In this document: positions 1 to 64,000 of the stretch, in pieces
Layout: each line of letters starts with the position of its first letter
Numbering within the stretch: the first letter of the stretch is position 1
Assembly (NCBI GenBank): GCA_964019135.1
Contig: OZ025249.1
Coordinates: 4,774,001 to 4,838,000, forward strand
Direction of reading: 5' to 3'
DNA from: Arenicola marina
Lineage: Eukaryota; Annelida; Polychaeta; Arenicolidae
Length of the DNA: 64,000 nucleotides
The notes under the pieces: generated by a model
The model's input: the letters and a program-made list of their open reading frames with translations, nothing else
Told to the model about the DNA's origin: nothing
The model's database searches: none
Made by a program: the position numbers and the translations under genes

Positions 1-835
1 ATCCTCGCTTTCCACTCAGCATCAGTATATTCCGTCGCTCAATTCTTCGTGAACCGGGAATTAATCTTTTAAGTGTTCGTGAACTGGAAGACACCCCCCC
101 CCCCCCCACACACCTTATTTAGTTCAGAGCGGGCCAGACAAAGGCAATTCTTCAACATCTCAGTTAAAGCCGGCAACAAAAAACTTTAAAGTGAAAATTA
201 ATGACAATTTTTAGCCAGAGACATTTATTTGTATTACAGATTGATCTTTAAGTTCGAGTGTATCACTTTTGCCAGGTTTGAACACGAGGCCTGATTATAT
301 TGAATGAATGAACTTTATTCCCCCCATCTGCTGGCGCCTCACACATGTTTACACATTGTACATTTCCTAATATACAAAGGCTTTTAGAACAACAAGATGT
401 ATCTTGATCATATTCGCAAATACAAAAGAGCAAGGGTATTTGTACATAACAATAGAAAACGAAAACTAATAGAGTCGCAGGTTTTCTTTGCCAGTATTGA
501 CAATCAAGGTTTAGAAATTTCCCTTTATCGTGAATGTCAACATTTGGGTTCTTTCCTAGAATACAATTAATTAGTGTGGCGTCGTCTGCATTATGTTCAT
601 ACTAAATGTGATTACGTTACTAGTGCTTACAACAATGCTTCAATAAGGTTACGTGGCACGGGGGGGGGGGTGTCGGCGTGAATACGGCTAATTTGGCAGT
701 TCCGAAATATATAACCAATCTTGCCAGTTGCCATGCAGTTGGTGGAATGTTGTGTTGGCAGGAGGAACAATCAAGTGATGAATTACACGCTGCCATCGTG
801 CCAGGCATAGAAGGTGCCATTAATGTAGATTGGCT

Positions 836-920
836 TTGTTTCATTTGTGCACACAAGGGCTGAAGTGGCCCGATCAATATCCCAAGATAGTAATTGGATG
901 AAGAACGGCTCTGATTCGGA
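836..920 (-). repeat. tRNA-SINE tail fragment (minus strand)
   Basis: The reverse complement shares the segment TTGTGTGCACAAA and the following bases with the 3' part of the SINEs at 18667-18855 and 24057-24220. No tRNA-like head or target-site duplication is visible, so this looks like an old truncated copy. The assignment rests only on this short match. Confidence 0.4.
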
Positions 921-1679
921 CCGAAGACCAGTGACATCGACACAGATTTTGAAAACGACACTGAACTTAGCCAAAAATAGCGACACTGGACGACACTGAA
1001 ATTTGTGAAAAATCGACACTGGACCCTGGCCGCCACCGTAATGGCGTAAAGCATCAATGCATGCATTCATTCATTTAATGTGGGATTTGCTGCCGGCCTG
1101 TTGCTGAATTCATGAAAAAAATAACCAATAGACGAAACGCATGGTGTGTGCGATTGGGTGTAACGTAATATGCAATAAGCCTCATTGTTGTATAGAAGTA
1201 AAGTAAATCTAAGGTGTCATGCTCTGTTGCTTCGGTGTCTCGCCGAATATGAGATATTCAGAGGCCAACGCTAACAGGTGAATGAAATACACAAAGCATG
1301 ACCACGAGGAACGTCAGATCGCGATAATAGGGAGGTAATTACGTGCAGCGAGCAGTTAATACACTTCCAGGTAACTGTTTGACATGAAGTGACGTGGAAG
1401 GTCTGTTGGTCGCTGTCAATGTGTGTGGTGACTGTGTGTATGTTGTGTCTAGGCGCAAAATAACGTCATGACGTGAAAACCTGGCGGAGAGGGCCGGGGC
1501 GTTTCATACCTGTGCTATCGACAGCAGGGGGCAGGGAGGGGTGGAGAGGAGGGGAGCCCTCGGGTAAGGCACTCGCCGGGGTTGTTAAGGGGAGGGGTGG
1601 TGGTAAGCAAGTATAAGGGTGTTGTGTTGTAGTTCTCGATAAAAATTGTCAGGTGTGGTGTGGAATTGCGTGGATGGAT

Positions 1680-1815
1680 GAGGTAGGGAGGGGAGCGGGG
1701 CGGGGGTGAGCGGGAGATGTAGAGCGGAGAGTGGGAGGGGAGGGGAGGGGAGGGATAGGGGGGGGGGGGGGAGGGGAGGAGAGCGGGGAGCGGGGGCTGG
1801 TGAGCGGGAGTTGGT
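1680..1815. repeat. G-rich purine tract
   Basis: This is a strongly strand-biased G/A tract of GGGGAG and GAGCGGG-type blocks. It has no exact period. It could form G-quadruplex or triplex DNA, but that is inferred from composition only. Confidence 0.6.
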
Positions 1816-4779
1816 GAGCGGGGCGCCGGCGCTGGTTCTGGCTGTGGTGGAGGCGATCACAGATCTCCCCGCGAGAGGCGCGTCGATCGCCGCCGGCGGA
1901 GAAAACTCTATGTCCCGGGGCTGTCTGCTTGTGTCGCTCGACCTGCGCGTGACGTTTGGTGCTTAACGCTAACAGCCCCCTCACCGGCTACCTACCACCC
2001 CTGGCGGTGGGTCTCCCGGCACAGCTGACAGATAGGCGGCAATTTTGTCTAGAATCAGACATATGTGTGTGTCGTGATATGATCGGATGCAACTAAATTC
2101 ATGTGGTAACATCCCAATCGTTGTTTATTTCACTTACGCGCGACGCCGCAAAGGCGAAGGGATTTCACGCGCGGCACAACGGAGACAGGCGACCGAATCA
2201 GACGACAGAACATCGCCGAAGTCAAGGTCGCAGAAAAGAAACAATAACAAAGTTTGTATGCCTCTCAAATTGTAATGCATCAACAGATGATGATTTTGAA
2301 TAATGTCTTTCTGCACCAATGGTGAATCATTTCATACCTGAACTAGCATTTTATTCTGAAGCTGCGGGTTTACTTACGGCCCCGCTCGCTGTTGAAGGTA
2401 ACGCAGACAGTCACGGTTCATGGGATGGAGGTCAGGCAGTCACTTTATCTCCTTCATGGTAGATATTCTTTCATTCATCACTTGCGAGCATACAGAGAAA
2501 TATAAACACAATACACAAATGCAGATATTTTCTGGACTAGTCCTATATGATTTATAAGTGACTTTAAATTAACAACAGCACTAATACAACCATCAGATGG
2601 CACTAATACATCTACATATGGCCGTATATTATCAAATGTTTACGTCGGGCTACGGAATAGATATTTCGGGGGCTGAACGAGTGGCCATGTGCCGGGGGTA
2701 GCGATCACGGGGGACTGCAGATGACGGAAACCTCCCAGCTCCACCCCCCCCCCCCTTCCCCCACGCCCCAACCTAGCCCAGAACCAGCCTAGTCGCATTC
2801 CATATAAAATTCTGGCCTGGAACAACCCCATTTCAGGGTTGTTTGACTTTACTCAAGTGTAGCTCTGATTTTCCTTTGCTGTAGGAAAAGTTTTATAACA
2901 GAAACAAACCTTAATCCTTTTCTTATTACATCCTGACAAGTAATGACTATAATCACATAAGTAACCTTTCTTTAAAGTCAAAAATAGTTCAGTCTGTCAC
3001 TATTTACATGAAAACATGTGTTTTCACTGACCCAATGACTGGATCCCTGAACAATGAACCAATTAGCATGGCTTATAATATCATGTGATGGCCTTGCACA
3101 TGTGCAGTGAACAGCTTCCTGTAAAATGGTGGCATGTTGTTTTCCATTTTTATACCAGTAGGCAATTATAGCTCCTTTTGAAGACTTTAACAACTTTGGA
3201 AGAGTTCATACATCAGTAATTATATATAGAAAATTACTTTTACATTGTTGAAACTAATTATGAAATCTATACTTAAACAATTCAATTTGTCACGTGAAGT
3301 TGATTTTTCACTATAGAATACTACATGGCTATGATTCTTCAACCATAGCCATGGATTCATGGCTAGCCCTAACTCGTCCCAGCCCCAATCCCGCCCCACA
3401 CAGAAGACAATGTACATAGTTCTCTTTGCGATAAGCCTATGTCGGCCTATGGAGTCTATATATATTCAAAACTACTAAATTTGTGACTCATATGGAAGTC
3501 AGTTGGGTGGCTCATCAAATAAGTGCCCAAAGAGAATCTTTGCATGAGGAACATTGTTTGGGCACATTTTGGCGAAATTATTTCATGATTTCTTTTCTTG
3601 TGGTTTCGTTGACTAGGCTGCTATTTCGATATGTCCAAAGGAAAATGAACAGGTAAAAATAGAATTCCAACTAGAATTAAATCTACATCAGCAAGTAGCT
3701 TATTCCTTGTGTCATTACATATTTAGCTCCGTTCAAGGGGCAATGTGCACCCGTCCAAGACAACTAAATTACATAGATACTGTGCTGCCGTGTAACCAGA
3801 ATCAATGGCAGAAGAATACTGAGCCCCCGCCCACCCACCCCCGGTCGCGGTCCAACGCTCGTTGGTCCTGTCGTATGCTCGCGCCTTTCGACGTGCAAAA
3901 ATCGATTGTTCTCAGCCTTCTGTTGATACGACTTGCAATAAAATTACGCTGAATTTCCGTGCTGCCCCCTCCATTACCACTGTTACCCGCTGTCTGTCAT
4001 CGGGCTGCATGCCCCTCCCCTCCACAAACCCCATCACCCCTCACCAGCCCGGGCCACTGCCGCCACAGGTGAGCTAACATGGCTCGCTGGGTGCGCAGTC
4101 AGCCTGGTGTAAGAAGTTCCGCGTTCAGCGCCGGTGTAGGGAGAGGGGTGGGGACGGAGACAATGTGTGTGGGGGGGGGGGGGGCGGATGAGGGGTAGAG
4201 AGGGTAGGGAGGGGGGGGGAGGTCCATATCAAGTCAATAAAAGTTGGAGCCAGCCTTGGGCAGAGGGGTAAAGGAGGGTGGCGACACTGGTCCAGGGCAG
4301 CTGTTTCTGCCGAGATACGCCGGTCGCCTCCCCACTTCTCCGCCCGCGTAGTTAAAACTATATTGGAAGGTGAGGAGAATGGGTGTGTGTGGGGGAGTGG
4401 GGGGGGGGGGGTGGGCATTAAAGCGATAGAGCCCAACATTCGGGAAGCGATGCGTCACCCCCGCTGGCCGACGCGCAGGCAAGAGACAAAAGCCCGGTGA
4501 AGGGGCTAAAACGAAATTCAACAATCCACGTGGTTACCCAGGTAGTCAGGTAGGGTGGTTGTGCACCTCACGGGGGAGGCAGAGACAGCGGTAGTCTGTC
4601 TGCATACCATACGGCGGTAGGTACTGTAGGCCGCATCGCCAGGCCTTGGTACAACCATAAAATGTATATATAAATTAACAAGCGCTTGATACGACCTGGT
4701 TGCATGACTTTCCAAGTTCATATATTGCCGTTGCCTTGTCATGTGTTTTTAATTTCACAATTTTGTTGTTCTGTTGCAG

Positions 4780-4926
4780 CGATAATCATCGTTTTCATCG
4801 CCATCACAGTCGGTCTCACTGGAAGACCCGATATCGTCAGCGGGATATGCAGCACCAAATGGGAAAAAAAGAGGCCTAAAGCGCAGATGTTAGGCTGGCT
4901 GTACTGCATTCGGCGTCATCCCTGCT
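4780..4926 (+). other. possible hydrophobic exon, unassigned
   Basis: A good polypyrimidine tract and acceptor (CTGTTGCAG) end at 4779. They are followed by an open frame beginning with the hydrophobic run IIIVFIAITVGL, then a basic segment and a TGA. It could be the last exon of a gene starting left of the window, or chance. There is no family match and no partner exon in view. Confidence 0.15.
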
Positions 4927-5253
4927 GAGATACCAACTCCATTGCCGCCTTCGGTTTATCGGTATCACTCAGCAAAGTACAACACGCATATACAATCGAG
5001 CGCCTTATGGAATTCCAAAAAGTCAGTAGATCCACGCCAACGCATTTTGAATAGCAGCCCAAACGGAATACCCGCACGTAACAGGCTCCAGGGACCACCA
5101 ACCCGTTAAGACTGGGGAGGACGCGCAGTCAGTGGACAACATCAAGTTAATTTTAATTCACGCTGCGCGAGGGAACGGAGGTTGGACGATATGTTCGATG
5201 GCTTGGTAGTCACGGTTGAGCGATTGAAACTGGTGCCTTGCGTCGCCTTGACC

Positions 5254-5365
5254 ATGGAGATGACTCACAGACAGCCTTCGTGTGCTCGCCATGGAAATGT
5301 CAAGCCGGGGCATATCAAGAAAATCATTGTGGTCACCCTTCTCGCAATCTTCGTTCTGCCTCCAG
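5254..5365 (+). CDS. Gene 1 exon 1: signal peptide
   Basis: The ATG at 5254 sits in a strong context (ACCATGG) and was chosen over an in-frame ATG at 5191 in a weak context. The encoded 37 residues have a basic stretch then the hydrophobic core IIVVTLLAIFVLPP, as in a signal peptide. The exon ends CCAG before gtaag at 5366, in phase 1, which exactly matches the acceptor at 14263 and makes a Gly codon. An upstream 5' untranslated exon is possible. Confidence 0.7.
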
Positions 5366-8300
5366 GTAAGAATTCGAATTCCTTGTACATGACTGCGTAG
5401 GTGGTGTGTGTGCACGCATACCCTTTCGTCTCACAACCCAGCCTCACGGTCAGCCATCAATGCCATCTCATGCCTCTATAGTCATCCAATTGTATAGTCC
5501 ATGTGCGTGGGTTGTATAGGGTTTCAACGCCTATTAGTTTATGCGTACAAAGGCAGTCCATTTACCTCTAAGTCTTTTGTATTTACTTTTGAGCCTGGCA
5601 CCCGTAGGCTTTTATAAAATATGCGAGAAGTGGGTCGCAATACTTATAAGAAGACCCGGCCACAATTGGAGTCCAATTAGCTTATTTAAAACCATTCGCG
5701 TTGAAAAAAAATCGTGTTCAGAAACTCACGCGTGGTAGGGCATGTGCTGGGGTTAGACACCGTGCAGCATGCAGACAGCAGCAAACATACATGGCATGCT
5801 ATGTACACCGCGCTAATACGTAGACCAACCGGCCATTATTAAAAGTTCTTTTGAAGGGAAACTTCATTGAAACTGTCAAAATCCTTGGTGTCGACGCCTC
5901 TCGTAAGGTCACACCAGCTACCCACCCCCCCCCCCCCCACCCACCCTCTGCCCGTCTTGCCAGTTGTTCGATCATTCTATAAAAGGACCACAATGCGTGA
6001 TGCGCCGTCTTGCTAAAGAGACCATGACATGCAATTTGAAAGCCGCGTACAACATAGACATAAATATCCCCCAGGCATACGACTGATGTGCAGCTACCAG
6101 ACGCCATGACCTCAATTTTGTCTGCCGCGTTGTCGGCCTTTTATGGTAGGAGGGCATGTGAATTAAGAGTTAAGAATCAGTCATCCCCTCCGTCTGCCAC
6201 GACATCCCCATTGAAAATCAACAGACAAGTGACACATGGGCCGCACAGCATGAGAAACAGAGAGATGTGCATCGCCCGAATCGCTGGAATGGCGTAGAAT
6301 AAGGAGTGACTTCAACGCACAATCGTTGCTTTTCGCACAAAAGGCGCGCTGACTGCGACCGTGCAACCAATATGAAAGCTTGTGTAACCGGGGCGAGCAT
6401 GCGCGTCCCTATAGCAACACCTAGCGGCGAGAGTGTCATGATTAATTATTATTATATGTTCCTATGCGATACCCGTTCGCTGTCACTTGCGTACTCGTAG
6501 ATGATAAATAACTACCCACCCCCCATACAACAAGATATCTCGTCACCGAGGCTGTGATGATAGTGGGCACCCGCCAGCTCAGAAAATACACATGTTTTGC
6601 AATTTATGCGGAAAAAATGAGTACTGTATGATCCTGGTTTGTACTTTGGCGATGCGCATAATGGAAGGACGACGATTTGCATGTTCGCCTTTCTTGCTGC
6701 ATTTTCTCCGACGCAATTAACTAAAACCACAGTTCGCTGATAACATATATGTACTCCTTCAGCGAAGGAGGATGTTCCTCATCAGCTCACCGATGGCTAG
6801 GCAGGAGATCACACAACACACTTGGCTCTTGCAAATGACCCCGTGGTCACTGGGTGCACCTCTCAGCGGCCCAACCAACGCCAAACCTTCCTTCAGGCTA
6901 TTGTATAAATTATGCTTATGTTCCTACCTCCGATGACAGCATGTTCTCCGCAACATGAGTAGTGCTGAGCGTGAAAAATGCGTTTAAGAGGCGATACAGG
7001 CGCTAAAAACGTGCCATAGTGTCGGGGGTGGTGGGTGATGGGGGTGACTGGGTGTGTGTGTGGGGAGGGGGGGGGGGCGGGGGGTATTACCCCCGCCAAT
7101 GCACGTGGACCCCAGGCTTATCAAGTATGACGTACTTGACCGTGATGTTGCACGCGAAACCTATTAAAACCTTGCTTCAGGGAGGTAATGGGTTTTCAAT
7201 GCGTCTTTTTTAACAGCGAGAATGGGTCAACGCGTCCTTTTAAGGTAGGCTTTACCCCAGAACCGGAAGCCAGTCAGCCCAATTTGCTGGGATGAGCTCT
7301 TCCGCCCCACACAGAATGGACGGCCATAGCGGTCTATGTTACTTCAGGGCAAAATGAAATATAATAATACATATTAATACCAATAAGTCGGTGAACCATG
7401 AGTACCTTTGAGGTATCACGTGACTTCGTGGGCTCGTCACGCTTCTTTCTCGTTGGTGGTGAGCGACTTGTTGTCAGCCAGGCGTGTCAAATGGCGTTTA
7501 GGGTACATTTACCATGGCGTCCACGCGCAGCATGCAGGCCCTGGTGCATGTCCGCTACGACACGCGGCCGTTACAAGGCAGCCGTTACACGCGGCCATTA
7601 CACGGCAGCCGTTACAAGACAGCCGTTTACACGACAGCCGTTAAACGACAGCCGTTACACGGCAGCCGTTACACGGCAGCCGTTACACGCGGCCGTTTCA
7701 AGGCAGCCGTTACACGCGGCCATTACACGGCAGCCGTTACACGACAGCCGTTACACGCGGCCATTACACGGCAGCCGTTACACGACAGCCGTTACACGGC
7801 AGCCGTTACACGACAGCCGTTACAAGGCAGCCGTTACACGCGGCCATGACACGGCAGCCGTTACACGACAGCCGTTACAAGGCAGCCGTTACACGCGGCC
7901 ATTACAAGGCAGCCGTTACACGACAGCCGTTACACGGCAGCCGTTACACGGCAGCCGTTACACGGCAGCCGTTACACGACAGCCGTTACACGACAGCCGT
8001 TACAAGGCAGCCGTTACACGCGGCCATGACACGGCAGCCGTTACACGACAGCCGTTACAAGGCAGCCGTTACACGCGGCCATTACAAGGCAGCCGTTACA
8101 CGACAGCCGTTACACGGCAGCCGCTACACGGCAGCCGTTACACGACAGCCGTTACACGACAGCCGTTACAAGGCAGCCGTTAAACGCGGGCCATGACACG
8201 GCGGCCGTTTAGGCGGTCCAGCTATTACACGGCGGCCGTTAGGTGGTCCAGCTATTACACGGCGGCCGTTAGGTGGTCCAGCTATTACACGGCGGCCGTT

Positions 8301-11300
8301 AGGTGGTCCGGCTATTACACGGCGGCCGTTAGGTGGTCCAGCTATTACACGGCGGCCGTTAGGTGGTCCGGCTATTACACGGCGGCCGTTAGGTGGTCCG
8401 GCTATTACACGGCGGCCGTTAGGTGGTCCGGCTATTACACGGCGGCCGTTAGGTGGTCCGGCTATTACACGGCGGCCGTTAGGTGGTCCGGCTATTACAC
8501 GGCGGCCGTTAGGTGGTCCGGCTATTACACGGCGGCCGTTAGGTGGTCCAGCTATTACACGGCGGCCGTTAGGTGGTCCGGCTATTACACGGCGGCCGTT
8601 AGGTGGTCGAGCTATTACACGGCGGCCGTTAGGTGGTCCGGCTATTACACGGCGGCCGTTAGGTGGTCGAGCTATTACACGGCGGCCGTTAGGTGGTCCG
8701 GCTATTACACGGCGGCCGTTAGGTGGTCGAGCTATTACACGGCGGCCGTTAGGTGGTCCAGCTATTACACGGCGGCCGTTAGATGGTCGAGCTATTACAC
8801 GGCGGCCGTTAGGTGGTCCGGCTATTACACGGCGGCCGTTAGGTGGTCCAGCAATTACACGGCGGTCGTTACGTGGTCCAGCTATTACACGGCGGCCGTT
8901 AGATGGTCGAGCTATTACACGGCGGTCGTTAGGTGGTCCAGCAATTACACGGCGGTCGTTACGTGGTCCAGCTATTACACGGCGGCCGTTAGGTGGTCCG
9001 GCTATTACACGGCGGCCGTTAGGTGGTCCGGCTATTACACGGCTGCCGTTAGGTGGTCGAGCTATTACACGGCGGCCGTTAGGTGGTCCAGCTATTACAC
9101 GGCGGCCGTTAGATGGTCGAGCTATTACACGGCGGCCGTTAGGTGGTCCGGCTACTACACGGCGGCCGTTAGGTGGTCCAGCTATTACACGGCGGTCGTT
9201 ACGTGGTCCAGCTATTACACGGCGGCCGTTAGGTGGTCCGGCTATTACACGGCGGCCGTTAGGTGGTCCGGCTATTACACGGCGGCCGTTACGTGGTCCA
9301 GCCATTTTACCGCAGCTTAAACATCCCCAGTCCTGCTTGTAACAGGCCATGTTATCTCGTCAACTGAGATATCCTGGCCGTGCACCAGTTTCAGTTTAGA
9401 AAATTACATTTAAAGACATTAGTAGGCGTGCACCGTTTGCCAGTCGATCAGGCTGAGCCGCAGGTCATGGGTTCGAACCATTGCAGCGGGAGTCGGTGTC
9501 ATCAAACCCCATTTCAAGAGTATGTCAGTCTTCCATGATTAAGATGTTAAATAAGTACCAGCCGTATACGAGGAATGTCCCGGTGTCTCCGGCGGTCTGT
9601 GTGTAGCCACAGTAGTTTTAAGGTGCGACAAATGTGACCACTTGATTGGTCATTGGGCTGTCGACGAGTCTCCCGTGACAGTTAGTTACCGGGTAACAAT
9701 TTGGGAACCTGAATACATCGCCCTCCCACCCCCCACCCCAGCCAGCCGCTCTCCCACCCCCACCCCAGCCAGCCGCCCTCCCACCCCCCACCCCAGCCAG
9801 CCGCCCTCCCACCCCCCACCCCAGCCAGCCGCTCTCCCAGTCACGCTTCCATGACCACAACCAGCGCTTCTGACTGATTCTGAGATTAGGGGTTGATTAG
9901 CATCGAAATGCAATGACACATTGCATTCCAGGAATTTCAAGTACACCCCCTCACACGCACCCCCGCACCCCACGCACCCCGCACCCATCCAGCACCCCCG
10001 CAACCCCGACGCACACCCACACTTCCAAGTGCCATCTTTGACCCACCCATCTCCCCGGCCACGCACACAATTCACCGGATTACATAACTGGCATAAGTGG
10101 GAAAGAGCGCCTCTAGTGGTTATGTAAGTTAGGAATGACAAACTAGTGCGTAGCACCGCATGTCTCCCCAAATGGTCGCCTCTTGAAAATATGCTGGGGG
10201 TCGGCGCGTTGCAGGCTGGGAAACGCCACGTGACCAGATCGTAATGGCGCAATTACCCAGTTTTTGGCTCATGGCGCTGAAACGGTTGTAGTGGCAGCGA
10301 TTTAGCTGAGATTTCAGACCGGCGTAATGATGAATACAACATGCGAGTTAAAACTGACACCCATTGTCCCATGTGACGCAGTGTTCCGCCTTGCTTCACA
10401 TGCCGCCGTCATCTGAGCTCTGCATCTGAGCCGTCGATGACTCGTCTCCTCATTGTAACGTGGTCATCGGTGGACACTGTGGCGCGCAGTGGAATGTCTT
10501 TGATGTGGCCGCAGTGTTGTTATTGGTATCACTGGGTCAATAACGGTCGCTACCGGTGAGAGCATTACCTGGGCAATAAAAGCCACGCAGAGTTGTCTTT
10601 GAAGGCAGGGACGCCGCGAGAGGTCGGGTGGGGGTGACTTTGGTCAGGGTTGGGAGAGGGAAGCAGGGTAGTTAAGTTCTAATGCTATTGTCCGTCGCTG
10701 AAGTTATTGAGTTTTGTTCTCACTTGGAGACCTGTGGAGTTCTGACCAGGGGAACGTGCAGCGTTGTGGGTTCGACTTCTGCAACAGTAACTGTCACTTC
10801 TAACGCTCACCAAAGTGTAATACGCTCTTGTAATCATTTAACGAAATATGACAACCAAAACTGGAGGAGTATTTGTTAGTAATAAAGAATCGTGGAAGTA
10901 AAACATTGGCATAACTTGTCCAGGCGAACTATGCACGCGTTCATCATAAAAATAAGAAAGTACGCTATTAGACCGATGAAATCAGATTCTTCCCATAAAC
11001 TTTTTGTAACGTTAGTGTATGCCGTCAATTCATTTCCAGTCGCCCAATAGAGTCAAATAAGGATCTAATTTTGCGATTATTATGCAACATTAAAATTCGT
11101 AGTAACTTTTTGTGGATATTTCCGTGTGAATTGAATCAGATTCTCACGCCGCCATATCATCCGTCGCCATAGGCAACCAGACAACTCCCCTTACCGCGGT
11201 GACGGTGTGTCGCTGAGGGGACGTGGGTGGGCGGGAGAGGGGGTGCCGTGGTTATTAAGGCAAGAAAGTAGGCTCGTTAACATCGTTAACATGACAGCCG

Positions 11301-14300
11301 GGTCGTTGACATGGCAGCCGGGTCGTTGACATGGCAGCCGGGTCGTTGACATGACAGCCGGGTCGTTGACATGACAGGTGGGTCGTTTACATGGCAGCCG
11401 GGTCGTTGACATAGTAGCCGGATCGTTGACATGACAACAGGGTCGTTGACATGCCAGCCGGGTCTTTGACATGACAGCCGGGTCTTTGACATGACAGGCA
11501 GTTCGTTGACATGGTAGCCCCGTTGTTGATATGAGAGGCGGGTCGTTGACATGGTAGCCGGGTCGTGGACATGGCAGGCGTGTCGTTGACATGGCAGCCG
11601 GGTCGTTAACATGACAGCCGGGTCGTTGACATGGCAGCCGGGTCGTTGACATGGCAGCCGGGTCGTTGACATGGCAGCCGGGTCGTTGACATGACAGCCG
11701 GGTCGTTGACATGACAGGTGGGTCGTTTACATGGCAGCCGGGTCGTTGACATAGTAGCCGGATTGTTGACATAACAACAGGGTCGTTGACATGACAGCCG
11801 GGTCTTTGACATGACAGGCAGGTCGTTGACATGGTAGCCGCGTTGTTGATATGAGAGGCGGGTCGTTGACATGGTAGCCGGGTCGTGGACATGGCAGGCG
11901 TGTCGTTGACATGACAGGTGGGTCGTTTACATGGCAGCCGGGTCGTTGACATGGAAGCCGGGTCGTTGACATGACAGGTGGGTCGTTGACATGGCAGCCG
12001 GATCGTTGACATGACAGTTGAGTTGTTGACATGGCAGCCGGGTTGTTGACATGACAGCAGGGTCGTTGACATGACAGCCCGGTCGTTGACTTGACGTTTG
12101 TTGATCACGGTATCGCCAAAACAACGCTTCTTTCTCAGCTCTCCGCTTGGTTGCGGTGTAGTTGCCAGGAAGCGAATACATGGAATTGTTGTTGTCCCTC
12201 CTGTATCGTTAGTTAATTGGTCCGGCATTATTCTTAAGCCAATTAATGGAGACACGGTGTGCAATTAGAGGCATAAAGCCTCTCACTCCTGTACCGACCT
12301 GATGTGGTAAATAAAAATATTAATGCTATCGAGTACCCCCCTCCCCCCCCCGGGAGGTAGTTAATACAAACACGTTACATAGCTACGTCCTCAGGCCGGG
12401 GGGGGGGGGGGGTGGGGGAGGGGGTCCGCGTTAAAGCCCCCACCTTTTTACCGCCTAAATCCGCTCTTTTTCCTCACAAATGTCCGTTCTCTCAGGCATC
12501 AAGGCCCCCGCGGAACATCCCCGTCAGATTTGTATAATAGTGCCCCCCCGGGGGGTCCTCAGAACATTTTATATGGCGATAGGAACAATAACATGTCTGG
12601 CCACCAAGAGGGTTAACCAAACGAACCTGGTCTCGTGGAGGTTTCACTGGGTTGGGTTAATGACGAGTACTTTGGTGGTACCCTGGTCTGGTGTCATGTA
12701 GGTTCTACTGGTTTGGATTAATGACGACTACTTTGGTGGTACCCTGGTCTGGTCTGATGGAGGTTCCACTGGTTTGGGTTAATGACGAGTACTTTGGTGG
12801 TACCCTGGTCTGGTGTCATGGAGGTTCCACTGGTTTGGGTTAATGACGAGTACTTTGGTGGTACCCTGGTCTGGTGTCATGGAGGTTCCAATGGTTTGGG
12901 TAAATGACGAGTACTTTGGTGGTACCCTGGTCTGGTCTGATGGAGGTTCCACTGGTTTGGGTTAATGACGAGTACTTTGGTGGTACCCTGGTCTGGTCTA
13001 ATGGAGGTTCCAATGGTTTGGGTTAATGACGAGTACTTTGGTGGTACCCTGGTCTGGTGTCATGAAGGTTCCACTGGTTTGGGTTAATGACGAGTACTTT
13101 GGTGGTACCCTGGTCTGGTCTGATGGAGGTTCCACTGGGTTGGATTAATGACGAGTACTTTGGTGGTACCCTGGTCTGGTCTGATGGAGGTTCCACTGGT
13201 TTGGGTTAATGACGAGTACTTTGGTGGTACCCTGGTCTGGTCTGATGGAGGTTCCACTGGTTTGGGTAAATGACGAGTACTTTGGTGGTACCCTGGTCTG
13301 GTCTGATGGAGGTTCCAATGGTTTGGGTTAATGACGAGTACTTTGATGGTACCCTGGTCTGGTGTCATGGAGGTTCCAATGGTTTGGGTTAATGACGAGT
13401 ACTTTGATGGTACCCTGGTCTGGTGTCATGGAGGTTCCAATGGTTTGTGTTAATGACGAGTACTTTGGTGGTACCCTGGTCTGGTCTGATGGAGGTTCCA
13501 ATGGTTTGGGTTAATGACGAGTACTTTGGTGGTACCCTGGTCTGGTGTCATGGAGGTTCAACTGGTTTGGGTTAATGACGAGTACTTTGGTGGTACCCTG
13601 GTCTGGTCTGATAGAGGTTCCACTGGTTTGGGTTAATGACGAGTACTTTGGTGGTACCCTGGTCTGGTGTCATGGAGGTTCCACTAGTTTGGGTTAATGA
13701 CGATTACTTTGGTGGTACCCTGGTCTGGTCTGATGGAGGTTCCACTGGTTTGGGTTAATGACGAGTACTTTGGTGGCACCCTGGTCTGGTCTGATGGAGG
13801 TTCCACTGGTTTGGGTTAATGACGAGTACTTTGGTGGTACCCTGGTCTGGTCTAATGGAGGTTCCAATGGTTTGGGTTAATGACGAGTACTTTGGTGGTA
13901 CCCTGGTCTGGTGTCATGGAGGTTCCACTAGTTTGGGTTAATGACGAGTACTTTGGTGGTACCCTGGTCTGGTGTCATACAGGTTTCACTGGTTTGGGTT
14001 AATGACGAGTACTTTGGTGGTACCCTGGTCTGGTCTAATGGAGGTTCCAGTGGTTTGGGTTAATGGCGAGTACTTTGGTGAAAAGAAAACCACCGAAAAT
14101 GTCGATTCGCGCTTCCGATTTGGATGCCGAATCGACATTTTCTCTTGGTTTCTCCTTAAACCGAAATCACATGGCACAAGTGAAACAGGTCAACCCGTGG
14201 CTTTACAAGCAGATATTAGTTATAGTTGTATTGGTTAATGTGAAGGTGTGGTTTTTTTTGCAGGAGTGACCTCAGACGCTGCGCCCACACAGGAAGGTTT

Positions 14301-17300
14301 CAGCGACGAGCCGCGCCCAACAACAACCTTCGAGGTCCCGGAGTTCATCGGGCATGAGAATCCCTTTCCCTATGTCCCTGGCAGTGACGGCGGTGTGCTG
14401 GGGGAAGGCGGTGTACCGGGGGAAGGCGGTATGCTGGGGGAAGGCGGTGTACCGGGGGAAGGCGGTGTGCTGGGGGAAGGCGGTGTGCCGGGGAAAGGCG
14501 GTGTGCCGGGGGAAGGCGGTGTGGAAAGCAGTGTACCGGGAGAGGGCGGTGTACCGGGGGGAGGCATTTTGCCCGACGAGTCCCGAGATAAGCAAGGCAC
14601 GCCCTCTGGCGAGGAGAGCGCGGCAGAAAAGGTGACCACCGTTGAAACACCCCCAGGAGTGGAGGATGGGGTCAAGGTCGTCACGTCCGTCCTACCTGTC
14701 AGCAATGCAACCAACCCAACGACGCAACCGACACCGGACGTGGGCGGCGGCGAGAGCTCCCCTATTGTCGCCCAGCCTGACTCCGCTGCAACAGTTGAAG
14801 AGGTCTACACCACGCGGCATCCTGACGCCCAGATGTCCATGGTGAGCTCAGCAGCGCCCAGTGAGGAGGCCCCAGGCTCGTCTCCACCCGCGGCTCCCGT
14901 CTCGTCCTCGGGGGCACAGGCTCGTACCACGGCTACACCGGTTGACATATCACAACCCGAGCCACCGGTTGTGATGACAACGGCAGCTGGAGTAGAGACA
15001 CAATCACACGTTGTGATGACAACGGCAGCTGGAGTAGAGACTCAGCCACTCGTTGTGATGACAACGGCAGCTGAAGTAGAGACACAACCACCAGTTGTTA
15101 TGACAACAGCAGCTGGAGTAGAGACCCAGCCACCCGTTGTAATGACAACAGCAGCTGAAGTAGAGACACAACCACCCGTTGTGATGACAACAGCAGCTGA
15201 AGTAGAGACACAACCACCCGTTGTGATGACAACAGAAGCTGGATTAGAGACACAACCACCCGTTGTGATGACAACAGCAGCTGAAGTAGAGACACAACCA
15301 CCCGTTGTGATGACAACGGCAGCTGGAGTAGAGACACAACTACCCGTTGTGATGACAACGGCAGCTGAAGTAGAGACCCAACCACCCGTTGCTATGACAA
15401 CAGCAGCTAGAGTAGAGACACAACCACCCGTTGTGATGACAACAGCAGCTGGAGTAGAGACACAACCACCCGTTGTGATGACAACGGCAGCTGGAGTAGC
15501 GACACAACTACCCGTTGTGATGACAACGGCAGCTGAAGTAGAGACCCAACCACCCGTTGTTATGACAACAGCAGCTGGAGTAGAGACACAACCACCCGTT
15601 GTGATGACAACAGCAGCTGGAGTAGCGACACAACTACCCGTTGTGATGACAACGGCAGCTGAATTAGAGACCCAACCACCCGTTGCTATGACAACAGCAG
15701 CTGGAGTAGAGACACAACCACCCGTTGTGATGACAACAGCAGCTGGAGTAGCGACACAACTACCCGTTGTGATGACAACGGCAGCTGAAGTAGAGACCCA
15801 ACCACCCGTTGTTATGACAACAGCAGCTGGAGTAGAGACCCAGCCACCGGTTGTGAAGACAACAGCAGCTGAAGTAGAGACCCAACCACCCGTTGTGATG
15901 ACAACAGCAGCTGGAGAAGAGACACAACCACCAGTTGTTATGACAACAGCAGCTGGAGTAGAGACACAACCACCCGTTGTGATGACAACAGCAGCTGAAG
16001 TAGAGACACAACCACCCGTTGTGATGACAACGGCAGCTGGAGTAGAGACCCAACCACCCCTTGTTATGACAACAGCAGCTGGAGTAGAGACACAACCACC
16101 CGTTGTGATGACAACGGCAGCTGAAGTAGAGACCCAACCACCCGTTGTTATGACAACAGCAGCTGGAGTAGAGACACAACCACCCGTTGTGATGACAACA
16201 GCAGCTGGAGTAGCGACACAACTACCCGTTGTGATAACAACGGCAGCTGAAGTAGAAACCCAACCACCCGTTGTTATGACAACAGCAGCTGGAGTCGAGA
16301 CCCAGCCACCGGTTGTGAAGACAACAGCAGCTGAAGTAGAGACCCAACCACCCGTTGTGATGACAACAGCAGCTGGAGAAGAGACACAACCACCAGTTGT
16401 TATGACAACAGCAGCTGGAGTAGAGACCCAGCCACCCGTTGTGATGACAACGGCAGCTGGAGTAAAGACACAACTACCCGTTGTGCTGACAACAGCAGCT
16501 GGAGTAGAGACCAAGCCACCGGTTGTGATGACAACGGCCGCTGCTGAAGCAACACAACCACCGGTTATGGTGACCGCGGAAGAGGCAGATAATATGACAA
16601 CGGCCTCTGCGGAATCAACACAACCACCGGTTATGGTGACCGCGGAAGAGGCAGATAATATGACAACGGCAGCTGCGGAAGCAACCCAACCACCTGTTAT
16701 GGTGACCGCTGAAGAGGCAGATAATATGACAACGGCAGCTGCGGAAGCGACACAACCACCGGTTATGGTGACCGCTGAAGAGGCAGATAATGTGACAACG
16801 GCAGCTGCGGAAGCAACACAACCACCATTTGTGGTGACTGCAAATATGACAACGGCAGCTGCGGAAGCGACACAACCACCGGTTATGGTGACCACTGAAG
16901 AGGCAGATAATATGACAACGGCAGTTGCGGAAGCAACACAACCACCGGTTGTGGTGACCGCAAATATGACAACGGCAGCTGCGGAAGCGACACAACCACC
17001 GGTTGCGGTCGCGACTGTTTCTGTTGTAAACAATATCACATCAGAAACAACGCAATCAGCGATGGCGACAGCAACTGCTGAAGTTTCTGAAGGACGGCTT
17101 TCCGCCAATGGTACGGCGGTAGTAACACCTAGCGGGAGCGCGACTACTACAGTTTCCACGGTGACAGAACGCCCCTCTACGTCAGCACATTCGACGAAGG
17201 CGACGATGGCGGCCGGTGCGGTGGTCGTGGAGGGCCAACTCCGGCTGGCGGAGGGCGTCGAGTGGAATGACGACCTGAGGGATCCGACATCGGAGAGCTA

Positions 17301-20300
17301 CAAGGCGCTGGAAAAAGACGTGAACAAGGCGGTGAGTTCCATCGAGATCTAAGACTTTGTTTTCTTGGTCGATATTCCAACCCACTTTATCCACTATTCA
17401 GTTGAAAAATGTCGCTTACGTTTTCACCTGACATGGCAACCGTTTATCAAGGTTGCTGAACAAAGTACCATTTTCAAGCATTTGCTTAGTGTAATAACAT
17501 CTGATTCATTTTGTCATGAAGAAGTGTCCAATTGATATATTATGTGGTATCCATGTTTGTTTTTCCAGCTGAGAGACCTCTTCATGAAAACTAAGCAGTC
17601 TGAGAATTTTGTTGGCATTGAAGACATTCAATTCAGGTATACTATTCTTCAATGGCAAGGGTGGCCTCCCTGGTGTAGTGGTTAGCGCACTAGACCGCAG
17701 ATCAATAGGTCCTGGGTTCGAATCCGGGCTCGGGCACCTAATCTGGGGCATGTTTCATTCCTTCATCCTTCATCGTCCCGGGAGGTTCATTGGCCCAATT
17801 TAGCCTGTATGTGCACAAAAGTGGCCTAAAACACCAACATTTCATTTCACTTCAATGGCAAGCATTGATAATTTTATTTACTTGATTCAAGACGCAATGA
17901 ACCACAATTCGCATTGACCGAAATAAACAAGTCTATCAGTAACAATGTCAGAGACACCTTGCTTCGTGGCATATATGCGATATACATATAAGTATATATG
18001 TTTATTTACTGCCCCCCCTTACCCGCCTCCCCACCCTACACACACACACAGCCCGGGCAGCGTCGTGGTGTACTTCAAGGCGGTCTTCAAGCCCAACGCC
18101 GACGTGGACGCCGAGGATCTGGCTGATGCCTTCAGCCAGGAGGCGGCGCAAAGCTTCGGCAACTACACGCTGGACCCCGCCTTCGAGTTTGAGGGTAAGT
18201 GGGTGAGGGTGAATGTGAGTGGGCGACGCCCTAGATCAGCCGTCACGGCTTGAGGGTGAGGGCGAGTGGGTGACGCCCCAGCTCAGCCGTCACGGCGTGA
18301 GGGTGAGGGTGAGTGGGTGAGGCCCTAGCTCTGCAGCCACGGCGTGAGGGTGTGGGTGAGTGGGTGAGGCCCTAGCTCAGCCGTCACGACGTGAGGGTGA
18401 GGGTGAGTGGGTGAGGCCCTAGCTCTGTCGCCACGGCTAGCTCTGCCCCAATACAGGGCAAGCAAAGTTAGTGCGTTGGAGTATCTATTGTAGGAGGCTA
18501 GGTTAGACGGATTGCTGGTTTCTACTACCTGTCACCTTTCTTGTCCTATTAAGGTTAAGTTAAGTACTTAAACCTTTCACCATGACACGAAAGGATGAAG
18601 CGGCCTAAAGCATCAAGGCAGTTGAACTCGTCACTTGTGGTTTGCAGGCAGGTTAGCTTGGAAAGTGGGGCCCCTGTAGTGTACTGGTTAGTGCACTAAA
18701 CCGCAGAACAACAGGTCCTGGGTTCATATCCGGGTCTGGACACCGAATTGTTTAATGCCTCCATTCTTCGTCGTCTCGGGGGTTTCCCGGACCCAGGTTA
18801 ACCCTTGTGTGCACAAAAGCGGCTTAGAACCTCTATTAATTTCACAGTTAGGAAGCTCACGTGACAGTGTCCTGATGTGTCTGTTGCAGTGCTGCGTCCT
18901 GCGGTGCCACGCACGGAGCCGACGGTGGGCAGCACATTGGCACGAGGCACGACTCCTCCAAGACCTACAACCGTCACCATGGGAACGGAGCTTGGCCACA
19001 CGACTGTCGCTCCGTCCTCGGCAAGGACTTCACAGAACATGGGTTCCGAAGCCACAAAGGGTAATACTGTGGAATATGTGCCAGGCGTGACGACTCCGAA
19101 AGTTGTCGAATTGACCACGCCGAAAGCTGTCGATTCCACATCAAAAGCTGTCGAAGTGACCACGCCGACAGCTGTCGAAATCACGACTCCAAGAGCTGTC
19201 GATTCCACCACATCGAAAGTTGTCGAAGTGACCACGCCGAAAGCTGTCGAAGTGACCACGCCGACAGCTGTCGAAATTACGACACCAAGAGCTGTCGATT
19301 CCACCACATCGAAAGTTGTCGAAGTGACCAGGCCGAAAGCTGTCGAAGTGACCACGCCGACAGCTGTCGAAATCACGACACCAAGAGCTGTCGATTCCAC
19401 CGCATCGAAAGTTGTCGAAGTGACCACACCGAAAGCTGTCGAAGTAACCATGCCGACAGCTGTCGAAATCCCGACACCAAGAGCTGTCGATTCCACACAA
19501 CCACCGGTTATGGTGACCGAAGAAAAGGCAGATAATATGACAACGGCAGCTACGAAAGCGACACAACCACCGGTCATGGTGACCACTGAAGAGGCAGATA
19601 ATATGACAACAGCAGCTGCGGAAGCCACACAACCACCGGTCATGGTGACTACTAAAGAGGCAGATAATATGACAACGGCAGCTGCGGAAGCGACACAACC
19701 ACCGGTTATGGTGACCGCTGAAGAGGCAGATAATATGACAACGGCAGCTGCGGAAGCCACACAACCACCGGTTATGGTGACCGCTGAAGAGGCAGATAAT
19801 ATGACAACGGCAGCTGCAGAAGCGACACACCCACCGGTTATGGTGACCGCTGAAAAGGCAGATAATATGACAACGGCAGCTGCGGAAGCGACACAACCAC
19901 CGGTTATGATGACCACTGAAGAGGCACATAATTTGACAACAGCAGCTGCGGAAGCGACACAACCACCGGTTATGGTGACCGCTGAAGAGGCAGATAATAT
20001 GACAACGGCAGCTGCGGAAGCGACACAACCACCGGTTATGATGACCACTGAAGAGGCAGATAATATGACAACGGCAGCTGCAGAAGCGACACAACCACCG
20101 GTTATTGTGACGAAAGAAGAAACAGATAATATGACAACGGCCGCTGCGGAAGCCACACAACCACCTGTTATGGTGACCGCTGAAGAGGCAGATAATATGA
20201 CAACGGCAGCTGCGGAAGCAACACAACCACCGGTTATTGTGACGAAAGAAGAAACAGATAATATGACAACGGCCGCTGCAGAAGCAACACAACCACCTGT

Positions 20301-23300
20301 TATGGTGACCACTGAAGAGGCAGATAATATGACAACGGCAGCTGCGGAAGCCACACAACCACCGGTCATGGTGACCACTGAAGAGGCAGATAATATGACA
20401 ACGGCAGCTGCGGAAGCAACACAACCACCTGTTATGGTGACCGCTGAAGATGCAGATAATATGACAACGGCAGCTGCGGAATCAACACAACCACCGGTTA
20501 TGGTGACCGCTGAAGAGGCAGATAATATGACAACGGCAGCTGCAGAAGCGACACAACCACCGGTTATGGTGACCGCTGAAGAGGCAGATAATATGACAAC
20601 GGCAGCTGCGGAAGCGACACAACCACCGGTTATGGTGACGTCTGAAGAGGCAGGTAATATGACAACGGCAGCTGCGGAAGCGACACAACCACCGGTTATG
20701 GTGACCACTGAAGAGGCAGATAATATGACAGCGACACAACCACCGGTTATGATGACCACTGAAGAGGCAGATAATATGACAACGGCAGCTGCAGAAGCGA
20801 CACAACCACCGGTTATGGTGACCGCTGAAGAGGCAGATAATATGACAACGGCAGCTGCGGAAGCGACACAACCACCGGTTATGGTGACGTCTGAAGAGGC
20901 AGGTAATATGACAACGGCAGCTGCGGAAGCGACACAACCACCGGTTATGGTGACCACTGAAGAGGCAGATAATATGACAGCGACACAACCACCGGTTATG
21001 ATGACCACTGAAGAGGCAGATAATATGACAACGGCAGCTGCGGAAGCGACACAACCATCGATTATGGTGACCGCTGAAGAGGCAGATAATATGACAACGG
21101 CAGCTATGGAAGCCACACAAGCACCGATCATGGTGACCACTGAAGAGGCAGATAATATGACAACGGCAGCTGCGGAAGCAACACAGCCACCGGTTATGGT
21201 GACCGCTGAAGAGGCAGATAATATGACAACGGCAGCTGCGGAAGCCACACAACCACCGGTCATGGTGACCACTGAAGAGGCAGATAATATGACAACGACA
21301 GCTGCGGAAGCAACACAACTACCTGTTATGGTGACCGCTGAAGATGCAGATAATATGACAACGGCAGCTGCGGAAGCAACACAACCACCGGTTATGGTGA
21401 CCGCTGAAGAGGCAGATAATATGACAACGGCAGCTGCGGGAGCGACACAACCACCGGTTATGGTGACCGCTGAAGAGGCAGATAATATGACAACGGCAGC
21501 TGCGGAAGCGACACAACCACCGGTTATGGTGACCACTGAAGAGGCAGATAATATGACAGCGACACAACCACCGGTTATGATGACCACTGAAGAGGCAGAT
21601 AATATGACAACGGCAGCTGCGGAAGCGACACAACCACCGGTTATGGTGACCGCTGAAAAGGCAGATAATATGACAACGGCAGCTGCGGAAGCGACACAAC
21701 CACCGGTTATGGTGACCGCTGAAGAGGCAGATAATATGACAACGGCAGCTGCGGAAGCGACACAACCACCGGTTATGGTGACCACTGAAGAGGCAGATAA
21801 TATGACAACGGCAGCTGTGGAAGCAACACAACCACCGGTTATGGTGACCGCTGAAGAGGCAGATAATATGACAACGGCAGCTGCGGAAGCAACACAACCA
21901 CCGGTTATGGTGACCACTGAAGAGGCAGATAATATGACAACGGCAGCTGCGGAAGCGACACAACCACCGGTTATGGTGACCGCTGAAGAGGCAGATAATA
22001 TGACAACGGCAGCTGCGGAAGCGACACAACCACCGGTTATGGTGACCACTGAAGAGGCAGATAATATGACAACGGCAGCTGCGGAAGCAACACAACCATC
22101 CTTTGTGGTGACCGCAAATATGACAGCGGCAGCTGCGGAAGCGACACAACCACCGGTTATGGGGACCACTGAAGAGGCAGATAATATGACAACGGCAGCT
22201 GCGGATGCAACACAACCACCGGTTGTGGTGACCGCAAATATGACAACGGCAGCTGCGGAAGCGACACAACCACCGGTTGCGGTCGCGACTGTTTCTGTTG
22301 TAAACAATATCACATCCGAAACAACGCAATCAGCGATGGCGACAGCAACTGCTGAAGTTTCTGAAGGACTGCTTTCCGCCAATGGTACGGCGGTAGTAAC
22401 ACCTAGCGGGAGCGCGACTACTACAGTTTCCATGGTGACAGAACGCCCCTCTACGTCAGCACATTCGACGAAGGCGACGATGGCGGCCGGTGCGGTGGTC
22501 GTGGAGGGCCAACTCCGGCTGGCGGAGGGCGTCGAGTGGAATGACGACCTGAGGGATCCGACATCGGAGAGCTACAAGGCGCTGGAAAAAGACATGAACA
22601 AGGCGGTGAGTTCCATCGAGATCTAAGACTTTGTTTTCTTGGTCGATATTCCAACCCACTTTATCCACTATTCACTTGATAAATGTCGCTTTCGTTTTCA
22701 CCTGACATGGCAACCGTTTTTCATTGTTGCTGTACAAAGTACCATTTTCAAGCATTTGTTTAGTGCAATAACGTCTGATTCATTTTGTCATGAAGAAGTG
22801 TCCAATTGATATATTATGTGGTATCCATATTTGTTTTTCCAGCTGACAGACCTCTTCATGAAAACTAAGCAGTCTGAGAATTTTGTTGGCATTGAAGACA
22901 TTCAATTCAGGTATACTATTCTTCAATGGCAAGCATTGATATTTGTATTATCTTGATTCAAGTCGCAATGAACCACAATTCGCACTGACCGCTATAAACA
23001 AGCTTGAGGCTAAGTGGGATGTCAGCGTTGCGTGGTATATTTTAAATCAAGATAATGTGCTCACGGCCCGCAATTGAGTGTAATGAATCTAGAATGTTTT
23101 GAGCCATAATGAGACCCTAATATGTGCACGTCGATCTCACGGAAAATAATCAAATGAGTTAAAGACATTATTTATGTTTTGTGTATACATACGTAATTCT
23201 ATGAGGTTAAGCCAAAAATTGATTTTAATTGGCCGAATTATTTTACACTGTTGTGATGACAATTATTTAGATGACGTCATCATGACTATCCGCTACCGAC

Positions 23301-26300
23301 TCAATGTCTGCGGAAGACGTCACATGGTGGAATATATGCGATATACATATAAGTATATATGTTTATTTACTGCCCCCCCTTACCCCACCCCCCCCCCCCC
23401 CCTTCCTACACACACACACAGCCCGGGCAGCGTCGTGGTGTACTTCAAGGCGGTCTTCAAGCCCAACGCCGACCTGGACGCCGAGGATCTGGCTGATACC
23501 TTCAGCCAGGAGGCGGCGCAAAGCTTCGGCAACTACACGCTGGACCCCGCCTTCGAGTTTGAGGGTAAGTGGGTGAGGGTGAGGGTGAGGGTGAGTGGGT
23601 GACGCCCCAGCTCAGCCGTCACGGCGTGAGGGCGAGGGTGAGGGTGAGTGGGTGACGCCCCAGCTCAGCCGTCACGGCGTGAGGGTGAGGGTGAGGGTGA
23701 GTGGGTGACGCCCTAGCTCTGCAGCCACGGCGTGAGGGTGAGGGTGAGTGGGGAGGCCCTAGCTCAGCCGTCACGGCGTGAGGGTGAGTGGGTGAGGCCC
23801 TAGGTCTTTCGCCACGGCTAGCTCTGCGCCAATACAGGGCAAGCAAAGCTAGTGCGTTGGAGTATCTATTGTAGGAGGCTAGGTTAGACGGATTGTTGGT
23901 TTCTACTACCTGTCACCTTTCTTGTCCTATTAAGGTTAAGTTAAGTACTTAAACCTGTCACCATGACACGAAAGGATGAAGCGGCCTAAGTCATCAAGGC
24001 AGTTGAACTCGTCACTTGTGGTTTGCAGGCAGGTTAGCTTGGAAAGTGGGGCCCCTGTAGTGTACTGGTTAGTGCACTAAACCGCAGATCAACAGGTCCT
24101 GGGATCATATCCGGGTCTGGACCCCGAATTGTTTAATACCTCCATTCTTCGTCGTCCCGGGGGGTTCTCTGACCCTTGTGTGCACAAAAGCGGCTTAGAA
24201 CATCTATTAATTTCACAGTTAGGAAGCTCACGTGACAGTGTCCTGATGTGTCTGTTGCAGTGCTGCGTCCTGCGGTGCCACGCACGGAGCCGACGGTGGG
24301 CAGCACATTGGCACGAGGCACGACTCCTCCAAGACCTACAACCGTCACCATGGGAACGGAGCTTGGCCACACGACTGTCGCTCCGTCCTCGGCAAGGACT
24401 TTACAGAACATGGGTTCCGAAGCCACAAGGGGTAATACTGTGGAATATGTGCCAGGCGTGACGACTCCGAAAGTTGTCGAATTGACCACGCCGAAAGCTG
24501 TCGATTCCACATCAAAACCTGTCGAAGTGACCACGCCGACAGCTGTCGAAATCACGACGCCAAGAGCTGTCGATTCCACCACATGGAAAGCTGTCGAAGT
24601 GACCACGCCGACAGCTGTCGAAGTGACCACGCCGACAGCTGTCGAAATTACGACACCAAGAGCTGTCGATTCCACCACATCGAAAGTTGTCGAATTGACC
24701 ACGCCGACAGCTGTCGATTCCACATCAAAAGCTGTCGAAGTGACCACGCCGACAGCTGTCGAAATCACGACACCAAGAGCTGTCGATTCCACCACATCGA
24801 AAATTGTCGAAGTGACCACACCGAAAGTTGTCGAAGTGACCACGTCGAAAGCTCTCGAAATCACGACACCGAGAGCTGTCGATTCCACCACATCGAAAGT
24901 TGTCGAAGTGACCACACTGAAAGCTGTCGAAGTGACCACGCCGACAGCTGTCGAAATCACGACACCAAGAGCTGTCGATTCCACCACATCGAAAGTTGTC
25001 GAAGTGACCACACCGAGGGCTGTCGAAGTGACCACGCCGAAAGCTCTCGAAATCACGACACCAAGAGCTGTCGATTCCACCACATCGAAAGTTGTCGAAG
25101 TGACCACACCGAAAGCTGTCGAAGTGACCACGCCGAAAGCTCTCGAAATCACGACACCAAGAGCTGTCGATTCCACCACATCGAAAGTTGTCGAAGTGAC
25201 CACACCGAAAGCTGTCGAAGTGACCACGCCGAAAGCTGTCGAAATCACGACACCAAGAGCTGTCGATTCCACCACATCGAAAGTTGTCGAAGTGACCACA
25301 CCGAAAGCTGTCGAAGTGACTACGCCGAAAGCTGTCGATTCCACATCAAAAGCTGTCGAATTGACTACGCCGAAAGCTGTCGAACTCACGACACAAAGAG
25401 CTGTCGATTCCACGACAGCGAAAGTTGTCGAAGTGACCACGCCTAAAGCTGTCGAAATCACGACACAAAGAACTGTCGATTCCACCACTTTGAAAGCTGT
25501 CGAAGTGACCTCGCCGAAAGCTGTCGAAGTGACCACACCGAAAGCTGTCGAAATCACGACACAAAGAGCTGTCGATTCCACGACAGCGAAAGTTGTCGAA
25601 GTGACCACACCGAAAGCTGTCGAAGTGACCACGCCGAAAGCTGTCGAAATCACGACACCAAGAGCTGTCGATTCCACCACATCGAAAGTTGTCGAAGTGA
25701 CCACACCGAAAGCTGTCGAAGTGACTACGCCGAAAGCTGTCGATTCCACATCAAAAGCTGTCGAATTGACTACGCCGAAAGCTGTCGAACTCACGACACA
25801 AAGAGCTGTCGATTCCACGACAGCGAAAGTTGTCGAAGTGACCACGCCTAAAGCTGTCGAAATCACGACACAAAGAACTGTCGATTCCACCACTTTGAAA
25901 GCTGTCGAAGTGACCTCGCCGAAAACTGTCGAAGTGACCACACCGAAAGCTGTCGAAATCACGACACAAAGAGCTGTCGATTCCACGACAGCGAAAGTTG
26001 TCGAAGTGACGACGCCGAAAGCTGTCGAAACCACAACACAAAGAGCTGTCGATTCCACGACAGCGAAAGTTGTCGAAGTGACCACGCCGAAAGCTGTCGA
26101 AACCACGACGCCAAAAGCTGTCGAAACCACGACACCAAGAGCTGTCGAAACCCCGACGCCAAAAGCTGTCGAAACCACGACGTCAAAAGCTGCCGAAATC
26201 ACAACGATGCCCAAACCAGTCGAAGCAACGACGAGTGGGGCGCCCAAGGTGACGTTACAAACTACTCCTCAACCGCTGATACGCACCACGGCCGCTGAGG

Positions 26301-29300
26301 ATGACGTCACTCTCGCGGGCAAGCTGCGTTTGACCGGCGGCGTGGAGTGGAACGACGATCTGGCGGACGTGACGTCACAGAGCTACCGGGCCTTGAAGGA
26401 CGACCTCAACCAGTCGGTCAGTAGCTTCAGATAAATACAGCTGTTAACATATTGTAAGTGTACTTAGCGCCATGTTGTCTCCATTTATTTCTGGTGGGCA
26501 ATATAGATCGGCCCGAAATGTATATTATTTGATATAAATTGGTTCCATGCTAAACAGTGGAGTCACCGTTGTTACTTCATGCCTTGGCTCCACGTTAAAC
26601 TAAGTGCCATACAGCAGTAATAATGACGCACCATAATCATTTGTCATTGCAGCTTACAGACACATTCAGGAAAAGTTCTGCGGGAAGTAATTTTCTGCGG
26701 ATCGAAGACGTAACGTTCAGGTGGGTAACTCATTCTGGATGACGTCATGGATAACGACACCGTCACAGATGACGTCACCTAAACGTACTGATATGCAGCG
26801 ACACGGATTGATTTCATGTAACAATATTATTACAATCGGTTTATTATGAGCTCATTTCATATGAACAATCTATAACAATAGGTTTATTATGAGCTCATTT
26901 CATGTAGACAATCTATAACAATAGGTTTATTACGAGCTCATTTCATGTAGACAATCTATAACAATAGGTTTATTACGAGCTCATTTCATGTAGACAATCT
27001 ATAACAATAGGTTTATTACGAGCTCATTTCATGTAAACAAGCTATAACAATTATTATTACTTTCATTCAATTAAATCCATAACATAGTCCAATTTAATGC
27101 CGGTTCTCTGGGCTCTATGTGAAGGCAATGTGACAATGACCAGCATGCGCCTATTGTTTGTCCCCTCCAGCCCAGGCAGCGTCGTGGTCTCATACGTGGC
27201 GGTCTTTACACCAGCGGCAGAGATCGATACCCAACAGTTAGCAGACACATTCCGACGAGAAATTCAGAACGGAACCGCCTTCAATAAATATGAGATCGAT
27301 CCAGATTTCACCAGCTTCCAGGGTAAGACAGCCTGGGAGTGCTGGATCACCACCCCCAGGGTAAGACAGCCTGGGTGTGCTGGATCACCACCCCCAGGGT
27401 AAGACAGCCTGGGTGTGCTGGATCACCACCCCCAGGATAAGACAGCCTGGGTGTGCTGGATCACCACCCCCAGGGTAAGACAGCCTGGGTGTGCTGGATC
27501 ACCACCCCCAGGGTAAGACAGCCTGGGTGTGCTGGATCACCACCCCCAGGGTAAGACAGCCTGGGTGTGCTGGATCACCACCCCCAGGGTAAGACAGCCT
27601 GGGTGTGCTGGATCACCACCCCCAGGGTAAGACAGCCTGGGTGTGCTGGATCACCACCCCCAGGGTAAGACAGCCTGGGTGTGCTGGATCACCACCCCCA
27701 GGGTAAGACAGCCTGGGTGTGCTGGATCACCACCCCCAAGTGTGGATCATACAGGGATGAAACTCATTCTCAGTCCCACATCGATCATATCTGGCGTTCG
27801 TTATTATAGTTTTGTCGTTTATTTGGCCTTATGGGTTTATCTGACCTCACCCCTTACCCAGTCGTCGATATTAACCTGTGAGGTTATTAACGTGTGACAT
27901 TGGATTCCCCTGTGATGTTATTAACCTGTGATACGATATTAACCTGTGATACGATATTAACCTGCGATACGATATTAACCTGTGATCTCACACTGTCAGC
28001 CAGCTTTGACGTCCGACCCATATTTAATACAGTGACCTGGCCATATCCTGTGATTCGGCTTTGACCTGTAATCTGATATTACCCTGTGTATCAATCTTAC
28101 CGTGTGACCCGGAATTGATCTGACTTGTCCTTGACCTGTGACCTGTCCTTGGCCTGTGACCCGTCCCTAACCTGTGACCTGTCCTTGACCTGTGACCCGT
28201 CCTTGACCTGTAACCCGTCCCTAACCTGTGACCTGTCCTTGACCTGTGTGTATGTGTTTCCCCCAGTGTTTGACCCCCGGACGTCGCCCCCGCGTGGCGT
28301 GGAGACGACCCCCGTACCCGGGGGCGCGCTGACGTCCTACCAGTTCCCGGACTGGTCCATCGGGGTCATCGTGGCCGCCGGGGTGCTCCTCATCTTCTTC
28401 GTCCTCTTCGGCATCGTCATGGTCAGTGCTCCCGTCCCGTCCTCGTCACCTCAGTACCGCATTGGCGAGTTACACAGCGTGTAACAGCCGTAATCATTAC
28501 CAGCGGCTATTCAACGTTAATGATTTTGTTGTGTGGGCAATCAACGTGTGCTTTCACTGGCGATATTATGATAGTGATATTATTAGGAGTTGGCGGGGGT
28601 TGGGGTTGGGGGGGGGGGGGTCTTAACAATGTGTCAATCATCTAATTGCTCTTACATGTAATGCCTAACATGTTCTGACGACGCTTTACGCCCTGGTTGT
28701 TGCAGTGCTGCACGCATAAGCGCAAGAAGGACCGCATGTACAAGTTGAACCAGGAGCCGTCGACGAGTCCCAAGACTCGGTACGCGATGCGTCAGGATGA
28801 CCTGGGCCAGTACCTGATCCTGGTGGAGAAGGAACCCCTGGCGGACGGCAAGCGGGAGCTCCAGGCCCGCCCCGCCCCCACCGCCCCCGCCCCCTCACCC
28901 GCACACAGCGCGCGCACCTCCAGCCCGTCCGACCCCCAGGGGGCCAGCTCGCAAGGCTCGGCTTCCGGTTACCGTTTGCGGCAGCAGATGGAAAGGCGGT
29001 CTTCTGGCGGAAGTGGCTCCACGGTCCTCGTCCGCCCGGTCAACGGCGGCGCGCGCACCCAGGTCAACGGGGGCTTCACCGGTGACGTCATCATGACTAG
29101 CGCCGACGTCAGCCCGACCCCCTCCTCCGTCCGCCCCCCCGTCCCCGCCCCGCGCCAGCTGAGTCGCCGACACACGCCGCCAGACGGCAACAGCTCCATT
29201 GAGGAGGATGAGGACACAGACACCGTGGGTCGAGGCCTAGATCAAGGTCACGGCTCAGGTCAAGGTCACAATGTACCGGACCGGGGTGACGACTCCACGG

Positions 29301-30697
29301 GGACATGCATCGTGGAGATGCAAGCCTACGAGAAGTTTCCGGAAGATGGCGTTGTGGTGGTGGGCGGCGACACCATAGAGCTGCACGCGGACCCCAGGAA
29401 ACCGGAGACTGAACAGAAAGTGGTAATCAATTAATTGTGTTTACCTTCTTGGTGTAGTTATAGAACTAGATTTTCCCATTTGGTAATCTGCTTCCGTTAC
29501 CTGCATTACGCGACCTGATCCATATACACATTTCTAAATTACTATTAGACTGGGGAGGCGCATGACTTTAACTCACACCCTCGTCGGCGTGGGCATGACT
29601 ATTCAGTTCCTGTTTTATATTTAATTAATAAAACTTATTATTAACGCATGCCAGCGATTGATGCATTTTTACAGCTCTATCGGTGTATATACTATCAACT
29701 GGCAATGATGGTAAACTGTGAAACATATTTTCCACGATTCTGTAGTATTTTATTATATATAAATACTATCGTAATCGGTTCGAAAATGGTTTCTTATGTC
29801 TAGTCCTTTGCCTTTCAGTCTTCCTTCTAGTCTACAGTGTACAAGAATTGTTCAAATATTGTGGTAAGACTTATTCTGAACACCTGGTCTGTCGCGACGC
29901 AATCTTTTGATACATACTGCATGTCACATATTCACTCGACACTTTTTGAACTTATTTCATAACGGAATTCTTATGGAATTCTTACTAATCTGGGTTTTAG
30001 TAACAGTGATTTTTACTTCGTTAAATTAATATTAAATGGGTCTTTGTAAAGAATATGGTTCGCTACCGTATGCTCTGCGTCTATTGTTAGGACTACCTCA
30101 TTTTATTCACCCAAACAACGGACTTATTAAGTCAAAATCATTGACTGCAGTCCGATATTAACTTAAATATTTGCAATCGCCCCTATATCTATAATAGACG
30201 CAACTACAGCCCGTAAGATTGACTTCTATTCCACATACGCGAATACTAATTTTTTATCGCAGATCGTAGAAGAGGGAATCTACTGCCTTGCTAGTGATAT
30301 CGACGCGTTTGCCCTTGAGGAGTCCTTGACCAGCGTTCACGATGAGGAGGCCGAGCGACGGGTCACGGACGCCACTGACCACCCAGCGGGGTTGGAGGGC
30401 GGGGAGGGGCACTGGACTGAGGGGGAGGGGCAGGGGGGCGAGGGGGAGGGGGGTGGGCAATGGCTCCCCGACGAGGACGGGAACTGGTCGGAGCGGGAGG
30501 AGGAGCGGGAGGGGGAGGGACACAGCAGGGCGTGGGCCTCCAGTCCCGCCATGGAGAGTGATTTCGATGACGGGTACACGGACAGCAGCAGCATCCGGGA
30601 CCTGTTTGACGGGGCTCTCATCATCACCTACGGCGACGGGGACCCCACCTGGACCCTATACGACGAAATCATGGAGGCGTGGCAGACGCATCTGTGA
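5254..30697 (+). CDS. Large mucin-like membrane protein with three self-cleaving SEA domains (gene 1, 13 coding exons)
   Basis: I reconstructed this gene from splice sites and reading phase. Coding exons are 5254-5365, 14264-17331, 17569-17636, 18052-18194, 18890-22605, 22843-22910, 23422-23564, 24261-26416, 26653-26720, 27171-27322, 28267-28421, 28706-29422 and 30263-30697. Every junction keeps frame, giving about 3,666 residues. In order these are a signal peptide (1-38), mucin block 1, SEA1 (about 1024-1130), mucin block 2, SEA2 (about 2333-2439), mucin block 3, SEA3 (about 3122-3231), a transmembrane helix (about 3261-3283) and a cytoplasmic tail of roughly 380 residues. Each SEA domain has the GSVVV motif at which MUC1 cleaves itself between Gly and Ser. 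The likely role is a cell-surface mucin on an epithelium. That role follows from the architecture; orthology to any named mucin is not claimed. Confidence 0.85.
7559..8190. repeat. Minisatellite, 15-bp unit, about 42 copies
   Basis: The unit is close to GGCAGCCGTTACACG, with GACAGCC and GCGGCCA variants arranged in longer blocks; the block around 7850-8030 recurs near 8030-8190. The unit is a multiple of 3 bases and lacks stops, so several open frames run through it. I treat these as by-products. Confidence 0.95.
8198..9303. repeat. Minisatellite, 30-bp unit, about 37 copies
   Basis: The unit holds TTACACGGCGGCCGTTA followed by GGTGGTCCAGCTA. Copies differ mainly at one base (CCAGC, CCGGC or CGAGC). 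It directly abuts the 15-bp array and shares its TTACACGGC-GCCGTTA core. It is open in a forward frame (YYTAAVRWSG per unit) and a reverse frame (GPPNGRRVIA per unit), because 30 is divisible by 3 and the unit lacks stops. Confidence 0.95.
9420..9600 (+). repeat. Possible old tRNA-derived SINE
   Basis: A B-box-like GGGTTCGAACC near 9470 is preceded by a tRNA-like stretch, with a unique tail after it. No target-site duplication was found and the A box is unclear. Confidence 0.35.
9719..9838. repeat. C-rich repeat, 27-28-bp unit, about 4 copies
   Basis: The unit consists of CCACCCCCCACCCCAGCCAG followed by CCGCCCTC. It is a short array inside intron 1 of gene 1. Confidence 0.85.
11277..12095. 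repeat. Minisatellite, 20-bp unit, about 41 copies
   Basis: The unit is GGTCGTTGACATGGCAGCCG with common variants ATGACAGCC, GTTTACATG and GTGGACATG. A higher-order segment near 11360-11600 recurs near 11700-11910. Three units make 60 bases, so a long reverse-strand frame rich in MSTTRLPCQRPG appears. It has no gene-like ends and is not called as coding. Confidence 0.95.
12640..14080. repeat. Minisatellite, 61-bp unit, about 23 copies
   Basis: The unit includes GACGAGTACTTTGGTGGTAC and then CCTGGTCTGGT, with a KpnI-type GGTACC in nearly every copy. Alternative forms GGTGTCATGG and GGTCTGATGG are interspersed. It ends about 180 bp before the acceptor of exon 2. Confidence 0.95.
14264..17331 (+). 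CDS. Gene 1 exon 2: mucin block 1 and start of SEA1
   Basis: The exon begins in phase 1 after a T-run acceptor and ends GCG before gtgagt in phase 0. It encodes 1,023 residues. First comes a short unique region, then Gly-rich GEGGVPGEGGV-type hexapeptides (14380-14570), then a Ser/Thr/Pro-rich linker. About 37 copies of a 14-residue repeat (VVMTTAAGVETQPP) follow, then seven or so copies of a 22-residue repeat containing EEADNMTTAAAEATQPP. The last 37 residues (GQLRLAEGVEWNDDL and following) are the first strand and helix of a SEA domain. The many Thr and Pro residues indicate dense O-glycosylation. Confidence 0.85.
14380..14570 (+). repeat. Coding repeat, 18-bp unit (Gly-rich hexapeptide)
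   Basis: The units encode GEGGVP, GEGGVL or GEGGML. This block contains no Thr, unlike the rest of the mucin exon. It resembles elastic or structural protein repeats in composition only. Confidence 0.8.
14958..16528 (+). repeat. Coding minisatellite, 42-bp unit, about 37 copies
   Basis: The unit encodes VVMTTAAGVETQPP, with E for G and L for P variants. Larger blocks of three to six units recur, for example around 15470-15600, 15600-15720 and 15720-15850, which suggests recent multi-unit amplification. Frame is kept throughout. Confidence 0.95.
16529..17005 (+). repeat. Coding minisatellite, 66-bp unit, about 7 copies
   Basis: The unit encodes TTAAAEATQPPVMVTAEEADNM, with a shortened form (VVTANMTTAAAEATQPP). 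It is the same repeat type as the large array in exon 5. Each copy carries an Asn-Met-Thr glycosylation sequon. Confidence 0.9.
17569..17636 (+). CDS. Gene 1 exon 3: SEA1 middle
   Basis: This is a 68-base exon between TTTTTCCAG and gtatac. It enters in phase 0 and leaves in phase 2, and it encodes LRDLFMKTKQSENFVGIEDI plus QF. This is the SEA segment leading into the strand before the cleavage loop. Exons 6 and 9 have the same length and phases. Confidence 0.85.
17660..17849 (+). repeat. tRNA-derived SINE with 13-bp target-site duplication
   Basis: The element of about 190 bp lies in the intron after exon 3. Its head has tRNA-like boxes (TGGTGTAGTGGTTAGCGCAC and GGTTCGAATCC) and its tail ends in a CATTTCATTTCA run. 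The 13-bp duplication CTTCAATGGCAAG occurs at 17647-17659 and 17850-17862. The matching position in module 2 (around 22918-22930) has a single copy and no insert. Confidence 0.9.
18052..18194 (+). CDS. Gene 1 exon 4: SEA1 C-terminal half with cleavage site
   Basis: This 143-base exon follows a CA-repeat acceptor tract and ends GAGG before gtaagt, in phase 1. With the split Ser codon it reads SPGSVVVYFKAVF, then a helix (AEDLADAFSQEAAQSF) and NYTLDPAFEFEG. GSVVV matches the MUC1 autoproteolysis motif. NYT is a predicted N-glycosylation site. Confidence 0.85.
18190..18440. repeat. Donor-proximal repeat after exon 4
   Basis: Copies of GGGTGAGGGTGAGTGGGTGA followed by a CCCTAGCTCAGCCGTCACGG segment start at the exon 4 donor itself. 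The same array follows exon 7 (23560-23815). Many units contain donor-like GGTGAGT. Confidence 0.85.
18667..18855 (+). repeat. tRNA-derived SINE, older copy in module 1
   Basis: The tRNA-like head (GTAGTGTACTGGTTAGTGCA, then GGGTTCATATCC) and the tail with TTGTGTGCACAAAAGCGGC are more diverged than in the 17660 element. An orthologous copy sits at the same place in module 2 (24057-24220), so it predates the module duplication. It ends about 35 bp before the acceptor of exon 5. Confidence 0.8.
18890..22605 (+). CDS. Gene 1 exon 5: chimeric mucin block 2 and start of SEA2
   Basis: This is the largest exon, 3,716 bases, entering in phase 1 and leaving in phase 0. It starts like exon 8 (VLRPAVPRTEPTVGSTLARG, then KAVEVTTP-type octapeptides). 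Near 19493-19503 it switches in frame to the 22-residue EEADNMTTAAAEATQPP repeat typical of the end of exon 2, which continues for about 41 copies. Its last part, including GQLRLAEGVEWNDDL, is almost identical to the end of exon 2. Protein role: a densely O- and N-glycosylated extracellular spacer ending in the first part of SEA2. Confidence 0.85.
19500..22275 (+). repeat. Coding minisatellite, 66-bp unit, about 41 copies
   Basis: Each unit encodes a 22-residue repeat with MTTAAAEATQPPVMVTAEE and ADN. Several copies share a 15-base in-frame deletion (DNMTATQPP) at 20730, 20975 and 21560. The surrounding block recurs about 250 bp apart, showing multi-unit duplication. A long reverse-strand frame runs through it as a by-product. 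Confidence 0.95.
22843..22910 (+). CDS. Gene 1 exon 6: SEA2 middle
   Basis: This 68-base exon has the same phases as exon 3 and encodes LTDLFMKTKQSENFVGIEDI plus QF. It differs from exon 3 by one residue (T for R). The flanking introns are also nearly identical to those of module 1. Confidence 0.85.
22911..23421 (+). other. Gene 1 intron 6
   Basis: The intron begins like the module 1 intron but lacks its SINE, and it holds about 300 bp of sequence (roughly 22960-23330) absent from module 1. The last 90 bp, with a C-run and CA repeat, match module 1 again. No exon is seen. Confidence 0.7.
23422..23564 (+). CDS. Gene 1 exon 7: SEA2 C-terminal half with cleavage site
   Basis: This 143-base exon has the same phases as exon 4. 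It encodes SPGSVVVYFKAVF and then the helix AEDLADTFSQEAAQSF. It differs from exon 4 at two residues (L for V, T for A). The GSVVV autoproteolysis motif is intact. Confidence 0.85.
23560..23815. repeat. Donor-proximal repeat after exon 7
   Basis: This is the same GGGTGAGGGTGAGTGGGTGA-type array as after exon 4, with a different copy arrangement, so it has turned over since the module duplication. Confidence 0.85.
24057..24220 (+). repeat. tRNA-derived SINE, older copy in module 2
   Basis: This is the paralogous copy of the SINE at 18667-18855 in the same intron position, with a deletion in the tail around the GGGGGGTTCTCTGACCC segment. The shared position shows that it was duplicated with the module, not independently inserted. 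Confidence 0.8.
24261..26416 (+). CDS. Gene 1 exon 8: mucin block 3 and start of SEA3
   Basis: The exon enters in phase 1 with the same 5' sequence as exon 5 (VLRPAVPRTEPTVGSTLARG) and encodes 719 residues. The body is built of octapeptides such as KVVEVTTP, KAVEVTTP, KAVEITTP and RAVDSTTS. The end (LAGKLRLTGGVEWNDDLADV) is a diverged SEA start. The donor is gtcagt, weaker than in modules 1 and 2, but phase and position match exons 2 and 5. Confidence 0.82.
24470..26190 (+). repeat. Coding minisatellite, 24-bp unit in 96-bp higher-order repeats
   Basis: Each 24-base monomer encodes an octapeptide (KAVEVTTP family). Four monomers (KVVEVTTP, KAVEVTTP, KAVEITTP, RAVDSTTS) make a 96-base higher-order unit. 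A larger block around 25300-25560 is repeated near 25720-25980. Thr is abundant and Pro closes most units, as in mucins. Confidence 0.95.
26653..26720 (+). CDS. Gene 1 exon 9: SEA3 middle
   Basis: This 68-base exon has the same phases as exons 3 and 6 and encodes LTDTFRKSSAGSNFLRIEDV plus TF. It is clearly diverged from the other two copies, which shows that module 3 separated earlier. Confidence 0.85.
26836..27056. repeat. Tandem repeat, 43-bp unit, about 5 copies
   Basis: The unit includes GAGCTCATTTCATGTAGACA followed by ATCTATAACAATAGG. It lies in the intron between exons 9 and 10. Confidence 0.9.
27171..27322 (+). CDS. Gene 1 exon 10: SEA3 C-terminal half with cleavage site
   Basis: The acceptor is TCCCCTCCAG and the donor is gtaaga at 27323, phase 1. 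The exon encodes SPGSVVVSYVAVFTP, the helix IDTQQLADTFRREIQ and a tail with NGT (a predicted N-glycosylation site), ending DPDFTSFQG. It is three codons longer than exons 4 and 7. GSVVV is intact. Confidence 0.85.
27316..27737. repeat. Minisatellite, 39-bp unit, about 11 copies, seeded on a splice donor
   Basis: The unit is GGGTAAGACAGCCTGGGTGT followed by GCTGGATCACCACCCCCAG. Its first copy spans the exon 10 donor, so every copy repeats CAGGGTAAGA, a near-consensus 5' splice site. Confidence 0.95.
27895..28250. repeat. Two 18-bp repeat tracts in intron 10
   Basis: At 27895-27985 the unit is GTGATACGATATTAACCT, about 4-5 copies. At 28120-28250 it is CTGTGACCTGTCCTTGAC, about 7 copies. Both are pyrimidine-rich, and the second ends just before the acceptor of exon 11. 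Confidence 0.85.
28267..28421 (+). CDS. Gene 1 exon 11: juxtamembrane stem and transmembrane helix
   Basis: The exon enters in phase 1 after CCCCCAG and encodes 52 residues. A Pro-rich stem (VFDPRTSPPRGVETTPVPGG) is followed by the helix WSIGVIVAAGVLLIFFVLFG plus IVM. The donor is gtcagt and the exit is phase 0. The next exon starts with Cys-Cys and basic residues, so the topology is outside to inside (type I). Confidence 0.88.
28706..29422 (+). CDS. Gene 1 exon 12: proximal cytoplasmic tail
   Basis: The tail starts CCTHKRKKDRMYK, a stop-transfer signal with two possibly palmitoylated Cys residues. It contains a proline motif PPVPAPR that fits a class II SH3 ligand (PxxPxR), acidic Ser clusters (SSIEEDEDTDT) and tyrosines (QYLILVEK). 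The donor at 29423 is gtaatc, which is weak. Reading through adds VIN and a stop, so an alternative short tail is possible. Confidence 0.8.
29423..30262 (+). other. Gene 1 intron 12
   Basis: AT-rich unique sequence with no repeats and no other exon seen. It ends with a T-run and ATCGCAG acceptor. Confidence 0.65.
30263..30697 (+). CDS. Gene 1 exon 13: distal cytoplasmic tail with PDZ ligand
   Basis: The exon enters in phase 0 with IVEEGIYCLASDIDAFALEE. A Gly/Glu-rich low-complexity stretch (GEGQGGEGEGGG) follows, then the conserved-looking end YTDSSSIRDLFDGALIITYG. The last residues are AWQTHL before TGA. T-H-L fits a class I PDZ-binding motif (S/T-x-hydrophobic). The tail is strongly acidic. 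Confidence 0.75.
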   Translation: MVEEGIYCLASDIDAFALEESLTSVHDEEAERRVTDATDHPAGLEGGEGHWTEGEGQGGEGEGGGQWLPDEDGNWSEREEEREGEGHSRAWASSPAMESDFDDGYTDSSSIRDLFDGALIITYGDGDPTWTLYDEIMEAWQTHL

Positions 30698-30789
30698 CGT
30701 CATCGTCCTTATTAGGGTGGTGACGCGTGGTGGGTGTGACGTCATTGTGGTAAAGGAGACCTGAGAAATACGGGACATGACATAAGTTG

Positions 30790-31115
30790 TGACAGATTTA
30801 TTGTCACTGTGGTGACCTGACATATATGTCGTCATGGGTATATAGTGGTGATCTGACATATATGTCGGACTGAGTACATAATGGTGATCTGACATATATG
30901 ACGTCATGGTTATATAGTGGTGATCTGACATATATGACGTCATGGTTATATAGTGGTGATCTGACATATATGACGTCATGGTTATATAGTGGTGATCTGA
31001 CATATATGACGTCATGGTTATATAGTGGTGATCTGACATATATGACGTCATGGTTATATAGTGGTGATCTGACATATATGACGTCATGGTTATATAGTGG
31101 TGATCTGACATATAT
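30790..31115. repeat. Minisatellite, 36-bp unit, about 9 copies, with TGACGTCA
   Basis: The unit is TATATGACGTCATGGTTATA followed by TAGTGGTGATCTGACA. Six copies contain the perfect palindrome TGACGTCA (the cAMP-response-element consensus), near 30899, 30935, 30971, 31007, 31043 and 31079. Confidence 0.93.
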
Positions 31116-32567
31116 ATATATGACCGTATGGTCATATGGTGAGGAGGTATTGATGTATGTCGCCACCTTAACGATGTGGGGATGAACGCCGTCTAATGGC
31201 TGATTAATTTATCCAAGTGTTGCATTAATACTGAAGTGTCAACGCTCATCTGACATCAATGGCCTCAGCCCCAAAGCACAGCGTTCTATTGACGTTTTAG
31301 CGCTTGAACGTAATGTCTGTTTTATACAACAATAGTCATAACGCCGATGACGGCATGGGGTTAGCCTTTGTCATAACGTGCCCGGTTGGAGGAGTGATGG
31401 CGCATCCCGCGTGAGGTAAGGATCCTCAGAGCTCTCATACCGGGCCAGGTGCAGGGCCGCCGCCGCGGGTTCGGGTTGAAGTGGTCACCATAGCGATGTC
31501 GCCGTACAGCGAGAGTCCACTGTACTCCGGGCACGAACAAATGAACGTCACTTCATGTCGCGCTTCAGAGCCGCATCAACACTTTCAGATCCAAAGATAC
31601 TTTGTACCGAATCCTTCTTGGTAACCAATCAATGCGCGTGTGTTATAATAATCAAAATATACCAATGAAAATATACCAATGAAAATATACCAATGAGATA
31701 TTCACCAGCTCTGTTTCATAATGTCACTTTCACGAGATGCCAAGGGAATGGTACAAGTGCTTCACGACAAAGCGCCCCACCTATTTCATGCCCACCTAGC
31801 TTGCCGCCTTTGTCATCCGGGGCTTAAACTTACCCGTTTCTGTAATTCGTCCCACAAGTCTTGAAACAATATTAATATGAGATCAAGATTTAATGTCAAA
31901 CATCTATTGCATGTGAACCTGTGTGCGTGAATGTCGCAGATAATGGTGTGTACTTCGAGTCACGTGGCCTGCGTAGGCTCATAACGCTTTGGTAACGTTG
32001 TCATAACGTCATCACGACCACTTTTGCAGCTCATATCATTATGTGACCCGCTAGGGTTTCCGTTTGTGGACCCAATCATTTCATCACCATCTTCATCATC
32101 AAAACACTCGCCTACCGCGTTCACAAAGGATCCCGTTGCAGCAGGGCAGGACTACGCTATGAATGCTAGCATAATGCTGTACATGTACATTATATATATG
32201 TATAAACCCTAGCGTTTCAGCAACTGGACATGAAGCGTTATATTTTTTTACTTCAGTTGACTGTCATGTTACGTGCACTTGTCCCTCGTGTTTGAAGCTC
32301 GCAGACTGCACGGCTTGTTATGAATTGTGATTGTACAGATGTAATTTTGACAGATTGTACAAATAATGTAGTTGTGTTCTGAACTTACACCATGGTGCGG
32401 TTAGCGTCTAGAGTTATAAATCGTGTGAGAAGACTCGTAACAGAAGTGTTCTGTATTGTTGTACATTTAATTCATTTGTAAAAGAAAATCACTTCTTTAA
32501 CACAAATATTCTTATTTTCTGTAACTCAGTATTATATTGTATAAAATCAGTTTTTTCACCAATGTGG

Positions 32568-32573
32568 AATAAA
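32568..32573 (+). promoter_or_regulatory. Polyadenylation signal AATAAA, gene 1
   Basis: AATAAA is followed by a T/G-rich stretch (AATGTTACC and downstream). It is the first good signal found after the gene 1 stop codon. Confidence 0.55.
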
Positions 32574-32879
32574 TGTACACGCTTGAGAATAATGTTACCT
32601 TAGGCTTGGCGTTATGTGTCCCTCGTTGTAGCGTGACGTCACCGGTCGTCACACAAATGCACGTCATTTACCTGACGCTATAATAAGCACCAGGTCTCAA
32701 TGAATAACAGGCCGCCTAACGTCGAGGATGGAGATAGGAGGGGTAGTGCAGAGGGTGGGGTGGGACCAGGGGTCTTTTCAATTGCGTTCCTCTAATTTGG
32801 GGTCAGAAGGGCCTTGTTCATCTTGCATATTTTTGTTTGAGCCTGGCGTCTACCTAAAAGCAGTACAATAGCGGGCTTA

Positions 32880-33330
32880 GACCTTCCAATCTGTGAAGTA
32901 ACGGATACAAACCTTCCAATCCCTGAAGCAACGGCTATATACCTTCTACAATTCCGGGAATAACGGCTAAATAGACCTTGCGACAAAGACCTTGCTATGA
33001 CACGGTCTTTGCTTCCACCCCGTGAAGTAACGGCTATAGACCTTCCAATACCTGACTTAAGCGTTATAGACCCTTCAATCCTTTGAAGTAACGAATATAA
33101 ACCATCAAATCTATGGAGTAACTGCCATAGACTTTCCAATCCACGGAGTAACGGCCATAGACTTTCTAATCCATGGAGTAACGGCCATAGACTTTCCAAT
33201 CCGTGGAGTAACGGCCATAGACTTTGCAATCCGTGGAGTAACGGCCATAGACTTCCCAATCCGTGGAGTATCGGCTATAAACCTTCCAATGTCCGAAGTA
33301 GCGGCTGTAAATCGTCCAATCTCAGAAGTA
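32880..33330. repeat. Degenerate tandem repeat, 30-bp unit
   Basis: The unit is ACGGCCATAGACTTTCCAAT followed by CCGTGGAGTA. Copies at 33110-33260 are near-identical; the outer copies are diverged, so the array is old at its edges. Confidence 0.85.
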
Positions 33331-33723
33331 CCGATCGCGTGAGACCACAACACGCAGCCATGGGTCGCCAATATTGGGGTCACAGGGTACAATGCTAAAA
33401 ACACCCAACACTGATATGGCGCGCACAGCACAGTTATGACAATTAAAAGTTACAGCAACGCTTTGGTCACACATCTCCCCACACACACGACACAGCTCAT
33501 TGTCATGACGACGACCTGGGATAATACGAGTTATCCACTTGTGACCGTCCTCATAAGGACAGTGCTGGCGTCCCCACGTGACCTGACGACCAATGGAGGT
33601 GAGCCGGGCTGGTCAGTAAGGTCAAGCATGGTCACGTGCAGGCTACCATAGGGAACTTGTAATATTGACTGACGGGGTTGAAAAGTTCTCACTTGTTCCA
33701 ATAAAATGTTACCATGCGTGATG

Positions 33724-34010
33724 CACGGGCAGATGTAGGCAAGTGAAAAGGGGTAAACCAGGGAGGGGCATGTCACAGGGCTGGGGGGGGGGGTAACTGA
33801 TAACTTGCGACCGAGGGGGTGGGGGTGAAAATGACCGGGTACGACCGGGAGGAGGGGGGGCACCTGAGCTTTTGTCATTGGGGGGGGGGGTACATCTACA
33901 ACATGTCATTTTGCAATGTATTTAGTCATTCTACTTACAGGGTATGCTCAAATTTCCATGGGGTGGGGGGGGTGCAACTCTCCCCCCCCCCCACCCTAGA
34001 TCCGCCCCTA
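33724..34010. mobile_element. Possible hAT-type MITE, diverged
   Basis: The right end TAGATCCGCCCCT and a degraded left end (CACGGGCAGATGTAGG) resemble the inverted termini of the clear element at 55827-55958. The interior shares AACTTGCGACCG with that element. Target-site duplications are not clear. Confidence 0.4.
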
Positions 34011-34374
34011 GATGATACACTTCTCAATGTGATACCATGTGTTGACCCTGACAACGAAAGTAGCTGCACATCCCGGGTACAGATAGTAGTTCTCTCAAAT
34101 ATGTTCATTACTTATTCAGTGAAGTACGCCTGTGGGACGTGGTCATATATAATGTTCGATGTGTTCGTAATTTGTTTGTAAGTTGTTAACCACCTGTAAC
34201 GGTTATGATGATAAATTTAAAACTTTTTTGATTCTCCCAATTGCACGACTCCTTATCACCCTCCGCTCCATGCGCACTGTATCTTACCCTCTTTCTTCGT
34301 CCGAATCAACCCGGTTTCACTTTCCATCACATTTTACCGCACCCAAACCCTGTAAGCCCTACCCAAAACCCGCC

Positions 34375-34580
34375 TCAACCCCTTAGCTTTACCCACCCTT
34401 TAGTACCCCCCCCCCCCCCCTCAGTATCCCCCCCCGCCCTTCAGGAACCTTGCTCAACCCCTCACACCCCACCCATTAGGAACCCCCTCAACCCCTCACC
34501 CCCAGACACCCTTTGGTAACCCCCGTCAACCCCTCACCCGCATCCAACCTCTAGGCCCCCCCTCAACACCCTACTCCTCC
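34375..34580. repeat. C-rich CCCTCA-type low-complexity tract
   Basis: Irregular AACCCCCTCAACCCCTCACC runs without a fixed period. Confidence 0.75.
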
Positions 34581-34639
34581 CCCGCCGGATGGCCTCTTCA
34601 CCCGGTTTCGCGGTGACTGCGCCCAGAGCCATTCAATCG

Positions 34640-35482
34640 TTCCCGCTCTTGTGTTTTTCCCAGTTTATTTTTTCACGGCGACCCCCCCGCCTGTCACAAT
34701 AGCTCGCTTGCTTACCTGTGCCGAACCTGGGGGCGGAGAGTGTGGGGGACGAGGGTGGTTAGAGCGAGGGCTGATCACCCATCCCACCAGTCTCGGCGTC
34801 GAGCGGGGGCGGGCGATGTGGCGGGGGCGGGGGGCACAGACATCCTCTCGGGGCTCGATTACCTGTGCCCCTCAGTCCCGTGGCCCCTCCTCGCCCCTCC
34901 CTCCCTCCTTTGCCGCCGGCCGCCACCCGGGCCGCCACCCCGCCACGGGGACACGCACAGATAGCCAGACAGCCCGGCTACGTGTCGCCTCGGCGCACGC
35001 TACCAGAGCCGAGAGACGACTACGGGGGAGGGTGTATGGGGGGAGAGGGGAGAGGGAGAGAGACCCGCGCAATAGGGCGATGTGGGGGAGGAAGCGGGTG
35101 CTTCGCCTTGATAGCTCCAACCAAAAGAAATCTCCACCTTCGCCACTAACCACCACCACCCTGTATCGCCAGCGCAACCCCCCTCCCCAACTCCCGCACC
35201 CCCAGGCCCACCCCCACCGGCGCCACGGGTTATCAGCAGACGACAGCGAAGGCTACACACACACCAGTGTGACACCGACCAGCCCCTGTACATGCCTACA
35301 GGTGGCTCCTGCCACTGTTCCACCAGCAGACACAGACACACGTATACCAACAGTGACTACCGTCCTCATGTCCTCACTGCACCCGCCACCGACAATAATC
35401 TGGATACGTTTGGACTGCACCGAGCCGGACTCATATCTATCCCTTAACCCCACCAGGATCGACCTGTCACCCCCGGATCCAG
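34640..35482 (+). promoter_or_regulatory. CpG-rich segment ending in a strong donor; candidate 5' end of gene 2
   Basis: This segment is GC- and CpG-rich compared with its surroundings, as in promoters and first exons. It ends GGATCCAG before gtaagc at 35483. The frame that is open to the donor (from an ATG at 35368) leaves in phase 1, which would fit the phase 1 acceptor proposed at 53229. No convincing signal peptide is seen in that frame, so it could instead be a 5' untranslated exon or unrelated. Confidence 0.3.
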
Positions 35483-35489
35483 GTAAGCC

Positions 35490-36670
35490 GCCCCGGTGAT
35501 CCAGCCAGTCGTGTACCCTTAAGACTGTCAACCCCAGTCTCCCAGTCTCCCTGCTCTCCTCACGCCACAGAATGAGGAAGCGCCGAGTGGGCCTATGTAC
35601 GGTGAACCGGCGTTTATATCTATACCGAGACAGAGAGCAGGTGCACTCACGCCAGGGGACGGTGGGTGAGTCACTGACTGTCACACTCAAGTCTCTCACT
35701 CTCTCTTGTGGGTGTCACATACCCCACTATTACCAAGTCACAATCAGGTAACCACCCGCGGGTTTCATACCAAGCCATAAACTGGTCATAGTTAGTGACT
35801 GGTAGTGGTGAGCGACGTCAAATATTGTACACTGAAACGTCGTGTTAGATGAAGGACTTGTTCGCCTCAGGCTGGTAAACCTACTGAGAATCTGATATCT
35901 ATGATCACCGCATAGGTGTACATGTTACCATGGTACTTGCTGACTGGTGTAGTCGTAACCATGGACGGGGTGGGGGTGGAGGGGGGGGGGGGGGGGTCCA
36001 GCCGCACACAGAATCAGAATCAGTGTCATTGACACTCTTCCCTTGATGAACACCACCCCAGTCCAACCCCCGACGATGGGATCTGTTTCCTGGTATATAT
36101 CGAGGCTATATTAATGAACGATTTCATCGCTGGTCCCGATATCTTGGTGAACTTGCATCCGGACAAAAACGTCCTGGTATCGGATGTCATATCCCAAATC
36201 CCTCTCCCCTGGATCACCAGACACTGATGTGTCATGTCCACAGCCCTCCCCCCAAAAAATATGACAATGTGAAAAGCGAACTACATCTATGGTGCATTTG
36301 TCAATTAGACGCATATATATGGCGTAAGCAAACACACACGTAGACTACACGTGTAAGAACACAGCGTTAACCACCTTTCTTTCCTAATTAGGTCAGATCA
36401 TGCTCTGACCTATATTTCCAATTTGGGTAGACCCTAAATCAAATGCTCGGTCCCACAGTGGACTGCCAGAGCCACTTGTATCTCCTCCACTTCTGCAACT
36501 GTAGGAGAAGTAATCGATCTCGCTCCAAGTGGGCCGAGATGTTGTGAGACTACAAGGGCCAGTCATCAGACAATTTTATGGCCAGTTTGGGGACAACTTT
36601 GGTCTCCAGCGAAACTTAAATTATACAGAGGGGTAGCTTGAGTGGCCGTGTATGTTTTATCTGACATTGT
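35490..36670. other. Unique non-coding stretch
   Basis: No repeat array or supported exon is seen apart from a G-run at 35975-35997. Confidence 0.5.
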
Positions 36671-36671
36671 A

Positions 36672-37620
36672 TTGTGAGGGCGTACATTCCAACCTTGTAT
36701 TGTGAGGGCGTACAATTCAACCTTGTATTGTGAGGGCGTACAATTCAACCTTGTATTGTGAGGGCGTACAATTCAACCTTGTATTGTGAGGGCGTACAAT
36801 TCAACCTTGTATTGTGAGGGCGTACAATTCAACCTTGTATTGTGAGGGCGTACAATTCAACCTTGTATTGTGAGGGCGTACAATTAAACCTTGTATTGTG
36901 AGGGCGTACAATTCAACCTTGTATTGTGAGGGCGTACAATTCAACCTTGTATTGTGAGGGCGTACAATTCAACCTTGTATTGTGAAGTCGCACAATTCAA
37001 CCTTGTATTGTGAGGTCGTACAATTCAACCTTGTATTGTGAGGTCGCACAATTCAAACTTGTATTGTGAGGGCGTACAATTCAACCTTGTATTGTGAGGG
37101 CGTACAATTCAACCTTGTATTGTGAGGGCGTACAATTCAACCTTGTATTGTGAGGGCGTACAATTCAACCTTGTATTGTGAGGGCGTACAATTAAACCTT
37201 GTATTGTGAGGGCGTACAATTAAACCTTGTATTGTGAGGGCGTACAATTCAACCTTGTATTGTGAGGGCGTACAATTCAACCTTGTATTGTGAGGGCGTA
37301 CAATTCAACCTTGTATAGTGAGGTCGTACAATTCAACCTTGTATTGTGAGGTCGCACAATTCAAACTTGTATTGTGAGGGCGTACAATTCAACCTTGTAT
37401 TGTGAGGGCGTACAATTCAACCTTGTATTGTGAGGGCGTACAATTCAACCTTGTATTGTGAGGTCGTACAATTCAACCTTGTATTGTGAGGGCGTACAAA
37501 TCAAACTTGTATTGTGAGGTCGCACAATTCAAACTTGTATTGTGAGGTCGCACAATTCAAACTTGTATTGTGAGGTCGCACAATTCAAACTTGTATTGTG
37601 AGGTCGCAATTCAAACTTGG
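36672..37620. repeat. Minisatellite, 28-bp unit, about 34 copies
   Basis: The unit is TTGTATTGTGAGGGCGTACA followed by ATTCAACC. Variants with AGGTCGCAC cluster near 36985-37060, 37320-37370 and 37510-37610, indicating block duplications. Confidence 0.95.
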
Positions 37621-37668
37621 GTCGAACAATTCAACCTTGTTCAGTTCAACAGTTTGTTCATTGGACAC

Positions 37669-39015
37669 GGGTGGTCACGGTATCTAGGTGGTCGCTGCAT
37701 CCAGGTGGTCGCTAGGTCCAGGGGATCGCTGTATCCAGGTGGTCGCTATGTCCAGGGGATCGCTGTATCCAGGTGATCGCTGTATCCAGGTGATCGCTGT
37801 ATCCAGGTGATTGCTGTATCGAGGTGGTCGCTGTATCTAGGTGGTCGCTGTATCTAGGTGATCGCTGTATCCAGGTGGTCGCTGTACCAGGTGATCGCTG
37901 TATCCAGGTGGTCGCTGTACCAGGTGATCGCTGTATCCAGGTGGTCCTGTATCCAGGTGGTCACGGTATCTAGGTGGTCGCTGTATCCAGGTGTTCGCTG
38001 TACCCAGGTGGTCGCTGTACCCAGGTGGTCGCTGTACCCAGGTGGTCGCTGTACCCAGGTGGTCGCTGTATCCAGGTGGTCCTGTATCCAGGTGGTCGCT
38101 GTATCCAGGTGGTCCTGTACCCAGGTGGTCGCTGTATCCAGGTGGTCCTGTATCCAGGTGGTCCTGTATCCAGGTGGTCCTGTATCCAGGTGGTCACGGT
38201 ATCTAGGTGGTCGCTCTATCCAGGTGGTCCTGTACCCAGGTGGTCGCTGTACCCAGGTGGTCGCTGTACCCAGGTGGTCGCTGTATCCAGGTGGTCGCTG
38301 TATCTAAGTGGTCGCGGTATCTAGGTGATCACGGTATCCACGTTGTCCTGTATCCAGGTGGTCGCTGTATCCAGGTGGTCCTGTACCCAGGTGGTCGCTG
38401 TATCTAGGTGGTCGCTGTATCCAGGTGGTCACGGTATCTAGGTGGTCGCTGTATCCAGGTGGTCCTGTACCCAGGTGGTCGCTGTATCCAGGTGGTCCTG
38501 TATCCAGGTGGTCCTGTATCCAGGTGGTCCTGTATCCAGGTGGTCACGGTATCTAGGTGGTCGCTGTATCCAGGTGGTCCTGTACCCAGGTGGTCGCTGT
38601 ACCCAGGTGGTCGCTGTACCCAGGTGGTCGCTGTATCCAGGTGGTCGCTGTATCTAAGTGGTCGCGGTATCTAGGTGATCACGGTATCCACGTTGTCCTG
38701 TATCCAGGTGGTCGCTGTATCCAGGTGGTCCTGTACCCAGGTGGTCGCTGTATCTAGGTGGTCGCTGTATCCAGGTGGTCACGGTATCTAGGTGGTCGCT
38801 GTATCCAGGTGGTCCTGTACCCAGGTGGTCGCTGTACCCAGGTGGTCGCTGTACCCAGGTGGTCGCTGTATCCAGGTGGTCGCTGTATCTAGGTGGTCGC
38901 GGTATCTAGGTGATCACGGTATCCAGGTTGTCCTGTATCCAGGTGGTCGCTGTATCCAGGTGGTCCTGTACCCAGGTGGTCGCTGTATCTAGGTGGTCGC
39001 TGTATCTAGGTGGTC
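37669..39015. repeat. Minisatellite, 17-bp unit with higher-order blocks
   Basis: The unit is GTATCCAGGTGGTCGCT, with a 14-bp deleted form (GGTCCTGTATCCAG). A block around 38180-38420 recurs about 350 bp later and again, partly, 235 bp after that. Confidence 0.95.
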
Positions 39016-39345
39016 GCTGTCGCTGTACACGTGAGGTCGCTGTGCACGTGAGTTCGCTGTACACGTGAGGTCGCTGTACACGTGAGGTCGCTGTACACGT
39101 CAGGTCGCTGTACATGTCAGGTCGCTGTACACGTGAGGTCGCTGTACACGTGAGGTCGCTGTGCACGTGAGTTCGCTGTACACGTGAGGTCGCTGTACAC
39201 GTCAGGTCGCTGTACACGTCAGGTCGCTGTACACGTGAGGTCGCTGTACACGTCAGGTCGCTGTACACCTGAGGTCGCTGTACACGTCAGGTCGCTGTAC
39301 ACGTCAGGTTGCTGTACACGTGAGGTCGCTATGTTGATGGCTGGT
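39015..39345. repeat. Minisatellite, 17-bp unit, about 19 copies
   Basis: The unit is GTACACGTGAGGTCGCT. It has the same length and the same AGGT-GTCGCTGTA core as the abutting array, so both descend from one 17-bp unit. Many copies carry CACGTG. Confidence 0.93.
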
Positions 39346-40787
39346 TATTTTAGGTCAGTGATGTGCAGAGTAAGACTTAGAAGCCCTGGGACAATGATAT
39401 GGCAGCATGGTCCAATGTGTCCAATGTGACTTAGCTCTAGACTCACACGGCTTATACAAAGCAGGTCATTGTTTGCAGAATGATGTTGTTTATATATAGT
39501 GATATATAGTGCTGGGCGTTGCGTAAGACAGTCACTGGCAGTCAATGTCTTACATAATAACTATTTTGAGAGTAAGTTAGACCTGCTACGACTTTATATT
39601 ACTATATTTAATTATACCCCAAACAACTAACTGACTGATATGCTGACTGTAATAGCGTCTACTAAAACACTCGCACGTCTTTAATATTCCTCTATAGCCG
39701 CGGTAATAATAGTGTAAAACTATTACAAGACTCATGTTCCTTTTTCCTATCTGTAACAAAAGAGTCATCGCATTTTCACCGCGCACGCGCGCGAGCTTCC
39801 CAAAGCAGGGAGCGGTAGTCAAGCGCATTCCTGACACATGATGAACAACAAGCGTGAAGCGTTTAACGGCAGTGCCGATTCAGTATCACTCTCCGCCGTT
39901 GGTGTCGCTGCGCGCGTTGAGGCAAGGCCACCAGCGACGTATGTGAGCCATTTCGATAAAGTGATAAACGATTTAGAAGAAATAACTCTCAGCTAAGGGG
40001 TGGGAGGTGTGTGGTGGTGGGGAGGGGTCGTATGCTTGTATCCAAGACGTCCAGTCCACCTGCATGGCCAGTGAATTACCTTGGGCCTGTGTTTATTGAG
40101 TTCGACAGTTTTTTCCTTACAAAATGCAGCGGCATATATACCGAAATACAAGTGGCCAAGTGGCGTTGAGTATGATTTCTAGAACCTGTAATATTATACC
40201 ACGACTTCTTTGCTAGAATAAAGGGTTGAAATCGTGCCAGTATTGACTAGTTCAACCAAACTGAGACCTTCGCTGTGGCTAAAGCTTCATATCAAGGGAG
40301 TTAAGTGCGCTAAAAAAACGCAGTGTAACAGTTTGTCCAACACAATACTGTGCCAGCCCTCGACCTACGCATCATTTAAACTAGAAAACTAAGTCCGGAT
40401 CAGCGAAACCCAATGTGCAGCCAACACAGATATAACATGTACTTTGTACCAAGTCGCGTAGCCAGGGTTTGGTGCTAGAAGGACTGGGGGCTAGGGCTGG
40501 GGGCTAGGCCTGGGGTCTACATGAATGGGGGCTAGATGACTGTGGGCCAGAGGACTGGGCGCCTCACGCGCTGACAGACGTTGTTAGTTGACAGCTCGCT
40601 CATTCCTGCAAGAACTAATACATGGAGTGGCGGCAAATTCCAGTGTAAACAGACCAGACTGAGGAAGTAACCTAGTTTAACTGTCACGGTACGGAAGTTA
40701 TGTTGGATATGGCTCTCGGTTTCTGGAGGGATGGCTTCAAGCAGCATGCAAGTTGGTGATGTTGTGATGTAATCGGTACATATGTTG
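39346..40787. other. Unique non-coding stretch
   Basis: No supported exon, RNA gene or transposon is recognised. A CpG-rich spot near 39775-39920 could be regulatory, but nothing else supports that. Confidence 0.5.
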
Positions 40788-43195
40788 CCTACAATTCGGT
40801 GAGTCAATGATGTAATCAGTACATCTGGTCATCTATTAGCTACAGTCCGGTGAGTCAATGATGTAATCAGTACATTTGATACCTACAGTCCGGTGAGTCC
40901 ATGATATAATCAGTACATCTGGTGCCTCCAGTCCGGTGAGTCAATGATGTAATCAGTACATCTGATACCTACAGTCCGGTGAGTCAATGATGCAATCAGT
41001 ACATCTGATACCTCCAGCCCTGTGAGTCAATGATGTAATCAGTACATTTGATACCTACAGTCCGGTGAGTCAATGATGTAATCAGTACATCTGATACCTA
41101 CAGTCCGGTGAGTCAATGATGTAATCAGTACATCTGGTACCTACAGTCCGGTGAGTCAATGATGTAATCAGTACATCTGGTGCCTCCAGTCCGGTGAGTC
41201 AATGATGTAATCAGTACATCTGATACCTACAGTCCGGTGAGTCAATGATGCAATCAGTACATCTGATACCTACAGTCTGGTGAGTCAATAATGTAATCAG
41301 TACATCTGATACCTACAGTCCGGTGAGTCAATGATGTAATCAGTACATCTGGTACCTACAGTCCGGTGAGTCCATGATGTAATCAGTACATCTGGTACCT
41401 ACAGTCCGGTGGGTCAATGATGTAATCAGTAAATCTGGTACCTACAGTCCGGTGAGTCAATGATGTAATCAGTACATCTGGTACCTACAGTCCGGTGAGT
41501 CAATGATGTAATCAGTATATCTGGTACCTACAGTCTGGTGAGTCAATGATGCAATCAGTACATCTGATACCTACAGTCCGGTGAGTCAATGATGTAATCA
41601 GTACATCTGATACCTACAGTCCGGAGAGTCAATGATGCAATCAGTACATCTGATACCTACAGTCCGGTGAGTCAATGATGTAATCAGTACATCTGGTACC
41701 TACAGTCCGGTGAGTCAATGATGTAATCAGTACATCTGGTGCCTCCAGTCCGGTGAGTCAATGATGTAATCAGTACATCTGATACCTACAGTCCGGTGAG
41801 TCAATGATGCAATCAGTACATCTGATACCTACAGTCTGGTGAGTCAATAATGTAATCAGTACATCTGATACCTACAGTCCGGTGAGTCAATGATGTAATC
41901 AGTACATCTGGTACCTACAGTCCGGTGAGTCCATGATGTAATCAGTACATCTGGTACCTACAGTCCGGTGGGTCAATGATGTAATCAGTAAATCTGGTAC
42001 CTACAGTCCGGTGAGTCAATGATGTAATCAGTACATCTGGTACCTACAGTCCGGTGAGTCAATGATGTAATCAGTATATCTGGTACCTACAGTCTGGTGA
42101 GTCAATGATGCAATCAGTACATCTGATACCTACAGTCCGGTGAGTCAATGATGTAATCAGTACATCTGATACCTACAGTCCGGAGAGTCAATGATGTAAT
42201 CAGTACATCTGATACCTACAGTCCGGTGAGTCAATGATGTAATCAGTATATCTGGTACCTACAGTCCGGTGAGTCAATGATGCAATCAGTACATCTGATA
42301 CCTACAGTCCGGTGAGTCAATGATGTAATCAGTACATCTGATACCTACAGTCTGGTGAGTCAACGATGTAATCAGTACATCTGGTACCTACAGTCCAGTG
42401 AGTCAACGATGTAATCAGTACATCTGGTAACTACAGTCCGGCGAGTCAATGATGTAATCAGTACATCTGGTACCTACAGTCCGGTGAGTCAATGATGTAA
42501 TCAGTACATCTGATACCTACAGTCCGGTGAGTCAATGATGTAATCAGTACATCTGGTACCTACAGTCTGGTGAGTCAATGATGTAATCAGTACATCTGAT
42601 ACCTACAGTCCGGTGAGTCAATTATGTAATCAGTACATCTGATACCTACAGTCTGGTGAATCAACGATGTAATCAGTACATCTGGTACCTACAGTCCGGT
42701 GAGTCAACGATGTAATCAGTACATCTGGTAACTACAGTCCGGTGAGTCAATGATGTAATCAGTATATCTGATACCTACAGTCCAGTAAGTCGATGATGTA
42801 ATCAGTACATCTGGTACCTACAGTCCGGTGATTCAATGATGTAATCAGTACATCTGATACCTACAGTCTGGTGAGTCAATGATGCAATCAGTACATCTGG
42901 TACCTACAGTCCGGTGAGTCAACAATGTAATCAGTACATCTGGTACCTAGAGTCCGGTGAGTCAATGATGTAATCAGTACATCTGATACCTACAGTCCGG
43001 TGAGTCAATGATGCAATCAGTACATCTGGTACCTACAGTCCGGTGAGTCAACGATGTAATCAGTACATCTGGTACCTACAGTCCGGTGAGTCAATGATGT
43101 AATCAGTACATGATACCTTCAGTCCGGTGAGTCAATGATGTAATCAGTACATCTGGTACCTGCAGACCGGTGAGTCAACGATGTAATCAGTACAA
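40788..43195. repeat. Minisatellite, 43-bp unit, about 56 copies
   Basis: The unit is TGATGTAATCAGTACATCTG followed by ATACCTACAGTCCGG and TGAGTCAA. A block marked by the variant GGTGCCTCC recurs 559 bp apart (13 units, 41180 and 41739). Most copies contain TGAGTCA (AP-1 consensus) and a donor-like GGTGAGT. Confidence 0.96.
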
Positions 43196-43904
43196 AGGAC
43201 GGTATAACGTACATTTCATACGTGCACAACAACACGAACCTGACATATATCTGAAGTAGATTCCACGTGTACATCTTCTTCCGGGTCACTGTCCGTACCG
43301 CTCTGACTACTAACGGCTGTCATAGGCTATATATATCACTCTCTGTGCCAGGTTATGTGGCCGTTCATTGTGTTCCACAGTATCACTCTATTGTCAGACT
43401 TCAACACAAAGGTAACTTACAAGCAATATGGATCTTTGTAATATATGGATCCAGGATATTCGTTCAGGGAGGGGTGAGGTTTTCGGCGTGGGGTGGGTGC
43501 GTGGGGTGTGTGAGGGGTTGGGGGCGGGGGTGAGTGTGAAAGTTCGAAGTATAAGAAGTGTGCAGTGTCCAAATTCGTTGGTCTTGGGCCACCATCTAAA
43601 ATGTTAACATTTCCTGGATCCGAAAAAAGTGTTCAAGCTCCCCCCCCACCCCCATCCCCGGGATACAGCCTCAGTTTCTGTTTTGCGACGTTCTAAAAGC
43701 GAATGCGTTGTTACTGTTACTACGATGACCAAGCACTATCTGCCCTTGGTGACAACAGTTCCGCGTAGACGCCCCCCGTACCCACTGTTCGCATGTAATA
43801 TATGCTACTGCTGGTCGGGTTAGCGGTGTAACATCACCCTAAGGGACAAAACCCTTCGCCGCTTGGGGTTCTCCCTCAGTGAACACAGAACAGTCCGCCA
43901 CCCA
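43196..43904. other. Unique non-coding stretch
   Basis: No supported gene. A G-rich run lies near 43465-43535 and a C-run near 43640-43655. Confidence 0.5.
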
Positions 43905-45480
43905 AATTGCTCACCCTCAGCCTCACCCTCACCCTCACTCAGCCTCACACTCAGCCTCACCTTCAGCCTCACTCAGCCTCACGCACAGCCTCACCCTCAC
44001 CCTCACTCAGCCCACACTCAGGCTCACCATCACCCTCACTCAGCCTCACTCAGCCTCACGCTCAGCCTCACCCTCACCCTCACTCAGCCTCACCCTCACT
44101 CAGCCTCAGCCTCACTCAGCCTCACGCACAGCCTCAGCCTCACCCTCACTCAGCCTCACCCTCACTCAGCCTCACCCTCACGCTCAGCATCACCCTCACC
44201 CTCAGCCTTACTCAGACTCACGCTGAGCTTCACCCTCACCCTCACTCAGCCTCACCCTCACTCAGCCTCACCCTCACTCAGCCTCACCCTCACTCAGCCT
44301 CACGCTCAGCCTCAGCCTTACTCAGCCTTACGCTGAGCCTCACCCTCACCCTCACTCAGCCTCACCCTCACTCAGCCTCACCCTCACTCAGCCTCACGCT
44401 CAGCCTCAGCCTTACTCAGCCTTACGCTGAGCTTCACCCTCACCCTCACTCAGCCTCACCCTCACTCAGCCTCACCCTCACTCAGCCTCACGCTCAGCCT
44501 CAGCCTCACTCAGCCTCACCCTCACGCTCAGCATCACCCTCACCCTCAGCCTTACTCAGACTCACGCTGAGCTTCACCCTCACCCTCACTCAGCCTCACC
44601 CTCACTCAGCCTCACCCTCACGCTCAGCATCACCCTCACCCTCAGCCTTACTCAGCCTCACGCTGAGCCTCACCCTCACCCTCACTCAGCCTCACCCTCA
44701 CTCAGCCTCACCCTCACGCTCAGCATCACCCTCACCCTCAGCCTTACTCAGCCTCACGCTGAGCCTCACCCTCACCCTCACTCAGCCTCACCCTCACTCA
44801 GCCTCACCCTCACGCTCAGCATCACCCTCACCCTCAGCCTTACTCAGCCTTACGCTGAGCCTCACCCTCACCCTCACTCAGCCTCACGCTGAGCCTCACC
44901 CTCACCCTCACTCAGCCTCACGCTCAGCCTCAGCCTCACCCTCACTCAGCCTCACGCTGAGCCTCACCCTCACCCTCACTCAGCCTCACGCTCAGCATCA
45001 CCCTCACCCTCAGCCTTACTCAGCCTCACGCTGAGCCTCACCCTCACCCTCACTCAGCCTCACGCTCAGCCTCAGCCTCACCCTCACTCAGCCTCACGCT
45101 CAGCCTCAGCCTCACCCTCACTCAGCCTCACGCTCAGCATCACCCTCACCCTCAGCCTTACTCAGCCTCACGCTGAGCCTCATCCTCACCCTCACTCAGC
45201 CTCACGCTCAGCCTCAGCCTCACCCTCACTCAGCCTCACGCTCAGCCTCACTCAGCTCCACACTCAGCCTCACACTCAGCCTCACTTAGCTCCACACTCA
45301 GCCTCACCCACACTCACAGCCTCACTCAGCCTCGCACTCAGCCTCACTCAGGCTCACCCTCAGCCTCACTCAGCCTCACACCCAGCCCCACACTCAGCCT
45401 CACCCAGCCCCACAATCAGCCTCACACCCAGCCCCACACTCAGCCTCACCCAGCCCCACACTCAGCCTCACACAGCCTCA
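43905..45480. repeat. CCTCAC/CCTCAG hexamer array, 1.6 kb
   Basis: The core is CAGCCTCACCCTCACT in 6-bp steps, with CACGCTGAGC and CAGCCTTACTC variants forming blocks of about 90-130 bp. It is open in all three forward frames because the hexamer has no stops. It is not telomeric: CCCTCA, not CCCTAA. Confidence 0.95.
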
Positions 45481-46179
45481 CATCAGCCTCACACACAACA
45501 TCACACTGCCCCACAGCCCCCACAACCCACAGCCATGCAGCACCCTCTGCAATGGTGGGTGTTTGCGACAGGTAAACTTTTCTAAAAACATAGGTGAAAA
45601 CTCTAAAAACCGGTTGTCCTGCACTTTATATAGATTGGGAAAATTCGCTCCGTTGTTGACTCTCGTCACCCCAGCGACGTCTCCAGCCCGGGTTGTCGCA
45701 ATCTAACACGCCCAAGTATGAAAGGACGATAGACGGTTAACCGCTTGCGTATGAAAACTGACCATAACTGGTTAAGTGCTAGGCAGATCTAGGTCTGCCG
45801 TTGCTAAGGGCCAAATGCTTCACAAGGATTGCCTGTGCCACTTTTAGCCCGAATTTATCGTTTCTCTCGCTTTTCATGGCTGCCGGTGTCACTTACCATT
45901 TAATTACTGAAGGCATAAAGCCGTACTCTAGATAATGGGGTTCTACGTGGGTTTTAAAGATTAGTTTGTTAAGTTACAATGTAGGTCGGAGGCTAGGCTT
46001 TTTGTCTGTTCATCCAACCATGTCCTCCATTGTCGTTGTTACTAGGGCGTTAAACTCGGAAGGTAGGGGGCGGGGGGGGTGGTGGGGGGGGGGGGCAGAA
46101 AGTCAACCGGCGTCGTAATACTCAGGCGCAGTGACCTCATTTCTGCAATTAGAAGTAAAATGGGTATCTTATCGTCAAC
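45481..46179. other. Unique non-coding stretch
   Basis: No supported gene or element. A G-run lies near 46070-46095. Confidence 0.5.
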
Positions 46180-48245
46180 CTCGGTGGCGGATCCAGATAG
46201 GGAGGGGTGGCGGAGGGGCGGGTCTGGGTATCTTATGGTCAACCTCGGTAGCGGATCCAGAGAGGGAGGGGTGGCGGAGGGGCGGGTCTGGGTATCTTAT
46301 GGTCAACCTCGGTAGCGGATCCAGAGAGGGAGGGGTGGCGGAGGGGCGGGTCTGGGTATCTTATGGTCAACCTCGGTAGCGGATCCAGAGAGGGAGGGGT
46401 GGCGGAGGGGCGGGTCTGGGTATCTTATCGTCAACCTCGGTAGCGGATCCAGAGAGGGAGGGGTGGCGGAGGGGCGGGTCTGGGTATCTTATGGTCAACC
46501 TCGGTAGCGGATCCAGAGAGGGAGGGGTGGCGGAGGGGCGGGTCTGGGTATCTTATCGTCAACCTCGGTGGCGGATCCAGAGAGGGACAGGTGGGGGAGA
46601 GGCGGGTTTGGGTATCTTATCATCAACCTCGGTAGCGGATCCAGAGAGGGAGGGGTGGCGGAGAGGCGGGTCTGGGTATCTTATGGTCAACCTCGGTGGC
46701 GGATCCAGAGAGGGAGGGGTGGCGGAGGGGAGGGGCGGGTTTGGGTATCTTATCGTCAACCTCGGTAGCGGATTCAGAGAGGGAGGGGTGGCGGAGGGGC
46801 GGGTCTGGGTATCTTATGGTCAACCTCGGTGGCGGATCCAGAGAGGGAGGGGTGGCGGAGGGGAGGGGCGGGTTTGGGTATCTTATCGTCAACCTCGGTA
46901 GCGGATCCAGAGAGGGAGGGGTGGCGGAGGGGCGGGTTTGGGTATCTTATCGTCAACCTCGGTAGCGGATCCAGAGAGGGAGGGGTGGCGGAGGGGCGGG
47001 TCTGGGTATCTTATGGTCAACCTCGGTGGCGGATCCAGAGAGGGAGGGGTGGCGGAGGGGAGGGGCGGGTTTGGGTATCTTATCGTCAAACTCGGTAGCG
47101 GATCCAGAGAGGGAGGGGTGGCGGAGGGGCGGGTTTGGGTATCTTATCGTCAACCTCGGTAGCGGATCCAGAGAGGGAGGGGTGGCGGAGGGGCGGGTCT
47201 GGGTATCTTATGGTCAACCTCGGTGGCGGATCCAGAGAGGGAGGGGTGGCGGAGGGGAGGGGCGGGTTTGGGTGTCTTATCGTCAACCTCGGTAGCGGAT
47301 CCAGAGAGGGAATGGTGGCGGAGGGGCGGGTCTGGGTATCTTATGGTCAACCTCGGTGGCGGATCCAGAGAGGGAGGGGTGGCGGAGGGGAGGGGCGGGT
47401 TTGGGTATCTTATCGTCAAACTCGGTAGCGGATCCAGAGAGGGAGGGGTGGCGGAGGGGCGGGTTTGGGTATCTTATCGTCAACCTCGGTAGCGGATCCA
47501 GAGAGGGAGGGGTGGCGGAGGGGCGGGTCTGGGTATCTTATGGTCAACCTCGGTGGCGGATCCAGAGAGGGAGGGGTGGCGGAGGGGAGGGGCGGGTTTG
47601 GGTGTCTTATCGTCAACCTCGGTAGCGGATCCAGAGAGGGAGGGGTGGCGGAGGGGCGGGTTTGGGTATCTTATCGTCAACCTCGGTAGCGGATCCAGAG
47701 AGGGAGGGGTGGCGGAGGGGAGGGTTTGGGTGTCTTATCGTCAACCTCGGTAGCGGATCCAGAGAGGGAGGGGTGGCGGAGGGGAGGGGCGGGTTTGGGT
47801 ATCTTATCGTCAACCTCGGTAGCGGATCCAGAGAGGGAGGGGTGGCGGAGGGGCGGGTCTGGGTATCTTATGGTCAACCTCGGTGGCGGATCCAGAGAGG
47901 GACTGGTGGCGGAGGGGAGGGGCGGGTTTGGGTATCTTATCGTCAACCTCGGTAGCGGATCCAGAGAGGGAGGGGTGGCGGAGGGGAGGGGCGGGTTTGG
48001 GTATCTTATCGTCAACCTCGGTAGCGGATCCAGAGAGGGAGGGGTGGCGGAAGGGCGGGTCTGGGTATCTTATGGTCAACCTCGGTGGCGGATCCATAGA
48101 GGGACTGGTGGCGGAGGGGAGGGGCGGGTTTGGGTATCTTATCGTCAACCTCGGTAGCGGATCCAGAGAGGGAGGGGTGGCGGAGGGGCGGGTTTGGGTA
48201 TCTTATCGTCAACCTCGGTAGCGGATCCAGAGAGGGAGGGGTGGG
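46180..48245. repeat. Minisatellite, 64/69-bp units, about 31 copies
   Basis: The unit includes GTCAACCTCGGTAGCGGATC and CAGAGAGGGAGGGGTGGCGG. Units of 64 bp and 69 bp (with an extra AGGGG) alternate to make higher-order periods of 133, 197 and 330 bp. The many open frames are by-products. Confidence 0.96.
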
Positions 48246-49039
48246 GGGTGCACTCCTTTTCTGGTTGCCTCGAGCGCGCTGGTTGAAGGTAGCTCAATGC
48301 AAGGTTAGCGGAAGGTGCCCGAGATGAGCGGGAGTAGTATGGGCCAAGTCGGTGCATACTGTGGGCAACACGTCTGTAAAGAACCTAACAGTATGTTGCC
48401 GAGGCAATCAGTTTGGCAATTAAATATGTATAATTAATTATCAGTTAACATCAACGAACATATACAGAATGGTCGTTGTGTGAATACAGATATCTAAAAA
48501 GAGAATCAAAATGTGTCCGTGCCATTGCACTGATGTAGTTAGACATGTTATATTGATAGTCCTGGGTAGGTTTTATAACCCCTTTACATCTATCTGCACG
48601 CCCCATCCAGCGTATGTGGCAGCCTGAAGGAACTGGCGCGATTTTGTATGGCAATACGACACCTTTTTTGTGGCTTGCTTGCACAAACATGACAACCGTG
48701 GCAGAGGTACGTTATAACTAAGTGAACGGCGCCTCAGACATGGCAGAGAGAAAAACGTGGAGATGGAACAACAGATGATGCCTTTGAGCGTTGTACTCAT
48801 TAGCCATATACCTACCTGGACAGCCTGGCTACATAAATATACAGGTGGGGCAGGTTGTTCTGCGCAGGACGCTGACAATGATAAGGTGTCTTCTCGCCCG
48901 CGGCGGCCGGAGGAAGTATAATGTCACATGCCATGTAAATAAGCCGTCAGGGGCGCCACTGGACTGGGTTTCTTGGCCACAGGCTATTCCACGGAAAGTG
49001 CATTCGCCCATCAACATCAACCGATGGGATGGAATAGCT
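48246..49039. other. Unique non-coding stretch
   Basis: No supported exon or element is seen. Confidence 0.5.
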
Positions 49040-51412
49040 GCTAAGAGGTGAATGGATGTCTGCCATCACGTGTGTCCACACGGAGGGCGGCAGTCAGTGA
49101 GAGATGAATGGATGTCTGCCATCACGTGTGTCCACACGGAGGGCGGGAGTCAGTGAGAGATGAATGGATGTCTGCCATCACGTGTGTCCACACGGAGGGC
49201 GGTAGTCGGTGAGAGATGAATGGATGTCTGCCATCACGTGTGTCCACACGGAGGGCGGGAGTCAGTGAGAGATGAATGGATGTCTGCCATCACGTGTGTC
49301 AACACGGAGGGCGGGACTCGGTGAGAAATGAATGGATGTCTGCCATCACGTGTGTCTAACCGGAGGGCGGGAGTCGGTGAGAGATGGATGTCTGCCATCA
49401 CGTGTGTCAACACGGAGGGCGGGAGTTGGTGAGAGATGAATGGATGTCTGCCATCACGTGTGTCCACACGAAGGGCGGGAGTCGGTGAGAGATGAATGGA
49501 TGTCTGCCATCACGTGTGTCCACACGGAGGGCGGTAGTCAGTGAGAGATGGATGGATGTTTGCCATCACGTGTGTCCACACGGAGGACGGGAGTCGGTGA
49601 GAGATGAATGGATGTCTGCCATCACGTGTCCACACGGAGGGCGGGAGTCAGTGAGAGATGAATGGATGTCTGCCATCACGTGTGTCTACACGGAGGGCGG
49701 GAGTCGGTGAGAGATGGATGTCTGCCATCACGTGTGTCCACACGGAGGGCGGGAGGCGGTGAGAGATGGATGGATGTCTGCCATCACGTGTGTCCACATG
49801 GAGGGCGGGCGTCAGTGAGAGACGGATGGATGTCTGCCATCACGTGTGTCCACACGGAGGGCGGGAGTCAGTGAGAGATGGATGGATGTCTGCCATCACG
49901 TGTGTCAACACGGAGGGCGGGAGTCAGTGAGAGATGGATGGATGTCTGCCATCACGTGTGTCAACACGGAGGGCGGGAGTCAGTGAGAGATGGATGGATG
50001 TCTGCCATCACGTGTGTCAACACGGAGGGCGGGAGTCGGTGAGAGATGAATGGATGTCTGCCATCACGTGTGTCAACACGAAGGGCGGGAGTTGGTGAGA
50101 GATGAATGGATGTCTGCCACCACGTGTGTCAACACGGAGGGCGGGAGTTGGTGAGAGATGAATGGATGTCTGCCATCACGTGTGTCAACACGGAGGGCGG
50201 GAGTCAGTGAGAGATGGATGGATGTCTGCCATCACGTGTGTCCACACGGAGGGCGGGAGTCGGTGAGAGATGAATGGATGTCTGCCATCACGTGTGTCAA
50301 CACGGAGGGCGGGAGTCAGTGAGAGATGGATGGATGTCTGCCATCACGTGTGTCAACACGGAGGGCGGGAGTTGGTGAGAGATGAATGGATGTCTGCCAT
50401 CACGTGTGTCAACACGGAGGGCGGGAGTCAGTGAGAGATGGATGGATGTCTGCCATCACGTGTGTCCACACGGAGGGCGGGAGTTGGTGAGAGATGAATG
50501 GATGTCTGCCATCACGTGTGTCAACACGGAGGGCGGGAGTCAGTGAGAGATGGATGGATGTCTGCCATCACGTGTGTCCACACGGAGGGCGGGAGTCGGT
50601 GAGAGATGAATGGATGTCTGCCATCACGTGTGTCAACACGGAGGGCGGGAGTCAGTGAGAGATGGATGGATGTCTGCCATCACGTGTGTCAACACGGAGG
50701 GCGGGAGTTGGTGAGAGATGAATGGATGTCTGCCATCACGTGTGTCAACACGGAGGGCGGGAGTCGGTGAGAAATGAATGGATGTCTGCCATCACGTGTG
50801 TCAACACGGAGGGCGGGAGTCAGTGAGAGATGGATGGATGTCTGCCATCACGTGTGTCCACACGGAGGGCGGGAGTTGGTGAGAGATGAATGGATGTCTG
50901 CCACCACGTGTGTCAACACGGAGGGCGGGAGTCAGTGAGAGATGGATGGATGTCTGCCGTCACGTGTGTCCACACGGAGGGCGGGAGTCGGTGAGAGATG
51001 AATGGATGTCTGCCATCACGTGTGTCAACACGGAGGGCGGGAGTCAGTGAGAGATGGATGGATGTCTGCCATCACGTGTGTCAACACGGAGGGCGGGAGT
51101 TGGTGAGAGATGAATGGATGTCTGCCATCACGTGTGGCAACACGGAGGGCTGGAGTCAGTGAGAGATGGATGGATGTCTGCCATGACGTGTGTCCACACG
51201 GAGGGCGGGAGTCGGGGAGAGTTGAATGGATGTCTGCCATCACGTGTGTCAACACGGAGGGCGGGAGTTGGTGAGAAATGAATGGATGTCTGCCATCACG
51301 TGTGTCCACACGGAGGGCGGGAGTTGATGAGAGATGAATGGATGTCTGCCATCACGTGTGTCAACACGGAGGGCGGGAGTTGGTGAGAGATGGATGGATG
51401 TCTGCCATCAGG
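49040..51412. repeat. Minisatellite, 56-bp unit, about 42 copies
   Basis: The unit is GATGAATGGATGTCTGCCAT followed by CACGTGTGTCCACACGGAGG and GCGGGAGTCAGTGAGA. Two-state variants (GTCCACACGG or GTCAACACGG; GTCAGTG or GTTGGTG) alternate in larger blocks. Confidence 0.96.
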
Positions 51413-51552
51413 CCTGTCTATCATAAGGCAGGGGTCAACGAGGACGTCTGTAATGTGCAAACTTCCTGTCCCATGTTTGCCACATGAATCTCGCAGGTCA
51501 ACAGGGCGCAATTACATTACTTTACCATGGAAAGGCGTTGTTTTGACACACA

Positions 51553-51788
51553 GTGGTGGGGGTGAGGAGGAGGACAGGGTTGGGAGTAGGGAGGGTTCAG
51601 GTGGGGGTGAGGAGGAGGACAGGGTTGGGAGTAGGGAGGGTTCAGGTGGGGGTGAGGAGGCGGACAGGGTTGGGAGTAGGGAGGGTTCAGGTGGGGGTGA
51701 GGAGGCGGACAGGGTTGGGAGTAGGGAGGGTTCAGGTGGGGGTGAGGAGGAGGACAGGGTTGGGAGTAGGGAGGGTTCAGGTGGGGGT
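51553..51788. repeat. Tandem repeat, 45-bp unit, 5 copies
   Basis: The unit is GGTGGGGGTGAGGAGGAGGA followed by CAGGGTTGGGAGTAGGGAGG and GTTCA. The copies are almost identical, which implies recent expansion. Confidence 0.93.
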
Positions 51789-51789
51789 G

Positions 51790-53229
51790 AATGAGTGGAC
51801 TGTTACGGTGCGGGGTGTAGGCCGGTCAAGGGGTGTGGGTGGAGCAGGGAGATGATTGGTCGTGTTGGAGGAGAGATGGGGAGGGGTAGGGTGTGTGTTG
51901 TGGTGTAGTGAAGGGGTGAGGGAGGGATTCAGGGTGGTTTGAAGGAAGCAGTTACTTTTATGAAATAATCGACACACATTTAGAAATCTTTAAAGGAAAT
52001 AAATGTTTTCAACTTAATATACTTAAGGTAATGGCATATGAATGATTTTGTATAAACGGCCTTTCTGTGAATTGCGTGGAAAGCGGTCATATGTGACGTC
52101 ATCGCTGTTGCACTTTGCGACCCGCGCCGACAGTGGCTCCCCCACCCGGATGCCTCCGTGCACTACGCAGATCTTTACAATGGGCGAACAATGAAAGGTT
52201 TTGTAAAAGTTAACTTTGCAAAAACCATGCTTTGCACAACGACATAACCAATTTATTATTCAGTTTTAATTGTTAGTGTTATAACTGCGGCGCACAGTCA
52301 AAGCGTTTGGGTTCCGTAGAAGTGCGCTGAGTAGGCTATTAGAACGCTGTTAAAATGTAACGATCCTGTTTATTAAGGCGTAAAGCCCGTCTTTCAAGAG
52401 CGCGGAGACAAACTTAAGACGGCATTACGGTGAACTCCAGCCACGCCGAACCTGTGACAGTTTCTAGAAGTCGGTGTGAGGTGATGGCTTTGGAAGCGCC
52501 GATGTCGACGATATAAAGTTGACCGCAGAGAGCGTTCCGTCAAGTCTATCACAACATTAGCAGACGCCCCGAGGACGCGACATGACAGACGAGGTGACGT
52601 ATCGACAGCTCTGGGTACATAGGTGGGCGACAGCCATGTGGACTTGGTTACGCTGCGCGGACAAAAGGGCCTCGCCTCCAGAGTCATTTGGGGGAGGTTG
52701 TCTAAGTCACACGCTCAGAGGCGGTCGGCCAAATTTGATGGTAATTGGCCGCCGTGAGGGAAAACATTATCTTCACATTGGACATCTTTATGAGTTTGAG
52801 GCGTCTTTGTTGTCCGTGTTTTAGCGTCAATATTTAGGGTATTATAAATGTGGTATTACACCGAAGGATAATGCCACAGTACAAGGCGCATGATAGTAAT
52901 TGTCTTTTTCTTGTGTGTGTCTTCTCCAGGGTACACGGTACAGCCAACCGGAGAACGCACCCACTGAGAGCCTTCTCCTCGTCACCTTGGTTGGTCGCCA
53001 TCTGCGCCGTAGTCGTGGACAGACCGCTGAGGGTCGCCTCAACAACGAGCGGCACTACGCCTCTTGGTCCAGCTGTCCTGAGCAACTGACGCGTGCGAGA
53101 AGTTATCCACACTATCCAGACTAACTATCTGTACGCCGTCCAGACTATCCACGCTAGCCAGATTATCCAAGGTCTCCACGCGACGCAGCCATGACATGTG
53201 ACTAACATCAGCCTGGATCACCGCTACAG
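51790..53229. other. Region upstream of the first sure exon of gene 2
   Basis: It contains an acceptor-like CTTCTCCAG ending near 52929, followed by open frames in two registers. One reads SSSPWLVAICAVVVD, which resembles a signal-peptide core, but it lacks its own Met and ends at a stop at about 53089 without a good donor. I could not decide whether this holds gene 2's 5' exon. Confidence 0.3.
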
Positions 53230-54735
53230 GCAGCATGTTTATTAACGCCACCAGCGTTCAGGATACTGGTGTGGACACAGAATCTGGATATGATCTTCAG
53301 TCGGAATCTAGAGTAGAGGATGAGGCGTTGGCCCATGAAGAATTTAGGGATCAAATAATTGAGGGAGAGGACGCGAAGAGTGACTCGGTGGCCAGTGAGG
53401 CATATCCACCAGAGAGCGATGGTCTCCCAGAAACGCCTTCTGGATCGCGGCGTTCAGATGGCGTTCAGCATGACTCGGACTCGGAGAATCCGAATGTCGT
53501 AGAACCGTTGGGTACCAATGATGGCCTGAGTGATATCCCGGACGCGGATTCCTTGCCATCTGACCCGGATACAACGCCCAGCGTGGAGGAGGCACGTGCT
53601 GGGGATCCCGGTAACGAGTCTGATCCGGAAACAAGTGTGGTCCTGACGCCAGAGAGACAGACGCAGGCTGAGCCGGTGAATCCAGACGCCGACATGGCGC
53701 GGGATGTGGGCTCAGAGACGTTTAGGGATCCAGAAACAGACCCTCTAAAGATCGCAGGCTCGGACACGTTTGGAGATCCTGACTCTCTAAGAGATCCGCA
53801 AAGGGTTCCAGAGATTGACCCACTAAGGAATCCAGACACTAACCCTTTAAGCGATCCAGGGCCTGCTCCACGAAGGGATCCAGATACTGACCCTTTAAGC
53901 GATCCAGAGCCTGACCCGTTGGAAGATCCTGCGATCCTCGGTGAAAGAGATGTAAATGTGACCCAAAGTGTTGACATTGTTAGTGAGCCGCTCGCCGAAG
54001 CCACGGATGTCCGCCAGGGGGCGACAGTTGTGGAAACCCCTCTCCTGGAGTCCCAAATCGAGGTCAAACCCACCGACACCGATTCAGGTACTCACGATAA
54101 ACTAAAGTCGAAAGACCACGAAAGTGAAGATATGCTGGGAGATCAACCGGCAAGGTCTCGGCTAGGTCAAGACGGCGATAGCGTCAGAGATGACGTCAGA
54201 GATGAACTGTTGGATCACCCAGACGGAGGACTCCCGGGGGCGGAGGCAGGGGAGAGGAGTGACGTAACAGCCCCTGGGGCCAACGGCCCCCCGAGTGACT
54301 CTTCCGGAACAGGTGATCCAGACCAAAACCAAGATCCAAGTCAGAACCTAGGTCAAAATCAAAACGAAGGTCAAAATGTGGACCGAGGTCAAAGTGAAAC
54401 CCAAGGTCAAAGTGAAACCCAAGGTGAAGAGCCGTCGGAAGCCGCGCCTCCGTCCAGTTTGCGCTCCGTTCAGTCCCCGCCGGCAGAAAGCGAACCGGAA
54501 GTAGCCCCTGACGAGCCCTCCCGCGAGACCACCAGTGAGGGGGGCGGCGGCGAGGGGGGTGGCCTGGTTCCGACCATTCCGCCCCCTGTGCCCACCACCA
54601 CCGCCACCCTGCCCCTGACCAGCCCCCCGGGACCCCCCGTACCCGCATGGTCCCCTGGACTCCCGGAAGGCCGGGGTGTCCCGACCAAAGGACCCCCTCG
54701 CTACGCCGTGCCGCCCCCAGTAACGACAGCATCCG
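53230..54735 (+). CDS. Gene 2 exon: acidic Asp/Pro-rich ectodomain
   Basis: The frame is open from 53202 (in-frame stop at 53199). A branch-point-like CTAAC and the acceptor CGCTACAG at 53229 suggest that the exon starts at 53230 in phase 1; alternatively translation starts at the ATG at 53235. The encoded region has DP-repeat segments such as NPDTNPLSDPGPAPRRDPDT, then Gln/Asn repeats (GQNQNEGQNVDRGQSETQG), then a Pro/Thr-rich stem (PPVPTTTATLPLTSPPGPP). N-glycosylation sequons (NAT, NVT) are present. The donor is gtaagt, phase 1. Confidence 0.7.
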
Positions 54736-57700
54736 GTAAGTCATACCTCCTCCTTATGTAAACAGAGTGTGGGTGTGTTTGTGGGTTTACTTTTTAATAT
54801 TGATGATAGCTGTTGTTATTTTCAATATCCCATGGGACAGACAATGTACATACCATTCAAAGAATTAGCACGTGACTGCATACATATCTGAAAGCCTCGA
54901 TGTAAATATGCAACATATTACAGACTTCTTTCTTGTTTCCCCGAACATAGTTATTGTTTATAATATGCAGGGCAATCATCGGTCAATGAAGAGACTAATA
55001 TCAATGTGTGGGTGCAAGGACACACAATCACATTGTCGAAACAGTTACAGTGGTATCTAATCTACTTGCCAACCAGAACTTCTCAGCCAGCGAGCGTTTA
55101 AAGTTCTGGCCAATCAGAACTTCTCAGCCAGCGAGCGTTTAAAGTTCTGGCCAATCAGAACTTCTCAGCCAGCGACCGTTTAAAGCTCTGGCCAATCAGA
55201 ACTTCTCAGCCAGCGACCGTTTAAAGCTCTGGCCAATCAGAACCACGGACCGTTTTAATGCTCGGACCAGTCAGCGTGACTTCAGTACGAGCGAACGGCC
55301 AGTCAGGGCTCCCGGGCCAGCGGCCGGTTAATATAAATACTAGACCCATCCCACAGTCCATGAGCATCAGTGCGGCGACATGGTTTTCCTCTACATTCTG
55401 CTTGGTGTTTAGCCTCATTGTGACTCCTGCGAAGCCCTCGTGGCTACTGCGGCCTCGTTTTGGTCCCGTCTCCATTTCCTATTTTCTCGGTCAGTTTCTG
55501 TCTGCGCCGCTCGTTCTCTTTACTGATTCACGGGCCGTTAAATCTTACGTGGCACCTTTACCACTAGTTATTTATTGCCGCTTCTCTGTCTCTTCCTTAA
55601 AACCCCGAGTGATTTTTTTCGTCATTTGATACTATACGCAAAATATTCACAGCCAATTGCTTGCATTTAACCGAAGTTGCCGTTTTTAACATCGAATCAC
55701 GAAATTAAAACATGATTTAAGTACACACAGGGCTGTGAAGATGTGCAAATATTTGAATGTTCTGTGTTTCTGATGTGTATATGTGACAACATGTGACAAC
55801 CTAATAGCTTTGAATATCACAAGGTGCAGGGGCAGATCCAGGAACTTTAAAGGGGGGGAGGGGCACTGACAACTTGCAACCGGGGTGGGGGGCTCTGAAA
55901 AAAGTTCGACCGGGGGGTCCGCGACCTCCTGTACCACCCCCCTTTAGATCCGCCCCTGCAAGGTGTGAGTGCCGAGTATTTTAGGAAAGATGGAAGACGT
56001 TTGTGAGTATTTTAGGAAAGATGGAAGACGTTTGTGATCCTGTTCTATTTGTGATAGCATTGTAACAACATTCACGTCAGTTGTAGAAGTCAGGCGTTTT
56101 CTTCTTACCTGTTTGACGCCATCCCTGTGGCTCAGTCTATGTTTCCTCGTTTGAGTTTACTTTTAAGCGATATACATTTGCTGTGTCTGACTGTGTATTA
56201 ACTGGAGTTTCTAGCCTTAGGAGAAATTGTAAAGAAACTGGCAATGAATCCCAGGATGTTTTTCACCTGGATCAAATATGTTATGACGGGAGTATATGAC
56301 CCTCAGCTTCTATTGCCTTGAGGGTACAAATATAGTCAAAATGTATATATCATTATCTAAAATATTGCTTTTCGGATCTGTGCACTTGACAGATGACGTC
56401 ACTGGTTCGGGGACGCTGAGCGCCGTGCCAGACGCCTCGGAGTCGGCGTGGAGTGGCGACCGGGCGGCGCTGATCGCGGTCCCGGTGGTGCTCGGGGTGG
56501 CGCTGGTGGTGGCCCTGCTGCTGGGTCTAGCCGTGGTGCTCAGAAAGAGGCAGAGGAACAAGAGGAAAAGACCCACTTCTTCTCCCATCTATATCGGAAA
56601 GTAGGTTTACATGGCCACCGTGGGGGCAGGTGTTAGCCACTTTCTTTGCTGTTCGGATGGATAAACAAATTATTTAACATTATTACTAAAAGGCCAACAA
56701 GTTCCATATTGTGGTGAGTAGGGTCACTAAGGCACCGTAACGGCAGTTGATTTTGTATTCCTAACCTTTCTCATTGTCTCTTTTTATCGCAGACGAGATA
56801 CTGAAAATGGTGAAATGCTGATTCCGTTAACATCCGTAGCCAACCCGAATTATAATTTTGCTCCAGGTCAGTTTGCGACTACGTGTTCAGGTATAACTAA
56901 TACATGTATAATAAGCGAATTCTGTATCGACTCTTAGAACACGTACACTGCTAAGTTTCCGACTGCGTGTTCAGGTTTAACTAATATAATAAGTACATTA
57001 TGTATCGACTCTTAGAACACGTACACTGCTAAGGAGATGATAAAGCTTTGCAGTTTCAAAACAATATTTTATGATGATTAAGACACTGCTGCAAGGATTA
57101 CATGACGAGTCGTTTTCAAAATAAACTAAAGTGTCCAAACTTGTTTTCAGCTCACGCGGAAGCCATATACGCGCAAGTAGACAAGTCCAAACAGAAGTCT
57201 GCGAGAAAGAAGAGCCAATTATTGAATGCGGAAGACACCGTTCCCCTGAACCCACTCCCCGACACCGCTCCGGCAAGACCGTTGTCAGGGCAACGTTCAC
57301 GTGAGCGTGTCCCGGGTGAGTCGGATGACGAAGGGTACCAGGGTGTTCCTGGGAGTACTGCTAGCAACGGGAGGATTTCCCATTTGGAGTCGGAATCCAG
57401 AAGGCCTTCCACGCAATCCAGAGCCTCTTCGGGTTTTTCCGGCTCCAGTCGCGGCGTTCCTCCCCTGCCCCCGCCCCACGGGACGCCGCTCACGCCCCAG
57501 AGACGCCGACTTCCGCCCATCGAACTTCCGGAAATCGAGCGGGAGTACTCGACACCCGCCGACGATGGGAAACCCGACGAGGGTGATGGCGACGACGACG
57601 GCGACGTGACGTCACACGACTACGACCCGGTGTACGTGCCGACAAACGACCCGGTGGCTATGGACAAGCGCGTGGACAAAAGTGGCTACGTCACGAGTCG

Positions 57701-58325
57701 CCAGATGCGGCTTCACGTCCCCGACGGGGACCCCTACGAGGAGGTCGAGTTCAGCGCCGTCCCCTCCACCGGAAGTCTCGTGACGTCATCGCCCTCGTCG
57801 TCGCCGTCCGCCACGCTGGGCGCCTCTGGTTCCGGTGGCGCATGCTCACCACCCGTCGCGTCGCTACTTCCGCTCATACGCCCCGTGGGCGGCGGCGGCA
57901 GCGGCGGCGGCAGGAACAAACCTATCGAAAAGGAGGCTGACATTCGCGACGCCAGTTTCGACACAAGCGCGGATCTGTCGGCCAATAAGATCAGCTTCTC
58001 CCTGCAGGACATCACGGACATCATTGATGACGATAGACCGGAAGCGGAAATGGACGAGGACGACCACTTGTACTCACCCGTCGCCGACGACGACAGTCAA
58101 GATGACGATGAAGATGACGACGAAAGGGAAGGGGACGGGAGGTCGGGTGATGGACAGGGTGCGGGGGGAGCCAGTGATCAGGTGCCCGTGGCGGTGAGAG
58201 CGGGAGACTTGCGGGGCGAGAGGACGCACGAGACGGTGTCGTTTTTCGGCGATGTCCCCCCGGTGCCCGACCACGAGGACCACTCGCCATACGAACCGGT
58301 CGACTTTGACGGGTCAGGAAGCTGA
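53235..58325 (+). CDS. Single-pass membrane protein with acidic ectodomain and YxxV-rich tail (gene 2; N terminus incomplete)
   Basis: The coding exons are about 53230-54735, 56393-56600, 56793-56866 and 57151-58325. The three junctions agree in phase (1, 2, 1), giving at least 985 residues. The ectodomain is long, acidic and low-complexity. A transmembrane helix (AALIAVPVVLGVALVVALLL and on) with the stop-transfer RKRQRNKRKRP is followed by a cytoplasmic tail of roughly 440 residues bearing NPNY and several Tyr-x-x-Val motifs. No named domain is recognised. It could be a surface receptor or adhesion protein signalling through PTB/SH2 proteins, which is inferred from motifs only. A signal-peptide exon must lie upstream if this is type I. 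Confidence 0.75.
55065..55245. repeat. Tandem repeat, 41-bp unit, about 4 copies
   Basis: The unit is CCAATCAGAACTTCTCAGCC followed by AGCGAGCGTTTAAAGTTCTGG. Each copy carries a CCAAT box, which may be coincidental. Confidence 0.9.
55827..55958. mobile_element. hAT-type MITE, 132 bp
   Basis: The imperfect inverted termini are CAGGGGCAGATCC on the left and GGATC-type TAGATCCGCCCCTG on the right. They are flanked by the direct repeat CAAGGTG (55820-55826 and 55959-55965). CAGGGGCGGATC-type ends are typical of hAT elements, whose duplications are usually 8 bp; only 7 bp match here. There is no coding capacity. Confidence 0.75.
56393..56600 (+). CDS. Gene 2 exon: transmembrane helix
   Basis: The exon enters in phase 1 (Asp codon completed across the junction) with DDVTGSGTLSAVPDASESAW. 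The helix is AALIAVPVVLGVALVVALLL plus GLAVVL, then the basic stop-transfer RKRQRNKRKRP. It ends in phase 2 before gtaggt. Type I topology is implied. Confidence 0.85.
56793..56866 (+). CDS. Gene 2 exon: juxtamembrane tail with NPNY
   Basis: This 74-base exon lies between ATCGCAG and gtcagt, in phase 2 and out phase 1. It encodes RDTENGEMLIPLTSVANPNY and NFAP. N-P-x-Y is the classic PTB-domain and clathrin-adaptor signal, here about 35 residues from the membrane. Confidence 0.82.
57151..58325 (+). CDS. Gene 2 last coding exon: cytoplasmic tail with YxxV motifs
   Basis: The exon enters in phase 1 (AHAEAIYAQVDKSKQ). It contains YAQV, YDPV, YVPT, YEEV, YSPV and YEPV motifs, a Pro-rich stretch (GVPPLPPPHGTPLTPQRRR) and an acidic run (DDDSQDDDEDDDEREGDG). 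It ends YEPVDFDGSGS and TGA. YEEV is close to the Src-family SH2 ligand pYEEI. There is no PDZ ligand at the end. Confidence 0.82.
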
Positions 58326-58355
58326 AGACACTTCGTCCCCAATCGATTCCTGGGT

Positions 58356-59300
58356 GATGTAAATACACATGCGTCACGGAGTGTAAATACACATGCGTCA
58401 CGGAGTGTAAATACACATGCGTCACGGAGTGTAAATACACATGCGTCACGGAGTGTAAATGCACGTAATGCGTCACGGAGTGTACATACACCTAATGCGT
58501 CACGGAGTGTAAATACACCTATTGCGTCACGGAGTGTAAATACACCTAATGCGTCATGGAGTGTAAATACACCTAATGCGTCACGGAGTGTAAATGCACC
58601 TATTGCGTCACGGAGTGTAAATACACCTATTGCGTCACGGAGTGTAAATGCACGTAATGCGTCACGGAGTGTAAATACACCTATTGCGTCACGGAGTGTA
58701 AATACACCTATTGCGTCACGGAGTGTAAATGCACGTAATGCGTCACGGAGTGTAAATACACCTATTGCGTCACGGAGTGTAAATACACCTAATGCGTCAC
58801 GGAGTGTACATACAATACACCTAATGCGTCACGGAGTGTACATACAATACACTTAATGCGTCACGGAGTGTACATACAATACACCTAATGCGTCATGGAC
58901 GATGTCAATACATAACATGCGTCACGGCAGGTATGAATACATATACGTCACGGCGGTTGTGAATACATTTAATGCGTCACGGATAGTGTAAATACATCTA
59001 ATGCGTCACGGATGGTGTCAATACATAAAATGCGTCACGGCGAGTGTCAATGCATGGGCTGCGTCACGGCGAGTGTCAATACAAAGACTGCGTCACGGCG
59101 GGTGTCAATACATGGACTGCGTCACGGCGGGTGCCAATACATGGACGGCGTCACGGCGAGTGTCAATACATGGACTGCGTCACGGCGAGTGTCAATGCAA
59201 AGACTGCGTCACGGCGGGTGTCAATACATAGACTGCGTCACGGCGGGTGTCAATAAATGAACTGCGTCACGGCGGATGTCAATACATGGACTGCATCACG
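58356..59300. repeat. Minisatellite, 24-29-bp units with GCGTCAC core
   Basis: The first part (to about 58900) has the unit GGAGTGTAAATACACCTAAT followed by GCGTCAC. The second part has GTGTCAATACATGGACTGCG followed by TCACGGCGG. Both share TGCGTCACGG, so they are relatives. The array starts about 30 bp after the gene 2 stop and would lie in its 3' untranslated region. Confidence 0.93.
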
Positions 59301-59644
59301 GCGGGTGTGACTCGTGCGTCACTGATGGTGTATGTTCTTCTAAAGCGTCACGAATGATGTAAATAGACACTGTATACCACGTTCGCGCAAATGACCTATT
59401 GCTCAATTTGTCACACAATTAGAAACCGAACGAAATGCTCGCCCAAATCTAATTGCATATAAATATCTCGGAACAAACATAGACTTGTTACAAAATGATG
59501 TATGATAATGTCAGGTGCTTACAGTTAAGCAATGCGCTGTATATTGGTAAGACAAATTCTTCAGTTACAGCTGAAGTGGTCCACGTCACAAGATAAGCGC
59601 GATATTCTGTTTGTAAATGTCGCCCATATCTCCTGTATTAAAGA

Positions 59645-61050
59645 CTGCGCGATGACGTACAGGTACACTGGTGTACAATGCGCGATGACGTACAAGTACA
59701 CTGGTGTACAATGCGCGATGACGTACAGGTACACTGGTGTACACTGCGCGATGACGTACAGGTACACTGACGTACACTGCGCGATGACGTACAGGTACAC
59801 TGACGTACACTGCGCGATGACGTACAGGTACACTGACGTACACTGCGCGATGACGCACAGGTACACTGACGTACACTGCGCGATGACGTACAGGTACACT
59901 GACGTACACTGCGCGATGACGTACAGGTACACTGACGTACACTGCGCGATGACTTACAGGTACACTGACGTACACTGCGCGATGACGTACAGGTACACTG
60001 ACGTACACTGCGCGATGACGTACAGGTACACTGACGTACACTGCGCGATGACGTACAGGTACACTGACGTACACTGCGCGATGACGTACAGGTACACTGG
60101 TGTACACTGCGCGATGACGTACAGGTACACTGGTGTACACTGCGCGATGACGTACAGGTACACTGGTGTACAATGCGCGATGACGTACAGGTACACTGAC
60201 GTACACTGCGTGATGACGTACAGATACACTGACGTACACTGCGTGATGACGTACAGGTACATTGACGTACACTGCGTGATGACGTACAGGTACATTGACG
60301 TACACTGCGCGATGACGTACAGGTACATTGACGTACACTGCGTGATGACGTACAGGTACACTGACGTACACTGCGCGATGACGTACAGGTACACTGACGT
60401 ACACTGCGTGATGACGTACAGGTACATTGACGTACACTGCGCGATGCCGTACAGGTACATTGACGTACACTGCGCGATGACGTACAGGTACACTGACGTA
60501 CACTGCGCGATGACGTACAGGTACACTGACGTACACTGCGCGATGACGTACAGGTACATTGACGTACACTGCGCGATGACGTACAGGTACACTGATGTAC
60601 ACTGCGCGATGACGTACAGGTACACTGACGTACACTGCGTGATGACGTACAGGTACACTGACGTACACTGCGTGATGACGTACAGGTACATTGACGTACA
60701 CTGCGCGATGACGTACAGGTACACTGACGTACACTGCGTGATGACGTACAGGTACATTGACGTACACTGCGCGATGACGTACAGGTACACTGACGTACAC
60801 TGCGCGATGACGTACAGGTACACTGACGTACACTGCGCGATGACGTACAGGTACACTGACGTATACTGCGTGATGACGTACAGGTACACTGACGTACACT
60901 GCGCGATGACGTACAGGTACACTGACGTACACTGCGCGATGACGTACAGGTACACTGACGTACACTGCGCGATGACGTACAGGTACGCTGACGTACACTG
61001 CGCGATGACGTACAGGTACACTGACGTACACTGCGCGATGACGTACATGT
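59645..61050. repeat. Minisatellite, 33-bp unit, about 42 copies
   Basis: The unit is GATGACGTACAGGTACACTG followed by ACGTACACTGCGC. Variants GTGATGAC and ACATTGACG occur in blocks. Since 33 is a multiple of 3 and the unit lacks stops in several frames, open frames of about 500 codons appear on both strands. They have no gene-like features. Confidence 0.96.
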
Positions 61051-61176
61051 GGACATTGCCGCGTAACAGCCGTAACGTTACTGTATGAATAGAATCCGCG
61101 AATGGATCGTAACACAATAATGGATATATATACGCTGCTGGCAGCATTAAAAAGCTTACCTTATATTACATGTACT

Positions 61177-61182
61177 AATAAA
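61177..61182 (+). promoter_or_regulatory. Polyadenylation signal AATAAA, possible end of gene 2
   Basis: AATAAA in an AT-rich context follows the 33-bp array. If used, the gene 2 3' untranslated region would be about 2.8 kb of mostly repeats. Another AATAAA lies at 59252 inside the earlier array. Confidence 0.35.
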
Positions 61183-61752
61183 TTGAAACTTGAAAAGTGC
61201 TCCATTCATTAATTGAACATATTATTTTGAAACGTATTTATGTTCTGGCTATATATATATATGTTTAACGAAAGACCATTAAAACAGAGGCGCAAGTAAT
61301 CCATGCGAGTTACGACTCAAACCTTCGCCTTCAGTTTCTCATTCTTTCGCTCTGGCGTTACTTGTCCAGAGTTTCGGAGCGATGGTTGATTTTAAAATAG
61401 AATGCTTAAGACTCGGCCTTTCTGCTCAGTGTTTTCAGCCGTCGCTTGAGTTCGTGAAAAACCACTCAGCCATCATTACCCCCCCCCCCCCGCTGACGCA
61501 TACCCTGTGTGTTGTTTAAACAGCTCCCGCCTCAACGAAAGCTTAATTTTGGGCACCGTTGTATGTTTTTGATGGGACTGCCTGGTTCCCAGCGAATTGT
61601 GGTTAAAGGAGGCATGATGACGCACGCAGCGCGTGCGGTGGCAGATAACACTGACACCATAGTCAAACCCTACATGGGTCCGTTATGGTTGCGCTTTACG
61701 GCGTGAATTGGAGCATCGAGGGCATCGCAGGATTTGTGATGGTGGCATAGAA

Positions 61753-62034
61753 GGTTGGTTGGTTGGTTATTCAGGACGCTTTAACCATATTTGATCATAT
61801 CGTGTCAATGGGGGAAGAAATAGATAGTGTCCCCGGGGATAACCCCCTACTCTTACGAAGAAAGACATGGGATCTTTATCCTGCGACCACACAGGCATGG
61901 CCACAGCAGGGCGCGATCCACCGATCCATGTGCCGTTAGGCTATCAGGTGGCCAGAGCACTCAAGGCGAGCGCTCTAAACCACTGAGCCACCGGGCCGGC
62001 CCCGGTGGCGTGGAAGGTAAACAATACAGATATT
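61753..62034 (-). repeat. Full-length tRNA-derived SINE with 11-bp target-site duplication
   Basis: On the minus strand it reads a tRNA-like head (GGTGGCTCAGTGGTTTAGAG and following), a body with AGAGTAGGGGGTTATCCCCG and a tail ending CCAACCAACCAACC. GTGGCATAGAA is duplicated at 61742-61752 and 62035-62045. It is a different family from the SINEs in gene 1. Confidence 0.85.
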
Positions 62035-62095
62035 GTGGCATAGAATAAAAAGAACACAAATACACAGGTTAACATACACAGCTCACCGCTAATTA

Positions 62096-62985
62096 CAGTG
62101 CGCGCCACTTTATCGCACTTCGGTTAATGGCAACTTCCGCTTAATTGCAACAAATTTCAAATCCAAACGCCATTTTCTATACATCCCCATGTGAACAACT
62201 TCGGTTAATCGCAACTTCGGTTAATCGCAAATTCCGCTTAATCGCAACGCAAATTCACCTGAAAATGGGCGGGAGCTTCGAATAATTGCAACATTCGCGG
62301 TCAAGCCCAGGTGTTGTTAGTGGGCATGTAGAGACAATGCGCTATCGGCTGACACTTAACACCTTAAAAGTTGTTTTGTTATCGCCGGATTAACAGACTG
62401 CACCAACAAACACAATCCACATGCTTTGTTATTCTTTTAGCCTCTTTACGTTTGGGTGATTGGCATCGAGTGGCATGTTTGAACAAGAGACGGATGAGTG
62501 CGATCATGTTCATAATCAAAGAATTCTGCCTCATCTCCTTGCCCTTCAACATGTAAACTGTTTGGGTCCTCTCTTTGATTGACTGCATGATTCCCCGAGA
62601 AGGGAGGCCACAACAAATTCGACCAGTTTTAAAACATAGAAGCTGACAACCACAAGTCAGTGGCAGCCAAACCAAACAGAAGATGATCACAGACTTTTTA
62701 ATCGATTAAGTCCTCAAATCAATTAAGTCCCAAAATCCTCAAACAGCTTCTGTATTTGAATACATTAATAATAAAAATTAAAATTTCAAAGATGATCAGT
62801 GTTTTATAATGAATGTTTAGCGTACACTTGTGCATCTGATGCGCATATAAACTCAATACGTGTACATAAATGAACATGTAGTGCGTTCTGACCCGTCAAA
62901 ATCGCCAACTTCGGATAATCGCAACTTCGGTTAATTGCAACTTTTTTGCTGACAAACGGAAGTTGCAATTAACCGAAGTGCACTG
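62096..62985. mobile_element. Tigger/pogo-like (Tc1-mariner superfamily) non-autonomous element, 890 bp
   Basis: The terminal inverted repeats CAGTGC...CACTTCGGTTAAT and ATTAACCGAAGTGCACTG are flanked by TA on both sides (62094-62095 and 62986-62987). Sub-terminal copies of CTTCGGTTAATCGCAAC occur at both ends, as in Tigger-type elements. The interior has no recognisable transposase. Confidence 0.75.
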
Positions 62986-62989
62986 TAGT

Positions 62990-63640
62990 CAAAACGAGGT
63001 CATTCCTGAGTTACTATACCCGGACCGAGGCTACATAATCACCAGCACCACTGTGACTACTCAAAACGAGGACACTTTATTTTAACTTTTAACTATACTT
63101 AAAGCGTAAGGTCATATCGCAAGAATAGTAAGAGTCTAGGTAAAGGGGAGGTTTGTCTCGGGCAGTAACCCCTACTATTTGCAGAGACAGACCTGGGAGT
63201 TTTATCCTGCACAAATAGTTTTGCAAAGGTGATATTCGAACCATGCACCCGGCGGCTTGGGCTAACCTGTTATGATTTCCTTCTCAATGAAATTTTTTAC
63301 AATGCTTCGTAGATAAGATCGAATTGCATTGTTCAATCTGTGTCAGTCTCAGAGCAAATGTCTGAAAGCATATACTCTTAGCTACTGCACACTATTGCCT
63401 CGTCTTCATAAAATAATAAATTAACTAAAAGATTTTAACGGTTTCTCGTCCGAAACTTGCTGTATGAGCAGCTTTAAGTAAAGTGTTTTAACCTGTGTAA
63501 GTCGTATCGCGGTTATGGCCATGAGAGGAGCCATGTCTACTACTCAAAACGAGGTCATGCACACCTATAACTACCCAAAACGAGGTCATCCACTCCTAAA
63601 ACTGCTCGGAATGAGGCCACTCGTCACTAACTGTTTAGTC
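62990..63640. repeat. Scattered CTCAAAACGAGGTCA motifs and a SINE fragment
   Basis: CAAAACGAGG recurs at about 62992, 63064, 63545 and 63580, in repeats too sparse to define a unit. At 63140-63265 the minus strand shows GGTTCGAATATCACC and an AATAGTAGGGGTTAC body, a truncated copy of the SINE family at 61753. Confidence 0.5.
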
Positions 63641-64000
63641 CATTCCCATAAATATTCCCACTGACAAGACAGGTCTGACAGCATAGAAAGGTCGTTGGTT
63701 GCCCTTGACAGGAGTACAATGGTGTTGGCGGTAGCGTACAGGACATAATTATAGAGCCGCTGCCGGAGGATCTGGATGAAGACGTGGGATAATGTGAAAG
63801 AACCCACCATACTATAATACAACATCGATAAATATAACTATCACAAACCCAGAAGATGTGGAAATAATTCCAGGTTATTATACGACCTTGGATGTTGTCT
63901 GGGGACAGGGCCGCCTGAAGACGTCATTATGCACTCCCCGTGGCCACCTCCTATACACCCCTTATACACGCTCGTGTGTACACCTTGTACACCCCTTATA
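63641..64000. other. Right edge of the window
   Basis: No supported gene. The last 45 bases (TACACCCCTTATACACGC-type) look like the beginning of another tandem array cut off by the window. Confidence 0.45.

Follow-up and report, generated by a model that had tools for sequence, protein, structure and literature searches.

Three predicted self-cleaving SEA domains in series in a membrane mucin gene of the annelid Arenicola marina

We analyzed a window of 64,000 nucleotides from Arenicola marina (contig OZ025249.1, positions 4,774,001 to 4,838,000) and found a plus-strand gene whose sequence identifies it as a MUC1-type single-pass membrane mucin, with PTS-rich repeats, SEA domains, a membrane helix, and a cytoplasmic tail. 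We think it likely that its ectodomain carries three self-cleaving SEA domains in series, that it would thus consist of four non-covalently held pieces to be shed by force, and that the third SEA domain arose by crossing-over. Membrane mucins with SEA domains are known; three canonical GSVVV sites in one chain appear to be the new part. The coding features are as follows.

5254 to 5365, plus strand: candidate first coding exon, with a start codon in GACCATGG context and the signal-peptide-like KKIIVVTLLAIFVLP
14264 to 17331, plus strand: N-terminal linker, mucin block 1, and first part of SEA1 (17221 to 17331), phase 1 in and 0 out
17569 to 17636, plus strand: SEA1 middle exon, phase 0 in and 2 out
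18052 to 18194, plus strand: SEA1 last exon, phase 2 in and 1 out (PF01390, E 4.1e-16)
18056 to 18058 and 18059 to 18061, plus strand: predicted scissile Gly and Ser codons of SEA1
18890 to 22605, plus strand: exon with mucin block 2 and first part of SEA2 (22495 to 22605)
22843 to 22910, plus strand: SEA2 middle exon
23422 to 23564, plus strand: SEA2 last exon (PF01390, E 7.6e-16)
23426 to 23428 and 23429 to 23431, plus strand: predicted scissile Gly and Ser codons of SEA2
24261 to 26416, plus strand: exon with mucin block 3 and first part of SEA3 (about 26297 to 26416)
26653 to 26720, plus strand: SEA3 middle exon
27171 to 27322, plus strand: SEA3 last exon (PF01390, E 2.9e-14)
27175 to 27177 and 27178 to 27180, plus strand: predicted scissile Gly and Ser codons of SEA3
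28267 to 28421, plus strand: juxtamembrane stalk and membrane helix SIGVIVAAGVLLIFFVLFGIVM, a hydrophobic helix called by eye
28706 to 29434, plus strand: exon with the cytoplasmic tail, which starts CCTHKRKK, and the stop codon

Joined from the 14264 exon on, 11 exons gave a single open frame of 3,488 residues in which the only stop is the terminal one, and all 10 introns were GT-AG. The first-pass annotation had placed three SEA domains between 14264, where the first mucin exon opens, and 27322, where the last SEA3 exon closes. We found all three there, in one frame, joined by the exon chain and matching Pfam. The transmembrane and tail exons (28267 to 29434) and the candidate signal exon lie outside this interval. 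The candidate signal exon ends in the donor CAG|GTAAGA in phase 1, matching the need of exon 2, and a scan of positions 1 to 14263 for phase-1 signal exons found one locus on the plus strand (with three nested starts) and none on the minus strand. A Pfam search with the cytoplasmic tail exon found no family above its cut-off. The donor of the last SEA3 exon sits where a tandem repeat begins, and this repeat holds nine further identical donor-like sites.

We find it hardly credible that the exons form a mis-join of neighboring genes. The model was built from DNA only, and the identical donor-like sites after SEA3 would allow other joins, but the eleven exons match in phase, with no stop inside their 3,488 residues.

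Each SEA domain matched the Pfam SEA profile (PF01390) far over its cut-off of 26.4 bits, with 59.5 bits for SEA1, 58.6 for SEA2, and 53.5 for SEA3, and across almost all of its 106 positions (3 to 106, 3 to 106, and 4 to 106, respectively), which excludes chance. We also found SPGSVVV in all three domains as a single block of alignment columns, with G-S-[VI]-[VI]-V at the position expected for it. Thus, the claim that each SEA domain is divided among three exons (phases 0, 2, and 1) and keeps this motif was confirmed by the exon chain and the alignment. A pseudogene or a chance motif was ruled out by the open exon chain and the Pfam matches. SEA3 retains SPGSVVV despite just 52% identity to SEA1, and 58 of the 112 SEA columns are invariant; by a hypergeometric estimate, the probability that seven given columns are all invariant is 0.008. 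Since SEA1 and SEA2 are 96% identical in protein, the agreement among the three domains does not count as three separate pieces of evidence.

Searched with SEA1, the genome gave eight matches (the first-exon and last-exon parts of all three domains and the middle exons of SEA1 and SEA2), none of them outside the three modules of this gene. With PF01390 at E 0.001, we found no match in the A. marina genome and none in 14 control genomes. At E 10, the A. marina genome gave 16 matches (best E, 0.0022; two at this gene; one over the cut-off). We read 10-kb stretches around the remaining 14, and in 3 of them (L036, L038, and L044) we found a last exon that carries Gly-Ser-Val and has a phase-2 acceptor; in the other 11, these weak scans found no such exon. 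In all three loci, the phase-2 intron lies one codon upstream of Gly-Ser-Val. The cut-site sequences are RPGSVVV in L038, RPGSVKV in L044, and RRGSVIA in L036, so that only L038 has the full GSVVV of the gene described here and L036 lacks the final V. The exons of L036 and L044 scored weakly (E 2.3 and 3.6) and were chosen by eye for the motif. The profile score of L038 is circular because the profile included its exon; its splice site is independent of the profile. Scans for the middle exons of the three loci found none, and their gene models are partial. Because these loci have the cut-site intron in common with our gene, the identical phases look like an older SEA gene structure of this genome, and a special meaning of the 0-2-1 phases was ruled out.

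A genome search with the membrane and tail part gave five matches, two in this gene and three elsewhere at E 0.9 to 2, and thus no convincing paralogue. The human MUC1 SEA domain found no match in this genome, which is uninformative because the SEA exons are split. As expected, viral and prokaryote contigs held no relatives.

We found the following repeats in the mucin blocks.

14962 to 16574, plus strand: 14-residue repeats of block 1
16528 to 16961, plus strand: 22-residue repeats of block 1
19087 to 19490, plus strand: 8-residue repeats of block 2, of the block 3 type
19495 to 22278, plus strand: 22-residue repeats of block 2, of the block 1 type, most with an N-M-T sequon
24458 to 26202, plus strand: 8-residue TTPKAVEV-type Thr-Pro repeats of block 3, without sequons

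The three mucin-bearing pieces contain 21 to 30% Ser plus Thr and 8 to 11% Pro; for a mucin, this is a modest share of Ser plus Thr, which falls as low as 10 per 100 residues in block 1. Repeat-bearing sequence of 1,200 and 676 residues parts the SEA domains, whereas proteins of the MUC16 type carry tandem SEA repeats without intervening mucin blocks. Each SEA domain had been said to have its own mucin block. Blocks and SEA domains do alternate, each SEA domain lying on the membrane side of a block, but block 2 is a hybrid, with repeats of the block 3 type at its start and of the block 1 type at its end.

By sequence, SEA1 and SEA2 stem from a recent tandem duplication, and SEA3 is old. The exon DNA of the two copies is 98.5 to 99.3% identical, and two of the three introns differ by 4.3% (39 of 915 positions). 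The SEA1 intron alone carries an insert.

17648 to 17862, plus strand: SINE-like insert with flanking repeat TTCAATGGCAAG and a tRNA-like promoter box seen by eye

This insert measures 203 bases from repeat to repeat and is absent from the SEA2 intron, which contains about 300 bases of its own. The coding differences between the copies comprise nine nonsynonymous and one synonymous; all four that fall within the SEA domains are nonsynonymous. The new copy thus bears no sign of purifying selection, save that exons are less diverged than introns (P = 1.2e-4). The latter argues against a dying gene, which we consider just as hard to credit as a mis-join.

Some marine invertebrates have allelic differences in a range that includes 4.3%. 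SEA1 and SEA2 could therefore be two alleles of one module assembled as a false tandem, with only two SEA domains in the real gene, and their nearly identical exon DNA would fit this too. We consider such an artifact very improbable: the copies lie in one frame with the hybrid block between them, each intron has an insert or stretch of its own (the SINE-like one with a target-site repeat), and the last exon of SEA1 found two matches in the 762-contig genome, both at this gene. The hybrid repeat order of block 2 and the near identity of SEA1 and SEA2 instead suggest that the third SEA domain was most likely gained by unequal crossing-over between the repeat blocks of a two-SEA gene. A module of mucin block plus SEA domain has symmetric 1-1 phases and would keep the frame on duplication; SEA number may thus differ between individuals.

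Cleavage is likely at all three sites, as predicted from the motif. Each SEA domain would fold in the endoplasmic reticulum, where strain in the turn would let Ser attack the Gly-Ser bond. The chain would become four pieces of about 105, 135, 83, and 37 kDa (before glycosylation and without the first exon), which would stay joined through non-covalent SEA contacts. As a prediction, the four-piece product proposed earlier is well founded, with three motif-bearing SEA domains in one frame and an ectodomain without cysteines to hold the pieces together (none ahead of the membrane helix when the model is read from exon 2). Autoproteolytic SEA domains are described as marked by GSxxV, and cleavage is reported for the SEA-2 domains of IMPG1 and IMPG2, which bear it (PMC9478142).

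We regard it as rather unlikely that cleavage is partial, for instance at SEA3 alone as in MUC1, with the distal SEA domains serving as folded spacers or contact domains. SEA cleavage reportedly hangs on fold strain and not on the motif alone (Macao 2006; Johansson 2008), and SEA3, far from SEA1 outside the motif, might be strained differently when folded. Not every SEA domain is proteolytic: one report does not predict a cut for SEA-1 of IMPG1 and IMPG2 and describes it as lacking the motif (PMC9478142), whereas the motif is kept here in three of three. Shedding could also be due to proteases instead; a chimera assay is described in which the MUC1 SEA domain was constitutively accessible to proteolysis (PMC6586460).

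In mucins, SEA cleavage is regarded as a mechanical fuse for the protection of the cell. With all three domains cleaved, as we favor, pulling or shear would part the protein at one SEA domain, and everything distal to it would be shed with the membrane spared. The first-pass annotation had proposed staged shedding of the mucin blocks, which our model did not bear out. In a simple series drag model with equal domains and evenly spread drag, tension on SEA1, SEA2, and SEA3 was 0.33:0.75:1, and the membrane-proximal SEA3 broke first in 54, 76, and 92% of cases at Fx/kT of 2, 5, and 10. A break at SEA3 frees the whole ectodomain; therefore, stepwise shedding does not follow. All three domains may thus cleave and yet form a single fuse in which SEA3 yields first and SEA1 and SEA2 are back-ups, a reading that we find plausible, if somewhat short of an even chance. 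It assumes equal strength, but SEA3 differs from SEA1 and SEA2 at about half of its residues and could be stronger; equal odds in the drag model need SEA3 to be 1.3 to 6.7 kT stronger than SEA1. A particle bound to block 1 would also load all three domains equally, and with such an end pull in the series model, each breaks with a probability of 1/3 and the pull is over after the first break. We consider unlikely the more elaborate idea of three self-cut joints of tuned strengths, in which distinct layers (the sequon-rich block 2 and the sequon-free Thr-Pro block 3) would be sacrificed in turn and recombination in the mucin repeats would vary the number of joints between individuals.

Among solved structures, a single-sequence search gave MUC1 as the best match (E 8e-4). 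With a profile of the three SEA domains, two transmembrane protease chains, which we take to be SEA domains, came first in place of MUC1. Weak matches to unrelated proteins, including bacterial toxin chains, were taken as chance (profile E of at least 0.12; one also in the single-sequence search, E 0.69). The MUC1 tail begins with a cysteine-basic juxtamembrane stretch, and our gene shares with MUC1 this tail start, a repeat block, a GSVVV-bearing SEA domain, and a single membrane helix. In contrast, MUC1 has one SEA domain and one cut, where this gene has three SEA domains with mucin blocks between them. Because MUC1 is said to have arisen in mammals (PMC9564314), orthology with this gene is unlikely. 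MUC16 (CA125) likewise carries several SEA domains in one membrane mucin, with about 56 predicted. A single cleavage site, DSVLV, has been proposed for it (PMC3431878), and one study saw no cleavage in its last two SEA domains (PMC4456727); on these descriptions, the contrast drawn earlier with MUC16 holds, since GSVVV occurs here in three of three domains. IMPG1 and IMPG2 are similar in having two SEA domains in one glycosylated protein, with SEA-2 reportedly cut and SEA-1 described as non-proteolytic (PMC9478142). The shell matrix protein Lotgi1|232880 of the limpet Lottia gigantea, a lophotrochozoan, is said to have "several SEA domains" (PMC3374290); compared by description only, it differs in being a chitin-binding matrix protein. 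In the open PMC papers that our searches covered, the proteins described had at most one GSVVV-type SEA domain per chain.

Both this gene and L038 have GSVVV in full and an intron placed one codon upstream of the cut, which suggests that the motif occurs outside vertebrate mucins as well. Three canonical sites in series would offer a natural test of whether the fuse idea scales, with respect to the first break, the order of shedding, and the tuning of the domains. The gene also suggests a route by which fuses may be added, namely, recombination of mucin repeats around a frame-neutral module.

We read the window at 13000-24000, 24000-24500 and 26000-30200 and joined the exons of a membrane mucin gene into an eleven-exon model, listed here with a candidate first exon.

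5254-5365, + strand, candidate first exon (GACCATGG, with a hydrophobic stretch and the donor CAG/GTAAGA, phase 1)
14264-17331, 17569-17636, 18052-18194, 18890-22605, + strand, exons 1-4 of the eleven-exon model, from sequence reading and exon joining
22843-22910, 23422-23564, 24261-26416, 26653-26720, + strand, exons 5-8 of the model, same basis
27171-27322, 28267-28421, 28706-29434, + strand, exons 9-11 of the model, same basis

The eleven joined exons gave an open frame of 3,488 residues with one stop, at its end; 10 of 10 introns were GT-AG, and the phases matched at all junctions. Downstream of the third, membrane-proximal SEA domain (SEA3), we found a short stalk, a single hydrophobic helix and a tail beginning CCTHKRKK, none of which was included in the first-pass annotation, which ended at 27322. 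One locus upstream of the exon at 14264 fits as the first exon, and the scan of the opposite strand upstream of the gene found none. We list 5254-5365 as a candidate.

At 27318-27738 lies a tandem repeat with a 38-base period (11.1 copies, 99% matches). Its first unit contains the splice donor of the final SEA3 exon, and CAGGGTAAGA is present in the repeat as ten successive copies. The frame read through this repeat hits a stop in the third unit, and use of a donor further along would therefore be expected to disrupt the protein. The window (1-64000) is dense in minisatellites, with 96 tandem-repeat rows (overlaps counted), many of which are intronic and have 14-66-base periods. Elsewhere, 53202-58325 probably encodes a second membrane protein, judged by its sequence: a long open frame of acidic character is accompanied by a frame with a membrane helix and a basic flank (56287-56604) and by another long frame for the tail. 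No Pfam family scored above the cut-off there.

Exon joining, Pfam matches and alignment bore out the earlier claim of three SEA domains with a shared exon structure and cleavage motif. SEA1, SEA2 and SEA3, numbered from the distal end, all have exon phases of 0, 2 and 1, match nearly the full Pfam SEA profile above cut-off (E-values of 4.1e-16, 7.6e-16 and 2.9e-14) and keep SPGSVVV (3/3). Among solved structures, Mucin-1 matched best when a single sequence was used as the query (E 8e-4), and the alignment reached the cut-site Gly, the end of that structure's chain. We claim no special kinship to MUC1, because it ranked below a chance hit and two transmembrane proteases when a profile of the three SEA domains was used, and all these hits were weak.

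GSxxV marks autoproteolytic SEA domains, which are cut between strands 2 and 3 (PMC9478142), and cleavage is reported to happen during folding in the ER (PMC6705488). By these rules, all three domains are expected to cut. Each would be autoproteolytic during folding, leaving a chain of four pieces, predicted at 1,048, 1,309, 789 and 342 residues (counted from the exon at 14264 on). The eleven-exon model, which leaves out the candidate first exon, has no cysteines ahead of the membrane helix, which makes a disulphide link between the predicted pieces impossible; the three cysteines of the model lie where the membrane meets the tail (two) and within the tail (one). The four-piece product proposed earlier is soundly reasoned, given three motif-bearing domains and a cysteine-free modelled ectodomain, with cleavage itself a prediction. 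Ser plus Thr make up 21, 23, 30 and 16% of pieces 1-4, which hold 10, 46, 2 and 2 N-x-S/T sequons. The mucin block preceding SEA2 (block 2; 22-residue repeats at 19495-22278) has 45 of these sequons, mostly N-M-T and one per 22-residue repeat, and the block preceding SEA3 (block 3) has none. With such unequal sequon content, the layers would differ chemically.

At the protein level, SEA1 shares 96% identity with SEA2 and 52% with SEA3. Between the SEA1 and SEA2 modules (copies 1 and 2), 10 of 815 coding positions differed (exon parts around the SEA domain, mostly excluding repeats), whereas 39 of 915 differed in the first and third introns (Fisher p 1.2e-4). A tandem repeat is included in the intron figure, and when it was left out, 15 of 442 positions differed in the third intron. 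We excluded the second intron (57% by raw alignment) because it has a SINE-like insert flanked by two TTCAATGGCAAG repeats in copy 1 and about 300 bases found only in copy 2, indicating separate copy histories. Since nine coding changes were nonsynonymous and one synonymous, purifying selection at the amino acid level on the new copy cannot be claimed. Gene conversion or splice constraint may have kept the exons alike. Synonymous sites differed at 1 of 208, versus 39 of 915 in the first and third introns (p 0.006), and this low divergence (17332-18889 versus 22606-24260) may reflect gene conversion across the exons.

By short-motif counts, block 1, which precedes SEA1, has 37 14-residue repeats and then 7 22-residue repeats; block 2 begins with 8-residue repeats resembling block 3 and continues with 43 22-residue repeats; in block 3, all repeats are 8 residues long and neither of the two longer types occurs. 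We infer that the order in block 2 is that expected from a crossover of block 3 with block 1 in a two-SEA gene. The mucin-plus-SEA module is phase 1 at both ends, so the frame would survive such a crossover.

We searched the genome (867 Mb, 762 contigs) for other SEA loci. All 8 matches to SEA1 protein lay within the mucin gene, as did those to last-exon DNA (two for SEA1, one for SEA3). PF01390 at E 10 gave at least 16 matches, at least 2 in the mucin gene and at least 10 on one contig, C18. Among those on C18, six with near-identical first-exon peptides, spaced about 140-290 kb, make up a local SEA gene family. At another locus, L035, the match is preceded by a Thr/Pro-rich stretch. We inspected the 14 matches outside the mucin gene, each in a 10-kb stretch. 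In three (L036, L038 and L044), the last SEA exon begins one codon before Gly-Ser-Val with a phase-2 acceptor, and candidate phase-0 and phase-1 donors lie at the remaining exon ends; the scan did not find their middle exons. Their motifs are RRGSVIA, RPGSVVV and RPGSVKV, respectively. The split structure, and partly the motif, is thus common to SEA genes of this animal. None of the 14 stretches held two SEA exon sets by a last-exon scan that was insensitive (the L036 and L044 exons scored E 2.3 and 3.6, and similar ones would be missed). This suggests that three SEA domains in series may be unusual within this genome. Contig C762 (15,942 bases) is the mitochondrial genome of the animal. Judged by eye, conserved positions of its cox1 read sensibly if ATA codes for Met, AAA for Lys and AGA for Ser, and the 10,000 bases inspected have nad4, tRNA-Val, large rRNA, nad1, a nad2-like gene, cox1 and cox2 in that order, all on the same strand. 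This arrangement fits that of annelids, to which the animal likely belongs.

In a 2006 description, human MUC16 was the sole mucin with several SEA domains (PMC1552070), and a limpet shell protein is also listed with several (PMC3374290). MUC1, MUC12, MUC13 and MUC17 are described with one each (PMC4456727). MUC16 has about 56 predicted SEA domains with one proposed DSVLV site (PMC4456727, PMC3431878), whereas the gene here has SPGSVVV in three of three. In one study, the last two MUC16 domains were uncleaved, and cleavage fell within 12 residues of the membrane instead (PMC4456727). IMPG1/2 have two SEA domains each, with SEA-2 reported cut (PMC9478142), compared with three motif-bearing domains here. 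Among the open PMC papers listed in our literature search, there was no report of multiple GSVVV-type SEA domains in one chain and none on annelid SEA mucins.

Force unfolds SEA, its exact function being called undefined (PMC6705488), and a cleavable SEA is proposed to part under mechanical stress, sparing the cell; the benefit was partly nonsignificant in that same paper (PMC11681175). Shedding may also proceed through a protease; the MUC1 SEA domain was cut constitutively in a chimera assay (PMC6586460). For parting by force, we modeled a simple series of equal SEA domains under evenly spread drag. Tension on SEA1, SEA2 and SEA3 was 0.33 : 0.75 : 1, and SEA3 broke first in 54, 76 and 92% of cases at Fx/kT of 2, 5 and 10. 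Staging is thus not automatic, and the stepwise shedding proposed by the first-pass annotation is speculative. SEA1 reached equal odds if SEA3 was stronger by 1.3, 3.3 and 6.7 kT, respectively. The divergence of SEA3 from SEA1 and SEA2 leaves room for such tuning, and it is possible that the strength of the domains is tuned, with SEA3 differing.
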